Source: Globisporangium splendens (lineage: Eukaryota; Oomycota; Peronosporomycetes; Pythiales; Pythiaceae). Taken from it: a DNA stretch of 64,000 nt. Where the stretch lies: the NCBI GenBank assembly GCA_006386115.1, contig VFIW01000060.1:1-64000 (forward strand), read 5' to 3'. Positions within the stretch are counted from its first letter, which is position 1, and every line of letters starts with the position of its first letter. The notes beneath the pieces are model-generated. The model saw only the letters and a list, made by a program, of their open reading frames with translations. It made no database searches and had not been told where the DNA came from. The position numbers were made by a program, and so were the translations under genes. Shown here one piece after another: positions 1 to 64,000 of the stretch.

Positions 1-2
1 GA

Positions 3-3000
3 GAGGTAATTTGGGCATATACATCTGTGGATGATGTGTCTAATGAGAGTCAGGCATGCGGTGGCCCCTCACACTCAAATGACAAGCCCGTGAAGACCAC
101 TGGAGGTAGAGTAGTCAGGCGCCAGAAAAAGACTGTCTCCTTTGCCATCGACGAGAAGGTTCGCGATGGCGTTGACAAGAGTGAATGGAAGTGGAACAAA
201 CACCCTTCCCAACAAGACAAAAAGAAGAAGACCAGCAAGAGAAGTGTTTCGCCAAGAGTTTTGAGTTCCCCTGATCAAGGTACAAGTGGTGATGACGAAG
301 GGAGTGTCCAAGCACAAGACATTCCAAGCGAGTTTGTGAATATCGCGGTCTACAATGAAGAAGGTGACGTGGATGCAATCCGTCACGTGAAGATTGAAAA
401 TCCTCCAAGTTCAGTCCAAGAGTTGATTTCCTTGCCGTCGATGAGCAAGAAGACACTGGAGCGCAGCCTAGCGAGAGGCGATATTGTGCAGGTGTGTGTG
501 ATCGTCGAAATGGTCGACGAGTGCTTCGTCAACACAGCATCAAGCGCGGATGCAGATGTGTTGGACGAAAAGACACGGAAGGGAAGGTTCGAGGAGCAGT
601 CGTGGGACGCCCTCAAGAAGAACCCCGTGTATGCGCTTGCCAGGGAATACGAAGACATTTTCCCTGACAAGGTGCCGGACGAATTGCCATTCGACAGAGG
701 CATTCGTCATGAGATTGATGTACTTCCTTGCACGAAGTACTGCATCACAAGACAGTGGCCGTTGCCAAAGGAACAAGTCGAGGCAATCGACGAGTTCTTC
801 GCACAACGTGCTAAGGCTGGTCATGTGCGGGAGAGCAAGTCTCCGCATTGCAGCCCCACTTTCTGTGTGAAGAAGGCAACTGGAGGTTGGCGCATTGTTC
901 ATGCTTTCAACAAGCTGAACGACGCGACAATTCCAGCCCAGACTCCGGTTCCACGCAAGGACATGATCCTTGATGGAATGGTTGGCAGCACCATCTTCAG
1001 TGCTATCGATCTGAAAGATGGGTTCTATCAGATTCGAATGCGCGAAGACGATGTTCCGTTGACCGCAGTGAGTACCCCGAGTGGTATGCTGTGGGAATGG
1101 TTAGTGATGCCACAGGGACTGAAGAATGCTCCTGCGACCTTCAATCGAATGGTCACGAACGTTCTTCGTCCTTTGCGAGCATTTGCACCAAGTTACTTTG
1201 ACGATATTTTCGTTCATAGTAAGGCCACGAATGGGAAGTCTGATGTCGATGTTCATCTCGATCATCTTCGTCAAGTTTTCCAGGTCATGCGTGAGAACAA
1301 ACTCTACGCAAACTTGAAGAAGTGCATGTTGTTCGCCCCCGAGATCCCTGTTCTCGGTTGTTTTGTGGGCAAGAGCGGTGTTCGAGTCGATCCGGAGAAG
1401 GTCAAGGCTATTGACGATTGGCCAGTGCCAAAGAACGTCAAACAGCTACGACAATGGTTGGGTCTAGCCAACTACTTGCACAAGCACACGCGCAATTATG
1501 CAGCGTTGATGCAACCCCTCACACAGCTCTTGAAGAAAGACGTTGAGTGGAAGTGGTCGAAAGACCATGAGATGGCGTTCGAAGAAGTCAAGAGGAGTCT
1601 TCGAGAAGCTCCTGTGTTGGCTCTGCCAAACCACGACAAGCCGTTCCACGTCGTCTGTGATGCGAGCGACTATGCCATCGGTTGCGCATTAATGCAACAC
1701 GATGATGAGGGTCACGAGCGAGTTGTGTCGTATCAGTCACGACAACTCCGACCCGCAGAACGGAACTACCCAGTTCATGACAAGGAACTTCTGGCGATGA
1801 AGTATTCTTTGGTCAAGTTCCGTGTGTATCTGCTTGGCGAGGAGCGCTTTGCTATCTACACTGACCACGCATCTTTGCGTACGGCAGTGAAGACTCCTCA
1901 TTTGTCGCAAAGAATGGCGAGATGGTTCTCCTTCTTTGCAGAGTACAACTTCGTTGTACACTGCAAGCCAGGCAAGACGAACATCTTAGCCGATGCGCTG
2001 TCAAGACGTCCGGATTACGATCCGAAGACCAAGAGTGAAGACACGGACGGAGCGTGTCGACTCTGTGAAGATGTTCAAGCGATCGCGGTGCAAGCAACGA
2101 CTACAGTGCGAGAAGACATTGTCGAAGGGTACAAGTCTGACGAAACATGTCAGGACTTGTTGAAGTATTTCAAGGACCCTTCGGACAAAGCACTGCAAGG
2201 TCTTCCGCCGCGCACAAGGTCGCGAGCTCACCGCTTCCGAGTACACAATGGGTTGTTGTACTACGCGGTTGAAGACGGGGATACAGCAAGGGTTGTTGTT
2301 CCCAACGACGAAGGTCTGCGTCATCGACTCTTGTATGAGTACCATGACAGTCCTTCGGGTGGCCATCTCGGACGTGAGAAGACGTTTCTCAGTCTTTCCC
2401 GGGATTACTACTGGCCACACATGTACAAGTGGGTTCGCAAGTATGTGAGGACTTGCGAGATCTGCCAACGAGTGAAACCTTCTGGTTCCACTCAGGCCCC
2501 ACTTCGTTCATTGGCTGTCCCATCGGACAGTTGGAAGTCTGTGAGTATGGATTTCATATTCGGACTTCCAAGAGACACACATGGACGCAATGGCATCCTT
2601 GTGTTTGTGGACCGATTCAGCAAGATGGTCCATCTTGCGCCTGTTTCGGACAAGATCTCTGCTGAGAAGACTGCCAAGGTCTTTGTAGACGTCGTATTCC
2701 GTCTACATGGACTACCAGTCGAGATCGTGTCTGACCGTGACACCCGTTTCACGTCCAAGTTCTGGCGTGCACTGTTCGGACTTCTGGACACCAAGTTGTC
2801 CATGTCAACAGCGGCACACCCTGAAACGGACGGTCAAACAGAGCGAGTGAATCGTGTCCTCGAAGACGTGTTGCGCAGCTACGCAACGTCTTTCAAAGAG
2901 TGGAGTGAATTTCTCCCTCTTGCCGAGTTTGCGTTGAACAACTCCACGCATGTCTCGACAGGTCACTCTCCATTTTATGTGAACTATGGCGTTCATCCTC

Positions 3001-4220
3001 GAGTGCCTGCTTCCATAATGGGTGAGGTCTCTACCTTAAGTGGGGGAGGGACTCTGGCTCATGGTAACAAACCGAAGTCGTCTTACGACCTGAATGCTGC
3101 TTCCGAGTTGAAAGCAAATTTCGACTCGATGAAACCCCTCGACGACATGACAAGTCGTGAAGAGCAGCAAGTCGATGACTTTATTGTGAGGTTTGTTCAA
3201 GACGCAATCGCGAAGGCTCAGGATCTGCAAAAGGAACAAGCAGACAAGAGCAGAAGGAAGAACAAGCAAGTATATAAGATCAATGATCTTGTATTACTTA
3301 GCACGGCGAACCTGCCTGAACATGCAGTGTCCAACTTGGGAAGCTCGAAGCTTCTGCCAAGGTTCATCGGACCGTTCAAGGTAGTGAAATGCAATGGTGA
3401 TGCCTACACGCTAGACATACCTACGCGCATGCGTCTACACCCGACATTTTATGTGGGTAGACTGAAGCCTTACCTTCCAAGTGGATCTGCGGATCCTACG
3501 AGATCTTCCGCAAACGATCGAGCTGATCGTGAAGCTTCTCCACTTGATTGCGAAGAGCAAACAGCTCATCGCTCTGGAGATTCTTCTCGGCGTACAGGAG
3601 TTGCAGGACGTCGAAGGATTGGTCCTTCACTGCCTCCAACGCTTGAAGACGAGAATGGTACTCACCACGAAGTACCTCGAGAGCCGAACCTGCCTCTTCC
3701 ACAGAGCACAAAAGGCGATCGTGTGCCAACTCACGAGACTTCTCGTCCTTCTGGAGTCGAACAAGTTCGTCCTGAACCTGTTGGAACCGTTCCTCGTAAC
3801 GGGACTCCAAAGCCGAACACTGGGCAGAACCTTCTGTCAGATCGTCAATCTTCAACTCGTGATCGGCGACAAGGTTCTCGAGACTCTCGCAGCGTTCCTC
3901 AAGTGTCGAACAACGCTGCTGCAAAGCCTCGATTTGCCCACGATGAGCACTCTTCCACTTCCAGAGTCGCTCAATCGTTTTCTCGTTCAGCCCCACCCCC
4001 GTTGTTAGACTCTCAGGGAGAGCATCGCTGGGTGGTTGAGTCGATTGTTGATCATCAAGATCGACCGACTCATCGTCGAGGAAAGAAGCAGTTGAACCAT
4101 CAACGCTTCTACAGAGTTCGGTGGCGTGGATATCCACCGAGCTCGGACACGTGGGAACCTCGTCAGACATTGGAGTCTGATGTTCCCGACGTGGTCCGCA
4201 GCTATGAGAACTGTTTGTAG
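3..4220 (+). CDS. pol: Protease-pol polyprotein of element A (RT, RNase H, integrase, chromodomain)
   Basis: The frame is open to the window edge, so the true start lies upstream; 27 is only a GTG. It aligns with element D just after the aspartic protease. Counting residues from position 27, the order is reverse transcriptase (YFDD near 390), RNase H (CDASD near 545), integrase HHCC zinc finger (near 775-815), the integrase D-D-E core (MDF near 841, SDRDTRF near 903, E near 944) and a C-terminal chromodomain (about 1325-1397). It copies element RNA into cDNA and integrates it; chromodomains of this class usually bind histone marks. No stop or frameshift is seen, so this copy may be functional. 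Its last 725 nt are also read by an antisense ORF. Confidence 0.93.
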   Translation, partial: EVIWAYTSVDDVSNESQACGGPSHSNDKPVKTTGGRVVRRQKKTVSFAIDEKVRDGVDKSEWKWNKHPSQQDKKKKTSKRSVSPRVLSSPDQGTSGDDEGSVQAQDIPSEFVNIAVYNEEGDVDAIRHVKIENPPSSVQELISLPSMSKKTLERSLARGDIVQVCVIVEMVDECFVNTASSADADVLDEKTRKGRFEEQSWDALKKNPVYALAREYEDIFPDKVPDELPFDRGIRHEIDVLPCTKYCITRQWPLPKEQVEAIDEFFAQRAKAGHVRESKSPHCSPTFCVKKATGGWRIVHAFNKLNDATIPAQTPVPRKDMILDGMVGSTIFSAIDLKDGFYQIRMREDDVPLTAVSTPSGMLWEWLVMPQGLKNAPATFNRMVTNVLRPLRAFAPSYFDDIFVHSKATNGKSDVDVHLDHLRQVFQVMRENKLYANLKKCMLFAPEIPVLGCFVGKSGVRVDPEKVKAIDDWPVPKNVKQLRQWLGLANYLHKHTRNYAALMQPLTQLLKKDVEWKWSKDHEMAFEEVKRSLREAPVLALPNHDKPFHVVCDASDYAIGCALMQHDDEGHERVVSYQSRQLRPAERNYPVHDKELLAMKYSLVKFRVYLLGEERFAIYTDHASLRTAVKTPHLSQRMARWFSFFAEYNFVVHCKPGKTNILADALSRRPDYDPKTKSEDTDGACRLCEDVQAIAVQATTTVREDIVEGYKSDETCQDLLKYFKDPSDKALQGLPPRTRSRAHRFRVHNGLLYYAVEDGDTARVVVPNDEGLRHRLLYEYHDSPSGGHLGREKTFLSLSRDYYWPHMYKWVRKYVRTCEICQRVKPSGSTQAPLRSLAVPSDSWKSVSMDFIFGLPRDTHGRNGILVFVDRFSKMVHLAPVSDKISAEKTAKVFVDVVFRLHGLPVEIVSDRDTRFTSKFWRALFGLLDTKLSMSTAAHPETDGQTERVNRVLEDVLRSYATSFKEWSEFLPLAEFALNNSTHVSTGHSPFYVNYGVHPRVPASIMGEVSTLSGGGTLAHGNKPKSSYDLNAASELKANFDSMKPLDDMTSREEQQVDDFIVRFVQDAIAKAQDLQKEQADKSRRKNKQVYKINDLVLLSTANLPEHAVSNLGSSKLLPRFIGPFKVVKCNGDAYTLDIPTRMRLHPTFYVGRLKPYLPSGSADPTRSSANDRADREASPLDCEEQTAHRSGDSSRRTGVAGRRRIGPSLPPTLEDENGTHHEVPREPNLPLPQSTKGDRVPTHETSRPSGVEQVRPEPVGTVPRNGTPKPNTGQNLLSDRQSSTRDRRQGSRDSRSVPQVSNNAAAKPRFAHDEHSSTSRVAQSFSRSAPPPLLDSQGEHRWVVESIVDHQDRPTHRRGKKQLNHQRFYRVRWRGYPPSSDTWEPRQTLESDVPDVVRSYENCL
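3038..3051 (+). promoter_or_regulatory. Internal polypurine tract in element A pol
   Basis: This is a 14-nt run of purines broken by one T (AAGTGGGGGAGGGA), inside pol just after the integrase core. It encodes the conserved peptide LSGGG. The same tract occurs in B (23275-23288), D (16987-17000, minus) and, with one change, C (10325-10338, minus). It resembles a central polypurine tract that could prime a second plus strand. Protein-level conservation alone could also explain it. Confidence 0.35.
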
Positions 4221-4563
4221 CGTCGCCAGGGGCGACACTACGACGACCAGAGCTACGGTTCGCTCTGTCGTCAGCGGGAGTTCTTCTTTCGGCACGAGCG
4301 TTGCCACGACGAAGAAGACGCTCCATCTTGTTCTCATTCTCAAGACGAACAAATGTTCGCCATGAGTCTCTCTGGGCTGCGATGTGTTGGTTCGGATCAT
4401 CACGATCATTGATCCGACGCCAACTGAAGAACCGCTCCTTGTAGAACTCGAGCTCCCCCTTCTTCTTCAGAATGGGAGAAATGTCAAAGAGTTCTGGAGC
4501 TGTCTGCTGTCGCTTGGACGACGGACGTTCTTCACGGTTCACTTGGTCACTTGGTCGCTTCAT
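3496..4563 (-). CDS. Antisense ORF of element A (asORF1), coiled-coil protein of unknown function
   Basis: A 355-codon ORF on the strand opposite to pol. I chose the ATG at 4563 (MKRPSDQ...); the frame stays open to an ATG at 4662 inside the LTR (388 codons). It covers all of the roughly 420 bp between the pol stop (4220) and the LTR, where pol imposes no constraint, and then overlaps 725 nt of pol. The N-terminus is basic (KRP, SSKRQ). A conserved block follows at residues 37-50 (ELEFYKERFFSWRR) and 69-86, then a Ser/Pro/Asp-rich linker, then long heptads of coiled coil (about 235-350). The same ORF is present in B and, frameshifted, in D; element C carries a related one. No function is known to me. 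Confidence 0.65.
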   Translation of the reverse strand: MKRPSDQVNREERPSSKRQQTAPELFDISPILKKKGELEFYKERFFSWRRINDRDDPNQHIAAQRDSWRTFVRLENENKMERLLRRGNARAERRTPADDRANRSSGRRSVAPGDATNSSHSCGPRREHQTPMSDEVPTCPSSVDIHATELCRSVDGSTASFLDDESVDLDDQQSTQPPSDALPESLTTGVGLNEKTIERLWKWKSAHRGQIEALQQRCSTLEERCESLENLVADHELKIDDLTEGSAQCSALESRYEERFQQVQDELVRLQKDEKSRELAHDRLLCSVEEAGSALEVLRGEYHSRLQALEAVKDQSFDVLQLLYAEKNLQSDELFALRNQVEKLHDQLDRLRKIS

Positions 4564-4639
4564 TGCCAATTGCAAAGTGAACTGCTCCGAAAGGTCTGCA
4601 AAAGTACGCAAGGTACTTGTGACTTTAAGGAGGGGATGA

Positions 4640-5291
4640 TGTAATGGGCCATAACCAGCCATTACATGAAGGTGGATCTGTTCCCAGATCTAGTGTGTCA
4701 CACGCCACCTTCAGCGTGCATTGCGGAGACACAAATAACAAAAGGGATTACGGTAATACAGTCACCACATGCACGTGTGACGTCATTCGATGACGTCACG
4801 AGTGTTCTCTGTGCTGATCAGTGCAGAATGTTGTTCTCATGTACGAATCAGTACAGAGCAATGACATCCATGTACTAATCAAGTACTGAGTGATGGTTCC
4901 TGCTTGGGAAACTGCACTGGCGACGAGACCGACGTGTCTCTGCCGCCTGGAGTGAGTGGCGCGAGCCAATCACTTTGTAGGGATTTTAAACAAGACTTGA
5001 AGTTCAAGCTTCTAGAAGATCCCGTAGGTTCAACTTCAGTGTACCCAAGGTTTTATATATCAGATTCATAGGTTTTATTGTGTATGTTTAGGTTTTAGTT
5101 ATCAAACGTGTAGGATCCCTTGGGGTTCATTAGTAAGTAGCGACAGGAACCATAACTACATTTAATTCAGTTGCAAATTTTCCTTCGGGTGCTCAAGTCT
5201 TCTTCCTCCCTCCACATCGGGAGATCGCTTCCTTCGGCACAAGCGTGTGTGCCGTGTGTTGAGGGACTGTTTGGAACAGCGCCCTCTTACA
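4640..5291 (+). repeat. 3' LTR of element A (652 bp)
   Basis: It begins TGTAATGG and ends CTTACA, giving TG...CA ends. It follows the purine tract AAGGAGGGGATGA. The first 27 bp form an inverted repeat (TGTAATGG...CCATTACA). U3 contains CACGTG (4772-4777), two TGACGTCA sites (4778-4785, 4791-4798) and three near-palindromes (4811-4824, 4841-4854, 4872-4886). A TATATA-like stretch lies near 5054. It is homologous along its length to the LTRs at 14719-15367, 21734-22382 and 24863-25511. Confidence 0.9.
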
Positions 5292-7713
5292 TCAAGACAC
5301 AAGAGAAGCAGAAGATGAAGTGAAGAAAGAAAAACAAGCCACTTCAAGCGAATATGTGAACGTCGCAGTCTACAATGAAGAAGGTGACAGCCAGATAGTG
5401 CGTCACGTACAAGTTGAAAATCCTCCAAGTCTGGCTCAAGAATTGATTTCCTTGCCGTTGATGAGCAAGAAGACGCTCAAGCGTAGCCTGGCGAAAGGCG
5501 AAATTTCGCAAATTTGTGCGATCGTCGATGAAGCTGCCGACGATGTCATCAACACTGCGGAAGTGTTAGATGAGAAGACACGGAAGGAAAGGTTTGACGA
5601 GCAGTCGTGGGACGCTCTAAAGACAAACCCCGTGTATGGACTTGTCAAGGAATATGCGGACATATTCCCAGACAAAGTGCCTGACGAATTGCCGCAAGAC
5701 AGAGGCATTCGTCACGAGATAGATGTACTTCCGGGAACGAAGTACTGTATCACAAGGCAATGGCCGCTACCGAAGGAACAAGTCGATGCAATCGATGAGT
5801 TCTTCGCGCAGCGACAGAAGGCTGGCCATGTGCGCGAGAGCAAGTCTCCGCACTGTAGTCTTGCCTTCTGTGTTAAGAAGGCCACAGGTGGTTGGCGTAT
5901 TGTTCATGCATTCAACAAATTGAATGATGCGATCGTACCTGCTCAGACCCCAGTTCCACGTAAGGATATGATCCTTGATGGAATGGTTGGCAGCACTGTC
6001 TTTAGCGCGATCGATCTGAAGGATGGATTCTATCAGATTCGTATGCGTGAGAGCGATGTACCATTTACAGCAGTAAGCACCCCTAGTGGTATGCTGTGGG
6101 AGTGGACGGTAATGCCACAAGGTCTGAAGAACGCGCCAGCAACTTTCAACAGAATGGTCACGAATGTACTTCGTCCATTGAGAGAGTTTGCACCGAGCTA
6201 CTTTGACGATATCTTCGTCCATAGTAAGGCTTTGGGAAAGAAGAAGGATGTTGATGTTCATCTTGAACATCTTCGTCAAGTTTTTCAGGTTATGCGTGAA
6301 AACAAATGATACGCTGACTTGAAGAAATGCATCTTCTTCGCCCCTGAGATCCCTGTACTCGGTTGCTTTGTTGGCAAGAATGGCGTTCGAGCTGATCCTG
6401 AGAAAATCAAGGCTATTGACGATTGGCCTACTCCTCAGAATGTCAAACAACTACGCCAGTGGTTGGGTTTGGCGAACTACCTGCACAAATACACGCGCAA
6501 TTACACAGCATTAGTGCAGCCTCTCACGAGTCTCTTGAAAAAGGACAATGAGTGGGAGTGGTCTGAGGAACATCAGGCAGCGTTTGCTGAAGTGAAGAAG
6601 AGCTTAAGAGAAGCTCCTGTCCTAGCTCTCGCAGGTCATGAGAAGCCGTTCCATGTAGTCTGCGATGCGAGCGATTATGCCACCGGGTGTGCACTGATGC
6701 AACACGATGATGAGGGCAAAGAAAGAGTTGTGTCGTATCAATCACGACAACTCAGGCCCGCAGAAATGAACTATCCGGTCCATGACAAAGAACTTTTGGC
6801 CATGAAGTATGCATTGGCAAAGTTCCGAGTCTATTTGTTTGGTGAGGAGCAGTTCGCTATTTACACTGATCACGCATCACTGCGGACAGCTGTAAAGACG
6901 CCTCACCTATCGCAAAGAATGGCAAGATGGTTTTCCTTCTTTGCTGAGTATAACTTTGTTGTACACTACAAGCCCGGCAAGTCCAACATACTTGCTGACG
7001 CTTTGTCAAGACGTCCGGACTATGATCCGAAGAACAAGAGTGACGACACGAACGGAGCGTGCCGACTCTGTGAAGACGTCAACGCGATTGCTACGGGAGT
7101 GACAAGCACAATTCAAGAAGAAATCACTGAGGGCTACAAGCAAGACGAAGCATGTCAAGAACTGATCAAGTATTTCAAGAATCCCTCAGATAAGGCACTC
7201 CAAAACCTCCCATCAAGAGCAAGATCGCGTGTTCACCGTTACAGCATGCACAATGAGCTGTTGTATTATGCGGTTGACGAAGGGGATCCAGCGAGGATCG
7301 TTGTCCCCAACGACGAAGGTCTGCGTCATCGACTCTTGTACGAGTGTCATGACGGTCCTTCGAGTGGCCATCTCGGACGTGAGAAAACGTTTCTCAACTT
7401 GTCTCGAGATTACTACTGACCTCACATGTACAAGTGGGTTCGCAAGTATGTGCGTACTTGCGAAGTGTGCCAAAGAGTTAAGCCATCTGGCTCTACTCAG
7501 GCTCCACTTCGTTCATTACCTGTCCCTCAGGACAGTTGGAAGTCTGTGAGTATGGATTTCATATTCGGACTTCCAAGGGAAAAACGTGGCAGGAATGGTA
7601 TCCTGGTGTTTGTGGACCGATTGAGTAAGATGGCGCATCTTACCCCGGTCTCGGACAAGATCTCGACAGAGATGACTGCGAAAGTCTTTGTAGACGTGGT
7701 GCTCCGCCTACAT
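5292..7713 (+). pseudogene. pol: Element B pol, 5' fragment (RT to integrase), two nonsense codons
   Basis: The reading frame continues from 5293 (Q-D-T-R-E...). It covers reverse transcriptase (YFDD intact), RNase H and the integrase zinc finger. Two TGA codons break it, at 6307-6309 (where A has Leu) and 7417-7419 (where A has Trp in YYW). It ends at 7713 in the integrase core, where element C is inserted, and resumes at 22942. Identity to A over this part looks like 80-85%, much lower than for the 3' part of B. Confidence 0.9.
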
Positions 7714-8100
7714 TGTAACGGGACTCGTCACACGGCGTACACGTGCGTTGAGGAAGCGCAGGTGAAAGGAAGGGAGCTTTGCGCGTTACCGTGCAAATTG
7801 AGAAGTGAATTAAAACGTTAAAGTGCTAACATGCAATCGTAGTGACTGAAACCTACGGTGTCTCTCATTGGTAGATAATCGGATGTCCATTCCGACTATC
7901 ATCCAATGGGATTAAATCTTAACGGCTTAGTCTTATTGGCTAATATGCAAATGGCTACGTACAGTGTTCATGAGTGACACATATTGATGTGTCTCCAACT
8001 GTACGACGTGGGTGGGTTCGGAAGAGGTGGTAAAACCCATGTGGGAGAAAACCCACACTCTCCTGACCCGGGAACCCATGTAATGGGAGGCCCCATTACA
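7714..8100 (-). repeat. 3' LTR of element C (387 bp)
   Basis: Read on the minus strand it starts TGTAATGGGG and ends CCCGTTACA. The first 22 bp are almost a perfect palindrome (plus-strand 8079-8100). It differs from the 5' LTR at 22555-22941 at three sites that I can see (CGTCACAC/CGTTACAC, CCATTCCG/CCAGTCCG, ATTGATG/ATTAATG). The tract CGGGGGGATGATG just before it on the minus strand is the likely plus-strand primer. Confidence 0.92.
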
Positions 8101-8311
8101 TCATCCCCCCGTAAAGCGATTGGTCACGTAGAAACGCGTACGCGGCCAATCCCTCTGGATTATTCTGTGTTCTTTGGTGTTCTTCCGTGTTCGGAGGAAC
8201 TGGTCACAGAAGGCAGAGCACTGAGTCTTGCGGGCTCAGTTCTCAGTGTGCGCCGTGCCCAACAGAGAGCTTTCCAGACGCCGCAAGCTGTGCGAGGTGA
8301 ACCTCGTACAA

Positions 8312-9922
8312 ATGTCTTCGATCGACAGTGATGCTGTTGACTACGAGTCGAGTAGCGAGGAGGTGACTCCTTGCAACACTCCAATGAGTAGCACCACGAC
8401 GACTGTCGTGCGTGACGATCGGGAGGAAGAAGCCGAGTCTTCTTCCGTTGACCGTTCGAATCTCAAACGAAACGAAGCGAAACGTTCGTCGTCCGCGGCC
8501 CTCTTGAATGAGCCTACACGGAAGAAGCGTCGTGAGGAGGGATCTCCTCACGGAGAAACGAGCGGATCCACCGTGGCGGTTGCCATTTCCGACGTCGGAG
8601 CGTCGGAAAGCGCGGCATCTGCCAACACGATGGAAAATCTCGGTCGGGAAGGATTAGCGTCAGCTGATCCCGACCTGGTGAATGTAGCGAGAAATATCCT
8701 TCTCTCGCTGGACGCGTCCAATTGTGAACTGGAAGCTGTCGATCCACTCGAGGACTTGCTCTTCGATGTGGAATCCGAATCTGATGCGCAGGTTACTGCG
8801 TTATCGGGAAATAGCGAGTTGCCACACTATCTTGCCTTTCCGGCGGAGGAGAAGGATCCGGTGACGGGTCCTTCTGAAGGGATGGATTTCGTCCCTTCTA
8901 GCTGGAGTCACTTATGGGCACCCAAACCCAATTGGGTTCGTGCACATCGCGGCACCCAGCGTGCGGGCACTCACGCGCTGTACGATGTTAGTACCATCAA
9001 GGATGATGACTTCGTCCTTCGACAGAACTTCCATCCCAAGGCGCGCGTGGAGTTTTACATCGACCTTTTCCATTCGATGCGGTATTTCGATGGTCGATCG
9101 AAGTCAAAGAAGTCTCACAGCGCTGAGAAACAAGCGCTGTTCCTTTCGCAAGCGTGGGGTGCCTTCGTTGTGAATTTCAGCGAAGACGCTGCGAAGTGTA
9201 TCTCTCGATTGCGAGATAATCGGGATAAGTTCCTCCGGCACAATGCCGTTGGAAAGTTGTTGGTGATCCACGAGGAATGCGTGGATCTTGGGGTTCCGTG
9301 TGGAGTCAAAACCACACCGAGGGGTTGCCGCATCTGCACCAGCGATGATCCTCAGTTGACTGAGGAGCACCTTCGTGGTTACAACGGCGTGATGCTTCCT
9401 TGCGGATTGCAAGATCGAATCCGCGAGTTGTGGAAGCGAGAGTCGATTAGCGTCGACTCTCGTACTGCTGCACCAAGCCAGGAACATCGGCTTGGAGCAT
9501 CGCGGCCGGTTCCCAGGTATCTCGATCTGGTGGGTAACCAAGCCAACGAACGCGATAGACGCGCTCCTTCTTCCCTCGCGACGATCGATCGCGATGAGCA
9601 AGTATCTTCTCCACGATCCAGCGTTGGTTCCCCTCGGAGTCTCGCAACGGAGGAGCTGGAGGAGGGAAGATCTGCTCGTGACTCTGAGGCGCATCCTCAG
9701 AGTGACCAGCGTCTTCTTGACCGGCTGAAGTACGCTGAGCGGGAGAACGAGGTTCTCCGACTTCGGGCCGAGCTAAGCGAGATGATCGCGAAGCACGAGC
9801 GGCTTGAGGGACGGCTTTCGAGGCTCGAGGCTGATCACAAGCTTGTGCTTGGGATCCTTCGCGACCACGGTCTCCTGAAGAGGAAGAAACCAACGAGTCA
9901 TCGTGGCGATGATACGCTTTGA
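8312..9922 (+). CDS. Antisense ORF of element C (asORF2), nuclear-like coiled-coil protein
   Basis: An intact 536-residue ORF on the strand opposite to C pol; 8312 is the first ATG (MSSIDSD). It fills the whole 1.1 kb between pol stop and LTR and then overlaps the last 476 nt of pol. The first 80 residues are acidic and Ser-rich, with a basic nuclear-localisation-like run (RKKRREE, 70-76). Residues 245-258 (RVEFYIDLFHSMRY) and W282...F285 match a block in the antisense ORF of elements A/B/D. H320, C323, C330, C339 and C342 could bind zinc. Residues about 470-525 are a leucine-rich coiled coil. The pol third codon position faces this ORF's second position, exactly as in A. Function unknown. 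Confidence 0.65.
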   Translation: MSSIDSDAVDYESSSEEVTPCNTPMSSTTTTVVRDDREEEAESSSVDRSNLKRNEAKRSSSAALLNEPTRKKRREEGSPHGETSGSTVAVAISDVGASESAASANTMENLGREGLASADPDLVNVARNILLSLDASNCELEAVDPLEDLLFDVESESDAQVTALSGNSELPHYLAFPAEEKDPVTGPSEGMDFVPSSWSHLWAPKPNWVRAHRGTQRAGTHALYDVSTIKDDDFVLRQNFHPKARVEFYIDLFHSMRYFDGRSKSKKSHSAEKQALFLSQAWGAFVVNFSEDAAKCISRLRDNRDKFLRHNAVGKLLVIHEECVDLGVPCGVKTTPRGCRICTSDDPQLTEEHLRGYNGVMLPCGLQDRIRELWKRESISVDSRTAAPSQEHRLGASRPVPRYLDLVGNQANERDRRAPSSLATIDRDEQVSSPRSSVGSPRSLATEELEEGRSARDSEAHPQSDQRLLDRLKYAERENEVLRLRAELSEMIAKHERLEGRLSRLEADHKLVLGILRDHGLLKRKKPTSHRGDDTL

Positions 9923-12900
9923 GACGCCCGACGTAGAACGTCGGGTGTAGACGCATGGTCGGGGGAAGCTCCAACTTATATGCGTCCCCAATCCCTTCAA
10001 GGACCTTGAAAGGGCCAATGTATCTTGGCAGCAACTTGTTGCTGTCACTGCTCACCACTCTGTTAGGTAGGTTAGTAGTCGATAATAAAACAAACGAATT
10101 TCGTTGAAACTCGTTCGTGTTTTTGCGGCCACTCTTATCCGCTTGTTCTTTCTGACCATCCACTGCGTCGGCGATTGAATCGCGAACGAAGCGGATGACA
10201 GCTTGCCGCTGCAACACTGTTGTAACGATGTCTTTGTCGGCGATCGCCGCATGAGCAGTTGCCTGCCCATGATGGTGCGAGATCTCCGCGCTCTTCGCTT
10301 GTTCCGAAGCAGCTGCTTCGCGGACTCCTCCCCCACTCAAAGGAGACGTCACCAACGGAGGGGACATCCCACCGAGGATGGACGGAACACGTGGGTGCCT
10401 GAGGGCGTTCACGTAGAATGGCGTGTGCCCGGTTGAGGCATGCACAGAGTTGTTGATTGCAAACTCTGCGAGAGGGAGACATTCATTCCAGTGAGTGAAT
10501 GAATGCGCATAGCTGCGCAGAATATCCTCGAGCGTGCGATTTACACGCTCGGTTTGACCATCTGTCTGCGGATGATCAGCTGTCGACATCTTGAGCTGAG
10601 TGCCCAAGAGTCGGAACAACTCTTGCCAGAAGGCAGCTGCGAATCGTGGATCTCGGTCCGACACGATTTCAGTGGGCATTCCGTGTAACCTAAACACAGA
10701 ATCCAGGAATATCTGCGCCGTCTGCTTTGCGGTGACGCTAGCAGGGACAGCACTGAGATGGGCCATCTTACTGAAGCGATCCACGATGACGAGGATGCCA
10801 GTCTTCTTGCTGGAGTCAGCAGGAAGACCGAAGATGAAGTCCATCGAGACTGACTTCCAACAGTCCGTCGGGACTGGTAGTGATCGCAGCGGTGCGTTGG
10901 TCACCGGTGCTGGCTTGACGCGCTGGCAAACCTCGCATGCGCGCACGTATTTGCGGACCCACTTGTATTGGTGGGACCAATAGAAGTCGCGGGAAAGCGC
11001 GAGATACGTTTTCTCGCGTCCTGGATGGCCGCGGAAAGGCGCATCGTGGTACTCGAAGGGCACACGATTGCGAAGGTCACTATCGTTTGGAACGACAGCG
11101 CGTGGCTCGTCGCTGTCATCTATACGGTAGTAGAGAACATCGTTGCGCATCTCGTAACGATGTAGACGAGCGCGTTGAGCCGGATCCAACGCCTTGAGCG
11201 ACTTATCAGACGGGCCTGACAAGTGGGCAACAAGTCGGCTGATGTCGCTATCTGTCGCATACGCTCTTTGATATCGTCGAGGAGCGACGATGTCGGCGTG
11301 CTTTCTCGTGTGATTGCCATCACACGGTCTTCCTTTGAGTCGTTTGCTTTCGACTCAAAGTCTGGGCGACGTGATAATGCATCCGCGATCACATTGAATC
11401 GTCCGGGTTTGTACTCGACGTCAAACTCGTACTCCGCAAAGAAAGAAAGCCATCGGGCCATTCTTTGCGACAGATGTGGCGACTCCACTGCGGTGCAGAG
11501 CGAAGCGTGGTCAGTGTAAACGGTGAACCGTTTACTTCCGAGCAAATACACTCTGAACTTCGTAAGAGCGTACTTCATGGCAAGCAACTCCTTGTCATGA
11601 ACCGAATAATTGCACTCAGCTGGCTTCAGCTGACGCGACTGATAGCAGATCACGCGTTCTCGATCTGCATCGTCGCGCTGCATGAGCGCGCATCCGATTG
11701 CAAAGTCGGATGCACCACAGACCACACAGAATGGTCGCTCGTGATCGGCGATCGCGAGAGCCAGAGTTTCCATGAGGCTGCGTTTCGCCTTGACGAATGC
11801 ATCTTGACATTCGTCGGACCACTTCCAGTCGACGTCTTTCTTCAGTAATGATGAAAGAGGTCGGATGATACCCGCATAGTTCTGCGAGTACTTATGGAGA
11901 TACGTCGCAAGACCGAGGAACTTGCGAAGATCCTTTTGGCTTGTTGGAACTGGCCAATCGTTGATCGCCTTGATCTTTTCGGGATCAGGACGCACTCCGT
12001 TCTTGCCGACAAAGCAACCGAGAACGGGGATCTCATCAACACCAAACATACACTATTGTATGTTGGCGTACAGCTTGTACTTCCGCATCAAGTCCAATAG
12101 CCGTCGGAGGTGCTCTTTGTGCACTTCCACATCGGATGCAGCATCCGATGCACGACTGTGTATGAACACGTCGTCGAAATAGCTTGGTGCGAAGTCTTGC
12201 ACTGGACGTAATAGTTGCGTGACGCATCTATTGAACGTGGCGGGAGCATTTGTTAGCCCCTGTGGCATTACGAGCCACTCCCACAGCATCCCACTCGGGG
12301 TGCTGACTGCTGTGAAAGGGACATCCTTTTCACGCATCAAGATTTGATAGAACCCATCTCTCAAATCGATCGTACTAAAGATAGCACTACCTTGCATGCT
12401 GTCAATGATGACATCTTTGCGAGGTATCGGCGTTTGCGCCGGGATTGTTGCCGCATTCAACTTGTTGAACGCATGCACGATCATCCAACCTCCTGTGGCC
12501 TTTTTCACACAGAAGGTGGGGCTGCAGTGCGGAGAATTCGACTCGCGCACTTGTCTTGCTTTACGACGAGCTTCAAAGAACTCGTCGATCACCTTGACTT
12601 GTTCGCGAGGCAGTGGCCATTGCTTCGTGACGCAGTACTTTGTTCCCGGCTTGAGATTAATCTCATGCCGAACTCCTTTGTCTGTCGGAAGACGACTGGG
12701 AACTTCTTCTGGGAATACGTCTTCGTACTCCTTCAATAGTCCGTAGAATGGACTGTCCTTCAGGGATTCCCATCCCTGAGCCTGAAATCGTTTCTTCTTC
12801 GTTGGCTCGTCGAGCACATCAGTGTCCATCACTGATGACAACGCAAGGAAACATTCATCGAGTGGGTGCCTCTGCACTGCCGACTCGGCATTGCTCGATT

Positions 12901-13796
12901 CCTGAGGAGCAATGTAACAAATCTGCTCGAGGGTGCCTCGATGCAGTTCTTTCATGAACCGTTTCTGGCTCATGACGGGTAGCGTTACCACTTCCGAAGC
13001 GTCCTTCGGAGGGTCTTCTGACGCCATCTCATGAATATGAGATTCATCCTCATCAGTGACCATGACACTGATGACTTCGCACGAGGAGCCTTGATCAGAG
13101 GTCTCCATTGGCGGTACCTTTCCTTCGTCATCGCTCTTCAGTACAGAGCGATGAGTAACCGAAGTCTGTCCTTTAGACTTTCGAGGGGCTTCTCCATCTA
13201 GCATCGTGCTAAGGGGGCCATCGCACACCCATGCATCATGTTCGTTAACCGACAGCGCGTTGCGCGCCGACGCGCGGTTAGCCTTGTTCCGCTTCATAGC
13301 GGGGTAACTGATCGATTGTTGATTCCAATCGATGATCGGCTGATACTTCTTCAGCCATGGCATTCCAAGGATGACATCGAACTTGTCATCTAAATCCAGC
13401 CAAATGAAGTCTCCTTCCATTTGGCGTCCGTCATGCGTGACATGAAGCCGTGTCACATGTTTCTCCGTCGTGACGGTGGCACCTGTTGCCAACCGCACGG
13501 TGATCTTCGACTCGGAGGAACGTGATTCCTCCGAAATTACTTTCGCTAGCTCACGGGCGACATGCGATCGAACAAAGTTGTTCGACACACCCGTGTCTAG
13601 CAGTGCCCGCAGGGATCGTAAGTCCCTCTGCGGTCATCTCAAGTTGGATGAGTCGATCTCTCGACTCATCCGCAGTCGTGGTTGTCCAGCAGCGTGTATC
13701 AGACACGCTGGGGGCTTGCGTCTCGTGCACCACGATCGCACCAGACGCATATTCGCCAGTAGAGCGCCCCGCGTCTACTGGTGGTTGTCGTTTTTT
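9447..13796 (-). pseudogene. pol: Element C protease-pol (degenerate), with chromodomain
   Basis: This is the -1 frame relative to gag, entered at the slippery site 13790-13796. The order is a proline-rich leader, aspartic protease (DTGVS near 13595), RT (SYFDD), RNase H (CGASD where A has CDASD), integrase zinc finger and D-D-E core, and a C-terminal chromodomain ending at 9447. Damage: a one-base frameshift near 13630, just before the protease active site; TAG at 12050-12052 replacing a Lys codon after RT; a one-base frameshift near 11250 between RNase H and integrase. The integrase-chromodomain part (11222-9447) is open throughout. Confidence 0.9.
13756..13796 (-). promoter_or_regulatory. 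-1 ribosomal frameshift signal, element C gag/pro
   Basis: On the minus strand the heptamer A AAA AAC (13796-13790) sits in the gag frame as TCA-AAA-AAC. An 8-nt spacer follows, then a perfect 8-bp hairpin, CCAGTAGA (13781-13774) with TCTACTGG (13763-13756), and a 10-nt G-rich loop. The gag stop TAG (13777-13775) lies inside the 5' arm. A -1 slip continues into the protease frame (IKKRQPPVDAG). Geometry matches element D. Confidence 0.85.
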
Positions 13797-14718
13797 GATT
13801 TTGGACGCGAAGAAGTCGTCCGATGTGTTTCTCGGACGCGGGGAGCGGGCTGCGCCGCTCGGCACTCGTATTGAAAGTGCCCCAGTTTCTGGCAGCGGTG
13901 GCAATGCTGCTTGCGCTTGTCGACGGGTCTCTTCGGAGCCGCCGAAGCTTGAACCAACGAGAGATCCATTGGTTCGGATCCACTGTAACGTGGAGGAGGT
14001 CTCGCGTGCCGGAACTGCGCGGCGCGGTAAGGGAACGCGTAAAGCCGTGCTTGCTTCGCGCTAAAGTCTTCCTGAAGCGCCAGAGCGATTGCTTGCTCTA
14101 GCGTTTCCGGGTATTCCCGGAACAGGTAGGTCTTGACGGGACCATCCACCAAACATTTCATGAACGTGGCGACGCAAGTCGCCATGTCGATTGGCTCAGA
14201 CACGATACTTGATACCAAGTATCGGGCATGCTGGATATACACGTGGAGATCGCGTTTATCCTGTCGGATTTCGAGAAATTCCGTGCGAGTACGGAATTCC
14301 GACTTTGGTGGCTCAAAGGCGGCACGGATGTCGCCTTTAAACACCGAAAGTGTGGAGAAACAACCATGGTCGGCCATTCGGCGACCAAATGCCCAGCTCT
14401 TGACTCTCCCAGCGAGCTTGGACATCGCGAAATCGACCTGTTGCTCCGGATCGTAGATTTGTCCGGAGCGAATGGCGGCATCGATTTCGACGAACCATCA
14501 GAGGAGAGGCTCATTGTCTCCTCCGCCATACTTCGCGACTTCAAGCCTCACAGGCTTTTGTTGTGGGAACTGTACCTGCGCAGGAGCTGCGCGGGTTGCT
14601 TCTCTTCCACGGTCTTCTGCCTCTTTCTGCAGGAACCCGATCGCCGTGAGGCGATGTTGATCCTGCGACAGGGTGGCAAGGATGGCGAACACGGCCTTTT
14701 CGCCGATGATCGTCCTCA
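13775..14718 (-). pseudogene. gag: Element C gag, 3' part, split by element D
   Basis: This continues the gag N-terminal piece at 22504-22383 after removal of D: ...QRM joins RTIIGEK..., matching the unbroken gag of D (ERM-RDVIGEA). An in-frame TGA at 14498-14500 (L-L-stop-WFVE, where D has LSRWFVE) breaks it. Downstream come the capsid-like segment (FAMSKLAGRVKSWAFG) and a CCHC zinc knuckle (CHRCQKLGHFQYEC). It ends ...KNDNHQ at 13775, just after the frameshift site. Confidence 0.88.
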
Positions 14719-15367
14719 TGTAAGGGGGCGCTGTTAACAACAGTCCCTCAAACACTGCACACACGCTTGTGCCAGAGGAAGCGATCTCCCGACTTGGAGG
14801 GAGGAAGGAGACTTGAGGGCTTGGAGGAAAATTTGCAACTGAATTAAAATGGTTATGGTTCCTGTCGCTACTTACAAATGAACCCCAAGGGATCCTACAG
14901 GTTTTATAACTAAAACCTAAACATACACAATAAAACCTATGAATCTGATATATAAAACCTTGGGTACACTGAGGTTGAACCTACGGGATCTTCGAGAAGC
15001 TTGAACTTCAAGTCTTGTATAAAATACCTGCAAAGTGATTGGCTCGCGCCACTCACTCCAGGTGGCAGAGACACGTCGGTCTCGTCGCCAGTCCAGTTTC
15101 CCAAGCAGGAACCATCACTCAGCACTTGATTAGTACATGGATGTCATCGCTCAGTACTGATTAGTACATGAGAACAACATTCTGCACTGATCAGCACAGA
15201 GAACACTCGTGACGTCATCGAATGACGTCACACGTGGATGTGGGGACTGTATTACCGTAATCCCTTTGTTATTTGTGTCTCCACAATGCACGCTGAAGGT
15301 GGTGTGTGGTACACTAGATCTGGGGACAAATCCACCTTCATGTAATGGCTGGTTATGGCCCATTACA
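14719..15367 (-). repeat. 3' LTR of element D (649 bp)
   Basis: Read on the minus strand it begins TGTAATGGGCC at 15367 and ends CCCTTACA at 14719. It contains the same tandem TGACGTCA sites and GTACTAATCAGTAC-type palindromes as the other family LTRs. It differs from the 5' LTR of D by roughly 4-5%, which is unexpectedly high (see findings). Confidence 0.9.
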
Positions 15368-15443
15368 TCATCCCCTTCTTAAAGTCACAAGTACCTTGCG
15401 TACTTTTGCAGACCTTTCGGAGCAGTTCACTTTGCAATTGGCA

Positions 15444-16389
15444 ATGAAGCGACCAAGTGACCAAGTGAACCGTGAAGAACGTCCGTCGTCCAATCGACAG
15501 CGGACAGCGGACAGCTCCAGAACTCCTTGACATTTCTCCCATTCTGAAGAAGAAGGGGGAGCTCGAGTTCTACAAGGAGCGGTTCTTCAGTTGGCGTCGG
15601 ACCAACGATCGCGATGATCCCAACCAACACACCGCAGCCCAGAGAGACTCATGGCGAACATTTGTTCGTCTTGAGAATGAGAACAAGATGGAGCGTCTCC
15701 TTCGTCGTGGCAATGCTCGTGCCGAAAGAAGAACTCCCGCTGACGACAGAGCGAACCGTAGCTCTGGTCGTCGTAGTGTCCCCCCTGGTGACGCTACAAG
15801 CAGTTCTCATAGCTGCGGACCACGTCGGGAACATCAGACTCCAATGTCTGACGAGGCTCCCACGTGTCCGAGCTCGGTGGATATCCACGCCACCGAACTC
15901 TGTAGAAGCGTTGATGGTTCAACTGCTTCTTTCCCCGACGATGAGTCGGTCGATCTTCATGATCAACAATCGACTCAACCACCCAGCGATGCTCTCCCTG
16001 AGAGTCTAATAACGGGGGTGGGGCTGAACGAGAAAACGATTGAGCGACTCTGGAAGTGGAAGAGTGCTCACCGTGGGCAAATCGAGGCTTTGCAGCAGCG
16101 TTGTTCGACACTTGAGGAACGCTGCGAGAGTCTCGAGAACCTTGTCGCCGATCACGAGTTGAAGATTGACGATCTGACAGAAGGTTCTGCCCAGTGTTCG
16201 GCTTTGGAGTCCCGTTACGAGGAACGGTTCCAACAGGTTCAGGACGAACTTGTTCGACTCCGGAAGAACGAGAAGTCTCGTGAGGTGCACCACGATCGGC
16301 CTTTTGAGCTCGTGGAAGATGGAAAGGTTCGGCTTCTCGATGGTAATTCGTGTGAGTACCCTTCTCGTCGTCAAGCGTGGAGGCAGTGA
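15444..16389 (+). pseudogene. Antisense ORF of element D (asORF1), frameshifted
   Basis: This is the counterpart of the antisense ORFs of A and B, again opposite the pol 3' end. It starts with the same MKRPSDQ at 15444 but is broken near 15500 by an extra 7-bp copy of agcggac, a tandem duplication (cagcggac repeated). Reading resumes in another frame from 15472 and is open to 16389. There it departs from A/B in the coiled coil (RKNEKSREVHHD...), in the same zone where pol of D has decayed. The C-terminal about 45 residues of A/B are lost. Confidence 0.75.
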
Positions 16390-19300
16390 AGGACCAAATC
16401 CTTCCCCGGAAGTCCTGCAACCTCCTGTTACGCCGAGAAGAGATCTCCCAGAGCGAGGAGCTGTTTGCTATTCGCAATCAAGTGAGGAAGCTATCACGAT
16501 CAGCTCACGTTTGGGAAATCTCGTAGGATCCGCAAGATCCATTGGCAAGGTAAAGATTCGTCTACCAAAATAAAGTCGGGTGTAGGACGCAACTGCGTGT
16601 AGGTATGTATAGCTTTGTAGGCATCAAATTGCATTCATACTTGAACGGTCCGATTGAACCTTGGCAGAAGCTTCGAGCTTCCCAAGTTGGGACAATGCGT
16701 GTTTCAGGGCAAGGTTACGCCGTGCAAGTAATACAAGATCATTGATTTATATACTGTGTTCTTCATTCGCTCTTGTCTGCTTGTTCCTTTTGCAGATCCT
16801 GAGCCTTCGCGATTGCGTCTCGAACAAACCTCACAACGGCTTGTCTCCTCACGATAAAGTCATCGACTTGCTGCCCTTCACGACCCGTTAGGTCGTCGAG
16901 GGGTTTCACCGAGTCAAAATTCGCTTTTAACTCGGAAGCAGCATTCAGGTCGTAAGACGACTTCGGTTTGTTACCATGAGCCAGAGTCCCTCCCCCACTT
17001 AAGGTAGAGACCTCACCCATTATGGAAGCAGGCACTCGAGGGTGAATGCCGTAGTTCACATAAAATGGAGAGTGACCTGTCGAGACATGCGTGGAGTTGT
17101 TCAACGCAAACTCGGCAAGAGGGAGAAATTCACTCCACTCTTTGAAAGACGTTGCGTAGCTGCGCAACACGTCTTCGAGGACACGATTCACTCGCTCTGT
17201 TTGGCCGTCCGTTTCAGGGTGTGCCGCTGTTGACATGGACAACTTGGTGTCCAGAAGTCCGAACAGTGCACGCCAGAACTTGGACGTAAAACGGGTGTCA
17301 CGGTCAGACACGATCTCGACTGGTAGTCCGTGTAGACGGAATACGACGTCTACAAAGACCTTGGCAGTCTTCTCAGCAGAGATCTTGTCCGAAACAGGCG
17401 CAAGATGGACCATCTTGCTGAATCGGTCCACAAACACAAGGATGCCATTGCGTCCATGTGTGTCTCTTGGAAGTCCGAATATGAAATCCATACTCACAGA
17501 CTTCCAACTGTCCGATGGGACAGCCAATGGACGAAGTGGTGCCTGCGTGGAACCAGAGGGTTTCACTCGTTGGCAGATCTCGCAAGTCCTCACATACTTG
17601 CGCACCCACTTGTACATGTGTGGCCAGTAGTAATCCCGGGAAAGACTGAGAAACGTTTTCTCACGTCCGAGACGGCCAGCCGAAGGACTGTCATGGTACT
17701 CATACAAGAGTCAATGACGCAGACCTTCGTCGTTGGGAACAACAATCCTTGCTGTATCCCCTTGTTCGACCGCATAGTACAACAACCCATTGTGTACTCG
17801 GAAGCGGTGAACTCGCGATCTTGTGCGCGACGGAAGACCTTGCAGTGCTTTGTCGGAAGGGTCCTTGAAGTACTTCAACAAGTCCCGACATGTTTCGTCA
17901 GACTTGTACCCTTCGACAATCTCTTCTCGCACAGTAGTCGTTGCTTGCACTGCGATCGCTTGAACACCTTCACAGAGTCGACACGCTCCGTCCGTGTCTT
18001 CACTCTTGGTCTTCGGATCATAGTCCGGACGTCTTGAAAGCGCATCGGCTAAGATGTTCGTCTTGCCTGGCTTGTAGTGTACAACGAAGTTGTACTCTGC
18101 AAAGAAGGAGAACCACCTCGCCATTCTTTGCGACAAATGAGGAGTCTTCACTGCCGTACGCAGGGATGCGTGGTCAGTGCAGACAGCAAAGCGCTCCTCG
18201 CCAAGCAGATACACACGGAACTTGACCAAAGAATACTTCATCGCCAGAAGTTCCTTGTCATGAACTGGGTAGTTCCGCTCTGCGGGTCGGAGTTGTCGTG
18301 ACTGATACGACACAACTCGCTCATGACCCTCATCATCGTGTTGCATCAATGCGCAACCGATGGCATAGTCGCTCGCATCGCAGACGACGTGGAACGGCTT
18401 GTCGTGGTTTGGTAGAGCCAACACAGGAGCTTCTCGAAGACTCCTCTTGACTTCTCCGAACGCCGTCTGATGGTCTTTCGACCACTTCCACTCAACGTCT
18501 TTCTTCAAGAGCTGTGTGAGGGGTTGCATCAACGCTGCATAATTGCGCGTATACTTGTGCAGGTAGTTGGCTGGACCCAACCATTGTCGTAGCTGTTTGA
18601 CGTTCTTTGGCGCTGGCCAATCGTCAATAGCTTTGACCTTCTCCGGATCGACTCGAACACCGCTCTTGCCCACAAAACAACCGAGAACAGGGATCTCGGG
18701 GGCAAAGAACATGCACTTCTTCAAGTTTGCGTAGAGCTTGTTCTCACGCATGACCTGGAAAACTTGACGAAGATGATCGAGATGAACATCGACATCAGAC
18801 TTCCCATTCATGGCCTTACTATGAACGAAAATGTCGTCAAAGTAACTTGGTGCAAATGTTCGCAGAGGACGAAGAACGTTCGTGACCATTCGATTGAAGG
18901 TCGCAGGAGCATTCTTCAGCCCCTGTGGCATCACTAACCATTCCCACAGCATACCACTCGGGGTACTCACTGCGGTTAGTGGAACATCGTCTTCGCGCAT
19001 TCGAATCTGATAGAACCCATCTTTCAGATCGATAGCACTAAAGACGGTGCTGCCAACCATTCCATCAAGGATCATGTCCTTGCGTGGAACCGGAGTCTGG
19101 GCTGGAATTGTCGCGTCGTTCATCTTGTTGAAAGCGTGAACAATGCGCCAACCTCCAGTTGCCTTCTTCACACAGAAAGTGGGGCTGCAATGCGGAGACT
19201 TGCTCTCCCGCACATGACCAGCCTTAGCACGTTGTGCAAAGAACTCGTCGATCGCCTCGACTTGTCCCTTTGGCAACGGCCACTGTCTTGTGATGCAGTA

Positions 19301-20586
19301 CTTCGTACCAGGAAGTACATCAATCTCATGACGAATGCCTCTGTCGAATGGCAATTCGTCCGGCACCTTGTCAGGGAAAATGTCTTCATATTCCCTGGCA
19401 AGCGCATACACGGGGTTCTTCTTGAGGGCGTCCCGCGACTGCTCCTCGAACCTTTCCTTCCGTGTCTTTTCGTCCAACACATCTGCATCCGCGCTTGATG
19501 CTGTGTTGACGAAGCACTCGTCGACCATTTCGACGATCACACACACCTGCACAATATCGCCTTTCGCTAGGCTGCGCTCCAGTGTCTTCTTGCTCATCGA
19601 TGGCAAGGAAATCAACTCTTCGACTGAACTTGGAGGATTTTCAATCTTCACGTGACGGATTACATCCACGTCACCTTCTTCATTGTAGACCGCGATATTC
19701 ACAAACTCGCTTGAAATGTCTTGTGCTTGGACACTCCCTTCGTCATTACCACTTGTACCTTGATCAGGGGAACTCAAAACTCTTGACGGAGCACTCTTCT
19801 TGCTGGTCTTCTTCTTGTCTTGGGAAGGGTGTTTGTTCCACTTCCATCCACTCTTGTCAACGCCATCACGAACCTTGTCGTCGTCGATGGCAAAGGAGAC
19901 AGTCTTTTTCTGGCGCCTGACTGCTCCACCTCCGTTCGTCGTCTTCAAAATGGATGCCACTTGTGAACATGGGGGCCGTCGCACACCGCAATATCACAAG
20001 GGTCATCTGGGATCTCTTCCACAGATGTGTACACCCATACCACTTCATCCGTTGTTGTGCAGCACAAGTCAACATCGCGTGACTTGCCAACGGAGATCTT
20101 CATATTCATCCAGTCAATGCTAGGTTGGTAACGCTTCAACCACGGCATTCCCAGGATGATGTCAAACTTGTCATCGAGGTCGAGTAAAATGAACTCGTCT
20201 TCACCTCGGAAATCTTCACACTTGATTGCCAAGCGCACCACGCGCTTCGGCATCTTCACAGTTGACCCATTTGCCAACCGGACAATCATTGTCTTCTCTT
20301 CATTCGCACCAGGCACGAAGACACCATGCCTGACGATCACTTCATTTCGAACAAAGTTGTTCGACGCACCAGTGTCAACCAAAGCTCGTAGAGGCGTTGC
20401 AATACCGTCTACATGAACTTTGTGAACGATCAAACTTGACGTTTGACTGACACTCTTCTCACTCGTAGTGGAAACTGCATGTGCTTGATGCACATAGGGG
20501 CCAGAGTCCTGTGTCTCCACAACGTCCACAGTCCTCTTTTCCGGGCCAGTAGGAGGCCCCGCCCCTACTGTCCATTCCCGTTTTTT
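15794..20586 (-). pseudogene. pol: Element D protease-pol (degenerate)
   Basis: The frame enters at the slippery site 20586-20580. The protease has DTGAS (near 20380) and runs to a stop at 19945. The pol frame from 19984 is shifted by an indel near 19975 (in A this junction is one frame). RT (SYFDD), RNase H and integrase follow. TGA at 17710-17708 replaces an Arg codon in the integrase zinc-finger region. The frame is open from 17707 to 16763, decayed from 16763 to 16477, and resumes into an intact chromodomain ending at 15794. D keeps five residues (RQAVV, near 16840) that A and B lack. Confidence 0.9.
20547..20586 (-). promoter_or_regulatory. -1 ribosomal frameshift signal, element D gag/pro
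   Basis: On the minus strand, A AAA AAC (20586-20580) reads CCA-AAA-AAC in the gag frame. A 9-nt spacer follows, then a 7-bp hairpin, CAGTAGG (20570-20564) with CCTACTG (20553-20547), and a 10-nt G-rich loop. The gag stop TAG (20567-20565) is in the 5' arm. After a -1 slip the frame reads KREWTVGAG into protease. The innermost stem pair is G-C here and A-T in element C, a compensatory change. Confidence 0.87.
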
Positions 20587-21614
20587 GGCCCAGACGACCG
20601 CTCGAACCGACGACCGTAAGAACGATCGTGGTTGTTCGAACGAGCACCCTGTGTCGTTTGCCGACCCGGCAAAGACACCTTGCAGTTCCGAGCTATGTGA
20701 CCCGGCTTCCCGCAACGGAAACACTTCCCATCGTTGCGAGGACGCTCATTTCCAGGCGTGGAAATGTACGAGATGTCCATGGGCTCGGGACCATCATGCG
20801 CGGCATTCGATTGCCGCATTGGTCTCGACGCAAACCCATGGAACTTCGCTTGCTTCATGCTGAACTCTTCTTGCATCGCGCGTTCGATGGCTTCGTCCAG
20901 CGTCTTGGGGTACTCGCGGAACAGTTGGTTCCGAATCGGACCATCGTTCAGACCCGTCATGAACGTCACGACTTGCGTCGGAACGTCAATCGGCTCGTCA
21001 ACGATGCTCGACACCAAGTAACGAGCACGTTGTGCATACGAGTGAAGGTCGAAACGGCCTTGACGAAGCTTGAGGAACTCGGCGCGCGCACGGAACTCAC
21101 TCTGTGGAGGTTCAAATGCCTTCTTGAGTTCGGTCTTGAAGTGGTCGTAGCTGGGGAAGCAGTTTAGATCCACTAAACGCTTACCATACGCCCAGCTCTT
21201 CGCACGACCCGCAAGGTTGGACATCGCGAACAACACTTGCTGCGAAGGGTCTCGCAGTTGTCTTGCAGCGATGGCTGCATCCAACTCGACGAACCATCGT
21301 GAGAGAGGTTCGTTCTCTCCGCCGCGATACGGAGAGACGTCAAGCTTCAGTGGCACCGTCCTGAGCGAGGAAACAGGGGTTGCGACCTGCTTCCGGGAGG
21401 ACATGATCTCGTGGTGCATGAAGCTGACCACCGCACTCTTCTGGTCCTCCGTAGACGCCGATCGAAGAAGACTGACCACAGCAGCCTCTCCGATGACATC
21501 TCGCATGCGCTCAAGCGCCATCCACTCATGAGAAGACAAATGAGGGAAACCCTCAATAGTCAACTCGACAGTTTCCGGTACTGCTGGACCGAGTGGGGTT
21601 CCTGTAGCATCCAT
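20565..21614 (-). CDS. gag: Element D gag (capsid/nucleocapsid)
   Basis: An intact frame; 21614 is the first ATG (MDATGTPLG). Codons upstream to 21692 are open but lack ATG. The capsid-like core includes LSRWFVELDAA, FAMSNLAGRAKSWAYG and FREYPKTLDEAI. A CCHC knuckle (CFRCGKPGHIARNC) follows, then a basic tail ending PKNGNGQ. It forms the particle that packages element RNA. Length is about 349 residues. The stop overlaps the frameshift hairpin, so gag-pro-pol is made by -1 slippage. This is the only unbroken complete gag in the window. Confidence 0.88.
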   Translation of the reverse strand: MDATGTPLGPAVPETVELTIEGFPHLSSHEWMALERMRDVIGEAAVVSLLRSASTEDQKSAVVSFMHHEIMSSRKQVATPVSSLRTVPLKLDVSPYRGGENEPLSRWFVELDAAIAARQLRDPSQQVLFAMSNLAGRAKSWAYGKRLVDLNCFPSYDHFKTELKKAFEPPQSEFRARAEFLKLRQGRFDLHSYAQRARYLVSSIVDEPIDVPTQVVTFMTGLNDGPIRNQLFREYPKTLDEAIERAMQEEFSMKQAKFHGFASRPMRQSNAAHDGPEPMDISYISTPGNERPRNDGKCFRCGKPGHIARNCKVSLPGRQTTQGARSNNHDRSYGRRFERSSGPKNGNGQ

Positions 21615-21720
21615 GTTCCGAACAAGGATGCTCGCAGGGTGTTGGACAGGAATGCTCGACGTGCTTAAAGCCGCGTCGTCAAACCTCTTCACTTCACTGG
21701 GTCGTTGGAAAGACCGCTCG

Positions 21721-21731
21721 AAGTGCTACCA
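21721..21731 (-). promoter_or_regulatory. Primer binding site of element D
   Basis: Immediately inside the 5' LTR on the minus strand, after a CC spacer, the sequence reads TGGTAGCACTT. The first eight bases would pair with a tRNA ending UGCUACCA, as eukaryotic initiator methionine tRNAs commonly do. The tRNA identity is inferred. Confidence 0.65.
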
Positions 21732-21733
21732 GG

Positions 21734-22382
21734 TGTAAGAGGGCGCTGTTCACAACAGTCCCTCAAACAAGGCACACACGCTTGTGCCAGAGGAACCGAT
21801 CTCCCGACTTGGAGGGAGGAAGAAGACTTGAGTACTTGGAGGAAAATTTGCAACTGAATTGAAAATGGTTATGGTTCCTGTCGCTACTTACAAATGAACC
21901 CCAAGGGATCCTACAGCTTTTATAACTAAAACCTAAACGTACACAATAAAAACTACGAATCTGATATATAAAACCTTGGGTACATTGAGGTTGAACCCAC
22001 GGGATATTCTAGAAGCTTGATCTTCAAGTCTTGTATAAAATACCTGCAAAGTGATTGGCTTGCGCCATTCACTTCAGGCGGCAGAGACACGTCGGTCTCG
22101 TCGCCAGTCCAGTTTCCCAAGCAGGAACCATCACTCAGTACTTGATTAGTACATGGATGTCATTGCTCTGTACTGATTAGTACATGAGAACAACATTCTG
22201 CACTGATCAGCACAGAGAACACTCGTGACGTCATCGAATGACGTCACACGTGGATGTGGGGACTGTATTACCGTAATCCCTTTGTTATTTGTGTCTCCAC
22301 AAATGCACGCTGAAGGTGGTGTGTGACACACTGGATCTGGGGAACAGATCCACCTCATGTAATGGGGTTATGGCCCATTACA
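21734..22382 (-). repeat. 5' LTR of element D (649 bp)
   Basis: Minus-strand start at 22382 (TGTAATGGGCC), end at 21734 (CTTACA). The same promoter palindromes as in the other family LTRs are present. Near its start it has lost a few bases relative to the 3' copy (TAATGGGGTTATGG against TAATGGCTGGTTATGG on the plus strand). Confidence 0.9.
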
Positions 22383-22504
22383 CCCATCCGTTGGAAGGCA
22401 CTCCACTCGAGATCACTCAAGTGGAGGCAATCCTCCCGGTTGATCGTCGCACTCGCGGTTTCCGCGGGTTCGAGATTCATCATCGGTTCTTCGTCAGTAC
22501 TCAT
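22383..22504 (-). pseudogene. gag: Element C gag, N-terminal fragment
   Basis: It starts at the ATG at 22504 (MSTDEEPMMN) and runs in frame to the insertion of D after ...EWSAFQRM. The match to D gag (HEWMALERM) fixes the alignment. The rest of gag lies at 14718-13775. Confidence 0.85.
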
Positions 22505-22541
22505 TACTGACGGCTCCCGCTCTGTGGTTGGACGGACCACT

Positions 22542-22552
22542 AAGTGCTACCA
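22542..22552 (-). promoter_or_regulatory. Primer binding site of element C
   Basis: After a CC spacer behind the 5' LTR the minus strand reads TGGTAGCACTT, identical to the site of element D. Both families therefore probably prime from the same tRNA, likely initiator Met. Confidence 0.65.
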
Positions 22553-22554
22553 GG

Positions 22555-22941
22555 TGTAACGGGACTCGTTACACGGCGTACACGTGCGTTGAGGAAGCGC
22601 AGGTGAAAGGAAGGGAGCTTTGCGCGTTACCGTGCAAATTGAGAAGTGAATTAAAACGTTAAAGTGCTAACATGCAATCGTAGTGACTGAAACCTACGGT
22701 GTCTCTCATTGGTAGATAATCGGATGTCCAGTCCGACTATCATCCAATGGGATTAAATCTTAACGGCTTAGTCTTATTGGCTAATATGCAAATGGCTACG
22801 TACAGTGTTCATGAGTGACACATATTAATGTGTCTCCAACTGTACGACGTGGGTGGGTTCGGAAGAGGTGGTAAAACCCATGTGGGAGAAAACCCACACT
22901 CTCCTGACCCGGGAACCCATGTAATGGGAGGCCCCATTACA
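22555..22941 (-). repeat. 5' LTR of element C (387 bp)
   Basis: Pairs with 7714-8100 (three differences). Its outer end abuts the tacat duplication at 22942-22946. It begins on the minus strand with the 22-bp near-palindrome TGTAATGGGG...CCCATTACA. Confidence 0.92.
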
Positions 22942-24443
22942 TACATGGTCTGCCCTCAGAGATCGTATCAGACCGTGACACTCGGTTTACATCCAGATTC
23001 TGGCGTACTCTGCTTGGCGTTTTGGATACGAAACTATCCATGTCAACAGCAGCACACCCAGAGACATATGGTCAAACTGAACGAGTGAATCGTGTCCTCG
23101 AGGACGTGTTGCGCAGTTATGCGACGTCTTTCGGAGAGTGGAGTGAATTTCTCCCTCTCGCTGAGTATGCGTTGAACAACTCCACGCATGTCTCGACAGG
23201 TCGTACCCCGTTCTATGTGAACTACGAACTCCATCCGAGAGTGCCAGCGTCACTAGTAGGAGGTTTCTACTTTAAGTGGGGGAGGGACTATGGCTAAGGA
23301 GCCACAGTCAGACCTGAATGCTGTCACAGAGTTAAAAGCGAATTTTGACTCGATGAAACCCCTCGACGACATGACAAGTCGTGAAGAGCAGCAAGTCGAT
23401 GACTTTATTGTGAGGTTTGTTCAAGACGCAATCGCGAAGGCTCAGGATCTGCAAAAGGAACAAGCAGACAAGAGCAGAAGGAAGAACAAGCAAGTATATA
23501 AGATCAATGATCTTGTATTTACTTAGCACGGCGAACCTGCCTGAACACGCAGTGTCCAACTTGGGAAGCTCGAAGCTTCTGCCAAGGTTCATCGGACCGT
23601 TCAAGGTAGTGAAATGCAATGGTGATGCCTAACGCTAGACATACCTACACGCATGCGTCTACACCGACATTTTATGTGGGTAGACTGAAGCCTTACCTTC
23701 CAAGTGGATCTGCGGATCCTACGAGATCTTCCGCAAACGATCGAGCTGATCGTGAAGCTTCTCCACGTGATTGCGAAGAGCAAACAGCTCATCGCTCTGG
23801 AGATTCTTCTCGGCGTACAGGAGTTGCAGGACGTCGAAGGATTGGTCCTTCACTGCCTCCAACGCTTGAAGACGAGAATGGTACTCACCACGAAGTACCT
23901 CGAGAGCCGAACCTGCCTCTTCCACAGAGCACAAAAGGCGATCGTGTGCCAACTCACGAGACTTCTCGTCCTTCTGGAGTCGAACAAGTTCGTCCTGAAC
24001 CTGTTGGAACCGTTCCTCGTAACGGGACTCCAAAGCCGAACACTGGACAGAACCTTCTGTCAGATCGTCGATCTTCGACTCGTGATCGGCGACAAGGTTC
24101 TCGAGACTCTCGCAGCGTTCCTCAAGCGTCGAACAACGCTGCTGCAAAGCCTCGATTTGCCCACGATGAGCACCCTTCCACTTCCAGAGTCGCTCAATCG
24201 TTTTCGCGTTCAGTCCCACCCCCGTTGTTAGACTCTCAGGGAGATCATCGCTGGGTGGTTGAGTCGATTGTTGGTCATGAAGATCGACCGACTCATCGTC
24301 GAGGAAAGAGGCAGTTGAACCATCAACGCTTCTACAGAGTTCGGTGGCGTGGATATCCACCGAGCTCGGACACGTGGGAGCCTCGTCAGACATTGGAGTC
24401 TGATGTTCCCGACGTGGTCCGCAGCTATGAGAACTGCTTGTAG
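22942..24443 (+). pseudogene. pol: Element B pol, 3' fragment (integrase core to chromodomain)
   Basis: It resumes the integrase after element C (GLPSEIVSDRDTRF). The D-D-E region is readable to about 23270. A one-base loss near 23265, an extra T near 23520 and further one-base losses near 23630-23665 break the frame. The C-terminal linker and chromodomain (23619-24443) are open and nearly identical to A. Divergence from A drops sharply at about 23345. B shares with A the 15-bp loss that D does not have. Confidence 0.88.
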
Positions 24444-24786
24444 CGTCACCAGGGGGGACACTACGACGACCAGAGCTACGGTTCGCTCTGTCGTCAGCGG
24501 GAGTTCTTCTTTCGGCACGAGCATTGCCACGACGAAGGAGACGCTCCATCTTGTTCTCATTCTCAAGACGAACAAATGTTCGCCATGAGTCTCTCTGGGC
24601 TGCGGTGTGTTGGTTGGGATCATCGCGATCGTTGGTCCGACGCCAACTGAAGAACCGCTCCTTGTAGAACTCGAGCTCCCCCTTCTTCTTCAGAATGGGA
24701 GAAATGTCGAAGAGTTCTGGAGCTGTCCGCTGTCGCTTGGACGACGGACGTTCTTCACGGTTCACTTGGTCACTTGGTCGCTTCAT
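23719..24786 (-). CDS. Antisense ORF of element B (asORF1), intact
   Basis: A 355-codon ORF from the ATG at 24786 (MKRPSDQ), open upstream to 24885 in the LTR. It matches the ORF of element A almost throughout; I count about a dozen amino-acid differences in 388 codons and no indel. It covers the pol-LTR gap and overlaps the chromodomain codons in the opposite direction. It is intact although pol of B has two nonsense codons and several indels. The conserved block ELEFYKERFFSWRR and the coiled coil are preserved. Confidence 0.63.
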   Translation of the reverse strand: MKRPSDQVNREERPSSKRQRTAPELFDISPILKKKGELEFYKERFFSWRRTNDRDDPNQHTAAQRDSWRTFVRLENENKMERLLRRGNARAERRTPADDRANRSSGRRSVPPGDATSSSHSCGPRREHQTPMSDEAPTCPSSVDIHATELCRSVDGSTASFLDDESVDLHDQQSTQPPSDDLPESLTTGVGLNAKTIERLWKWKGAHRGQIEALQQRCSTLEERCESLENLVADHESKIDDLTEGSVQCSALESRYEERFQQVQDELVRLQKDEKSRELAHDRLLCSVEEAGSALEVLRGEYHSRLQALEAVKDQSFDVLQLLYAEKNLQSDELFALRNHVEKLHDQLDRLRKIS

Positions 24787-24862
24787 TGCCAATTGCAAAG
24801 TGAACTGCTCCGAAAGGTCTGCAAAAGTACGCAAGGTACTTGTGACTTTAAGAAGGGGATGA

Positions 24863-25511
24863 TGTAATGGGCCATAACCAGCCATTACATGAAGGTGGAT
24901 TTGTCCCCAGATCTAGTGTACCACACACCACCTTCAGCGTGCATTGTGGAGACACAAATAACAAAGGGATTACGGTAATACAGTCCCCACATCCACGTGT
25001 GACGTCATTCGATGACGTCACGAGTGTTCTCTGTGCTGATCAGTGCAGAATGTTGTTCTCATGTACTAATCAGTACAGAGTAATGACATCCATGTACTAA
25101 TCAGTACTGAGTGATGGTTCCTGCTTGGGAAACTGGACTGGCGACGAGACCGACGTGTCTCTGCCGCCTGAAGTGAATGGCGCAAGCCAATCACTTTGCA
25201 GGTATTTTATACAAGACTTGAAGTTCAAGCTTCTAGAAGATCCCGTAGGTTCAACCTCAGTGTACCCAAGGTTTTATATATCAGATTCATAGGTTATATT
25301 GTGTATGTTTAGGTTTTAGTTATAAAACCTGTAGGATCCCTTGGGGTTCATTTGTAAGTAGCGACAGGAACCATAACTACATTTCAATTCAGTTGCAAAT
25401 TTTCCTCCAAGTACTCAAGTTTTCTTCCTCCCTCCAAGTCGGAGATCGCTTCCTCTGGCACAAGCGTGTGTGCCGTGTTTGAGGGACTGTTTGGAACAGC
25501 GCCCTCTTGCA
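24863..25511 (+). repeat. 3' LTR of element B (649 bp)
   Basis: Starts TGTAATGGGCC after the tract AAGAAGGGGATGA and ends CCCTCTTGCA. The next 5 bp, tgaat, are the predicted target duplication; the other copy should lie outside the window at the 5' end of B. Length equals both LTRs of D. Confidence 0.9.
24994..25107. promoter_or_regulatory. Palindrome array in the U3 of the A/B/D-family LTR
   Basis: In order: CACGTG (24994-24999), TGACGTCA (25000-25007), TGACGTCA (25013-25020), GTGCTGATCAGTGC (25033-25046), GTACTAATCAGTAC (25063-25076), GTACTAATCAGTAC (25094-25107). The last three start 30 and 31 bp apart, close to three helical turns. TGACGTCA and CACGTG are classical bZIP and bHLH sites in eukaryotes. 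All four LTRs of the family keep the array, with small changes in A. It is the best candidate promoter or enhancer for the sense, and possibly the antisense, transcript. Confidence 0.6.
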
Positions 25512-25805
25512 TGAATACTGTACGTAGCCACTTGCATATTAGCCAATAGGATTAATCCGTTGAGATTTAATCAAATTGGATGATAGTCGGATTGGACACC
25601 CAACTATCTACCAATCGGAGACACCGTAGGAACAACCCATCAGATTTGTATTTCAAACCTTAAGATTTCAATTCACTACTCTTTTTGCACGTTATCGCGC
25701 AAAGCTCCCTTCCTTCTTTTGGACACAGCGTCACCGCTGTGCCCTTCCTCTCACCTGCGCTTCCTCAACGCACGTGTACGCCGTGCAACGGGCTATCCCG
25801 TTACA
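25512..25805 (+). repeat. LTR fragment E, related to the element C LTR
   Basis: Plus-strand homologue of the 3' three-quarters of the C LTR: CTGTACGTAGCCA near the start, the shared block AACGCACGTGTACGCCGTG, and end CCCGTTACA. It is clearly diverged from C and has a local insert near 25725-25750. Element B is inserted at its left edge, so the 5' part should lie upstream of B, outside the window. Beyond it is host DNA. Confidence 0.8.
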
Positions 25806-26120
25806 GATAAAGGATGATGTCAATGCGGTCAGTATTGATAAATATCCCTTGAAGAGCTTCGAAGTACCCATGATGCCCACCAACATTGTCTGTTCAGCAA
25901 TAAACGCAAAATACTGTTGAGGCATGTAGTTCACTTACCTCCTGGCCATGAGCAGCTCAATTCGTAGTTTCTTGCCTCTCCAACCTGCCCAGAAGTCACG
26001 CCATCGTACGTGCGAATGGATAAGCGGTACTCGAAGCAATCTTCACATTTTCCAAGATCGATAGGTGCCGAATATTTGTCGGGGCGGCCATGCAGCAACC
26101 TCGTTAAAGTCAACGAGTAT
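25806..26120 (-). pseudogene. Host gene fragment cut by LTR E, product unknown
   Basis: On the minus strand a coding-like stretch (about 26120-25943) contains RPDKYSAPIDLGKCEDC and ends at a good 5' splice site (GAG|GTAAGT at 25942-25937). About 48 nt later an AG could open a second exon (TMLVGIMGTSKLFKGYLS), which runs with no stop until LTR E interrupts it at 25805. The gene would continue to the left, outside the nest. I do not recognise the product; the second piece is hydrophobic and could be a membrane segment. The upstream exon boundaries are unclear. Confidence 0.35.
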
Positions 26121-26628
26121 TTTTTCTTTTTTGTGGCATGTTGAAACACCATCGACCTCTGGTGTCGAAGCAGAGGAAAAACAACCTAGTTTCAGCCCAT
26201 TTTTCCGAGTTGAAATGCTTTAGCACGTTGCTTTTCTTCTCTTTCTCCTTGAGCGTTCACTACCATTATCGCTTGCTGAGAATCCACAAAATCCACCATT
26301 CATACCATTTGGCTTGACCAGTCGCTGCTCAGCATTGATGAAGTGCAACTCTCTGTGCCTTTGTCGTGCTTGATGCGGCACCTCGCGTCCAGGAGCGTCC
26401 ACGCAAGCCTCACCGTTTTCTGCACATATTCGCCGACATTTCCTTCACGATCTTTGAGGGTCTCACGCTGTTACAAGCTAAAGCACACGTCCTCAACTTC
26501 ACTGATGTGAGAGACAACAACAACGACGACTCAGGTCGCTCGAAACTGAAACTGTCGCGATCTTTTCAGCATGTTTTCTTTCTATTTTGTCGTTGGACCG
26601 TGCGATAATCTGCTGTCTCACCTTTGTG
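26121..26628. other. Intergenic or 5' part of the interrupted host gene
   Basis: About 500 bp without a confident gene. A minus-strand open stretch (26402-26220) could be a first exon of the fragment at 25806-26120, but I see no clean splice pair joining them. Short plus-strand ORFs here look incidental. Confidence 0.3.
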
Positions 26629-29045
26629 TCACCCCTGTTTCTTCAACGCTCGATCCTTCCGATTGTGATTTCCTACCTTAGCTTTGTTCTTCGCGTTTCT
26701 TGCACGAGCACGCAACTCTTGTTCTTTTGTCATCGGTGGAGTTCCGGCACTGTCAGCTGCTGTCGGCGCCTTTTGCCCATTGTTCTTTGAAGTTGCTGTT
26801 GCATTTTTCTTATTCGCAGGATTCTGCTTTTGCTGAGGATTCCGACTTGGCAAAGACTGCTGCTTTTGCGTCTGCTGGCCCGCGGGAGGGCGGAAAGCAG
26901 CCTTCGCCGTATTCGATGCGCTCACTTTCTCCTCTTCGTCATCATCGACATCTTCTTCGTCATCGTTACTGGCCGAGTATTGGTGATTCTTGTTTTTCAT
27001 ACTCTCCCAGAACGCGTCTTCCGCTTCACGAGCAAGCAAGAGGCGATTATGCTTGCGAATCGAATCTTGATCGTCTCCGAGACCGCTATCGTGCACGCTA
27101 AATGGTTCGTAATCTTCGAACTCATCGTTGTAGTCGTCGTCGTACTCGTCCAACTTCAGGAAAGGCACCATACCAGCCATGATCTCTTCTTCCTCGACGA
27201 TCATGTCTGCAATCTTCTTCGTTTTGTTCACCAGATCAGCATCCTTCTTGGCAATTTGTGGATCGTAGTGTTTTTCTTGTGGTTTCTTTCCGACCCACAC
27301 ACGCGTTGGATCCAGCTTCTGTTTGTCATTCTTTGCCTTCGCTGAAGCAGGTGGTTTGCCGGTTAATTGGGCTTCAAGAAGCAAAAACGTTGGGTCTGAT
27401 CTCTTCAGGTCGCGAGGGACATCAAGAAGCGCTGGCGGGGGATTGCTTTCAAGTAAGAAGTTGATAACAACTTCCAGCTGCTTTTGAGAGCTCAGCAGAC
27501 ACAACTCGACGTATCCGTCTCCTAAATCGGGGAAGAAGTCTTTCACTTGGTGCACCATTGACGTCAGCAGGGCAGCGTCTTCTCCATCATTATAGTCCCC
27601 CTTTTCTTCTTCCTCGTAATGAACTGACGTTTCTGCGTTCCCCTTTGCCTGCGCGGGATCGTGAAATGGTTTTTCTGCGTTCAATTTCTTCTCGGAGTCC
27701 ATGTCAACGGGAACAATTCGACGGCGAGGAAGTCCATCAGCGATCATTTCCAGATAGGACAAGTGGTCGCTTTCCACCTCACTAGACTCCAAGAACGAAG
27801 AGATTTTGGTCTAGTTGATCAAGAGATTGTATACGTTAGTTTCCATTCCATGCCATGCCACACACAATTGAGTAGAACATTACCTTGTAGTCGCACAAAT
27901 ACCACAAATCACTCAAGTACGAGCCCTGCTCTGCGTTGCCGTCTTCGCAGCAATGACTGATGATGTGCAATACTTCCAGCAGCACTTCGTCGGGGTTTCC
28001 TTCGTCTTGCTTCGCCATCAACAAGTCCATGAAGCGACCAAGCACCTAGAGCGCACAAGAAACATGGCAAACATTTGTTTATCCTGTATATGTAGTCAAG
28101 TCCGTGCAGAATGCATAGAATTCATAACAATGACTTACGTGAAGCAACAGGCGGCGAGTTTCTGCAATGATGAGAACCTTTTCCTGCGCTTTTTCGTCCA
28201 GCTTCACCAAATGCCGTTGCAGCATGGGAAGATCCGATTCGTAGCAGACTACAAGCGCTCGCAACAGCGACTCGGATTGCACAATCTGCTCCGGATCCTT
28301 GCCGTTGTTCAGCAGCAATTGCGATGACAGTGCCTTGGACGTGAACAGTCCTCTCAACTGGTTGCACAAACAGCACACACAAATACACACAGTCCCCGTG
28401 AGCACGATAGCCACTGGCAGCAGAAAAGGCAAGTAAGCGGCATGATGTGGAAACACATACCGACAGACTGATTTCGTAGATGATGTGAATCAAGTCAAGT
28501 ACTTGAGTGCGCTTGTCCTGTTGCACGGCGGTGTGCACATGCTGCAGATGCTGCTCATATTTCCCATCATTATAACGATTACTACACGCACATGCACCAG
28601 CTGATGTCAGTGACGTACACGCACTTACCGTCAAGTACACATCGTGGAGCTTCCCAACATGCGCATCAAAACCATTGACACGGTCCACAAGCTCGTCCAC
28701 AAACGCTTGCATCGTTGATCCATTGTTCTGCGCGTACAGCTGGCAAAACGGCACAATACGCGTCATGTGCAGCAGCGAATCCAGCAGCAACTTGTCACTT
28801 TGCTGCTTCTTCAAGAGCGCGAAGACACGCATGTAGAGCAGGAACACGAGTCGCGTCTCGGCGTCCAGCGCGTCGTGCGCGTCCTTCGAGAGTGCCTTCA
28901 GCTGGTCGCGATGCGCCTGCAGATGCGTCGCGTGGCTGAAGAACGTGTCAAGCAGTGGCATCAACTGCGCGTCGGACGCGATCTGCGCCAAAAAGTCCGC
29001 GTCCGCATTGCACAGACACGCGTCCAGAGCTGCTACCAGCGCCAT
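26629..29045 (-). CDS. ASCC2: ASCC2/Cue3-like CUE-domain protein, five exons
   Basis: Proposed exons on the minus strand: 29045-28629, 28550-28461, 28357-28139, 28045-27884, 27810-26629. All are phase 0; donors are GTAAGT, GTATGT, GTAAGT and GTAATG, and introns are 73-103 nt. Total is about 689 residues. The last exon holds a CUE domain (VHQVKDFFPDLGDGYVELCL...), which in this family binds Lys63-linked ubiquitin. Acidic stretches follow, then a basic tail with NHNRKDRALKK, the ending typical of ASCC2. ASCC2 and yeast Cue3 work with a helicase in ribosome quality control and alkylation repair. The second acceptor (28551) is the least certain. The start at 29045 is the first ATG in frame; earlier exons cannot be excluded. 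Confidence 0.75.
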
Positions 29046-29995
29046 GTTGGGACCAAATCACAAAGTGAAGCAAACAGAATGCAGAATGGCGAGTTGCTAC
29101 TGCGGTTTATCAAATAAGTACGAAATTGAATCGAGTACAGTATGCTACTAACTAAGTGCGAGTGCTGATGAATCGAACCGAATGTTGCTGCAATGTTCTC
29201 TGTGGGAGTGATGGTCTTCACACCTTCAATGTGCAACTTGGTTTAATCAGATTCGAGTTTATTGATAAAACCCAGTTTTTGCAGCATTGGATGGAGTGAC
29301 ACAGTGAAGGTCATTGTGATTGGGTCCGTTTCATTGACAGACGCTCGTGAAAATGCACTCACTCCCAGCAAAATGGACACTCGTTGAGCGACACAGTGCT
29401 GAGTTCCTTAGCCTGACAAATTGAAAATGATGGAAAATATCCTGTCAGAGGCGTATCTAAAGTTGTATCCCGAACGGCTCATGCGCAACTATCGTCCTTA
29501 CGGCACGCACACAGCGACTAACGGGAGCAGTATCAGCTTTTGCCGTTTTGGGAATGTCTTTATTGAACAGTAGTCCAGTTTTACGTCTTGTGAAGCGTGG
29601 TCTGCAGAAGTTCGTATTAAAAAACAGCAAAACCTGATTTTGACTCGATCACAAATCTGGTTTTTCTGTTAAATTGACAGAACAATATCCGGGATCCTCA
29701 CACTTATCTCCACACATCAACATTCCTTCAGAGAGAGCAAAGTCGGCCAATTGTTGAGAGAGAAATGCTGTCAAGCAGTGAGGAATCAGGTTTGTCTGTG
29801 AGTTTGTGTGGTGGGTACAAATGAGTGATGGATAGTGATGAAAAATGGAATCTGCCAGTTGTTACATGAGGGTGTGTGTGTCTTCGCTCAAAGATTTCCC
29901 CTTCATCTTGCAACCTTCAACTGGTGGTTCCCCTGTTTCTGCCAACATTCAGTTGCTCAATCGGGGGTGCCGCGCGTTTCTTCCCGTTGCAGAAT
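29046..29995. other. Divergent intergenic region between ASCC2-like gene and Argonaute
   Basis: About 950 bp with no convincing gene on either strand. It must hold both promoters. A plus-strand frame open from 29835 joins the Argonaute frame but is judged 5' leader, because an initiator-like element lies downstream of it (29996). Confidence 0.5.
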
Positions 29996-30011
29996 GCTCA
30001 CTTTCGTTTTC
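29996..30011 (+). promoter_or_regulatory. Oomycete-type initiator upstream of Argonaute
   Basis: GCTCACTTTCGTTTTC resembles the oomycete core promoter (GCTCATT...CA-T/A-TTT, followed by a C-rich flank). It lies 70 nt upstream of the ATG at 30081. It supports starting the protein at 30081 rather than at 29835. Confidence 0.5.
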
Positions 30012-30080
30012 TCCCCCTGCTCGCAGAGGCCAGAGGAAAAGGGAAACTTCAAGTGCACGCGCCTAAGAAGGAGGAAGAAG

Positions 30081-32933
30081 ATGAGTTCGCGTGGCGGACG
30101 GGGACACGGCGGACGCGATGGCAGCCGTGGCGCTGGTTCAGCTCGCGGTCGCGGCAGCGCGGCTCCAGGAAGAGGAGGCGGTCGCGGCGCTGCGGCGCCA
30201 GGAAGAGGAGGCGGTCGCGGGACGTCGGCCGGCGCTGCTGCGCCTTGGGGAGGAAACCGAGGAGCTCCACCTGCGCCACCTTCTGCTCCGCCATCGACGG
30301 CTCCGCCACCTGCACCGGCTCGTGCAGCGCCTCCAGCTCAAGTCGACACGCTGGGATCGGAACTTGAAGAAAAGCTGGATCTCGCGGCGTTTTCTGATCC
30401 ATCGTCGACTCAACTTGTGACGCCGACGGTGCAGATGCATTTCCCACCACGACCGGGATTTGGCCGTGCGGGAACGCCTGTCAAGATTTTGGCGAACCAT
30501 TTCCAAGTGAATTTCAACCCGCGCGGAGACGTGTACCACTACGACGTCGCGTTTGCTGAGAATGGGAATAAATTCTCGAACGATGGACCGCCGAAGACGC
30601 TCGCTGCGAAGATCATGCAATCGCTTGTGGCCCAGATGAAGCGCGAGTTCCCAAGCGTCTGCATTGTGTCGGACGGCCGTAAAAATCTCTACTCGCCGAG
30701 TCGTCTTCCATTTGAAGAACAAGAGTTTACGGGTCTGAAGCTTGCTGACGAAGATCGACCAAAGGAGTACTCTGCTGTGGTGAAGGAAGCCGATCCTGTT
30801 GCGATTCGCATGGAACAATTGAATGAGCTGTTTGCGGGTAATTTGAACTACACTCCTCAAGATGCTCTCCAAGCTCTCGACATCGCGATGCGTCACACTG
30901 CGTCAACGAGATTCACTGTCGTGGGCCGGAACTTATTTGGTAGTGCTGGCAAGAAGGACATTGGCGAAGGAGCCGACGTGTGGTTTGGCTATTTCCAAAG
31001 TCTTCGCGCTACGCAAAGCAAGTTAGTGTTGAATCTTGACCTCGCGGCGACGGCATTTGTCAAGAACATGAGTGCGATCGATTACGTTCGCGAGACGCTG
31101 GGGCTCCACGACCTCCCTACAAGCCTCAACAGGTATCAGCATGGCGCTTTCAACAAAGCGATCAGTGGTGTGAAGGTGGAGATCACGCATCGTCCGGGTG
31201 TTCGCCGCGCGTACCGAGTAAACAAGCTCTCCACCAATGGAGCAGACCAAACTTTTTTCCAAGATGACAATGGAAATCGTGTCTCCATTCAGTCGTACTT
31301 CGCGTCGACGTACAACTTGCGCCTTAGGTACCCTCGCCTTCCGTGTCTCCATGTGGGTGCACGGGACAAGGGATGTTACTTGCCGATCGAAGTGTGCAAC
31401 ATCATGGCGGGACAGAAATGCCCTCGCAAAGCAACGGACACCCAGGTTGCGAACATGATCAGGTTCACGTGCACGAACCCACAGGATCGTAAGCGTTCCA
31501 TTGAGACCAAGTTTCGTGAGGCAGGCTTTGATCGCGACCCGACACTGCAAGCGTTCGGACTGAATGTGAACTCGAAGATGGTCGAGATGCAAGGACGACT
31601 TTTGGCTCCTCCGAACATGGCCTACAAAAACGGAACCATTCGTCCAGACACTGGTGTGTGGAACATGAAGGGGAAATCCTTCTTCCAAGCTGCGAAATTG
31701 AACTCGTGGTCTGTGATCAGCTGCTGTGATCCTCGCCGAAACCCAATGTCCGACATGGAGAAGTTCTTTCGTGCTGTGATTTCTCAAATGGGACAGCTCG
31801 GCATGGATCCACCGAAAAATCTCCCTCCCATCATTGTGAAGCCGCGGAATGAATCTGTCCGTCGGGCATTTGACGAAGCCATTCGCGCTGCGACGTCGAC
31901 TTTTGGTGTGAAGCCTCAAATCGTGTGGGTGATCAACCCGACGACTGATGCGACTGCGTATGGTGATCTCAAGCGTGCGTCTGACACGGAACTGGGAGTT
32001 GTGTCGCAGTGTATGCTTGCGAAACATATCCAAAAATGCAACCCGCAATATATCGCCAACATTTTGCAAAAGGTGAACACGAAACTTGGAGGCAAGAATG
32101 CGGTCATTGCGGAGAACCTTCCGAAGCTTGGTCGCGGCACGATTGTGTTTGGTGCTGACGTGACGCACCCAAGTCCAATGGACCGCACGCGTCCCTCAGT
32201 CGCTGCCGTGGTGGCGTCGATGGACCAGAACTTCATTAAGCACGCTGCGAGCATTCGTGCGCAAGGTCACCGTGTGGAACAGATTACGAATCTGAAAGAT
32301 ATGGTTGTCGATCTAATGAAGCGATTCTATCGCGAGACGCGTTCGAAGCCCGAGCGTATCGTATTCTACCGTGACGGTGTCAGTGAAGGTCAGTTCCGCA
32401 TGGTTCTCAACCACGAAGTCACTGCGATCCGCGAAGCATGTGCGACTCTGGAGAAAGGATACATGCCTCCGATCACGTTCATCATTGTGCAGAAGCGTCA
32501 CAACACGCGTCTTTTTCCGAGTGATCCAAAAACTGGCGATCGCAGTGGCAATGTGAAAGCCGGGACGGTTGTCGACCGTGCGATTTGCCATCCTGTGGAG
32601 AACGACTTTTACTTGATGAGCCACGCCGGATTGCAAGGAACGAGTCGCCCGACTCACTACCACGTGTTGCTCGATGAGATCGGCTTCACAGCTGACGAAA
32701 TTCAAGGGATCACGTACAAGCTGTGCTACACGTTTGCGCGCTGCACGCGCTCTGTGTCGATGGTGCCGTCTGCGTACTACTCGCACTTGGTCGCATTCCG
32801 TGCTCGCTTTTTCCAGCTGGATGGTAGCGACACTGCATCGATGCGTTCGGGCTCGAGCGAGTCAGGCTACGACGTGGATACGCGCATGCTGGAGGTCCAC
32901 GATGCCCTGAAGCAAGTGATGTTTTACGTGTGA
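30081..32933 (+). CDS. AGO1: Argonaute (Ago) protein with intact slicer residues
   Basis: A 950-residue single-exon gene starting MSSRGGRGHGG. The first about 90 residues are GRG/RGG repeats and Pro/Ala-rich. N and L1 domains follow, then PAZ (about 350-480), MID and PIWI (about 640-950). The four catalytic residues are all present: D693 in GADVTHP, E733 in RVEQI, D765 in YRDGVSEGQ and H902 in YYSHLVAFRAR. It should bind small RNAs and be able to cut targets. GRG repeats in Argonautes are often methylated docking sites. I call it Ago1-clade by the GRG N-terminus, which is an inference. The longer frame from 29835 is judged untranslated leader. Confidence 0.95.
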   Translation: MSSRGGRGHGGRDGSRGAGSARGRGSAAPGRGGGRGAAAPGRGGGRGTSAGAAAPWGGNRGAPPAPPSAPPSTAPPPAPARAAPPAQVDTLGSELEEKLDLAAFSDPSSTQLVTPTVQMHFPPRPGFGRAGTPVKILANHFQVNFNPRGDVYHYDVAFAENGNKFSNDGPPKTLAAKIMQSLVAQMKREFPSVCIVSDGRKNLYSPSRLPFEEQEFTGLKLADEDRPKEYSAVVKEADPVAIRMEQLNELFAGNLNYTPQDALQALDIAMRHTASTRFTVVGRNLFGSAGKKDIGEGADVWFGYFQSLRATQSKLVLNLDLAATAFVKNMSAIDYVRETLGLHDLPTSLNRYQHGAFNKAISGVKVEITHRPGVRRAYRVNKLSTNGADQTFFQDDNGNRVSIQSYFASTYNLRLRYPRLPCLHVGARDKGCYLPIEVCNIMAGQKCPRKATDTQVANMIRFTCTNPQDRKRSIETKFREAGFDRDPTLQAFGLNVNSKMVEMQGRLLAPPNMAYKNGTIRPDTGVWNMKGKSFFQAAKLNSWSVISCCDPRRNPMSDMEKFFRAVISQMGQLGMDPPKNLPPIIVKPRNESVRRAFDEAIRAATSTFGVKPQIVWVINPTTDATAYGDLKRASDTELGVVSQCMLAKHIQKCNPQYIANILQKVNTKLGGKNAVIAENLPKLGRGTIVFGADVTHPSPMDRTRPSVAAVVASMDQNFIKHAASIRAQGHRVEQITNLKDMVVDLMKRFYRETRSKPERIVFYRDGVSEGQFRMVLNHEVTAIREACATLEKGYMPPITFIIVQKRHNTRLFPSDPKTGDRSGNVKAGTVVDRAICHPVENDFYLMSHAGLQGTSRPTHYHVLLDEIGFTADEIQGITYKLCYTFARCTRSVSMVPSAYYSHLVAFRARFFQLDGSDTASMRSGSSESGYDVDTRMLEVHDALKQVMFYV

Positions 32934-33442
32934 GCGGTTGCTTGCTCCTCTATGCTTCGATGCTTGTCTACACCAAAGTTTATTGTTGCTGGCCAGTTCA
33001 AAAAATTCTTGAACTCGCAAGTTACACTATACTTTGGTGCGGGCCACCGCGGAGCCTCCTTTCTCCTTTTTTTTCAGCTCTGCATGTTCTCGTAGCGACG
33101 ACAATAGGTCCAGTCGTCGACAGCGTATCAAGCACAGGCTTTCGCGTCGTTGTATAGGTATTCCAAGTATCTTCGATTAAACACGTAAGCATGCATGCAT
33201 GTTCTTTCATTGTGCGTTACTTATGAGGCTCATTGTATGACCCAAAGCGCGCGTTACAAATAGAGTGAAGACTCCTGAATGCTGCAGCCCACCGAGGCGA
33301 TTACATCAGTCAGGAGTATGACGTTCAATTGCGAAGCTAGTATGTCGATACGCGCCTGATCTGCTTCGAAAGAATCTGCTCGTGAGCGCTTCCACGCAGT
33401 CAGGAACAAAGTTGCATTTCCATTGTCCTTTGACGAGGAAAA
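32934..33442. other. Intergenic, convergent 3' ends
   Basis: About 500 bp between the stops of Argonaute (+) and the coiled-coil gene (-). It should hold both 3' untranslated regions. I see no gene or repeat. Confidence 0.5.
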
Positions 33443-35422
33443 TCAGGCGATTTCCTTTGCGATTTTGTTAGCAAACAGAGTGGGTATCCGTAAATTCCTC
33501 ATTTGCGATTGCGACGGCGTTAAAGGATTTGCAGGATCTACAACAACAAACGCGACGACAATTTCAAGATTGGCCATGAGAAGACCAGCATCACAATGCC
33601 GCAAGCACGGCACCAGGTAAATAAAACGCACCCTATCAGGTCCAAGATGACTGTCGTCTTCGAGTTGATTCTCCGCAGGGCTGATCTGCACCAACTCGGT
33701 CTTGAGGATGCTTCGGATGTGTTTGACTTGCTGCTGGGGCTCGCTCAACCATGGGATGCTGTCAGGATTATTCTCTGGCTGTGCATACAAGAACGGCTTT
33801 GCTATGTGTCTATGGGACGACGGTGGCATCGTCATGGGTGACGACTGCGGCTGCCTGGCGTTCCCAAGTCGGTATTTCATTCGCGCATGGGACACTGGAC
33901 CAGCAGTTGAAAAAGACCGTTGCTTCGCTGCAAATGGAGACTGCTGCCGCCCAGATTCCTCTCGATCTGCGTGCTCAGTCGAGATCAAACATGGAGACGC
34001 AGACACGGGGCGAGCCCGCACTTTCTTGAACTCCAGTCGCTGCGGATGGCCGTACACAGTCAGCGGTTTCTCATCAAAGTGCACCAACTCCGTCGCGGGC
34101 TCCGCTGAATTGTCCCTAGTTTGATGGCCAAGCGCATCCTCATCCTTCGCAGCGCGTAGCTCTCGATATTTGTCTATAAGTTCGGCCAGCAAGAACTCCT
34201 TCTCTTGCTGCAGTAGGTTGGCTTTCGCGAGTGCCATGCCCTGGGCTTCCACGAATCGTTCGATGCGTTGAAGTTTCATGTGCTGCTGAGCCAATTGAGC
34301 TTGAAGCGATTCGATCTGGGCGTGCAGCACATCGAGATCCGTCGCAGACCATTCGCTGAAGCCCAGGTGATCGTACGCATCCGAGACGATCTTGTGCACG
34401 AGTCTGTACGAGACCTTGCTCGGTTTCCCGACGCGCGGCTTCTGTTGTTGCCGCGCCGTCGCCTCAGCTTCAAACGGCTGCTCTTGCGTCGCACACAACA
34501 TCTCGATCCTTGTCAGCACTCGCTTCCTCTCGTGGCTCACACGCAAATTCAGCACGTCGCTGTACCGCTTTTCGAATTCGTAGCGTAATTTGGTCTCGAG
34601 CTCCTGTCTCTCGCGTTCAACAGGTGTTTGAAAAAGCAGCATGGAATCCTGTGGATCATCCTTCAAATGGCTTGGGCTGCCGGAAGAACTGTTGGTAAAT
34701 GAATCGGCCATCTTCTTGAGCGCCTGCAAGTCTCTCTGTCCGGGCTCCTGATCGAGCCACACGGTGAATGTAGTCTCGATCGCCTGCTTTTGGCGCTCGG
34801 CGTCTTCCAGACGCTTCACCTGCTTCTCCAATGCCGCGATATGGTCCTGCGTCGCATCCGCGAGTTTCTTGGCCACTTCGACCTCTTGAGCGTTGCTCCC
34901 TGTTCGAAACTGTAGCTCGACGAAGAGATCCTTCCAGTGTACTTTCTCGCTCTCGACATGCTCCATGGCTTTCTTGTTCGCAATGAGCGCTGCATGCGAC
35001 TCCGAAAGCAGTTGCGCCACTTTTGCCAGTTCGTCGTTCACTTTCGATGTCGCGTCTTCCGCGAGACACACTTTCCGAAGACAGTTTTCCTTATCGCCCG
35101 CGAACTCGGCGACTTGTTTCTTCAAGCCTTCGATTGTCTGAGCTGAAGTGCTCAATGCCTGCTTGAGAGACTGCAGGTAGACGTCCTGGATGCCTGAGGT
35201 GCCGCCCACAGTAGCCCCAGAAGAGCGTGTGGGGTTGCGCACGGACGACTTTCGAGGCGAGCCTGATACATTATTCGTCTGCTTGATCAGCATTTTCTTC
35301 ATGCGCTCGGCTTCTTTCCGAGCAGCTTTCAGGGACTCCATGAGGTGCGTGTTTCCCAGCTCCATCGCCGAGTAGGAAGATCGCAGTTCGTTCAGCAGAG
35401 CATGTATCGCGTGCCATCCAAA
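33443..35422 (-). CDS. Large coiled-coil protein, 5' exons unresolved
   Basis: The main exon runs from a 3' splice site at 35424-35423 (TTGTAG|TTTGG on the minus strand) to the stop at 33443, giving 659 residues. It begins FGWHAIHALLNELRSSYSAMELGN. An internal ATG at 35365 would give 640 residues, but the reading frame upstream of it is clearly coding-like. Long heptads dominate residues about 20-240 and 310-430. The C-terminal 200 residues are Ser/Pro/Gln-rich and include a short segment ending RVRFIYLV, reminiscent of a phosphatase-docking motif. No enzyme domain is visible. It could be a cytoskeletal or centrosome-type scaffold; I cannot name it. Start exons probably lie in 35430-35880. 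Confidence 0.65.
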   Translation of the reverse strand, partial: FGWHAIHALLNELRSSYSAMELGNTHLMESLKAARKEAERMKKMLIKQTNNVSGSPRKSSVRNPTRSSGATVGGTSGIQDVYLQSLKQALSTSAQTIEGLKKQVAEFAGDKENCLRKVCLAEDATSKVNDELAKVAQLLSESHAALIANKKAMEHVESEKVHWKDLFVELQFRTGSNAQEVEVAKKLADATQDHIAALEKQVKRLEDAERQKQAIETTFTVWLDQEPGQRDLQALKKMADSFTNSSSGSPSHLKDDPQDSMLLFQTPVERERQELETKLRYEFEKRYSDVLNLRVSHERKRVLTRIEMLCATQEQPFEAEATARQQQKPRVGKPSKVSYRLVHKIVSDAYDHLGFSEWSATDLDVLHAQIESLQAQLAQQHMKLQRIERFVEAQGMALAKANLLQQEKEFLLAELIDKYRELRAAKDEDALGHQTRDNSAEPATELVHFDEKPLTVYGHPQRLEFKKVRARPVSASPCLISTEHADREESGRQQSPFAAKQRSFSTAGPVSHARMKYRLGNARQPQSSPMTMPPSSHRHIAKPFLYAQPENNPDSIPWLSEPQQQVKHIRSILKTELVQISPAENQLEDDSHLGPDRVRFIYLVPCLRHCDAGLLMANLEIVVAFVVVDPANPLTPSQSQMRNLRIPTLFANKIAKEIA

Positions 35423-36809
35423 CTACAAGGAACCAGGGTGTACTGTGCAGCATTCGGAGCCATGTTTTTCCTTATCGCACGCACGCGCAGGTAACAAATC
35501 GGCACGAAGCACATCTGCTGGTGCAGCTCGCAATGTACGCTTCACCTGGCGTCGCAGCACAGACGGATCGCCAGCAGCGAATCTCAAAGCGACGGCAAGA
35601 GATCGTCTTGCGATGCGCACCAGCCACTAGCAAAACAGATTCGCTGCGCATATCGCAACATGTGGAGGCACCTGCGCTGCATGCATGTCGGGTTGCTGGC
35701 GTTACCCTATGACTGCCATGTCGCCGAAATGGCGCCATCCAGTCAGTGTCTGGACCCCATTGAGCAACTTGCCGCGCTTTTCTCTGGCTGCTGTCCCATA
35801 CAAACTCACATTCACGTGCCGAATAGGGGGGGATTCGCCAGCAGACCAACACTCCTAAACTTCAATGTCGCTGCCAGTATAGTTGCGCAATGAGAGTCAA
35901 CTGACTGACCGATGTGTTAGATATGACTACCAGGTAGTCTGTTCTTCGATCCTTCTTCTTCTTCGATGTGAGACAAAGATGTGCCCTTCCCAACTCGCGC
36001 TCGCTGCAAAAAACCTCGGCTGGTTTCTGTGCTGGCAGCCAAAGCTTCAACTGTTTGATACCCTCTTTAAACAATCAGACATTAGTGTATCGTGTTGAAC
36101 GAGGTATGCTTTTATACCAGCACACATCGTTTTGACCTCTGGTTTATAATAGCGACCATACCTCTTATCTACCTCAATGCCTTTACAATTGAATCAAATC
36201 CTGCATCCAGTGGATCCAGCAGGTTGTCCAGTCGCACACAACAACATGCAAACCAAACCAGCAAAACAAAGGAAGCAAGTGCACGTGGGAGTGGATCCGG
36301 GGGTAGGGCAAGTGGACGCCAGCGAGTTGGTGGAGCGGACTGCTTTCTACAAAGCAAAGCAAAGCGATAGGGGGGCGGGCTTCCTTCTTTTTTTTTCCCT
36401 CGCTTTACCAACGCTGGCGCGCGGTCTGTTTGCTGAGTGTGGTGTGTTGGGACTTCTGGAGTCGGCGGGGGGTTCGCAAGGCAACGAGGGCGAACGCAGC
36501 AAGCGAAGGAAGGGAAGAAGGAACGAGACGCGTGGGTTGTGAGTTTGAGTGTGAACGAAGGAAGCCAACCGCGCGCAAGAAGGGAAGGAAGGGGACATCC
36601 GCAGTCCACAAGGGCGGACGCAGGCAGCAGCGACAGAGAGGAAGAAGAACAGACAGCCAGGTCGGCAAGTCTCTGCAAACAAATTCTACAAACCTCTGCA
36701 AGTGTTGCTTGTCGAGGAAGTGGTTGTTTGGTGACAGCGGCGCCGATTTGACTTGTCGAGTGTGTCGACAAGGGAGGGCTTATACAAGAAAGCGTAACCC
36801 TCTGGGACT
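35423..36809. other. Shared upstream region of the coiled-coil gene and the cyclin gene
   Basis: 35430-35880 is open in two minus-strand frames with coding-like composition and probably carries the first exon or exons of the coiled-coil gene, which I cannot delimit. 35880-36809 has no gene that I can support. 36476-36640 is strongly purine-rich on the plus strand (GAAGGAAGGG-type) and precedes the cyclin ATG, so it is likely cyclin 5' leader or promoter. Confidence 0.4.
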
Positions 36810-38331
36810 ATGAATCTCGACCTGATGATGGTCCTGAGTATGCGCCAGAAGGAGATGTCGTACCAGCAGAGCGCGCGCGTGACCCCCATGCCGCCGCCCT
36901 CGTTCTTCGCGCCGTCGGCCAGCCAGCCCCACCACTACGGTAGTGGCGGCGGTGCTGGCTTTGGGCTGCCGGCGGCGCCGCAGTCCCCCGTGACGCCGGG
37001 CTTCACGCCGCACTTTGGCGCCAAGACGGGCGGCGTCGTGCCGCGCGGTTCGGTGTCGCCGCTGTCCGTGGGGCAGCTGCCGTACTCGAACAACTACGAC
37101 CAGTTCGGGTACACGTGGCACTGGATCGCGGGCGTGTGCGCGCACTTTGCGCTGCAGCGCCAGACGGCGCACTTTGCGATCCAGTACGCGCACATCATCC
37201 TCCGCAAGCGCTCGCTGCTGCGCGAACACGACGCATTCTCGATCCGCAACTACGACGACGTGTTCGCCGTGCAGCGCGACCTGCAGCTGCTCGGCATCAC
37301 GTGCGTGTTCATGGCCACCAAGATCGAGGAAGTGCACCCGCCCAAAGCCACCGAGCTCGCCAAGTACATCTCGGAGCAGGGCGCCGTCACCTGCGCGGGC
37401 GACGACCTCGTGCGCTACGAGGGTGAATACCTCGTGGTACGTTTGCATTTGCTTTCTATTCTCTGGAGATGGATCGTCATTGACCTAATTGTTATGCTCT
37501 GGCATTGCTACAATGGAAGGAGCTCAACTGGAACCTGCATCCGACGACGCCGCTCTCGTGGCTGCTCTTCCTGCTGGCGGGGGACTCGTCCGATCCACCA
37601 CTCGACACCATGGGGTACGACAAAGATCTCTGTTTATTGCCATTGTGTGATTGCCTGGCTCACCATTTGTGGCTTGCTTTATATGTAGTGACTTTTCCAA
37701 CCCAAAGCACAACTTGTCGGGGACCAAGGAGCTCTTTGTGGCTGCGGTGCGGCTGATCGACGTGGCGCTGCTGGACTACCAGTCGATCGACTTTCTGCCG
37801 AGTGTGATCGCGGGCTCGGCGCTGCTGCTCGTGGATCCGTCGCTGGACTTTTTGTTTGTGGCGCAGTTCCTGCAGCTCGACCCGAACGTGCTCTGGGAGT
37901 GCAAAAATTGGCTCTATGGCTTAGTCTACGGCATGTCGGACTGGGAATGCCCAGGCAGCCAGGACCGGGACCGTTGGGCCAAGGTGGCCAACGAGGAGTT
38001 CCTGTTCATCCAGGCTCACATCACGGTGCCCAACCACCTCGCGTACGGGCTCCTGCGTCCCGAGAGCACGCCGTACTTCTCGAGCCTGGACAGCAACCAG
38101 CACCACTTCAACTGCGGCTGCGACACCAACACATTTGGCGGGTACCAGTCGACGATGTGCGCGTCGCCGTCGTCGAGCGACAACTACGGCTGCATGTGCA
38201 AGGATGGGTACCACACGTGCGGTGGCTACGGGCCGCACGTGTACCATTTCAAGTACGGCTGGCAGGGCATTGACGGCGGGCTCTCGTACGATGCTGGCGC
38301 TCCCGAGGAGCAAATGCCACGTTTCGCGTAA
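36810..38331 (+). CDS. Cyclin, three exons
   Basis: Proposed exons: 36810-37436, 37520-37614, 37689-38331, with GT...AG introns of 83 and 74 nt, giving about 454 residues. The first exon has a Pro/Ser/Gly-rich leader of about 100 residues and then the cyclin box (FGYTWHWIAGVCAHFAL, MATKIEEVHPPK). The box continues in exon 2 (ELNWNLHPTTPLSWL). The second cyclin fold is in exon 3. The C-terminus is unusual: it is rich in Cys, Gly and Tyr (NCGCDTN, GCMCKDGYHTCGGYG). The box most resembles A/E-type cyclins, which activate CDKs in the cell cycle; the class is not certain. GC content of exon 1 is very high. Confidence 0.8.
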
Positions 38332-39194
38332 ACAACAAAGTTACGTGAAGCTGGAGATGGCGACGATGATGATGAAGAATGGTGACAACAATGACAATGA
38401 TGAAGACAAGACGCGCGCGAGTGAATTGGATTGGGCACAAGACGAAGAGAGAGACCGCCACTTATGAGCCTCGAACACTTGCCCAAGACGTCATTTCTCG
38501 CGACGTGACCCAGATGATGATGATGAAGAAAGAAGAAAAAAGCAGCAAGCGCCAAGTACTTTGGCACTTTTGAGAAAACGTTCTAAACGATAAACACAAA
38601 AACCCGAATCTGCTGACGACTTTCACACAAAGCCACAAACAGAAATGAATAGACAAAGACCACCACACCACACGCGACCATTTTGGAACCGAGACACGTC
38701 AGCAGCAAACCACAACAAGAGAAAAAATGATGTGCCGATGATTTAATCCAACCCCAGAAACAAAAACACAAGAGCAGAAGAACAAACTCAACAACAAACT
38801 CAAACGAAAAGACTCCAGATAAAGCAGCGAAAATCAGCCAAACTCAGCAGAAACAGAGAGAAAAAAGACGCGGCCGGCATCGAGACAATGGGCTTACGCC
38901 TGAAAGAGCAGTGAGGACGACAGTCGTTGTCCAGACATCTCGATGCTGGTGTTCGCTCCGTATTATTTATTTGTAGGTCTTTCCGTTCCTCCGTTTTTTT
39001 TTTTTTTGACCCGGAGGAAAATGAAAACATTTGCCGTGAGTCGCACCACATACATAGATTTTCATTTTCTTATGTTTCGTTGCAGTCTTCATGCTTGTGC
39101 TTTCTTGGACGCTTTTGTTCATCCAAACAGCTACAAACAGTGGAGATAAATACGCACATACGATGCATGCTCACCATTCATTTCGTTTGTTTAC
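38332..39194. other. Convergent intergenic region with poly(T)
   Basis: Lies between the 3' ends of the cyclin (+) and bromodomain (-) genes. It is A-rich on the plus strand and includes a T homopolymer at about 38994-39007. No gene seen. Confidence 0.5.
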
Positions 39195-42100
39195 TTAATG
39201 GCTACCAATTGGTGTCGCAACCGGTTGGAACGCTGATGGCAGCTGCAATTTGAGGCGCTTCTTGCTCCAAAAGCCCTGGCTCGTCTCCTTGGCTGGCATG
39301 AGCACCCCGGTCCACGCCGCCACGTTGAACTTCATCTTCATGCTCAGCGCTCGCTCGGTGTCGGCTTCTTTGGTCTTTTGGTCGCGTTCTTCGCGCAACT
39401 TCATGGCCCGAGCGATCTCGAGTTTCTGGAGCTTTCGGCGGCTGCGAGCCTCGGCTTCGCGAAGCGCGTCGTCCGTGGCAGCAACGGCGGTGCGTCTCCG
39501 CTTCTCCGATCGCGCGATTTCTTCTTCGCGACGAGCACGTTTCCGACGCTTTTCTTCGGCTTTGCGCTCCGATTTGTTCATGCGGTCGACATTCTGGCGA
39601 TTCACGATCGAGAGTTTCACACGCGTCGACATATCTGGCGATTCATCCCGAGACGCAAGTCCACTGCTGGAACTCGCCGCGACCGTTGCAGCAGCGAGAA
39701 CAGTATCTGATGAAGCTGCAGATGAGGATGGTGCACTGGAAGGTTGAGCTGGACGCGCGCGGTCTCGATCAGCCACGAGATGAATTTTGATTGGAACCGG
39801 TTCGCTGGCACTGGAACTCGATTTCTTCGAGGGCTCGCCTTCAGCTCGCTTGCGCTCCTTCTCCAATCTCTTTTCGCTCGGCTTCTTCTTCTCACCCAAC
39901 CGTTCTCGTTCCTTCCGCAACATATCCTTGCGGCGCAATCGTTCCACTACTTCGAGGGTCGCATCGCTCCATAGATCCTCCGCCACGTTCAGCATGTGGA
40001 TCGCCGCAGCGTAGACACTCCAACCCTCCCGGTCCTTGTCTGCCTTGTTATACAGAATTGCATTTTCAAACACCAAACGCACATCGCGGATGAAATCACC
40101 ATGCAGCTTGTACTCGAACACCGCCACTTTCTCACCAATCGTTGCCAGATCCATAGGGTTCTTGATGATATCGAAGTATTCGGCTGCCAATGTTGGGAAC
40201 AACACTTTCACGGGCTTTCGGAAAGGCCAGCAGTTTTTGTCGTACTTTTGACTGTTGAGAACGCGCAAAAGCTTGAGACACTCTTTCGGTTTGATATCCA
40301 TGGGCACACTCTTGACGATTTCCGCTCGCTCATGTCGAAGCGCTTTTTGCTTCACTTTGTCACTGTCAGACTCGACTAAATTGAGCTCCGCGCACAGAGA
40401 ATCAAAGTACCACTGCAAATGGGTTGACATTTCACGGACATGGAGAGACGCTGGATCGTTCGCACAGTTGAACTTGATCGCATTCTGGAAAATCAAACGG
40501 CCCTTACGGATGAATTCCTTTACCGTGAGCGTGTGAGCATGCAGCTGTTCGCGAAGCGTTCGAAGATCCATCGGCTCGGCAATGAGTCTCGTATACTCGG
40601 TGGCGAGTTGCGGGAAAATCTCGAGCAACGGTTGATCGAAATGCAATTTTGAGACCTGCTCGATCTTCGTCAGTCGGTTTAGCACTCGTTCACACGACGA
40701 TTCCCACGAGTTCAGATCGCTTTTCTTGCTCTTTTTGCTTTTCTTGCTTGAAGAACTTGACGCTGATGCCCTCTGCAATTCAGCAGCAGACAATTTCGAA
40801 CCAACTGAAGTCTTTACAGGAGATGGTAAAGGAGCAGGAGGCGGCTTCGCAATAGCCGTACTCGTTACTGGAGCAGGCGGTAGCGGTGCAGCAGGCAACG
40901 CATCCGGTTTCTTTACCGCTGGAGTGGCTCCTACCGATGTGGCGCCTTCACTGACCTTCATGACAGCATCTGGTGCAGATTGGTCCGAGCTCTTCTCCTT
41001 CTTGTCCTTTTTCTCCTTCTTCTTTTCTTTCTTCTTCTTCTTTTCCTTCTTCTCCTTCTTCTTCTCTTTCTTCTCCTTCTTCTCCCTCTTGCGCTTCAAT
41101 TCGTCAGCTTCAAGAGACGATGTTGGTTTTGGAACGAGCTCTTTGCTGCTGGTAGTGACTGCAGTTTCTGGTTTTACCTGACCAGACGATACAGTTGAAG
41201 ACGAAGTTTTAGACTCAACAGGAGCAGCATCTTTAGGACGTGATTCTTTCTGAATAATCGAAGTGGCTGACACAGAACTCTCTGGTTTGACAGCACTGCG
41301 CGCAGTGGTGACACTCGCACTCGCAGGTACAGGTACCGCAGCGACTTGCTGCTTCTTCTCAATATCTCGAGCAGAAACTGATGTACTTGGTACAGATTCA
41401 GCGGACCTTTTCGTTGGTGATCGAGATGGTGCTCTTTCTTTTTTCGGTTCGGATGTGGATACCGAGTTAGGTTTCGGCGCCGAACGAACCTTGGTTTCTG
41501 CAGCAGCTTCTACTTTCAACGGTGCAGCAGGGGGTAAAGCTTGCAGTGCTTCATGCACTGCCGGCTTTTCTTCGATAGCCTTCACTGTGGCTGCATTTCC
41601 ATCGAGGTGCCTCAACTTTTCGTTGTACAGCTCAACAAAGTAGTCCCGTAGGCTGCTCGCCATCGCTCGGATGTCAGCACCTTCAATGGGGTCGCTGTTG
41701 TATTTGTGACAATTGGAGAAAATCAAATGCACATCTGCACTGAACTCGCTAGCGCTCCCATACCGATCACCCTTCAGCTTGCGCTCGATCTTTGCAAAGT
41801 CCATTGGCTCAGCAATGATTTTCAAATAATCAGGATACTTGGTCGTATCGACAGCATGAAGGAACGGGCCAGCAGTCAAAATGTCCACGCCTCGATATCC
41901 TTTCATCTTGTGCGCACGTAGTTGCTTCAGAATGCCCAAACAAATCTCTTTTTCAAGGAAGCTACCAGAAGACGACTTGGACGATTTCTTCTTACTTCTT
42001 TCTTCCGCGACTGGAACTTGCAGTGCAGCTGAAGCGGCTGACGATGAACTCGAGGAACGATGGCTTTTCGACGATGACGAAGAGGAAGATTTGTGTTTTT

Positions 42101-43988
42101 CTTTCGATACGAGTTCATCGCTCAGCGTTGACCCGAATACTTGTGCAACTTGGTTCTTCAGCAGCGCCGTCAATGTCTTTGCCGATTCGCAATATGTCTG
42201 ACCCTGAGGATCAGGTTTCCAATACCGAATGCAATTGTCGAAGATCAATTTCACCTCCGCGACAAACTCCGACACTTGCTTGTATTCCCCCAAATGCAGT
42301 CTCGCGGATACCGTACCGATATCCATCGGCACCTTGATCTTCTTGTAGTATCCATACGGAATCTGGTCTGGGGAATCGTAGTACGTCTGAATCGGGTACT
42401 TGAACCATTGCGCCGTCTCCTGCCCGTCCGTGCGATTCGCCAAGATCTCGTGCAGGATTTGATGGCACTTCCACCGCTCGGGGATGCCTGGCCACATACC
42501 ACCGATCTTCTCGAACTGGGCTTCAAACAACTTCATCAGCGTCACGGCGTGGCTTCGCATCACTTTGCTCAAAATCACGTCGCTGTTGTAGATCAGACAG
42601 TTCGAAAACACCAGACGCACATCGTACGCGAACGCATTCATATCCGTGTAGCTGCCGCTGCGCAGCTTCTTTTGCACGCCGTACAGATGCATGCGATTTG
42701 GAACTTTAATTCGGTAATCTGGGAAATGGCTCAGCTCCACAGGCTGGAGAAACGGTGCAGCAGGGCTGATGTTGCCTTCCTTGTACTTGATCAGCTTCAT
42801 GAGGACGCTCAAACACGCTTGAATTTCAGAGTCCGGCATCTTTCCGCTGCTCGATGAGTTACTTGAAGCTGGAACTATGCTTGATGGAGCAGCGCTGGTC
42901 GTCGATTCCGTTTTTCTCGAACTGCTGCTACTCTTACTGCTGGACGAGTGACTCGAAGAGCCAACATGGTTCTTTGAGCTGCTTGACGGCGAGACTTTTA
43001 CAGCGACTGGCTCCGCATGACTGCTTCCAATGCTTCCAGACACACCGCTGCTGCTGCTCGTACTGCTGGAGCTCTTCTTCGAAGAACTGCTCTCACCGCC
43101 CACAACCGCTGATTTCGTGCTTGCAGACGCGCCATCAGTGCCATGCTCTCCGACAGCTTTCTCTTTGCTTCTCTCCCTGTCCTTCTCTCGATCACGGTCT
43201 TTCTCCTTGCTGCTGCTTTTATGGGATTTCTTCTTCTCACCGCTACTGGACGACGAGTGTTTCTTCTCTTTGTCTTTATCTTTGCTTTTCTTCTTGGACT
43301 TTTTCGATTTCTTGTCTTTCTTGCTGGATTTGTCTTTCTTGTGCTTGTGCGAGCTGCCATCATCACCAGTGGTGCCCGATTCCGAAGAACGATGTCTTGA
43401 CAACGAAGATGAAGATGGCTCTGCGCTTGAAGCTCCTCCTGCACCACCTTCGGGTTTGCGTTGCGCTGACGCTGACGCATGCTCCTGGTCCTCGCTATTC
43501 GCACCGCTACTGCCGCTCTGCGCCCCCACAGCAGCCGCCAAAGCCGCTTCCTTCTCGTCTTCCTCTCGGAAGCACGCGTCGATCGCCTTGGCGTACGCGG
43601 TCTCAAACACGCGCAGCAGGTGCTGGGCCGCGTCGAACACCGATCCTTTCACGTGCTGGTCGTCCTTGTTGTACACCATGGCGTTGTTGAACACGAGGCG
43701 CACGTCGCGCGCGAACTTGTCGTGGCTCTTGAAGCGGCAGCGCGAGGGCTTGGAGCCCAAGTGCTTCTTGACGGTGCCCAGGTCCATGGGCTTGCGGATG
43801 ATCTGGTCGTAGCCGGGAATGTTGGTCACGGGCGTCATGAACACCCACGACCAGCTCTCCTGCACGCGCTTGTTGATCAGCAGCTCCAGCAGCCGCACGC
43901 ACTCGGTGTGCGCGCGCTCCGAGATCATCTTGCGCCTATGCAAAATGAGGCAATTTCCCATCTGCTGCGTAGACTGTGACCCTGACAT
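39195..43988 (-). CDS. Six-bromodomain chromatin protein
   Basis: A 1,597-residue single ORF. I count six bromodomains, near residues 27-140, 383-495, 504-620, 676-790, 1094-1205 and 1229-1345. Five keep the acetyl-lysine-binding Asn (VYN, IYN, KYN, KFN, LYN); the third has Trp instead (IRYWKPD). Ser/Lys-rich low-complexity linkers separate them, including an almost pure Lys/Glu stretch at about 966-1001. The C-terminal part is basic and helical, with KKRLKLQLPSAF near the end. Polybromo proteins of animals also have six bromodomains, in SWI/SNF remodellers, but they add BAH and HMG domains that I do not see here. It presumably reads acetylated histones. The ATG at 43988 is accepted; a short intron near residue 20 is possible. 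Confidence 0.85.
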   Translation of the reverse strand: MSGSQSTQQMGNCLILHRRKMISERAHTECVRLLELLINKRVQESWSWVFMTPVTNIPGYDQIIRKPMDLGTVKKHLGSKPSRCRFKSHDKFARDVRLVFNNAMVYNKDDQHVKGSVFDAAQHLLRVFETAYAKAIDACFREEDEKEAALAAAVGAQSGSSGANSEDQEHASASAQRKPEGGAGGASSAEPSSSSLSRHRSSESGTTGDDGSSHKHKKDKSSKKDKKSKKSKKKSKDKDKEKKHSSSSSGEKKKSHKSSSKEKDRDREKDRERSKEKAVGEHGTDGASASTKSAVVGGESSSSKKSSSSTSSSSGVSGSIGSSHAEPVAVKVSPSSSSKNHVGSSSHSSSSKSSSSSRKTESTTSAAPSSIVPASSNSSSSGKMPDSEIQACLSVLMKLIKYKEGNISPAAPFLQPVELSHFPDYRIKVPNRMHLYGVQKKLRSGSYTDMNAFAYDVRLVFSNCLIYNSDVILSKVMRSHAVTLMKLFEAQFEKIGGMWPGIPERWKCHQILHEILANRTDGQETAQWFKYPIQTYYDSPDQIPYGYYKKIKVPMDIGTVSARLHLGEYKQVSEFVAEVKLIFDNCIRYWKPDPQGQTYCESAKTLTALLKNQVAQVFGSTLSDELVSKEKHKSSSSSSSKSHRSSSSSSAASAALQVPVAEERSKKKSSKSSSGSFLEKEICLGILKQLRAHKMKGYRGVDILTAGPFLHAVDTTKYPDYLKIIAEPMDFAKIERKLKGDRYGSASEFSADVHLIFSNCHKYNSDPIEGADIRAMASSLRDYFVELYNEKLRHLDGNAATVKAIEEKPAVHEALQALPPAAPLKVEAAAETKVRSAPKPNSVSTSEPKKERAPSRSPTKRSAESVPSTSVSARDIEKKQQVAAVPVPASASVTTARSAVKPESSVSATSIIQKESRPKDAAPVESKTSSSTVSSGQVKPETAVTTSSKELVPKPTSSLEADELKRKREKKEKKEKKKEKKEKKKKKEKKKEKKDKKEKSSDQSAPDAVMKVSEGATSVGATPAVKKPDALPAAPLPPAPVTSTAIAKPPPAPLPSPVKTSVGSKLSAAELQRASASSSSSKKSKKSKKSDLNSWESSCERVLNRLTKIEQVSKLHFDQPLLEIFPQLATEYTRLIAEPMDLRTLREQLHAHTLTVKEFIRKGRLIFQNAIKFNCANDPASLHVREMSTHLQWYFDSLCAELNLVESDSDKVKQKALRHERAEIVKSVPMDIKPKECLKLLRVLNSQKYDKNCWPFRKPVKVLFPTLAAEYFDIIKNPMDLATIGEKVAVFEYKLHGDFIRDVRLVFENAILYNKADKDREGWSVYAAAIHMLNVAEDLWSDATLEVVERLRRKDMLRKERERLGEKKKPSEKRLEKERKRAEGEPSKKSSSSASEPVPIKIHLVADRDRARPAQPSSAPSSSAASSDTVLAAATVAASSSSGLASRDESPDMSTRVKLSIVNRQNVDRMNKSERKAEEKRRKRARREEEIARSEKRRRTAVAATDDALREAEARSRRKLQKLEIARAMKLREERDQKTKEADTERALSMKMKFNVAAWTGVLMPAKETSQGFWSKKRLKLQLPSAFQPVATPIGSH

Positions 43989-44451
43989 TTTGGCATTTGG
44001 TGTGTGAAGAAGGACCGCGGTTCGGTGGGACCGGTTTAGTGGGTAAATGCCACAACCTGTTTAAAGTGCGTAATAGGGGTTTGGCTTTTGACAATGTGGT
44101 TTTTTTGATGGAATTGTTTGAAAATAGGGTTTGTGCGCATGTCAGCAGAGACAAGGAGGTAATTGGAAAAGACAGAATCTGTGTTTTTGTTGCAAATGCG
44201 AACTTCATGTGTATATTAAGTTTACGGAATCAATCCCTTTACAGTCGATATATTCTGACAGTCGTATTAGAGAGGCTATTGTATCAAACAAGTCTCCATG
44301 TCACGAATACGTGGCACCAAGAGACTCGTCTCTTATAAATGAGTGGAACGTAGTGACGCGCTCTGCGTAAGTCCGCGTTCAATTTGCAACCGCTCGACTG
44401 TCTGTAGTGGTTACAAACTCCCGAGAGCCGTTTTACAATCGCATGTGAAGG
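43989..44451. other. Divergent promoter region
   Basis: About 460 bp between the start of the bromodomain gene (-) and phosphomannomutase (+). No gene is visible. It ends in the initiator described next. Confidence 0.5.
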
Positions 44452-44467
44452 GCTCATTTCCAAATTC
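44452..44467 (+). promoter_or_regulatory. Oomycete initiator of the phosphomannomutase gene
   Basis: GCTCATTTCCAAATTC, followed by TCC, fits the oomycete Inr plus flanking element very well. It lies 40 nt upstream of the ATG at 44492, a typical short leader for this group. Confidence 0.75.
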
Positions 44468-44491
44468 TCCCCGTATCCGAAAGCTCACAAG

Positions 44492-45730
44492 ATGGCTCCC
44501 ACCAAGAACACCCGCGTCATCGCGCTCTTCGACGTCGACGGCACGCTCACGCCCGCGCGCAAGGTACATAGGCATATGTGCGCAGCTATATGGCGTATAT
44601 GCAATTGCATGTTGGTGCTTATTCTCCTGTGTGTGTGTTGCTTTGGATGAACACAGACCGTGTCGGCCGAGATGACGGCGCGCCTGCAGCAGCTGCGCCA
44701 GCAGATCACCATCGGCGTCGTCGGCGGCTCGGACCTCGTCAAGCAGAAGGAGCAGCTCGGCGAAAACGGTGCGTCGTCTTCTGCGCATTTACTGTTGTAG
44801 CTACGTGTGGAATCTCATGTGTGTATTGAGCGTGTAGTGGTGGATGAGTTCGACTACAGCTTCTCGGAGAACGGCCTCGTGGCGTTCCACAACGGCGTCA
44901 AAGTTGGTGAGACGGTATGCGAGGCTGCACATCGGTGTGTATGCCATAATGACGGCTGTGCATTGATAGTTTGTGTATCTGTGTTCGATGGCTGTCGTGT
45001 GCAGAGCTTGAAGCATCATTTCACGAACGAGCAGCTCAACCGCTTCGTCAACTACGTGCTGCGCTACATCGCGGACCTCGACATCCCCATCAAGCGGTAG
45101 GTACTTTAATGGATATTCATGCAACCTGGGTGGCGCGTCTCACTTATGTCTGCACCATCTTTATTGCGCATATTAGTGGCACGTTTTTGGAGTTCCGCAT
45201 GGGCATGATCAACGTCTCGCCGATCGGCCGCAACTGCTCGCAGGACGAGCGCGACGAGTTTGAAAAGTACGACGCCATCCACAACGTGCGCAAGACGTTC
45301 GTTGAGGCGCTCAAGAAGGAGTTTGCCGACTACAACCTCACGTTCTCCGTCGGCGGCCAGGTTCGTTCAGCTGTCAATCTCTTTTGTGAGAATGATAAAT
45401 GTGTTGCTGACAGCTTTTGCCAATTTGTGTGGCTGCAGATCTCGTTCGATGTGTTCCCATCGGGCTGGGACAAGACCTACGCGCTGCGCTTCCTCGACCC
45501 AAAGGACTACGACGAGATTCACTTTTTCGGTGACAAGACCCACCAAGTGCGTTGAATCTTTGTGTGTCGTTCTATCATATTCATATTAGGTTTCTAACTT
45601 GAGAATCTCGATCCTTTAGGGCGGTAACGACTATGAGATCTACACGCATGAGCGAACGATCGGCCACTCGGTGTCGTCCCCAGAAGACACGATCCGAATC
45701 CTCAACGAGCTCTTCCCTTGGGTCAACTAA
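44492..45730 (+). CDS. PMM: Phosphomannomutase, seven exons
   Basis: Exons: 44492-44563, 44657-44768, 44838-44914, 45005-45096, 45177-45360, 45439-45546, 45620-45730. All introns are GT...AG and 69-93 nt. The spliced product is 251 residues, the usual length for eukaryotic PMM. The HAD nucleophile motif FDVDGTLT gives D14 and D16. Further family signatures are [27 protein letters not shown], the Lys- and Gly-containing cap [12 protein letters not shown], and the C-terminal GGNDYEIY with GHSV. The enzyme converts mannose-6-phosphate to mannose-1-phosphate for GDP-mannose, N-glycan and GPI synthesis in the cytosol. Every junction restores frame, so I am confident of the model. Confidence 0.95.
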
Positions 45731-45947
45731 GCCATTTAGGACCCATAGCTATTCGGAAACCTCAGTCTTGCTCTTCGTTGCGCGACACAATCCTCCGCTC
45801 TATAATCAAACAATTTCACTAGAAAATGAAATAAACACCAAATAAAAAGAAGCTTCGTTCCACATAATCAAATGCGCATGATGCTGCTGTTTCACAAGGG
45901 CTTTGTGTGGATATATAGATATATTCTTTCTTCTTACTTGAGGGCGA

Positions 45948-47735
45948 TCACTCCTCGTCGAGCAGCGCGTCCTCTTTGCCGAGCAGCTTGGCCATCGGGT
46001 CGTCGCCACGGGACTTGAGCAGCTTGTACGCCTCCATCTCCTCGGCGTTCACCTCGTAGTTGCTCTTGCTCATCGAGTTGTACTTGCGCTTCTTGTCGTC
46101 GGTCTCCGCCTTGGCGTTCTCCTTCGCGACCTTCTTCAGCGCCTTTTTCAGCTTCTTGTCGTCCAGCTCCGGGTTGATGTTCTCGCCATACATGTCGCTG
46201 CGCTTGAGCAGCACGTTGCTGTCGTCCTTCGCGGCATTCTCGTCGCGTGCTTGGGGCTTTAGCATCTGCCGCTGCGCACTCACGTTCATGGACGCCTCGA
46301 TCGCCTTCTTGCCGTCTTCGCCCGTACAATATGACTTGCGCACCTTCGAGTGACAACACGAGTACCCCCACGCCATCTCGTTGCGGTCAAACCAGGAGCC
46401 CCAGATGGTCGTGTGGTTGTTCTCAAAGACGTCTTCGACATACTTGGACTTGACGGGCGTGCGCTCCAGTCCCTTCACGACGCGACCATCGCGCGAATAC
46501 TCGACATAGTGCTCGGTCTGCGCGAGCAGCAGCTCCTTGGGTGGTGCCTCCAAATGCTGCTGACCGCCGTATTTCTCCAGGATCTTCCTCGACTTCTCCT
46601 TCTCCAACGCCGCTTTCTTCTCCTCAAACTGCTTCTTCAAAAACTCGGCCTGCGACGGATTCGCTAATGGATGAATGTCGGTGCCTTTAGCGTACGCCTC
46701 CCACGCAAACAATTGCGCCGACGCCAGCTTCTGGGCATCACCCGTGAACCGCACGACGTTGTCGCCCAAGTACGTCGTGTCTTCCGGATTAAGCTCTGGG
46801 TTCGGATTGTCACGCATTGAGCGCGTCTTCGGGTCATAGTACGCCGAGTTCGGGTTCAGGTTGCGCAAATATTTGGCCGTGTCTTCGCGGATGCGCAGAT
46901 TGCGCACCGTCGTCTTCATCTGCGCACCGCCGACGCCACCTTGGCGCGCGACGCGCTCCGTGAACATGGGACCTTGGTCGCGGTCGCGAAACTCGTCGTC
47001 CTCGGACTCCATATCCGAATCGTAATCTGAGTCCGAGTCGGAATCGGATCCTGCAGCATTCTCGCCCTCGTCTTTCGATTTGCTCTTATTCCGTCGCGCC
47101 TTCTTGCTGTCATCTCTACCCCCATCGGCGGCATCTTGCGCGGACTTCTGCAGCTTCTTGTTCACTTCCTCCATGCGCAGCTTCTTTCTCGCCTCGTCGA
47201 TCTTGCCGTACCGCGCGATGGTCTTCGTGTGCTCCTTCGGGTCGTAGCCGAGCCACTGGTCGCGCTTCGCGTCGAACGCGAGCTTACCGAACTGCTGCGA
47301 GCGCACGTCCACGAGCACTTCGTCGCCTTTGATGTCCTTGTTGGACTTCCACGCACCGACCTTGCGCGGCCGCTCGACGCACTCCTGGGTCTTGTGGCTC
47401 ATGGCACCGCAGTTCTTGCACGCACCCTTACGCCACTTGGTGGGCTTCCTCTCCGTCGCGCTATCCTGCACCTTCTTGCCGCGCAGGTAGAGCTCATCGG
47501 CTTCGTGGATGGACAGCAAGTGCGACTGGTTCTGCACCGACTGGTGCTTGAGCGACGGTCCCGAGTCGCCAAGGTACCACGGCCGCTTGGTGATGAACTC
47601 CGGGTTGTGTGGGTTGATGAGGTTGCCCTCGGCGTCCTGCTCCGGTGGCAGCGTCCCGTTCTTGCGCGCCTCCTCGATCTCGCGCTTCTTCTTGAAGTCG
47701 CTCGTGGACATGCGCTCGCCGCCCGTCGACGCCAT
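45948..47735 (-). CDS. SLU7: Pre-mRNA splicing factor SLU7
   Basis: A 595-residue single exon from the ATG at 47735 (MASTGGERMS); the frame extends two codons upstream without ATG. The CCHC zinc knuckle CKNCGAMSHKTQEC is at residues 106-119. The N-terminus has the SLU7 signature NPEFITKRPWYLGDSGPSL. The middle has an acidic Ser/Asp run (SDSDSDSDYDSDME) and RNLRIREDTAKYLRNL. SLU7 acts in the second catalytic step of splicing, helping to choose the 3' splice site. It is convergent with phosphomannomutase, with 217 bp between the stops. Confidence 0.95.
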   Translation of the reverse strand: MASTGGERMSTSDFKKKREIEEARKNGTLPPEQDAEGNLINPHNPEFITKRPWYLGDSGPSLKHQSVQNQSHLLSIHEADELYLRGKKVQDSATERKPTKWRKGACKNCGAMSHKTQECVERPRKVGAWKSNKDIKGDEVLVDVRSQQFGKLAFDAKRDQWLGYDPKEHTKTIARYGKIDEARKKLRMEEVNKKLQKSAQDAADGGRDDSKKARRNKSKSKDEGENAAGSDSDSDSDYDSDMESEDDEFRDRDQGPMFTERVARQGGVGGAQMKTTVRNLRIREDTAKYLRNLNPNSAYYDPKTRSMRDNPNPELNPEDTTYLGDNVVRFTGDAQKLASAQLFAWEAYAKGTDIHPLANPSQAEFLKKQFEEKKAALEKEKSRKILEKYGGQQHLEAPPKELLLAQTEHYVEYSRDGRVVKGLERTPVKSKYVEDVFENNHTTIWGSWFDRNEMAWGYSCCHSKVRKSYCTGEDGKKAIEASMNVSAQRQMLKPQARDENAAKDDSNVLLKRSDMYGENINPELDDKKLKKALKKVAKENAKAETDDKKRKYNSMSKSNYEVNAEEMEAYKLLKSRGDDPMAKLLGKEDALLDEE

Positions 47736-49910
47736 CGTCACCAGCAGAAAAGAGAGATGTCTTGCTTTCTTTAATGTGCGTTTCCGCTTGTGCTGGGGAT
47801 AAATGGTGGAAAGTGTGGGCCACTATTGCGGTGGTGGACAGTAATGGTAGAGATGGGGTATACGAGTGGGGAGTTGGGTTTATCCCACAATGTTTTTATT
47901 GCGGGTATCTACTTTAGACAGGGTACTTTTTTCACCGAGGTCACCAGTAAAATTCGGTATTTATGTCATTGTTATGCCAATGTCAGAGACACCGATAATC
48001 ATCGATATGAAGCACGTTGGTGCATCTTTTGAAGGCACACCTTCCAGCGCTGTCAAACACTTGGGCGTCATCGCAACACAGGCAACGGGCTCAATATGGT
48101 ACGTCGTGGGTATCAAACACGGCGCACGTCTCGCTCTGCCAGTGCTCTCAGACGGCTGCTTCTGATAGTGGACGTCTATCAACAACCGACAAGCATACGA
48201 TGTTCTTGCAATCAACGGAAGCAACACGGAGTTGGCTCGACTCTTTTCCTTTTTTTCTCTCGCCTGAGTGACGCAAGAGTGCACGAGTAAACCAAAGTGT
48301 GTTTCTGTTTTCCTAGTCGAGTGGCATCCAGATACAACACAGGAAACAAGACAGCAACGCACGCTGACAAACATATTCTGCCATTCAACGATCTGAGCTT
48401 CGGACCACGCATGCCAACCAGACTGCTACTATGCTTTGGCTCTACGACCTCCATTGCTGCTCAGTTACTGAGCATAGACTCGCATGCCTGCTTATCTTCC
48501 GACCTAGTTGATCTATCAACCTCGCAGCACGCACGACTCTCCAGAGACTGGGCAGTGTACCCCATTTTCTGTGGCTCGAACCACACCGCGCCAACTTCAA
48601 CGAGACACCCCTTTCTGGACCCATCCTTCTCCGTCTGCACACCGTGATGGATTTGCGTCAACAGGAGATGGACGCTGAGGATGGGTTCAGCTCCAGTTTC
48701 GTACTGTACACTTGGTGGGTCAAGTTGAAGTTGCCCTCCAGTCATGTGAACCTCCCCGCAAAACCTGCTGTTTTCCACGAACAGCTCAGCTCATTGCGTC
48801 TGCTTGGGGTATGTGGACGCATCCTGCAACCATGACACGAAAGATCCGCCACGTGGCAAAAATTTCGATCTTTGAGTCGCGCACTCTCCCCCACGCACGC
48901 CCCCAAATTTTCAGCGCGCTCCTCAACTACAAGTGCGTGTCACCGACATGTCAAGCAGCACGATGAGATCTTCTGAAGATGCGCTTTACCTTTGCGAAAC
49001 GCAAGTGGTAGGTGAGCTCCCTGGCTACGCTGTTGAAGCACTCGCTGTCAAGGGAGGATGCCTTGCCTTGCAGCAGAAGATGGACTTGGCAGTTTGGAAA
49101 CGCGGCGGACGACTGGTTCAGCACTGAAATTTTTGGAGGCAAGTTCAATGATGGATGCTCAATGAGGCTCGCTTGACTGATTCGTCTGTAGCAACGACAT
49201 TAGACGAATTCGTGTTGGTGAACCTCGTTGATAGGAGCAACCTACACCTCCCTCTTCGGCATACGGTACACAGCAAACTTCAACACTATCACAGTCCTCA
49301 GTCCGAGTCCCAATGCGTACGATCTTGCACCTTCAACTTTGAAAAGAACTCATCAGCGGTGTGGTGCACAGTATTGTCCACCATGTGGCCATACTCAGTG
49401 CTAACAAGTGTGAGACCAGAAAACACACGACCAAATGCACATATAACTCGGTAGGATGGTGTCTTGAGCTTATGCTTCCAGACTCGAATAACTGAAGGCA
49501 TTGTTCTCTAATCTGGCAATGCAGAACATGACAATCAGGCTGTCTGAGCATTCTCACATGGTAAGAAAGCGAGTCTATCAGCAGTTTGCGTGAGTTCGGG
49601 CACTAGATTAGCACATCCCAGGAGGAACCCGATCTCTATCGCCGTTGTAGCTTTGTAATACGCTTGCGTTCTTTGGTTTCCGTTTTGCACAACTGCAACC
49701 AGCTGGAGACGTCCGCACTCACAGCGGTGATGGTTTGAACAAGCAGCATTGCAACGCATCATCGTGCTCTCCCTAAGCAGCACCCGACAGCCTCATTGCT
49801 GTGGGCGACGACCAGCGTCAGCCTAACCGTGCATTAGCTGACACAAGCCTCTGCTCTCTTGCTGTCGCTCTGGTATCGAGTTTCATGGTCTGCTGCAGTC
49901 CAAAACCAAG
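47736..49910. other. Gene-poor region before the GH5 cluster
   Basis: About 2.2 kb without a gene I can support. Open stretches of 60-115 codons occur on both strands but none has a recognisable domain. 49090-49370 reads as pieces of a secreted-like protein (NAADDWFSTEIFGGKF; GATYTSLFGIRYTANFNT) in two frames separated by stops, so it may be a decayed gene. Confidence in that is low. Confidence 0.3.
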
Positions 49911-49927
49911 ACTCATTTCCAAACTTG
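49911..49927 (+). promoter_or_regulatory. Initiator-like element of the first GH5 gene
   Basis: ACTCATTTCCAAACTTG resembles the oomycete Inr and lies 60 nt upstream of the ATG at 49987. Confidence 0.5.
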
Positions 49928-49986
49928 CCAGCAATCAAGCAAACCAACCAACCAACTAGCCAAGTGACCGAGACCCTCCCTCAACC

Positions 49987-51240
49987 ATGAAGAGCTTTGT
50001 CGTCGCGTTTGTCGCGGGCGTCACAGCCTTGGTGGCGTCTGTGTTGGCCAACGAGCACCCTTACACGTTGCCGCAGTTCCCAGCAGGGGATCCAATCCCA
50101 GCCGATACCTCGGTCACGTCCAAGTTGCTCGGACTCGCAGCCGTGACGCCTCAAGCCACGTTAAACTTCCAGGCCAAATTGGACGGCATCTACATGAATG
50201 GCGCGCCGTTCACGTTCAAAGGTGCCAACTACTTTGGCATGGAAGGCGACATCCTCGTGCCTCATGGGCTCTGGGGAGGTGGTGAGTCAACGACCATCCA
50301 GAAGATCGCGACGTACCTCAAGGCCAACAACTTCAACGCTGTGCGTCTCCCTTTCGCCGTCGATGCCGTGTTGCAGAACAAGGTCGTGGATCGCACCAAG
50401 ATCATCAACGAAGCCGCGCTGCAGACGTCGTTCAACGGCAAGACGCTGTACTACTTGGACGTCATGGACTACACGATCAGCATCTTCGCGGCGAACAAGA
50501 TCGTCGTGCTTTTGGACGCTCACGTGTTGTACCAAAACGGCGGCATCGGAGCCTTGTGGTACACCAACGATGCTGACAAGAACAACTTCGAGAACGCGTG
50601 GAAGATCTTGGCGACGCGCTACAAGAACACGTGGAACGTGATCGGTGCCGACCTCAAGAACGAGCCCCACGATAGTGCATCCTGGGGAAGCAACAACACG
50701 GCCAACGACTGGCGCCTCGCCTCGTCGCAGTGGGCCAAGAGCATCCTGAGTATCACCCCACGTTGGTTGATCTTTATCGAGGGCATGCAGTACTCGAGCC
50801 GCGACCAAGCTGCTTACCCTTGCTTTTGGGGAGAGAACCTCATGGACTTGCAGCGCGCTAACTTGACGCTGCCAGTCACGGAGCGGCTCGTGTACAGCCC
50901 TCACGTCTACGGTCCAAACGTTGCATACCAGTCGTACTTCTCGGCCTCCAACTATCCGAACAACATGCCTGCGATCTGGGACCTGCACTTTGGCTTTGTG
51001 CACAAGAAGTACGGCCCGATCGTCATGGGCGAGTGGGGTGGCAAGTACCGTGATGATGCTGACAAGAAGTGGCAGGACCGCTTCGCGGCGTACCTCAAGG
51101 AGAAAGGTTTGGGCTACTTCTACTGGAGCTTGAACCCCAACTCGGGCGATACCGAGGGTCTCTTGGAGAACGACTGGAACACGCCTCGCTACGACAAGTT
51201 GACGATGCTCTCGGGCATCAAGGGGACCCCGATCCCATAA
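49987..51240 (+). CDS. Secreted GH5 glycoside hydrolase (cellulase-like), copy 1
   Basis: 417 residues, no intron. A signal peptide occupies about residues 1-21 (MKSFVVAFVAGVTALVASVLA). The GH5 barrel follows, with KGANYFGMEG, NNFNAVRLPF and ALWYT. The general acid/base is E226 in DLKNEP and the nucleophile E349 in GEWGG. The C-terminus is LLENDWNTPRYDK. Enzymes of this family usually cleave beta-1,4-glucans or mannans; the exact substrate cannot be read from the sequence. Oomycetes use such enzymes on their own cellulosic wall or on plant walls. Two paralogues lie within 5 kb. Confidence 0.93.
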   Translation: MKSFVVAFVAGVTALVASVLANEHPYTLPQFPAGDPIPADTSVTSKLLGLAAVTPQATLNFQAKLDGIYMNGAPFTFKGANYFGMEGDILVPHGLWGGGESTTIQKIATYLKANNFNAVRLPFAVDAVLQNKVVDRTKIINEAALQTSFNGKTLYYLDVMDYTISIFAANKIVVLLDAHVLYQNGGIGALWYTNDADKNNFENAWKILATRYKNTWNVIGADLKNEPHDSASWGSNNTANDWRLASSQWAKSILSITPRWLIFIEGMQYSSRDQAAYPCFWGENLMDLQRANLTLPVTERLVYSPHVYGPNVAYQSYFSASNYPNNMPAIWDLHFGFVHKKYGPIVMGEWGGKYRDDADKKWQDRFAAYLKEKGLGYFYWSLNPNSGDTEGLLENDWNTPRYDKLTMLSGIKGTPIP

Positions 51241-51278
51241 GCAAGTGGTGGAGTTGAGTGTGCGTGTGCTCAGGTGAA

Positions 51279-51304
51279 AGAGAGAGAGAGAGAGAGAGAG
51301 AGAG
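51279..51304. repeat. (AG)n microsatellite
   Basis: About 26 bp of alternating A and G just after the first GH5 gene, probably in its 3' untranslated region. Confidence 0.95.
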
Positions 51305-53098
51305 GAGCACGTGGAAAGGTAAGGTGGTCTGTCGTGAACTTTCCATCATCATCGTTCATTCGTAGTGCATGTTGAAAAAGGTTTGTTTTGGAGTTTGAAA
51401 GTAGCGCATTTGCCTGTTTGGGGTTTTAGTTGCAATAGCTTTGCGCGTAGGCTGTGGAACTGATTCCCTTGAATGGTGACGTTGAGTTTTGCTGCAATGT
51501 GCGCTTGCCTTGAACGTTGTCCATCTTCGAAACGGAGTTTCCATTTCTGAGTTTTAGAGGGAGTGAAATATGGACAGCCCACAATACCCAGCTTGGACAC
51601 TTTTGCGTCTTTAGCATCAGATCCCTTATCGCTCTGAAACTGCTATTTGCGCTCTCAACTGAGATGCGCGACGTAACCTCGATATGAATACGCGTTTTGG
51701 CCGAGATCTCGTGGCTTTGCTTCGGACCAATCATTCACCCTTTGATGCTTGGCCTGCCAAGCAATGGACACTGCCTACTGTATATGCAAACCACTCTTCG
51801 CTTATCGTGTTGAACCTGAGTCAACAGTAGGATGCAGTTTCCGTTGTTCACAGCAATTCGAAAGAGCTCGTCAGCTCATCAACAAGGTTGGCCATCGCCA
51901 GATCGACAGGTGCGAGTTCAACTTCAAGCAGTATTAACACACATCAGTACTTACCACATACTCGCTGATATCCTCATCATTCACTGCGGACTTATTTCGG
52001 ATCTAGTGCAATGATGCACAAATAATACAACAATATTGGAGAGAAATTGTGATACAATTGCGGATACAACATGCAATTCGTATTTAGTAATACCAGCGTT
52101 CAGTGATTTGCCGAAATGGATCTGCATCCAAGTCCTCGCGCCTGCTTATCTGTTGAACCTACTGGACAGCAAGCACACACGCCACCATCCTAAACGCTTG
52201 CTGTATCGCCACTTTTGCCATTCAAACTGCATATGAAAGGCTATCCACCATACCACGTTGAAGCCACCTCGACCAGCTGTGCTACGTGGCGAGAGTGGCC
52301 TGTCTCCAGAATCCTCTGTTCGCCCCACCGACACACATCTGAGTCTCCAAATATTTGGTACCTGCCGGTGCTACCTACTGTCCATACCCAGATCGCCCGA
52401 GAGCGCGTCAACGACATTTCGCATCCGTTCATTTCTCTCTTCGTTTGGCACTCCTAGACCCTGTTTTAGGAGCGTTCTATTTCGTGCATTTCCTACAGAC
52501 TCGCTTCGGGTGAATAGAATTCTGTACTTCAAGAGCACTGGCGAAATCACGAGCCTCACACCCCGTCTTCACGTTGACGCAGCGCAATCTCTCTTGATGT
52601 GTGCAAGAGGTCAACCAAAATTTGGGATGGTGAGCAATTTCAACAACCTGTCAGTGATACGTCGCCTTTCTGCCAAGTGGGGGTGATGACACCGGGATCA
52701 TGTGACCCACGATTCCCGGTGCCATTGACAGACAGGCATGCTGCTGCCAGCGCATCCCCTTTACGTGCGCGAGCGGGTCAAGCGCGTGTCATGCCATCAA
52801 CGAATCGGCAGACAGCACCCAAAACCTCTAGTCGAGAACTGTGTGCATCAGCGATACCTGCCATTTCTGGTGCAGACATGCGATCCAGGCTCGGTACGTA
52901 CCTTCATTCAGTCGTTCGACAGCGATGCGCAGTGCAACCATCCTGGATCAACCACTCACTCCAGCCGCGTATTCCCTTGACTTCTTCAATGTGTTCATCC
53001 CCCGAAAAATCTCACAAGGCACCCGGATCCTTAGCATTCTCTTGTGTTTGGCATACCTAGGCTGCTTGCTCCTTGGCGTCCTTAGAATGACCCTCATG
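51305..53098. other. Spacer between GH5 copies 1 and 2
   Basis: About 1.8 kb with no gene I can support on either strand; ORFs are short and without recognisable motifs. Confidence 0.4.
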
Positions 53099-53114
53099 TC
53101 ATTTCTCCAACTTC
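53099..53114 (+). promoter_or_regulatory. Initiator-like element of the second GH5 gene
   Basis: TCATTTCTCCAACTTC, partly matching the oomycete Inr, lies 63 nt upstream of the ATG at 53177. Confidence 0.45.
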
Positions 53115-53176
53115 ATTTTCCAACTCGCCTTCAAACGAACAAAGGAATATAAGAAACAGCAAAGACTACGTCAGCA

Positions 53177-54457
53177 ATGAAGCGGTTCGCCATTGCCGCC
53201 GCCGTCCTCTCCACCGCGTTCCACCAAGTTGTCGCGAACCCGCATCCGTACACGCTGCCAAATCAATTCCCAGCCGGCGAGCCGGTCGAGACGATTGTGT
53301 CGACTGAACTGCAACTCGAGTCGCTGGAATCTGTGACCTCGCTGATGTCCGTGTCCCAGCAGATCGAGCGATGCAACCGCTACACGTTTGCGGCGAAGAA
53401 AGACGGCGTGTACCTCAATGGCGAGCCATTCTACATCAAGGGTGCCAACTTCTTTGGTATGGAGACCGACATCTTGGTCCCGCACGGACTCTGGGGCGGC
53501 AATGACTCGACGACGATCCAGAAGGTCGCGACGCTCTTGAAGGCTAACAACTTCAACACGGTGCGGCTCCCGCTTGAAGTGAACGCTGTCCTGAACAACC
53601 CTGAGATCAATCGCAACGTGGCGGTCAACGAAGTGGACCTTCAGGCCAAGTTTGACGGCAAAACGATCTACTACTTCGATGTGCTCGACCACGTGATCAA
53701 TGAGTTTGCCAAGAACAAGATCTTTGTGCTCTTGGACGCGCACGTGCTCCGTTCTCGAGAGGGAATCACGCCTCTGTGGTACACGTCAGACGCCGACAAG
53801 ACGTGGTTCGAAGACGCCTGGAAGATCTTGGCCGCGCGGTACAAGAACACGTGGAACATCATCGGCGCCGACCTCAAGAACGAACCGCATGATGAAGCGT
53901 CCTGGGGCAGCAACGACAACAACACGGACTGGCGCCTCGCGTCGCTCCAGATCGGCACCAGCATCCTCGAGATCAACCCGCGCTGGCTCATCTTCGTCGA
54001 GGGCATGCAGCTCTCGAGTCGTGACGACCCAACCTACCCATGCTTCTGGGGCGAGAACCTCATGGACGTGCAACGTGCGCAGCTGGAGCTTCCAATCTCC
54101 GAGCGCTTGGTCTACAGCCCCCACGTGTATGGTCCAAATGTGTACGGACAGCCGTACTTCAAGGACCCGACCTTCCCGGCCAACATGCCAGCCATTTGGG
54201 ACAACCACTTCGGCTTTGTGAAACAGTACGGCGCCATGGTCGTCGGCGAATGGGGAGGCAAGTTCCGCGACGAGGACGACATCACGTGGCAGCGCGCGTT
54301 TGCAAAGTACCTCGTGGACAAAAAACTCGGATGGATGTACTGGTGCGTCAACCCAAACTCGGGCGACACCGAGGGTCTCTTGGAGAACGACTGGAACACG
54401 CCGCGCTACGACAAGTTGGAGCTCCTCTCGGTGTTCGAGGGCACGCGTGTCCCGTAA
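53177..54457 (+). CDS. Secreted GH5 glycoside hydrolase, copy 2
   Basis: 426 residues, no intron. Signal peptide about 1-20 (MKRFAIAAAVLSTAFHQVVA). The mature start PHPYTLPNQFPAGEPV matches copy 1. The acid/base is E236 (DLKNEP) and the nucleophile E358 (GEWGG). A nine-residue longer linker before the barrel distinguishes it from copy 1. Both catalytic residues and the C-terminal LLENDWNTPRYDK are conserved. It is a tandem paralogue of copy 1 in the same orientation, and is probably functional. Confidence 0.93.
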   Translation: MKRFAIAAAVLSTAFHQVVANPHPYTLPNQFPAGEPVETIVSTELQLESLESVTSLMSVSQQIERCNRYTFAAKKDGVYLNGEPFYIKGANFFGMETDILVPHGLWGGNDSTTIQKVATLLKANNFNTVRLPLEVNAVLNNPEINRNVAVNEVDLQAKFDGKTIYYFDVLDHVINEFAKNKIFVLLDAHVLRSREGITPLWYTSDADKTWFEDAWKILAARYKNTWNIIGADLKNEPHDEASWGSNDNNTDWRLASLQIGTSILEINPRWLIFVEGMQLSSRDDPTYPCFWGENLMDVQRAQLELPISERLVYSPHVYGPNVYGQPYFKDPTFPANMPAIWDNHFGFVKQYGAMVVGEWGGKFRDEDDITWQRAFAKYLVDKKLGWMYWCVNPNSGDTEGLLENDWNTPRYDKLELLSVFEGTRVP

Positions 54458-54760
54458 ATCGACAGACTGAAAACGAGCGATTTTGCCACTTTCGGGTGGT
54501 GAGTCACTTTGCGTGTGTGGCTTCGAAAAAGAGTTCATGATCGTCATCGTCGGTGTTGTGATCGAAAGGGACAAGTGTGACGATGTGCGTAGTAGGTTTT
54601 GCGCCAGATAATTGGTTTTCAAGATCATTTGGTGCTTAACGGTAAATGGATATGTTCAAATCGTTAGCAAAGAAACAAAGCAACTGCAGGAAGTGTTTCG
54701 GCATGATCTATGCAGATCAGTAGGAGTGACGAAGCACTTCACCAGTTGAACTCACTCACC
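54458..54760. other. Convergent spacer between GH5 copies 2 and 3
   Basis: About 300 bp between the stop codons of copy 2 (+) and copy 3 (-). Nothing recognised. Confidence 0.5.
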
Positions 54761-56065
54761 CTATTTCAAAGGGACTGGAGTCCCCTTGAACTGGGCGAGC
54801 AGCGAAATCTTGTCAGCTCGAGGAGCGCGCCAGCCGTCCTTCAACAGACCCTTCGTGTCTCCCGCGTTCGGGTTGATGGCCCAGTAGAACCAGCTCAACT
54901 CGTTGTCCTTGAGGTACTTGGCGAACTCCCGTTGCCACGTCTGGTCGTCGCTCTTCTCGAACGCACCGCCCCACTCGCCGATGACCATCGCGCCATTGTA
55001 CTTCTCGTTGCCACGGATGAAGCCAAAGTGTTTGTCCCAGATCGCTGGCATGTTGGACGGGAACGATGCATCGTGGAAGTACGACATGTCGGACACGCTC
55101 GGGCCGTACACGTGCGGACTGTACACCAAACGTTCGGGGACGCTGAGTTCGAGAGGCGCGCGCTGCACGTCCATGAGGTTCTCTCCCCAGAAGCACGGGA
55201 AGTTGGGGTCGTCGCGGCTCGACTTGTCCATGCCTTCGACGAAGATGAGCCACTTGGACGTGATCTTGTGGATGCTGTTGGCCATCTGGAGCGAGGCGAT
55301 GCGCCAGTCCGTGTTGCGATCGCCGCTACCCCACGTTGCTTCGCCATGGGGTTCGTTCTTCAAGTCGGCTCCGATCACGTTCCAGGTGTTCTTGTATCGA
55401 GTGGCAAGGATTTTCCAGGCATCTTCGATCCAGTTCCTGTTGTCGTTGGATGTGTACCACAGAGGTGAGATGCCAGCGTTCGCGACGAGCATGTGGCAGT
55501 TCAAGAGCACGAGGATCTTGTGCTTAGCGAGCACATCCACTACATAATCGAGCACGTCCAAGTAGCGCAAGGTCTTGCCGTTGAAGGCAGTCTGGAGCTC
55601 CTTCTCGTTGCTGATCTTGCTGGGCACAACCTCCTTGTTATTGCGCACGGCATCGACGGCGAGCGTGAGTCGAACGGCGTTGAAGTTGTTGGTTGTGAGG
55701 AATTTGGCGACGGCGTCGAGGGTCGTAGTATCAGCGCCACCCCACAGACCGTGCGGCACGAGGAGTTCACCCTCCATGCCAAAGTAGTTGGCACCCTTGA
55801 TGGTGAACTTGGCGCCGTTGAGGTAGATGCCTTCGGGTTTGGCTGCGAAGTTGAGGCGAGGGTTGGCCACTGGCTTTGGTCTCAGATTAGTGTTTCTCTT
55901 CGACGAGCCTTTCTTCCCAGGGTTTGTGGCTTTCTTGGTAGACTAGTTTTTGCGCAGTGAGGCTGGAGTGGCGTGACCCTTGGAGTCATCGCGTGCCTCG
56001 GTCTACAGCGCGGTGAGCACCAGCACAATGAACAAGAGCAGGAACGTGGCTCTTGAGACCTTCAT
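54761..56065 (-). pseudogene. GH5 glycoside hydrolase, copy 3, inverted, two in-frame TAG codons
   Basis: The frame from the ATG at 56065 gives a good signal peptide (MKVSRATFLLLFIVLVLTAL), then TAG (56005-56003), 19 codons, a second TAG (55945-55943), a Lys/Ser-rich linker, and an intact GH5 barrel to 54761 with DLKNEP and GEWGG. Total span is 435 codons, like copies 1 and 2. Everything after the second TAG is unbroken. Either this is a recent pseudogene, or a 78-nt intron (GTGCTC...AACTAG) removes both stops in frame. The donor is poor and the paralogues have no intron, so I favour pseudogene. No ATG lies between the second TAG and the barrel. Confidence 0.75.
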
Positions 56066-56711
56066 GGATAATGAGGTTCGCTGGAGGCGGCCGTTGGTTG
56101 TTGATGGTTGGTGTGGAGACCGGAGGTTGGGAAGTTGATGGCGAACTTGAAAATGAGAGACGAGCTTGTGTTGGCTTTGCATTGCTCGTTGGAGTCGACC
56201 TGGTGGGTGTTCAGCTAGCGCACTTAGAATGCACAGGTGGAACCTTGTTGCCTCTGGGGTATGCTTAGGTCTATTGGGACCATAGAATGAAACCCTGTGT
56301 CACTGATTGAAGGGATGATTTGATGGAGAAGCTTCTCTGGAAACGGTCGACTCGTCGGTTTGGTATTAGCAACACATAGAATTGCACTGCGTCAACTCTG
56401 CTGCGTGGGGCTCTTGAGATTGCTGGGCGGTTCGACGCAGAATATCGTCCGCGAGCGCATCAGGCACTCCATTTGATGGCAGAATCATCTTGGTGAGACG
56501 AGAGGTCTGAACCAAAGTCAAGTGGTCAACGAGAAAGCAAAAGGCAACGACTGGGTCCACTGATTCTAAGTGCTGAACGGTTAATAGTGATAGCGTGCGA
56601 TCTCTACTAGCAGCACATGGCCAAGTAATTCCATCAGTTCGAGGAGACGTAGAAATAAAGCAGTTTTACAGTGGCCGGATAGGATGCTCTTTGCTATCAG
56701 AAATGAGGTCG
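56066..56711. other. Spacer with a short dispersed repeat
   Basis: No gene supported. 56319-56380 (GATGGAGAAGCTTCTCT... TATTAGCA) recurs at 61481-61543. 56455-56515 (TTTGATGGCAGA...CTTGGTGAGA) recurs at about 63511-63565. The second copy is thus split by the second LINE. Confidence 0.5.
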
Positions 56712-56727
56712 TCACTGAGGATCTCGG

Positions 56728-59700
56728 TTCCATGCTACGGTCCCTCCGCACAAGGCTGAACTGCGATTCTATGCACTGGTGTACATTCCGGAAACTCGGA
56801 AAGTCACGGAAGCGCAAAACCAAGACTTGATGGCACCCATTACTGAAAAAGAAGTACGAGAGGCAATCGCGGCTTTACATCGGCATAAGGCAGGTGGCGT
56901 GGACAGTCTGAACAATGACTTCTACAAGGATTGCGAGGACGCGATGGTCGACGTTTTGGTGCGGGAATTCGACAACATCCAACGCGGGGCACCCATGCCA
57001 AGATCATTCGGCCAAGGAATCGTTATTCCGTTGCGCAAGAAAGGAGATTCGCCAAATCCCCTCGATTACAGACCAATCACCCTGCTTACGACCACCTACA
57101 AGTTGTTTGCAAAAGTCCTAGCAACAAGGTTGCAAGACATCCTTCTGTGGATCATCGGAGAAGAACAACAAGGCTTCGTACGCGACCGACTGATGGAGAA
57201 CGCGATCCTCATCATGCAAGCCGCATTGGATAAAGCGTACCACAGCAGCACTGAAGGGTTCGATGACGCTCCGGGAATTGTGATGCTTGACTTCATGAAG
57301 GCTTACGACACACTGGACAGAGACTTTCTGTACCTTGTGCTGAGCAAGTTCGGCTTTGGGCGACAATTTGTGGATTTAGTACGTCGAATGCACACGGACA
57401 CTACGGCGCAGTACCTGGTGAACGGGGAACTGTCGAAAGAATGGGAGGTCAAGTCGGGCATTCGTCAAGGTTGCCCCCTGGCCCCTCTGCTGTTTATCGT
57501 TGCTGCGGAGATTCTCGCACTGGCAGTACAACAAGACCCCTATCTGGAAGGGATTCGTGTGACCAGATCAGGAGCAGAACCCCATCTTATTTCGACCTTC
57601 GTTGACGACTCTGCTGTCTTTTTGAAACAAGGGAAACAGCTGCCTCGGCTGATGCAGCTGCTGACCGAGTTTGGCCAGCAATCAGGGCTGCACGTGCAAC
57701 CAACGAAAAGCAGCTATATCAGTCTCAACACAGCAGTAGTCCAAGAACAAAGATGCGGCATTCCAATCCTGAAGCATGGAGAGACGGTGAGGTACCTTGG
57801 CATCCAAATAGGAACCGGGAACATCACGCAGGCTAATTGGGAGGACCGCCTGCAAAAGCTCCGAACAAGATTGATTATCGCGACCAAAGTCTCCAACAGT
57901 GTGGTGGGGAGAGTGCTTATACTGAATTCGGTCTTGCTGCCGGCGATTCTATTCACTGCCGGCTACATCAAGCCCCCAGCGAAGGTCGTGGATCAGCTAG
58001 TGAATCTACAAAAGCAATTTTTGTGGAAATCGACACTCGGCACAGACGGCATGAGGCACAAGGTGAGTCCTTCCCTGCTCTACCTGCCGGTCAAGGAAGG
58101 AGGTATTGGTCTCTATTCAATACCTCTGGCAATAAAGCGACAAGCGATGCGACGGACAACTCGGTGGCTACAGCGAGCGCGAGACAGGTATACAGAAGCT
58201 TGGCATGAACAGGTTCATCAGGACAAAAGTCAACACTGGGGATGCTGCGCGATCTCACCCAAGGAGCGAAGCCAGCACGCACAGACAAGGCTGTACCAGA
58301 CGAACAATATCCACAGACTCGGGTGGGAGTATCTCGGTGAAGACCTGGTGGCTGCAGAGGGACGCAATCCCGCGTGGAAAGACGATCTAAAGCGGCAAAT
58401 GGAATCCTTGCTACCGACCGTGGACCTCGAGTGGAGATCAGACGGACGGGTAGGCGTATATTTTGGGAGAAAACCTGAGCAGACGATTCATCAGCTATCG
58501 GAAGAGACTCGAGCGTTCTGGCCATCCTTTCAGTGGAACGACAACCCCTGGATAATCGACAGTCAAGGCGAGCAGTACACGGTCAAAACGGTTTCTTTCC
58601 TGAAAGGATGCAATTTGGCCAGCTTCAACGTGAGACGGGAAGAAGAGCGAGTGTTCTCCGTGCGGCTACCAACCATGACGGCGACTCTCACGTTCAAACG
58701 AATGACCACCTTGCGAAAACTCGTAACCAGCACCATTCTATGCTCACCGGAGATAGAAATCGATGCAGGCAACCAGTTGAACAGTCACCAGGAGCCGTGG
58801 AGCAGGAAACACACAAAACGAGAGTACAAGTGGATCAGCAACGGCATGGGAACCATCATCGCGATGCCAGGGTCGGAGAGGAGCCACACGGACTACATTC
58901 AGATGCAACGGCAAGCAAATGGAGTTCTCTGGACAGTGACCGACTGGACCGGGGATGCTACTTGTCAACAAGACGTTGCAATGATCGAAGAAGAAATAAA
59001 AACTGTAGGGTGGACATTCAAACCTCACCCGCTCACGACGCACTGTCCGTGGCTGGTGCATGAACATACTCCCCCAAACAGCATCCAGAAGACAATTGAC
59101 CGAGCAAGAACACGGAGGCTGCACAGCAAGTTGTATCAAGGTCTCGGAGTACTCGTAGACAAGCTCAACGAAGTCGCGAAAACGGATCAGTGGTACAGTC
59201 ATGTGCAGTATCGGCTACCAGCAGATCTATGGAAGCAACGAGGATGTCTTACACCGTATCAGATGTGGACGACATACCGGATTTCTACGATGCAGCTCAA
59301 CCTGTTCCATCCGGGAAGGATCGAGTCTTCGGCGTGTCCAAGCAATGCCGGATGTGGGGAAACAAAAGAAACTATCTCACACATAGTCTGGAGTTGCAAG
59401 CGAGCACAAGCTGCGTGGATGGCGTACCTCGGGCGATGGATTGGTCGAACATTGACGGAGCAAGCACTCAATCTCTTCCTGCCTCACATTGCTAGCCGCA
59501 CAGCCCCGCCAGGTCAACGATCTTTGCTCCGGGAATTGGAAAAGAGCTTCGGGTTCATTACTCCGGAACACTCGACAGCACTACAGAAACTCTGGTTTAT
59601 AGTCACATCAAGCATCCCAGTATTGCTGTGGAGAACGAGAGTGGAAATAGTGCATGAATGGCAACACGTTGCTATCGAAGAAAGCACCAAGCGTGTGTGG

Positions 59701-60414
59701 ACTGCGTGTGTGATGCAAGTGCGAGCTGTGGCTCATCGGATGAGAACGCTCAAAGGAGAAAAGATCAATGCAACTTGCCTGAGCCAACTGCTGAACGTAC
59801 TGGAGAGACAAGACATGTCGCGCCAACTTGAAGCGTGGGCGACAGCGCGTTTGTATTCCGATGGAGGTGCACGCGGCAACCCAGGTCCAGGAGGCAGCGG
59901 TTGGGTACTCATCTTCCTGAATGAACGCACCAATCGATGGGAACTCAAAGCATGCGGCTATGCGTACATGGGACCAGAAGTCACGAACAACCGGTGCGAA
60001 TACAGCGCGCTGAAAGATGGCCTGGCATACAGTGCACACTACCTACAGCACTATGAAGTCAAGTTGGAAGTCTTCGGAGACAGCCAAATGATTATCGCAT
60101 CCCAGAACGGGTTCGCCTCAATACGCCAGACCAAGTTGCAGCCACTAGCAGTTCGGGTAAACCAAATCATCGCCAACTTTGCGTGGATCTCCTGGAATCA
60201 CACAAAACGAGAACAAAACAAAATGGCCGATCTTCTCGCCAACATGGCAATGAACTCCAAGAGTGCGAAGATACTCACCGATGAATCGCGGGGGAACGAT
60301 CAAATTCTTATGTCCCAAGTCGCAGTTCTACTCGACAATGATATCGGTGCCACACCGTCAAAACATAGAAACACCTCACTGTCAGCAGTGTTAATGAGAC
60401 TCAGGAATTCTTAA
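56728..60414 (+). CDS. LINE ORF2 fragment: reverse transcriptase, zinc finger, RNase H
   Basis: About 1,228 codons open from the insertion junction (FHATVPPHKAEL...); no start codon belongs to this truncated end. RT motifs: RPITLL, GFVRDRLMEN, MLDFMKAYDTLDR, SGIRQGCPLAPLLF, STFVDDSAVF and LGIQIG. A zf-RVT-like Cys/His segment (CPSNAGCG...HIVWSC) is near residue 870. The RNase H domain at about 1025-1170 is of the archaeal/plant-LINE type (YSDGGARGNPGPGGSG, CEYSAL, GDSQMII), with its last Asp in MADLLANMA. It would copy LINE RNA at a nicked target. Confidence 0.92.
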   Translation, partial: FHATVPPHKAELRFYALVYIPETRKVTEAQNQDLMAPITEKEVREAIAALHRHKAGGVDSLNNDFYKDCEDAMVDVLVREFDNIQRGAPMPRSFGQGIVIPLRKKGDSPNPLDYRPITLLTTTYKLFAKVLATRLQDILLWIIGEEQQGFVRDRLMENAILIMQAALDKAYHSSTEGFDDAPGIVMLDFMKAYDTLDRDFLYLVLSKFGFGRQFVDLVRRMHTDTTAQYLVNGELSKEWEVKSGIRQGCPLAPLLFIVAAEILALAVQQDPYLEGIRVTRSGAEPHLISTFVDDSAVFLKQGKQLPRLMQLLTEFGQQSGLHVQPTKSSYISLNTAVVQEQRCGIPILKHGETVRYLGIQIGTGNITQANWEDRLQKLRTRLIIATKVSNSVVGRVLILNSVLLPAILFTAGYIKPPAKVVDQLVNLQKQFLWKSTLGTDGMRHKVSPSLLYLPVKEGGIGLYSIPLAIKRQAMRRTTRWLQRARDRYTEAWHEQVHQDKSQHWGCCAISPKERSQHAQTRLYQTNNIHRLGWEYLGEDLVAAEGRNPAWKDDLKRQMESLLPTVDLEWRSDGRVGVYFGRKPEQTIHQLSEETRAFWPSFQWNDNPWIIDSQGEQYTVKTVSFLKGCNLASFNVRREEERVFSVRLPTMTATLTFKRMTTLRKLVTSTILCSPEIEIDAGNQLNSHQEPWSRKHTKREYKWISNGMGTIIAMPGSERSHTDYIQMQRQANGVLWTVTDWTGDATCQQDVAMIEEEIKTVGWTFKPHPLTTHCPWLVHEHTPPNSIQKTIDRARTRRLHSKLYQGLGVLVDKLNEVAKTDQWYSHVQYRLPADLWKQRGCLTPYQMWTTYRISTMQLNLFHPGRIESSACPSNAGCGETKETISHIVWSCKRAQAAWMAYLGRWIGRTLTEQALNLFLPHIASRTAPPGQRSLLRELEKSFGFITPEHSTALQKLWFIVTSSIPVLLWRTRVEIVHEWQHVAIEESTKRVWTACVMQVRAVAHRMRTLKGEKINATCLSQLLNVLERQDMSRQLEAWATARLYSDGGARGNPGPGGSGWVLIFLNERTNRWELKACGYAYMGPEVTNNRCEYSALKDGLAYSAHYLQHYEVKLEVFGDSQMIIASQNGFASIRQTKLQPLAVRVNQIIANFAWISWNHTKREQNKMADLLANMAMNSKSAKILTDESRGNDQILMSQVAVLLDNDIGATPSKHRNTSLSAVLMRLRNS

Positions 60415-60448
60415 ACTATATGTAGATCATAAGTTAAATAGAATTACC

Positions 60449-60463
60449 TTCTCTCTCTCTCTC
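60449..60463. repeat. (TC)n tail of LINE 1
   Basis: A run of about seven TC units directly before the downstream target duplication. It occupies the place of a poly(A) tail. Confidence 0.85.
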
Positions 60464-60479
60464 TCACTGAGGATCTCGG

Positions 60480-61543
60480 CATAGGCGACAGACTACAACA
60501 AACTGAACTTCCATGTTGAAATCTCGCAATCGCACGCCTGGTTGTTTAGTGGTTGCTGCTCCCTTCATTAGCGCTGCATCTTTCTGAGTGTTGCGTGGCA
60601 AATTCAGCAGGACTGTGAGGCTGAGGACTGATCCAGTGATCATCACTCTCTGTCCACGGTGACGATATTGGGTGAAAACGGAGCACAAATGGCAGGGATC
60701 CATGAGACAGCAGCGCACTCAGCGTTTCACCTCAGATCACCCTCGGCAGCGCATCTTGTTGTCTTGGGAAACGCAAGCCTTCAATCGCTGAACAACACTT
60801 GGTTTCGTCTTCGCGCCAGCAGACTAAAAGTTGGTCCGAGACAACGTCTCCTCTGGGTTCGAAGACCCCTTACTCTCAGCATCATCTGTCTCCGATACTT
60901 TGCTGGAAATCGTTTGAGAAAGTCGAACGATGCATTCCTTTACTGCCTTTCCGTTCGATTGTACTGAGTACTCTTGGTCGTCCGTTTTGTTGCTCTTGCA
61001 CCAGCTGTTTATAGTGTCGCCGAGAAATTTCGCCAGAAGCAGCAATTAATTGGACAGTTCATGAGGGCGTCATGCGACCCATTTGATGACAGCACGAGAG
61101 GATGCGGCTTGACGACACTACAGCCTACTTTGGATACGCTTGACTACACCCCAGGAAGGCTGGTGCGTCATTCCGGCACGACTCGATTAGAGCAAGCAAA
61201 GTGCGTTGTCTGACAAAATCGGCACTGAACTTTTCGAGGCACGTTGCTCGAGCGAGCGATGTATGTGGCTGCTGGTTTGGCGGTGATGGAGGAGTTTAGG
61301 AAGTGGTCACGAGTTTACAAATGAGAGAGGAGTTCACGGGGGTGTCTGAGGATGGGTGAGAGGAAGAGTCCTGCAGCAAGTGTACTCGAAACACAGCAGC
61401 AGGGTCCTGTCACTAGAGAATGCTTCAACCTGCTACAACCGCAGGATTGGAGAACTTGCTGCACCAACTGGCGTATCAATGTGATGGAGAAGCTTCTCTA
61501 GAAACAGTCGAGTCATCGGTTGGTATTAGCAGCACGTAAATTG
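60480..61543. other. Spacer between the two LINEs
   Basis: About 1 kb without a supported gene. It ends with a copy of the short repeat also at 56319-56380. Confidence 0.45.
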
Positions 61544-63519
61544 AAAAAGGGGTTCCTAGTATTCTGCTTGGGGTAGGCGCGAATGCTCCAGGATTATCTT
61601 TATAAGGTGAGGTATATTTAGGTTCATCGTCGTGACCTACAATATCCATTCTCCTAACTAATCTTCATTGCGAATTTCATCTAGGAGCGTAAATGTGTCT
61701 ATAGCGCGGATTGCAATAGATCACTTCTGAATGCTAAATAATCTTTGACCAGGATGGCATGTTCTCTTGGCCCTATGTGAGGCTGCCTTGTGTTGTCCAA
61801 CGACCTTGGGTCTTCCGAACTTCGCATAAGCCAATGCATGACGTCGTTGTCAAGATCCTGGGTGAGATTGTTGAAAGCAGCTCTTTGAGTTGGGAAGTTA
61901 ACCTGCGTTGAGGTTCTGGTGTCCATGGCTAGGTTGGCAGCTGAGTCCGCCATCTTGTTGAAGGCACGGTAGTGATGGTACCATCCTCGGATGTCGATGC
62001 AATCCGCGAGTCGTCGACTTGTCTGATATAAACGTGCCAATCGGTGCTGTCGAGGGGACCGATGCATTCTCTGTTGGGAGATAATGAGTGCGCTGTCTCC
62101 AATCACGTACAACGGTTCGAAGTGACTGCGTTGGGCTTCTCGGAGTCCATGTATGAGACCCCAGTACTCGGCAAAGTTGTTTGTCGTGTCCTTCCTGCTA
62201 TACGCCATGCTCGCGGCCCAAATTAAACTGGCTGTGTGCGAGTCCTTATGGACACGCACGATAATGGATCCAGTCCCTCCTGGTCCCGGATTGCCGCGTG
62301 ATCCACCATCGAAAAACAACAGGTAAACGCCGCGAGTATCACTTGGAGTCAAGGGGATGGCGTCGGTTTGACTGAGAAAGCAGTCGACATATGCCTTGAG
62401 AACTGCCGCAACCGTGTGACCGTCCGAGTCTCCAGCTTGCGCTTCAGCGAGTCGTGTGAGGTTTCGCATTCCTGCCTCTAATCTGGTAATCATGATCGCC
62501 ATCTCAGCAGTCGATTCGATTGGATCCGAATCCATGCGTCGCAGATGCGCACACCAAATGGCATGTATGAGCGACGCGCTCATATATCGACACAGCATGT
62601 GTGCGACGGAATAGAGATGATCTTGGAGATGTTGATTGGAGAACTTGTGTCCGATAATGTGTCTCTTGATCGTGGTCCATGCATGCCTCGGAGTATCTGG
62701 TAGATCCAGACTGAAGATCCAGATTGCGGGGTCGTGACCAGGAGTGATTCCGATCTTCGCCCACAGCGCATAAAAGTAGTTCCACACGAGTTTGGCTTTC
62801 GGACACTCCCAGAATAGATGTTGAACAGAAGATTGGACAACTTGGGAGCATTCGGGATTCGAGCAGGATAGATCAGCTTTCTCATAGTTCCACATGGAGA
62901 GTCGATTGGCTTTCAGCCGGAGAAGAGTCTGAGCCGTATAAACTGTAATCCCTGGGATGTTGTGTAATTCGCTCCATTGGATTAATTGCAGTCCTGGCCA
63001 CAGAGATCCTGCTGTATGGACAACTTTGTTGACTGCTGCATCTCGAGTATCTTTGCCAATTTGTGTCCTCGTTGCTGCAACTTGTTGCCGATAGAAAGAT
63101 CTGGTGTTATTGTATCGTCCGTTGCCACCCCATAGTTGCACGATTCTTGTGAAACGTGGATGTGCATTGGTCGTGTCGACGTGGGTCAGAGTTGCTTCAC
63201 TGGTGTGCAGATGCCATTCGTGGTTATAGTGACGTTGCCCGTTGTACAGCCGAAGCACATTTGCTTACTGTGGTCGATACAGAAGCTGTGGGAAGTTGGA
63301 TACCAACGTAGCACATAACCGCTCGAGCGCTCGAATAGACGGCCGGGAGAATCCTGAGATTCCACATGTTGGGATGAAGTTAAGCACTCCTGGTCTTATC
63401 CACTCCCATCGAAGTATGTCACGCAGTTGTGCTGTTCCAACTGACAATGATGTGTGAGCAAGCTTGTAAGGGGATTGCTCCAGGATTAGATGCATTACCA
63501 TAATTCGTAAGCACATCAA
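61544..63519 (-). mobile_element. LINE 2, minus strand, 5'-truncated and older
   Basis: Encodes only the C-terminal part of a LINE ORF2 on the minus strand. The left boundary (3' end) is placed where the dispersed repeat stops (61543) and an AAAAAGGGG stretch begins. The right boundary is about 63505-63520, where the repeat resumes. I find no target duplication. It is a different lineage from LINE 1 by sequence. Confidence 0.65.
61699..63519 (-). pseudogene. LINE 2 ORF2 C-terminal fragment with RNase H
   Basis: The frame runs from about 63519 (LRIMVMHLILEQSPYKLAH) through one in-frame TAA near 63265 (LLYRPQ-stop-ANVLRLY), then 519 open codons to 61699. A zf-RVT-like Cys/His segment (CSNPECS...HLFWECPKAK) is followed by RNase H (FFDGGSRGNPGPGGTG, FAEYWGL, GDSALII, MADSAANLAMD). 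The reverse transcriptase core is missing. Confidence 0.85.
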
Positions 63520-64000
63520 GCGCGCCGTTTGATGACAGATCTTGGTGAGATCGACCTGTCGTCAGAATGTGTATTGATGTGCTTTTGATTATGTTGCACG
63601 CAGACCCGTCGAGCGATCACAACAACCCAGAATAAAAATTGACGACAACAGTGCTGATTGCTGCGAAGCGCCCCCTCCATGTGCAGCCTCTCGATTGAGC
63701 TGTTAAGTAGGACGCGCAGCACAGCACCTTCCAGACATCTTCTGCAACCAGAAGTTAAAACTGACGTGCTGTAAAGTCAAAGCGGAGAGCAACCAGCTCG
63801 ACTATCGTGGATCCGCGGAGACCTATAGGGCTATTCACACTGTCAATACGGAGCCCCCTGAGCTTGTGTTTTAAAGTAACACCTCAAGCTTAACTAAAAG
63901 TCGTCTCGCAGAGAAAAGAAGAGAACCCATATGCTTGGTAGTGTAAAGGATCCGCCTTACCAAAGCATACGTTTTTTAGCGACTTGTTGATAAGGACTTC
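63520..64000. other. Terminal 480 bp, nothing recognised
   Basis: No gene on either strand. 63511-63565 is the resumed dispersed repeat. Near the edge ATGCTTGGTAGTG (63931-63943) and CCTTACCAAAGCAT (63955-63968) form an imperfect inverted repeat. Confidence 0.4.

Follow-up and report, generated by a model that had tools for sequence, protein, structure and literature searches.

Purifying selection on an antisense open reading frame that alternates with the 3' end of pol in Ty3/Gypsy chromodomain elements of the oomycete Globisporangium splendens

Antisense accessory genes of LTR retrotransposons have been described mainly from plants. HBZ of HTLV is an antisense coiled-coil regulator on the 3' LTR side, and in 2011 Zhao et al. 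reportedly described brtn of Boty-like retrotransposons. In the parts of the literature covered, an HTLV antisense promoter is located inside the 3' LTR (PMC7264820), and brtn is presented as an antisense additional gene of a Boty-like retrotransposon in Botrytis cinerea (PMC7264820, PMC8365987). The same sources, in the parts covered, describe the plant aORF-3R genes (Grande gene23, RIRE2, Retand ORF4/TRP28, and PvRetro13) as lying antisense between pol and the 3' LTR (PMC7264820), with many conserved copies and suspected nuclear or DNA-binding roles (PMC7264820, PMC11963269), which the review calls undetermined (PMC7264820). Such ORFs, antisense and located between pol and the 3' LTR, are already known from plants and Botrytis. 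A non-exhaustive literature search returned no oomycete antisense-ORF case on point. Here we describe a multicopy case, asORF2, from an element of the oomycete Globisporangium splendens; within the literature searched, its oomycete host, its protein family, and its interleaving with the SH3-chromodomain end of pol are new.

The stretch studied (the window, 64,000 nt) belongs to a 53.3-Mb genome, which was also searched. The carrier, element C, lies on the minus strand, and asORF2 runs antisense to the 3' end of its pol ORF:

About 7714–8101, minus strand: 3' LTR of element C (98.7% identity to the LTR copy in L061)
8312–9922, plus strand: asORF2, proposed antisense accessory gene of element C, 536 codons (ATG at 8312, stop at 9922)
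8519–8539, plus strand: basic run RKKRREE, residues 70–76, nuclear-localisation-like by inspection
8897–9346, plus strand: constrained central domain, residues 196–345, W......G...LYD..[FY]Y[IV]DLF...W..FV...
9269–9337, plus strand: H-C-C-C motif, H320-x9-C330-x8-C339-x2-C342, putative zinc site (14-row alignment)
9452–9619, plus strand: asORF2 linker facing the pol chromodomain, with no constraint on the asORF frame
9695–9865, plus strand: predicted asORF2 coiled coil, residues 462–518, facing the pol spacer between SH3 and chromodomain (AlphaFold2)
9447–11222, minus strand: pol 3' ORF with H2C2, integrase core, SH3_Tf2-1, and chromodomain (Pfam)
About 9453–9620, minus strand: chromodomain in pol (Pfam)
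About 9909–10094, minus strand: SH3_Tf2-1 in pol (Pfam)
11120–12049, minus strand: pol ORF piece lying between reverse transcriptase (RT) and integrase, taken as the RNase H region from its position and by eye
12053–13588, minus strand: pol ORF piece with protease and RT (Pfam)
13775–14425, minus strand: gag remnant with a CCHC knuckle (Pfam, below curated cut-offs)

Along the minus strand, element C consists of a gag remnant and protease/RT (Pfam), a piece assigned to RNase H by position, and then integrase, SH3, and chromodomain (Pfam), and gag-pol of the window copy is broken into several ORFs. It is placed among the Ty3/Gypsy chromodomain elements by RT, integrase, SH3, and a C-terminal chromodomain (Pfam); a more complete relative at C23 has both LTRs, 99.0% identical across 391 bp, and the window copy has one. 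Homology to the C23 copy ends at ~14719, just short of the neighbour's LTR, and a 5' LTR was looked for in the window and not found. The first-pass annotation had credited element C with LTRs different from those of element A; one LTR is indeed present at about 7714–8101, and the second is missing from the window. The intact antisense ORF and its RKKRREE run are as that annotation described them. Antisense on the 3' LTR side like the plant aORF-3R genes, asORF2 starts ~210 bp from the inner edge of that LTR; residues 1–378 lie outside pol, into which the remaining 158 codons reach. M1-S2-S3 are nearly invariant among relatives, and so are K71 and K72 (alignment A3).

Other parts of the window carry an Argonaute protein with N, PAZ, Mid, and Piwi domains (29835–32933, plus strand; Piwi E 9e-103), a 1597-aa ORF with six bromodomain stretches (39195–43988, minus strand), a cluster of three GH5 cellulase-type ORFs, two on the plus and one on the minus strand (49987–55870), and retroelement ORFs that encode RNase H, with or without RT (56779–60414, plus strand; 61699–63258, minus strand).

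In element A, of another Gypsy family, the antisense ORF is asORF1:

3496–4662, minus strand: asORF1 of element A, 388 codons
23719–24885, minus strand: second intact asORF1 copy
15472–16389, plus strand: shortened asORF1 copy in an inverted neighbouring element

M34, at 4563, is the better candidate for its conserved start, because relatives begin at MKR and the first ATG, judged by eye, seems to lie within LTR-end sequence.

A six-frame genome search gave 81 scored matches to asORF2 from 130 candidates and 106 to asORF1 from 499, both being lower bounds, and DNA was extracted for the best 30 of the 81 and the best 30 of the 106 places. The frame is without a stop in 21 of the 25 near-full-length, best-scoring asORF2 copies (L001–L026 minus L023), a choice of best matches that favours intact copies; the remaining five frames hold 5 to 36 stops each. 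In protein databases asORF2 found 13 proteins, every one named G. splendens, and asORF1 found 80, down to about 43% identity, 18 of them from non-NCBI sources. Pairwise pN/pS values were pooled, for asORF2 from 28 copies (L001–L029 minus L023; the partial L030 was excluded) and for asORF1 from 30 (L031–L060). Outside pol the ratio was 0.45 for asORF2 and 0.30 for asORF1. Of the control frames, the two shifted sense ones and two of the three antisense ones gave 0.82–1.52; in the remaining antisense frame, where wobble positions coincide, the value was 0.45–0.49, as expected. The plant aORF-3R pattern, an ORF that most copies carry and whose protein is conserved, recurs here as far as the matches, the open best-scoring copies, and pN/pS show.

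Constraint was then resolved per module (pN/pS, w, with codon bootstrap intervals that are approximate, since copies share ancestry). Residues 1–190 of asORF2 are weakly constrained (0.75, CI 0.52–1.13), and the domain has a value of 0.25 (0.17–0.36). Opposite the chromodomain, asORF2 shows 1.02 (0.56–2.40) against 0.25 (0.11–0.49) for pol, whereas opposite the spacer (residues 437–532) asORF2 shows 0.35 (0.23–0.55) against 0.81 (0.53–1.30) for pol. The 21 closest copies gave 0.36 for residues 190–378, 0.28 against 1.18 in pol for the spacer, and 1.03 against 0.29 in pol for the chromodomain stretch. The pol integrase stretch of the same elements had a pN/pS of 0.32 (19 of 26 copies; seven with more than two in-frame stops were dropped), so the central (0.25–0.36) and coiled-coil (0.28–0.35) parts of asORF2 are constrained about as strongly as integrase. 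In asORF1, the domain gave 0.19 (0.07–0.47) and the stretch facing the spacer 0.19 (0.12–0.33) against 1.26 (0.70–2.80) in pol; facing the chromodomain, the values were 0.43 (0.18–1.13) and 0.47 (0.20–1.64) in pol, with wide intervals. Therefore, both strands code and take turns, pol being free where the coil is constrained and asORF2 being free where the chromodomain is constrained, an instance in nature of overlapping genes that divide the burden of constraint between them. The copies are best protein matches, which can lower pN across the asORF frame, though not selectively outside the chromodomain stretch, and such sampling alone would not yield the free stretch facing the chromodomain.

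This codon-level selection points to a protein function. With 81 matches, 21 of the 25 best-scoring copies open, and the frame under purifying selection, the antisense gene is confirmed as more than a chance ORF. The first-pass view of an old antisense gene with a function is supported by this selection and by the profile homology described below.

The two antisense proteins contain the motif pair RVEFYIDLFHSMRY / ELEFYKERFFSWRR and a following W..F (W282 in asORF2, W101 in asORF1), both as first proposed. Single-sequence BLAST between them is weak (E 0.086 for the domain). Their C-terminal likeness was set aside as proof of homology, as it falls where both overlap related pol in the same frame; it is not independent, and homology was therefore retested on the non-overlapping parts. 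Profile-profile comparison, the test named beforehand, did not overturn it: on non-overlapping residues, hhalign scored 32.2 (probability 63.5%), and the highest score among 500 column-shuffled controls was 23.2. The whole non-overlapping parts scored 31.4 (29%), the 14-row family profile 43.8 (92%) against 22.6 in 150 shuffles, and stand-alone rows only (relatives of the domain discussed below) 37.1 (81%) against 20.5 in 150 shuffles. When the 14-row profile was run against 1438 stretches (the window and L061–L075), seven true members came out on top, followed by five asORF1-type stretches (E 0.003, 0.0055, 0.015, 0.017, and 0.063; the next stretch had 0.33); the asORF1-type stretch of L064 was absent among the matches listed. 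The homologous region, which spans some 65 residues and lies clear of the pol overlap, has pairwise hhalign E-values from 7e-7 to 6e-4, and its common segment reads L[YF]D.S.I...EFY...F...R.......W..FV. By profile, these results support homology between the asORF2 and asORF1 domains. The idea of conservation across the two families stands for a domain shared outside the pol overlap; it needs refining in that asORF1 is without the His/Cys half and the domain also occurs in non-antisense ORFs.

The W..F is kept in all rows of the 14-row family alignment, four of which are asORF2 rows. All five residues of the His/Cys cluster first noted in asORF2 are present, and H320, C330, C339, and C342 are widely kept (counterparts in 13, 14, 14, and 13 rows), but C323 has counterparts in only 5 of the 14 rows. 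Judged from these residues, zinc binding cannot be general in the family, because asORF1 is without the His/Cys half and the relative L065 is without the H and last C of the motif. Structure prediction had been proposed for both domains. It gave confident helices in residues 61–120 of asORF1 (block-mean pLDDT 83–91), followed by a low-confidence linker and a long helix at 222–387 that we take as a coiled coil. In asORF2, the domain stayed below a pLDDT of 50 in AlphaFold2 and only the coil was confident: the C-terminal coiled coil, expected from the first reading, is modelled at residues 462–518 (block-mean pLDDT 68–88). Both proteins have N-terminal basic runs. No Pfam match to asORF2 or asORF1 fell below E 0.05, PDB sequence searches returned coiled coils only and otherwise E above 0.06, and of the 33 Foldseek matches that the asORF1 model had at E up to 10, none reached 0.001.

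Further Gypsy relatives were found via the pol C terminus, and seven stretches were fetched. An old gene should have counterparts in other close families, and antisense ORFs were found in L062–L064 (asORF1-type), L065 (an asORF2 relative in two pieces), L066–L068, and L071. The last, at C151, is an asORF2 relative open over 596 codons counted stop to stop, and the strand opposite it matches a chromodomain weakly. Family matches to asORF2 had E-values of 2e-24 (L071), 7e-22 (L065), and 8e-16 (L072); as queries, L065 found 85 places, asORF2 copies among them, and L067 found 86. At the level of sequence, the asORF2 domain is thus shown to be homologous to antisense ORF domains of two more Gypsy families, L065 and L071, and the alignment extends it to L069, L072–L074, and P0097–P0100. 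In the L066–L068 family (C145, C10, C151), the antisense ORF, about 510 aa long and in two pieces in L068, follows the same plan but shows no detectable homology to the domain (hhalign probability below 1%). Its non-overlapping part is under purifying selection, with a pN/pS of 0.51–0.58 in three of three pairs, which are not independent, with controls at 1.02–1.63; over the overlap as a whole, the asORF gave 0.70–0.91 and pol 0.46–0.59, and module-wise constraint was not evident. In families A, C, L065, L071, and L066–L068, the antisense frame, checked by hand, is in the same register to pol, with first codon positions facing, and the ORF stops near the SH3 end (SH3 being Pfam-confirmed in A, C, and L067 only). 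The module order is alike in relatives.

We consider it rather probable, on the strength of these comparisons, that asORF2 is a real protein-coding accessory gene that regulates its element from the strand opposite to gag-pol. Its mRNA would begin in or just inside the 3' LTR, which would act as an antisense promoter, because asORF2 starts only about 210 bp from the LTR inner edge. A pattern that we take to be the oomycete initiator motif, used for the promoter search, had four matches in the window at one mismatch (chance mean 1.79), none of them on the asORF2 strand near its start, a point against this reading. The protein would multimerise via the coiled coil and, on the basis of the basic runs, enter the nucleus, where the domain would bind nucleic acid or chromatin, perhaps with zinc at the H-C-C-C motif, and it would regulate expression or integration of its own element. 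The extra antisense gene very probably makes a working protein, for which a multimeric nuclear regulator of the element seems the likeliest role.

The domain also has relatives beyond the antisense position, which makes its origin (capture or release) and function addressable. Low-copy ORFs with the domain occur at C125/C117, C175, C63/C130, C71, C162, C15, and C173:636568, and four stand-alone ORFs that were inspected (L069, L072, L073, and L074) have no chromodomain opposite by eye. Further relatives (P0097, P0099, P0101, and P0102) come from non-NCBI (metagenome) sources. In the 14-row tree, asORF2, L065, and L071 form a group (98/98) separate from the stand-alone ORFs. A second tree, enlarged by ten asORF1 rows, still unites the stand-alone rows (98/96) but resolves asORF2 less well; both trees are unrooted, with long branches flagged. 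The stand-alone ORFs might be host genes, in which case the element, having captured or sharing a cellular gene, would use its protein to imitate or inhibit a chromatin or silencing factor of the host. The low-copy ORFs, some of which have a coil and stay open across 337–608 aa, the metagenome relatives, and the parting of antisense and stand-alone forms in the tree would fit such a capture. However, several of the places are broken or near repeats, the four inspected have little flank, the flagged trees leave the direction unpolarised, and the stand-alone ORFs may themselves be domesticated or orphaned element genes, so we regard capture as rather unlikely.

A LINE ORF1 origin was also considered for the stand-alone form, as the L069 ORF precedes an endonuclease-RT element in the same direction, and was rejected by DNA search. 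The LINE starts about 190 bp past the L069 ORF, 38 of the 40 listed DNA matches begin at query base 208, inside the LINE, and among the matches listed only C125 and C117, which are 98% identical, have ORF and LINE together. At L069-L070 (C125:311200-316800), a LINE inserted downstream of a stand-alone relative thus mimics an ORF1-ORF2 arrangement. Downstream of the stand-alone relative L074, an ORF that looks transposase- or HTH-like by eye starts at L075:745-1299 on the plus strand.

The coil lies 36–57 residues past the Cys motif in seven stand-alone rows, versus 120–163 in five antisense rows (crude heptad score, self-chosen threshold; two rows gave no coil); four asORF1 rows gave 119–131 counted from the W..F, as they are without the Cys motif, and are not comparable. 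The spacing looks as though an older gene had received the chromodomain DNA in its linker, or had been freed from it. An ancient antisense gene could predate the split of the Gypsy families, its modules alternating with those of pol, and could partner the chromodomain-integrase end and so steer integration, a reading we find doubtful.

Two other explanations are less probable still. Antisense RNA rather than protein might matter, with dsRNA formed with pol mRNA feeding or evading RNA silencing. The window does contain an Argonaute gene, and the plant aORF review, in the part covered, raises the possibility (PMC7264820). However, pairing leaves unexplained both the low nonsynonymous change of the asORF frame in non-overlapping DNA and the conservation of the H-C-C-C residues across families; selection readable per strand and per module argues that protein, not RNA alone, matters. 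We therefore judge an RNA-only reading improbable, and an antisense RNA effect may add to the role of the protein. Similarly improbable is a structural or assembly role, in which the coiled-coil protein would be a component of the particle or integration complex encoded on the opposite strand: its integrase-like constraint suggests importance for transposition, but an antisense origin would uncouple its dosage from that of gag-pol, and Pfam found no gag-like domain in the asORF proteins.

A chance ORF, kept open because the facing pol lacks reverse-complement stops, is hardly credible: although the open overlap by itself is weak evidence for asORF2, because it stays open in 644 of 4000 synonymous pol shuffles (about 16%), the asORF1 overlap does so in only 2 of 4000, residues 1–378 are open outside pol, and the asORF frame is selected there, with pN/pS well below 1, as well as opposite the relaxed spacer.

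The preferred reading, an accessory gene regulating its element, draws on the analogy with plant aORF-3R proteins, for which such a role has been proposed (PMC7264820, PMC11963269). By position, asORF2 resembles the plant aORF-3R genes: it occupies the strand opposite gag-pol on the 3' LTR side of pol, and like them it is multicopy and conserved. It differs from them in its host and in having no TRP28 domain, as PF04195 (Retand TRP28) was absent from Pfam scans of asORF2, asORF1, the L065 piece, and L067. The asORFs moreover overlap pol by 158–241 codons with reciprocal constraint, which is not described in the aORF-3R literature as far as covered. Going by its description, brtn is likewise an antisense extra gene of a microbial retrotransposon. 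HBZ of HTLV belongs to a different element class and, through its position and coil, offers a comparison for how asORF2 might work.
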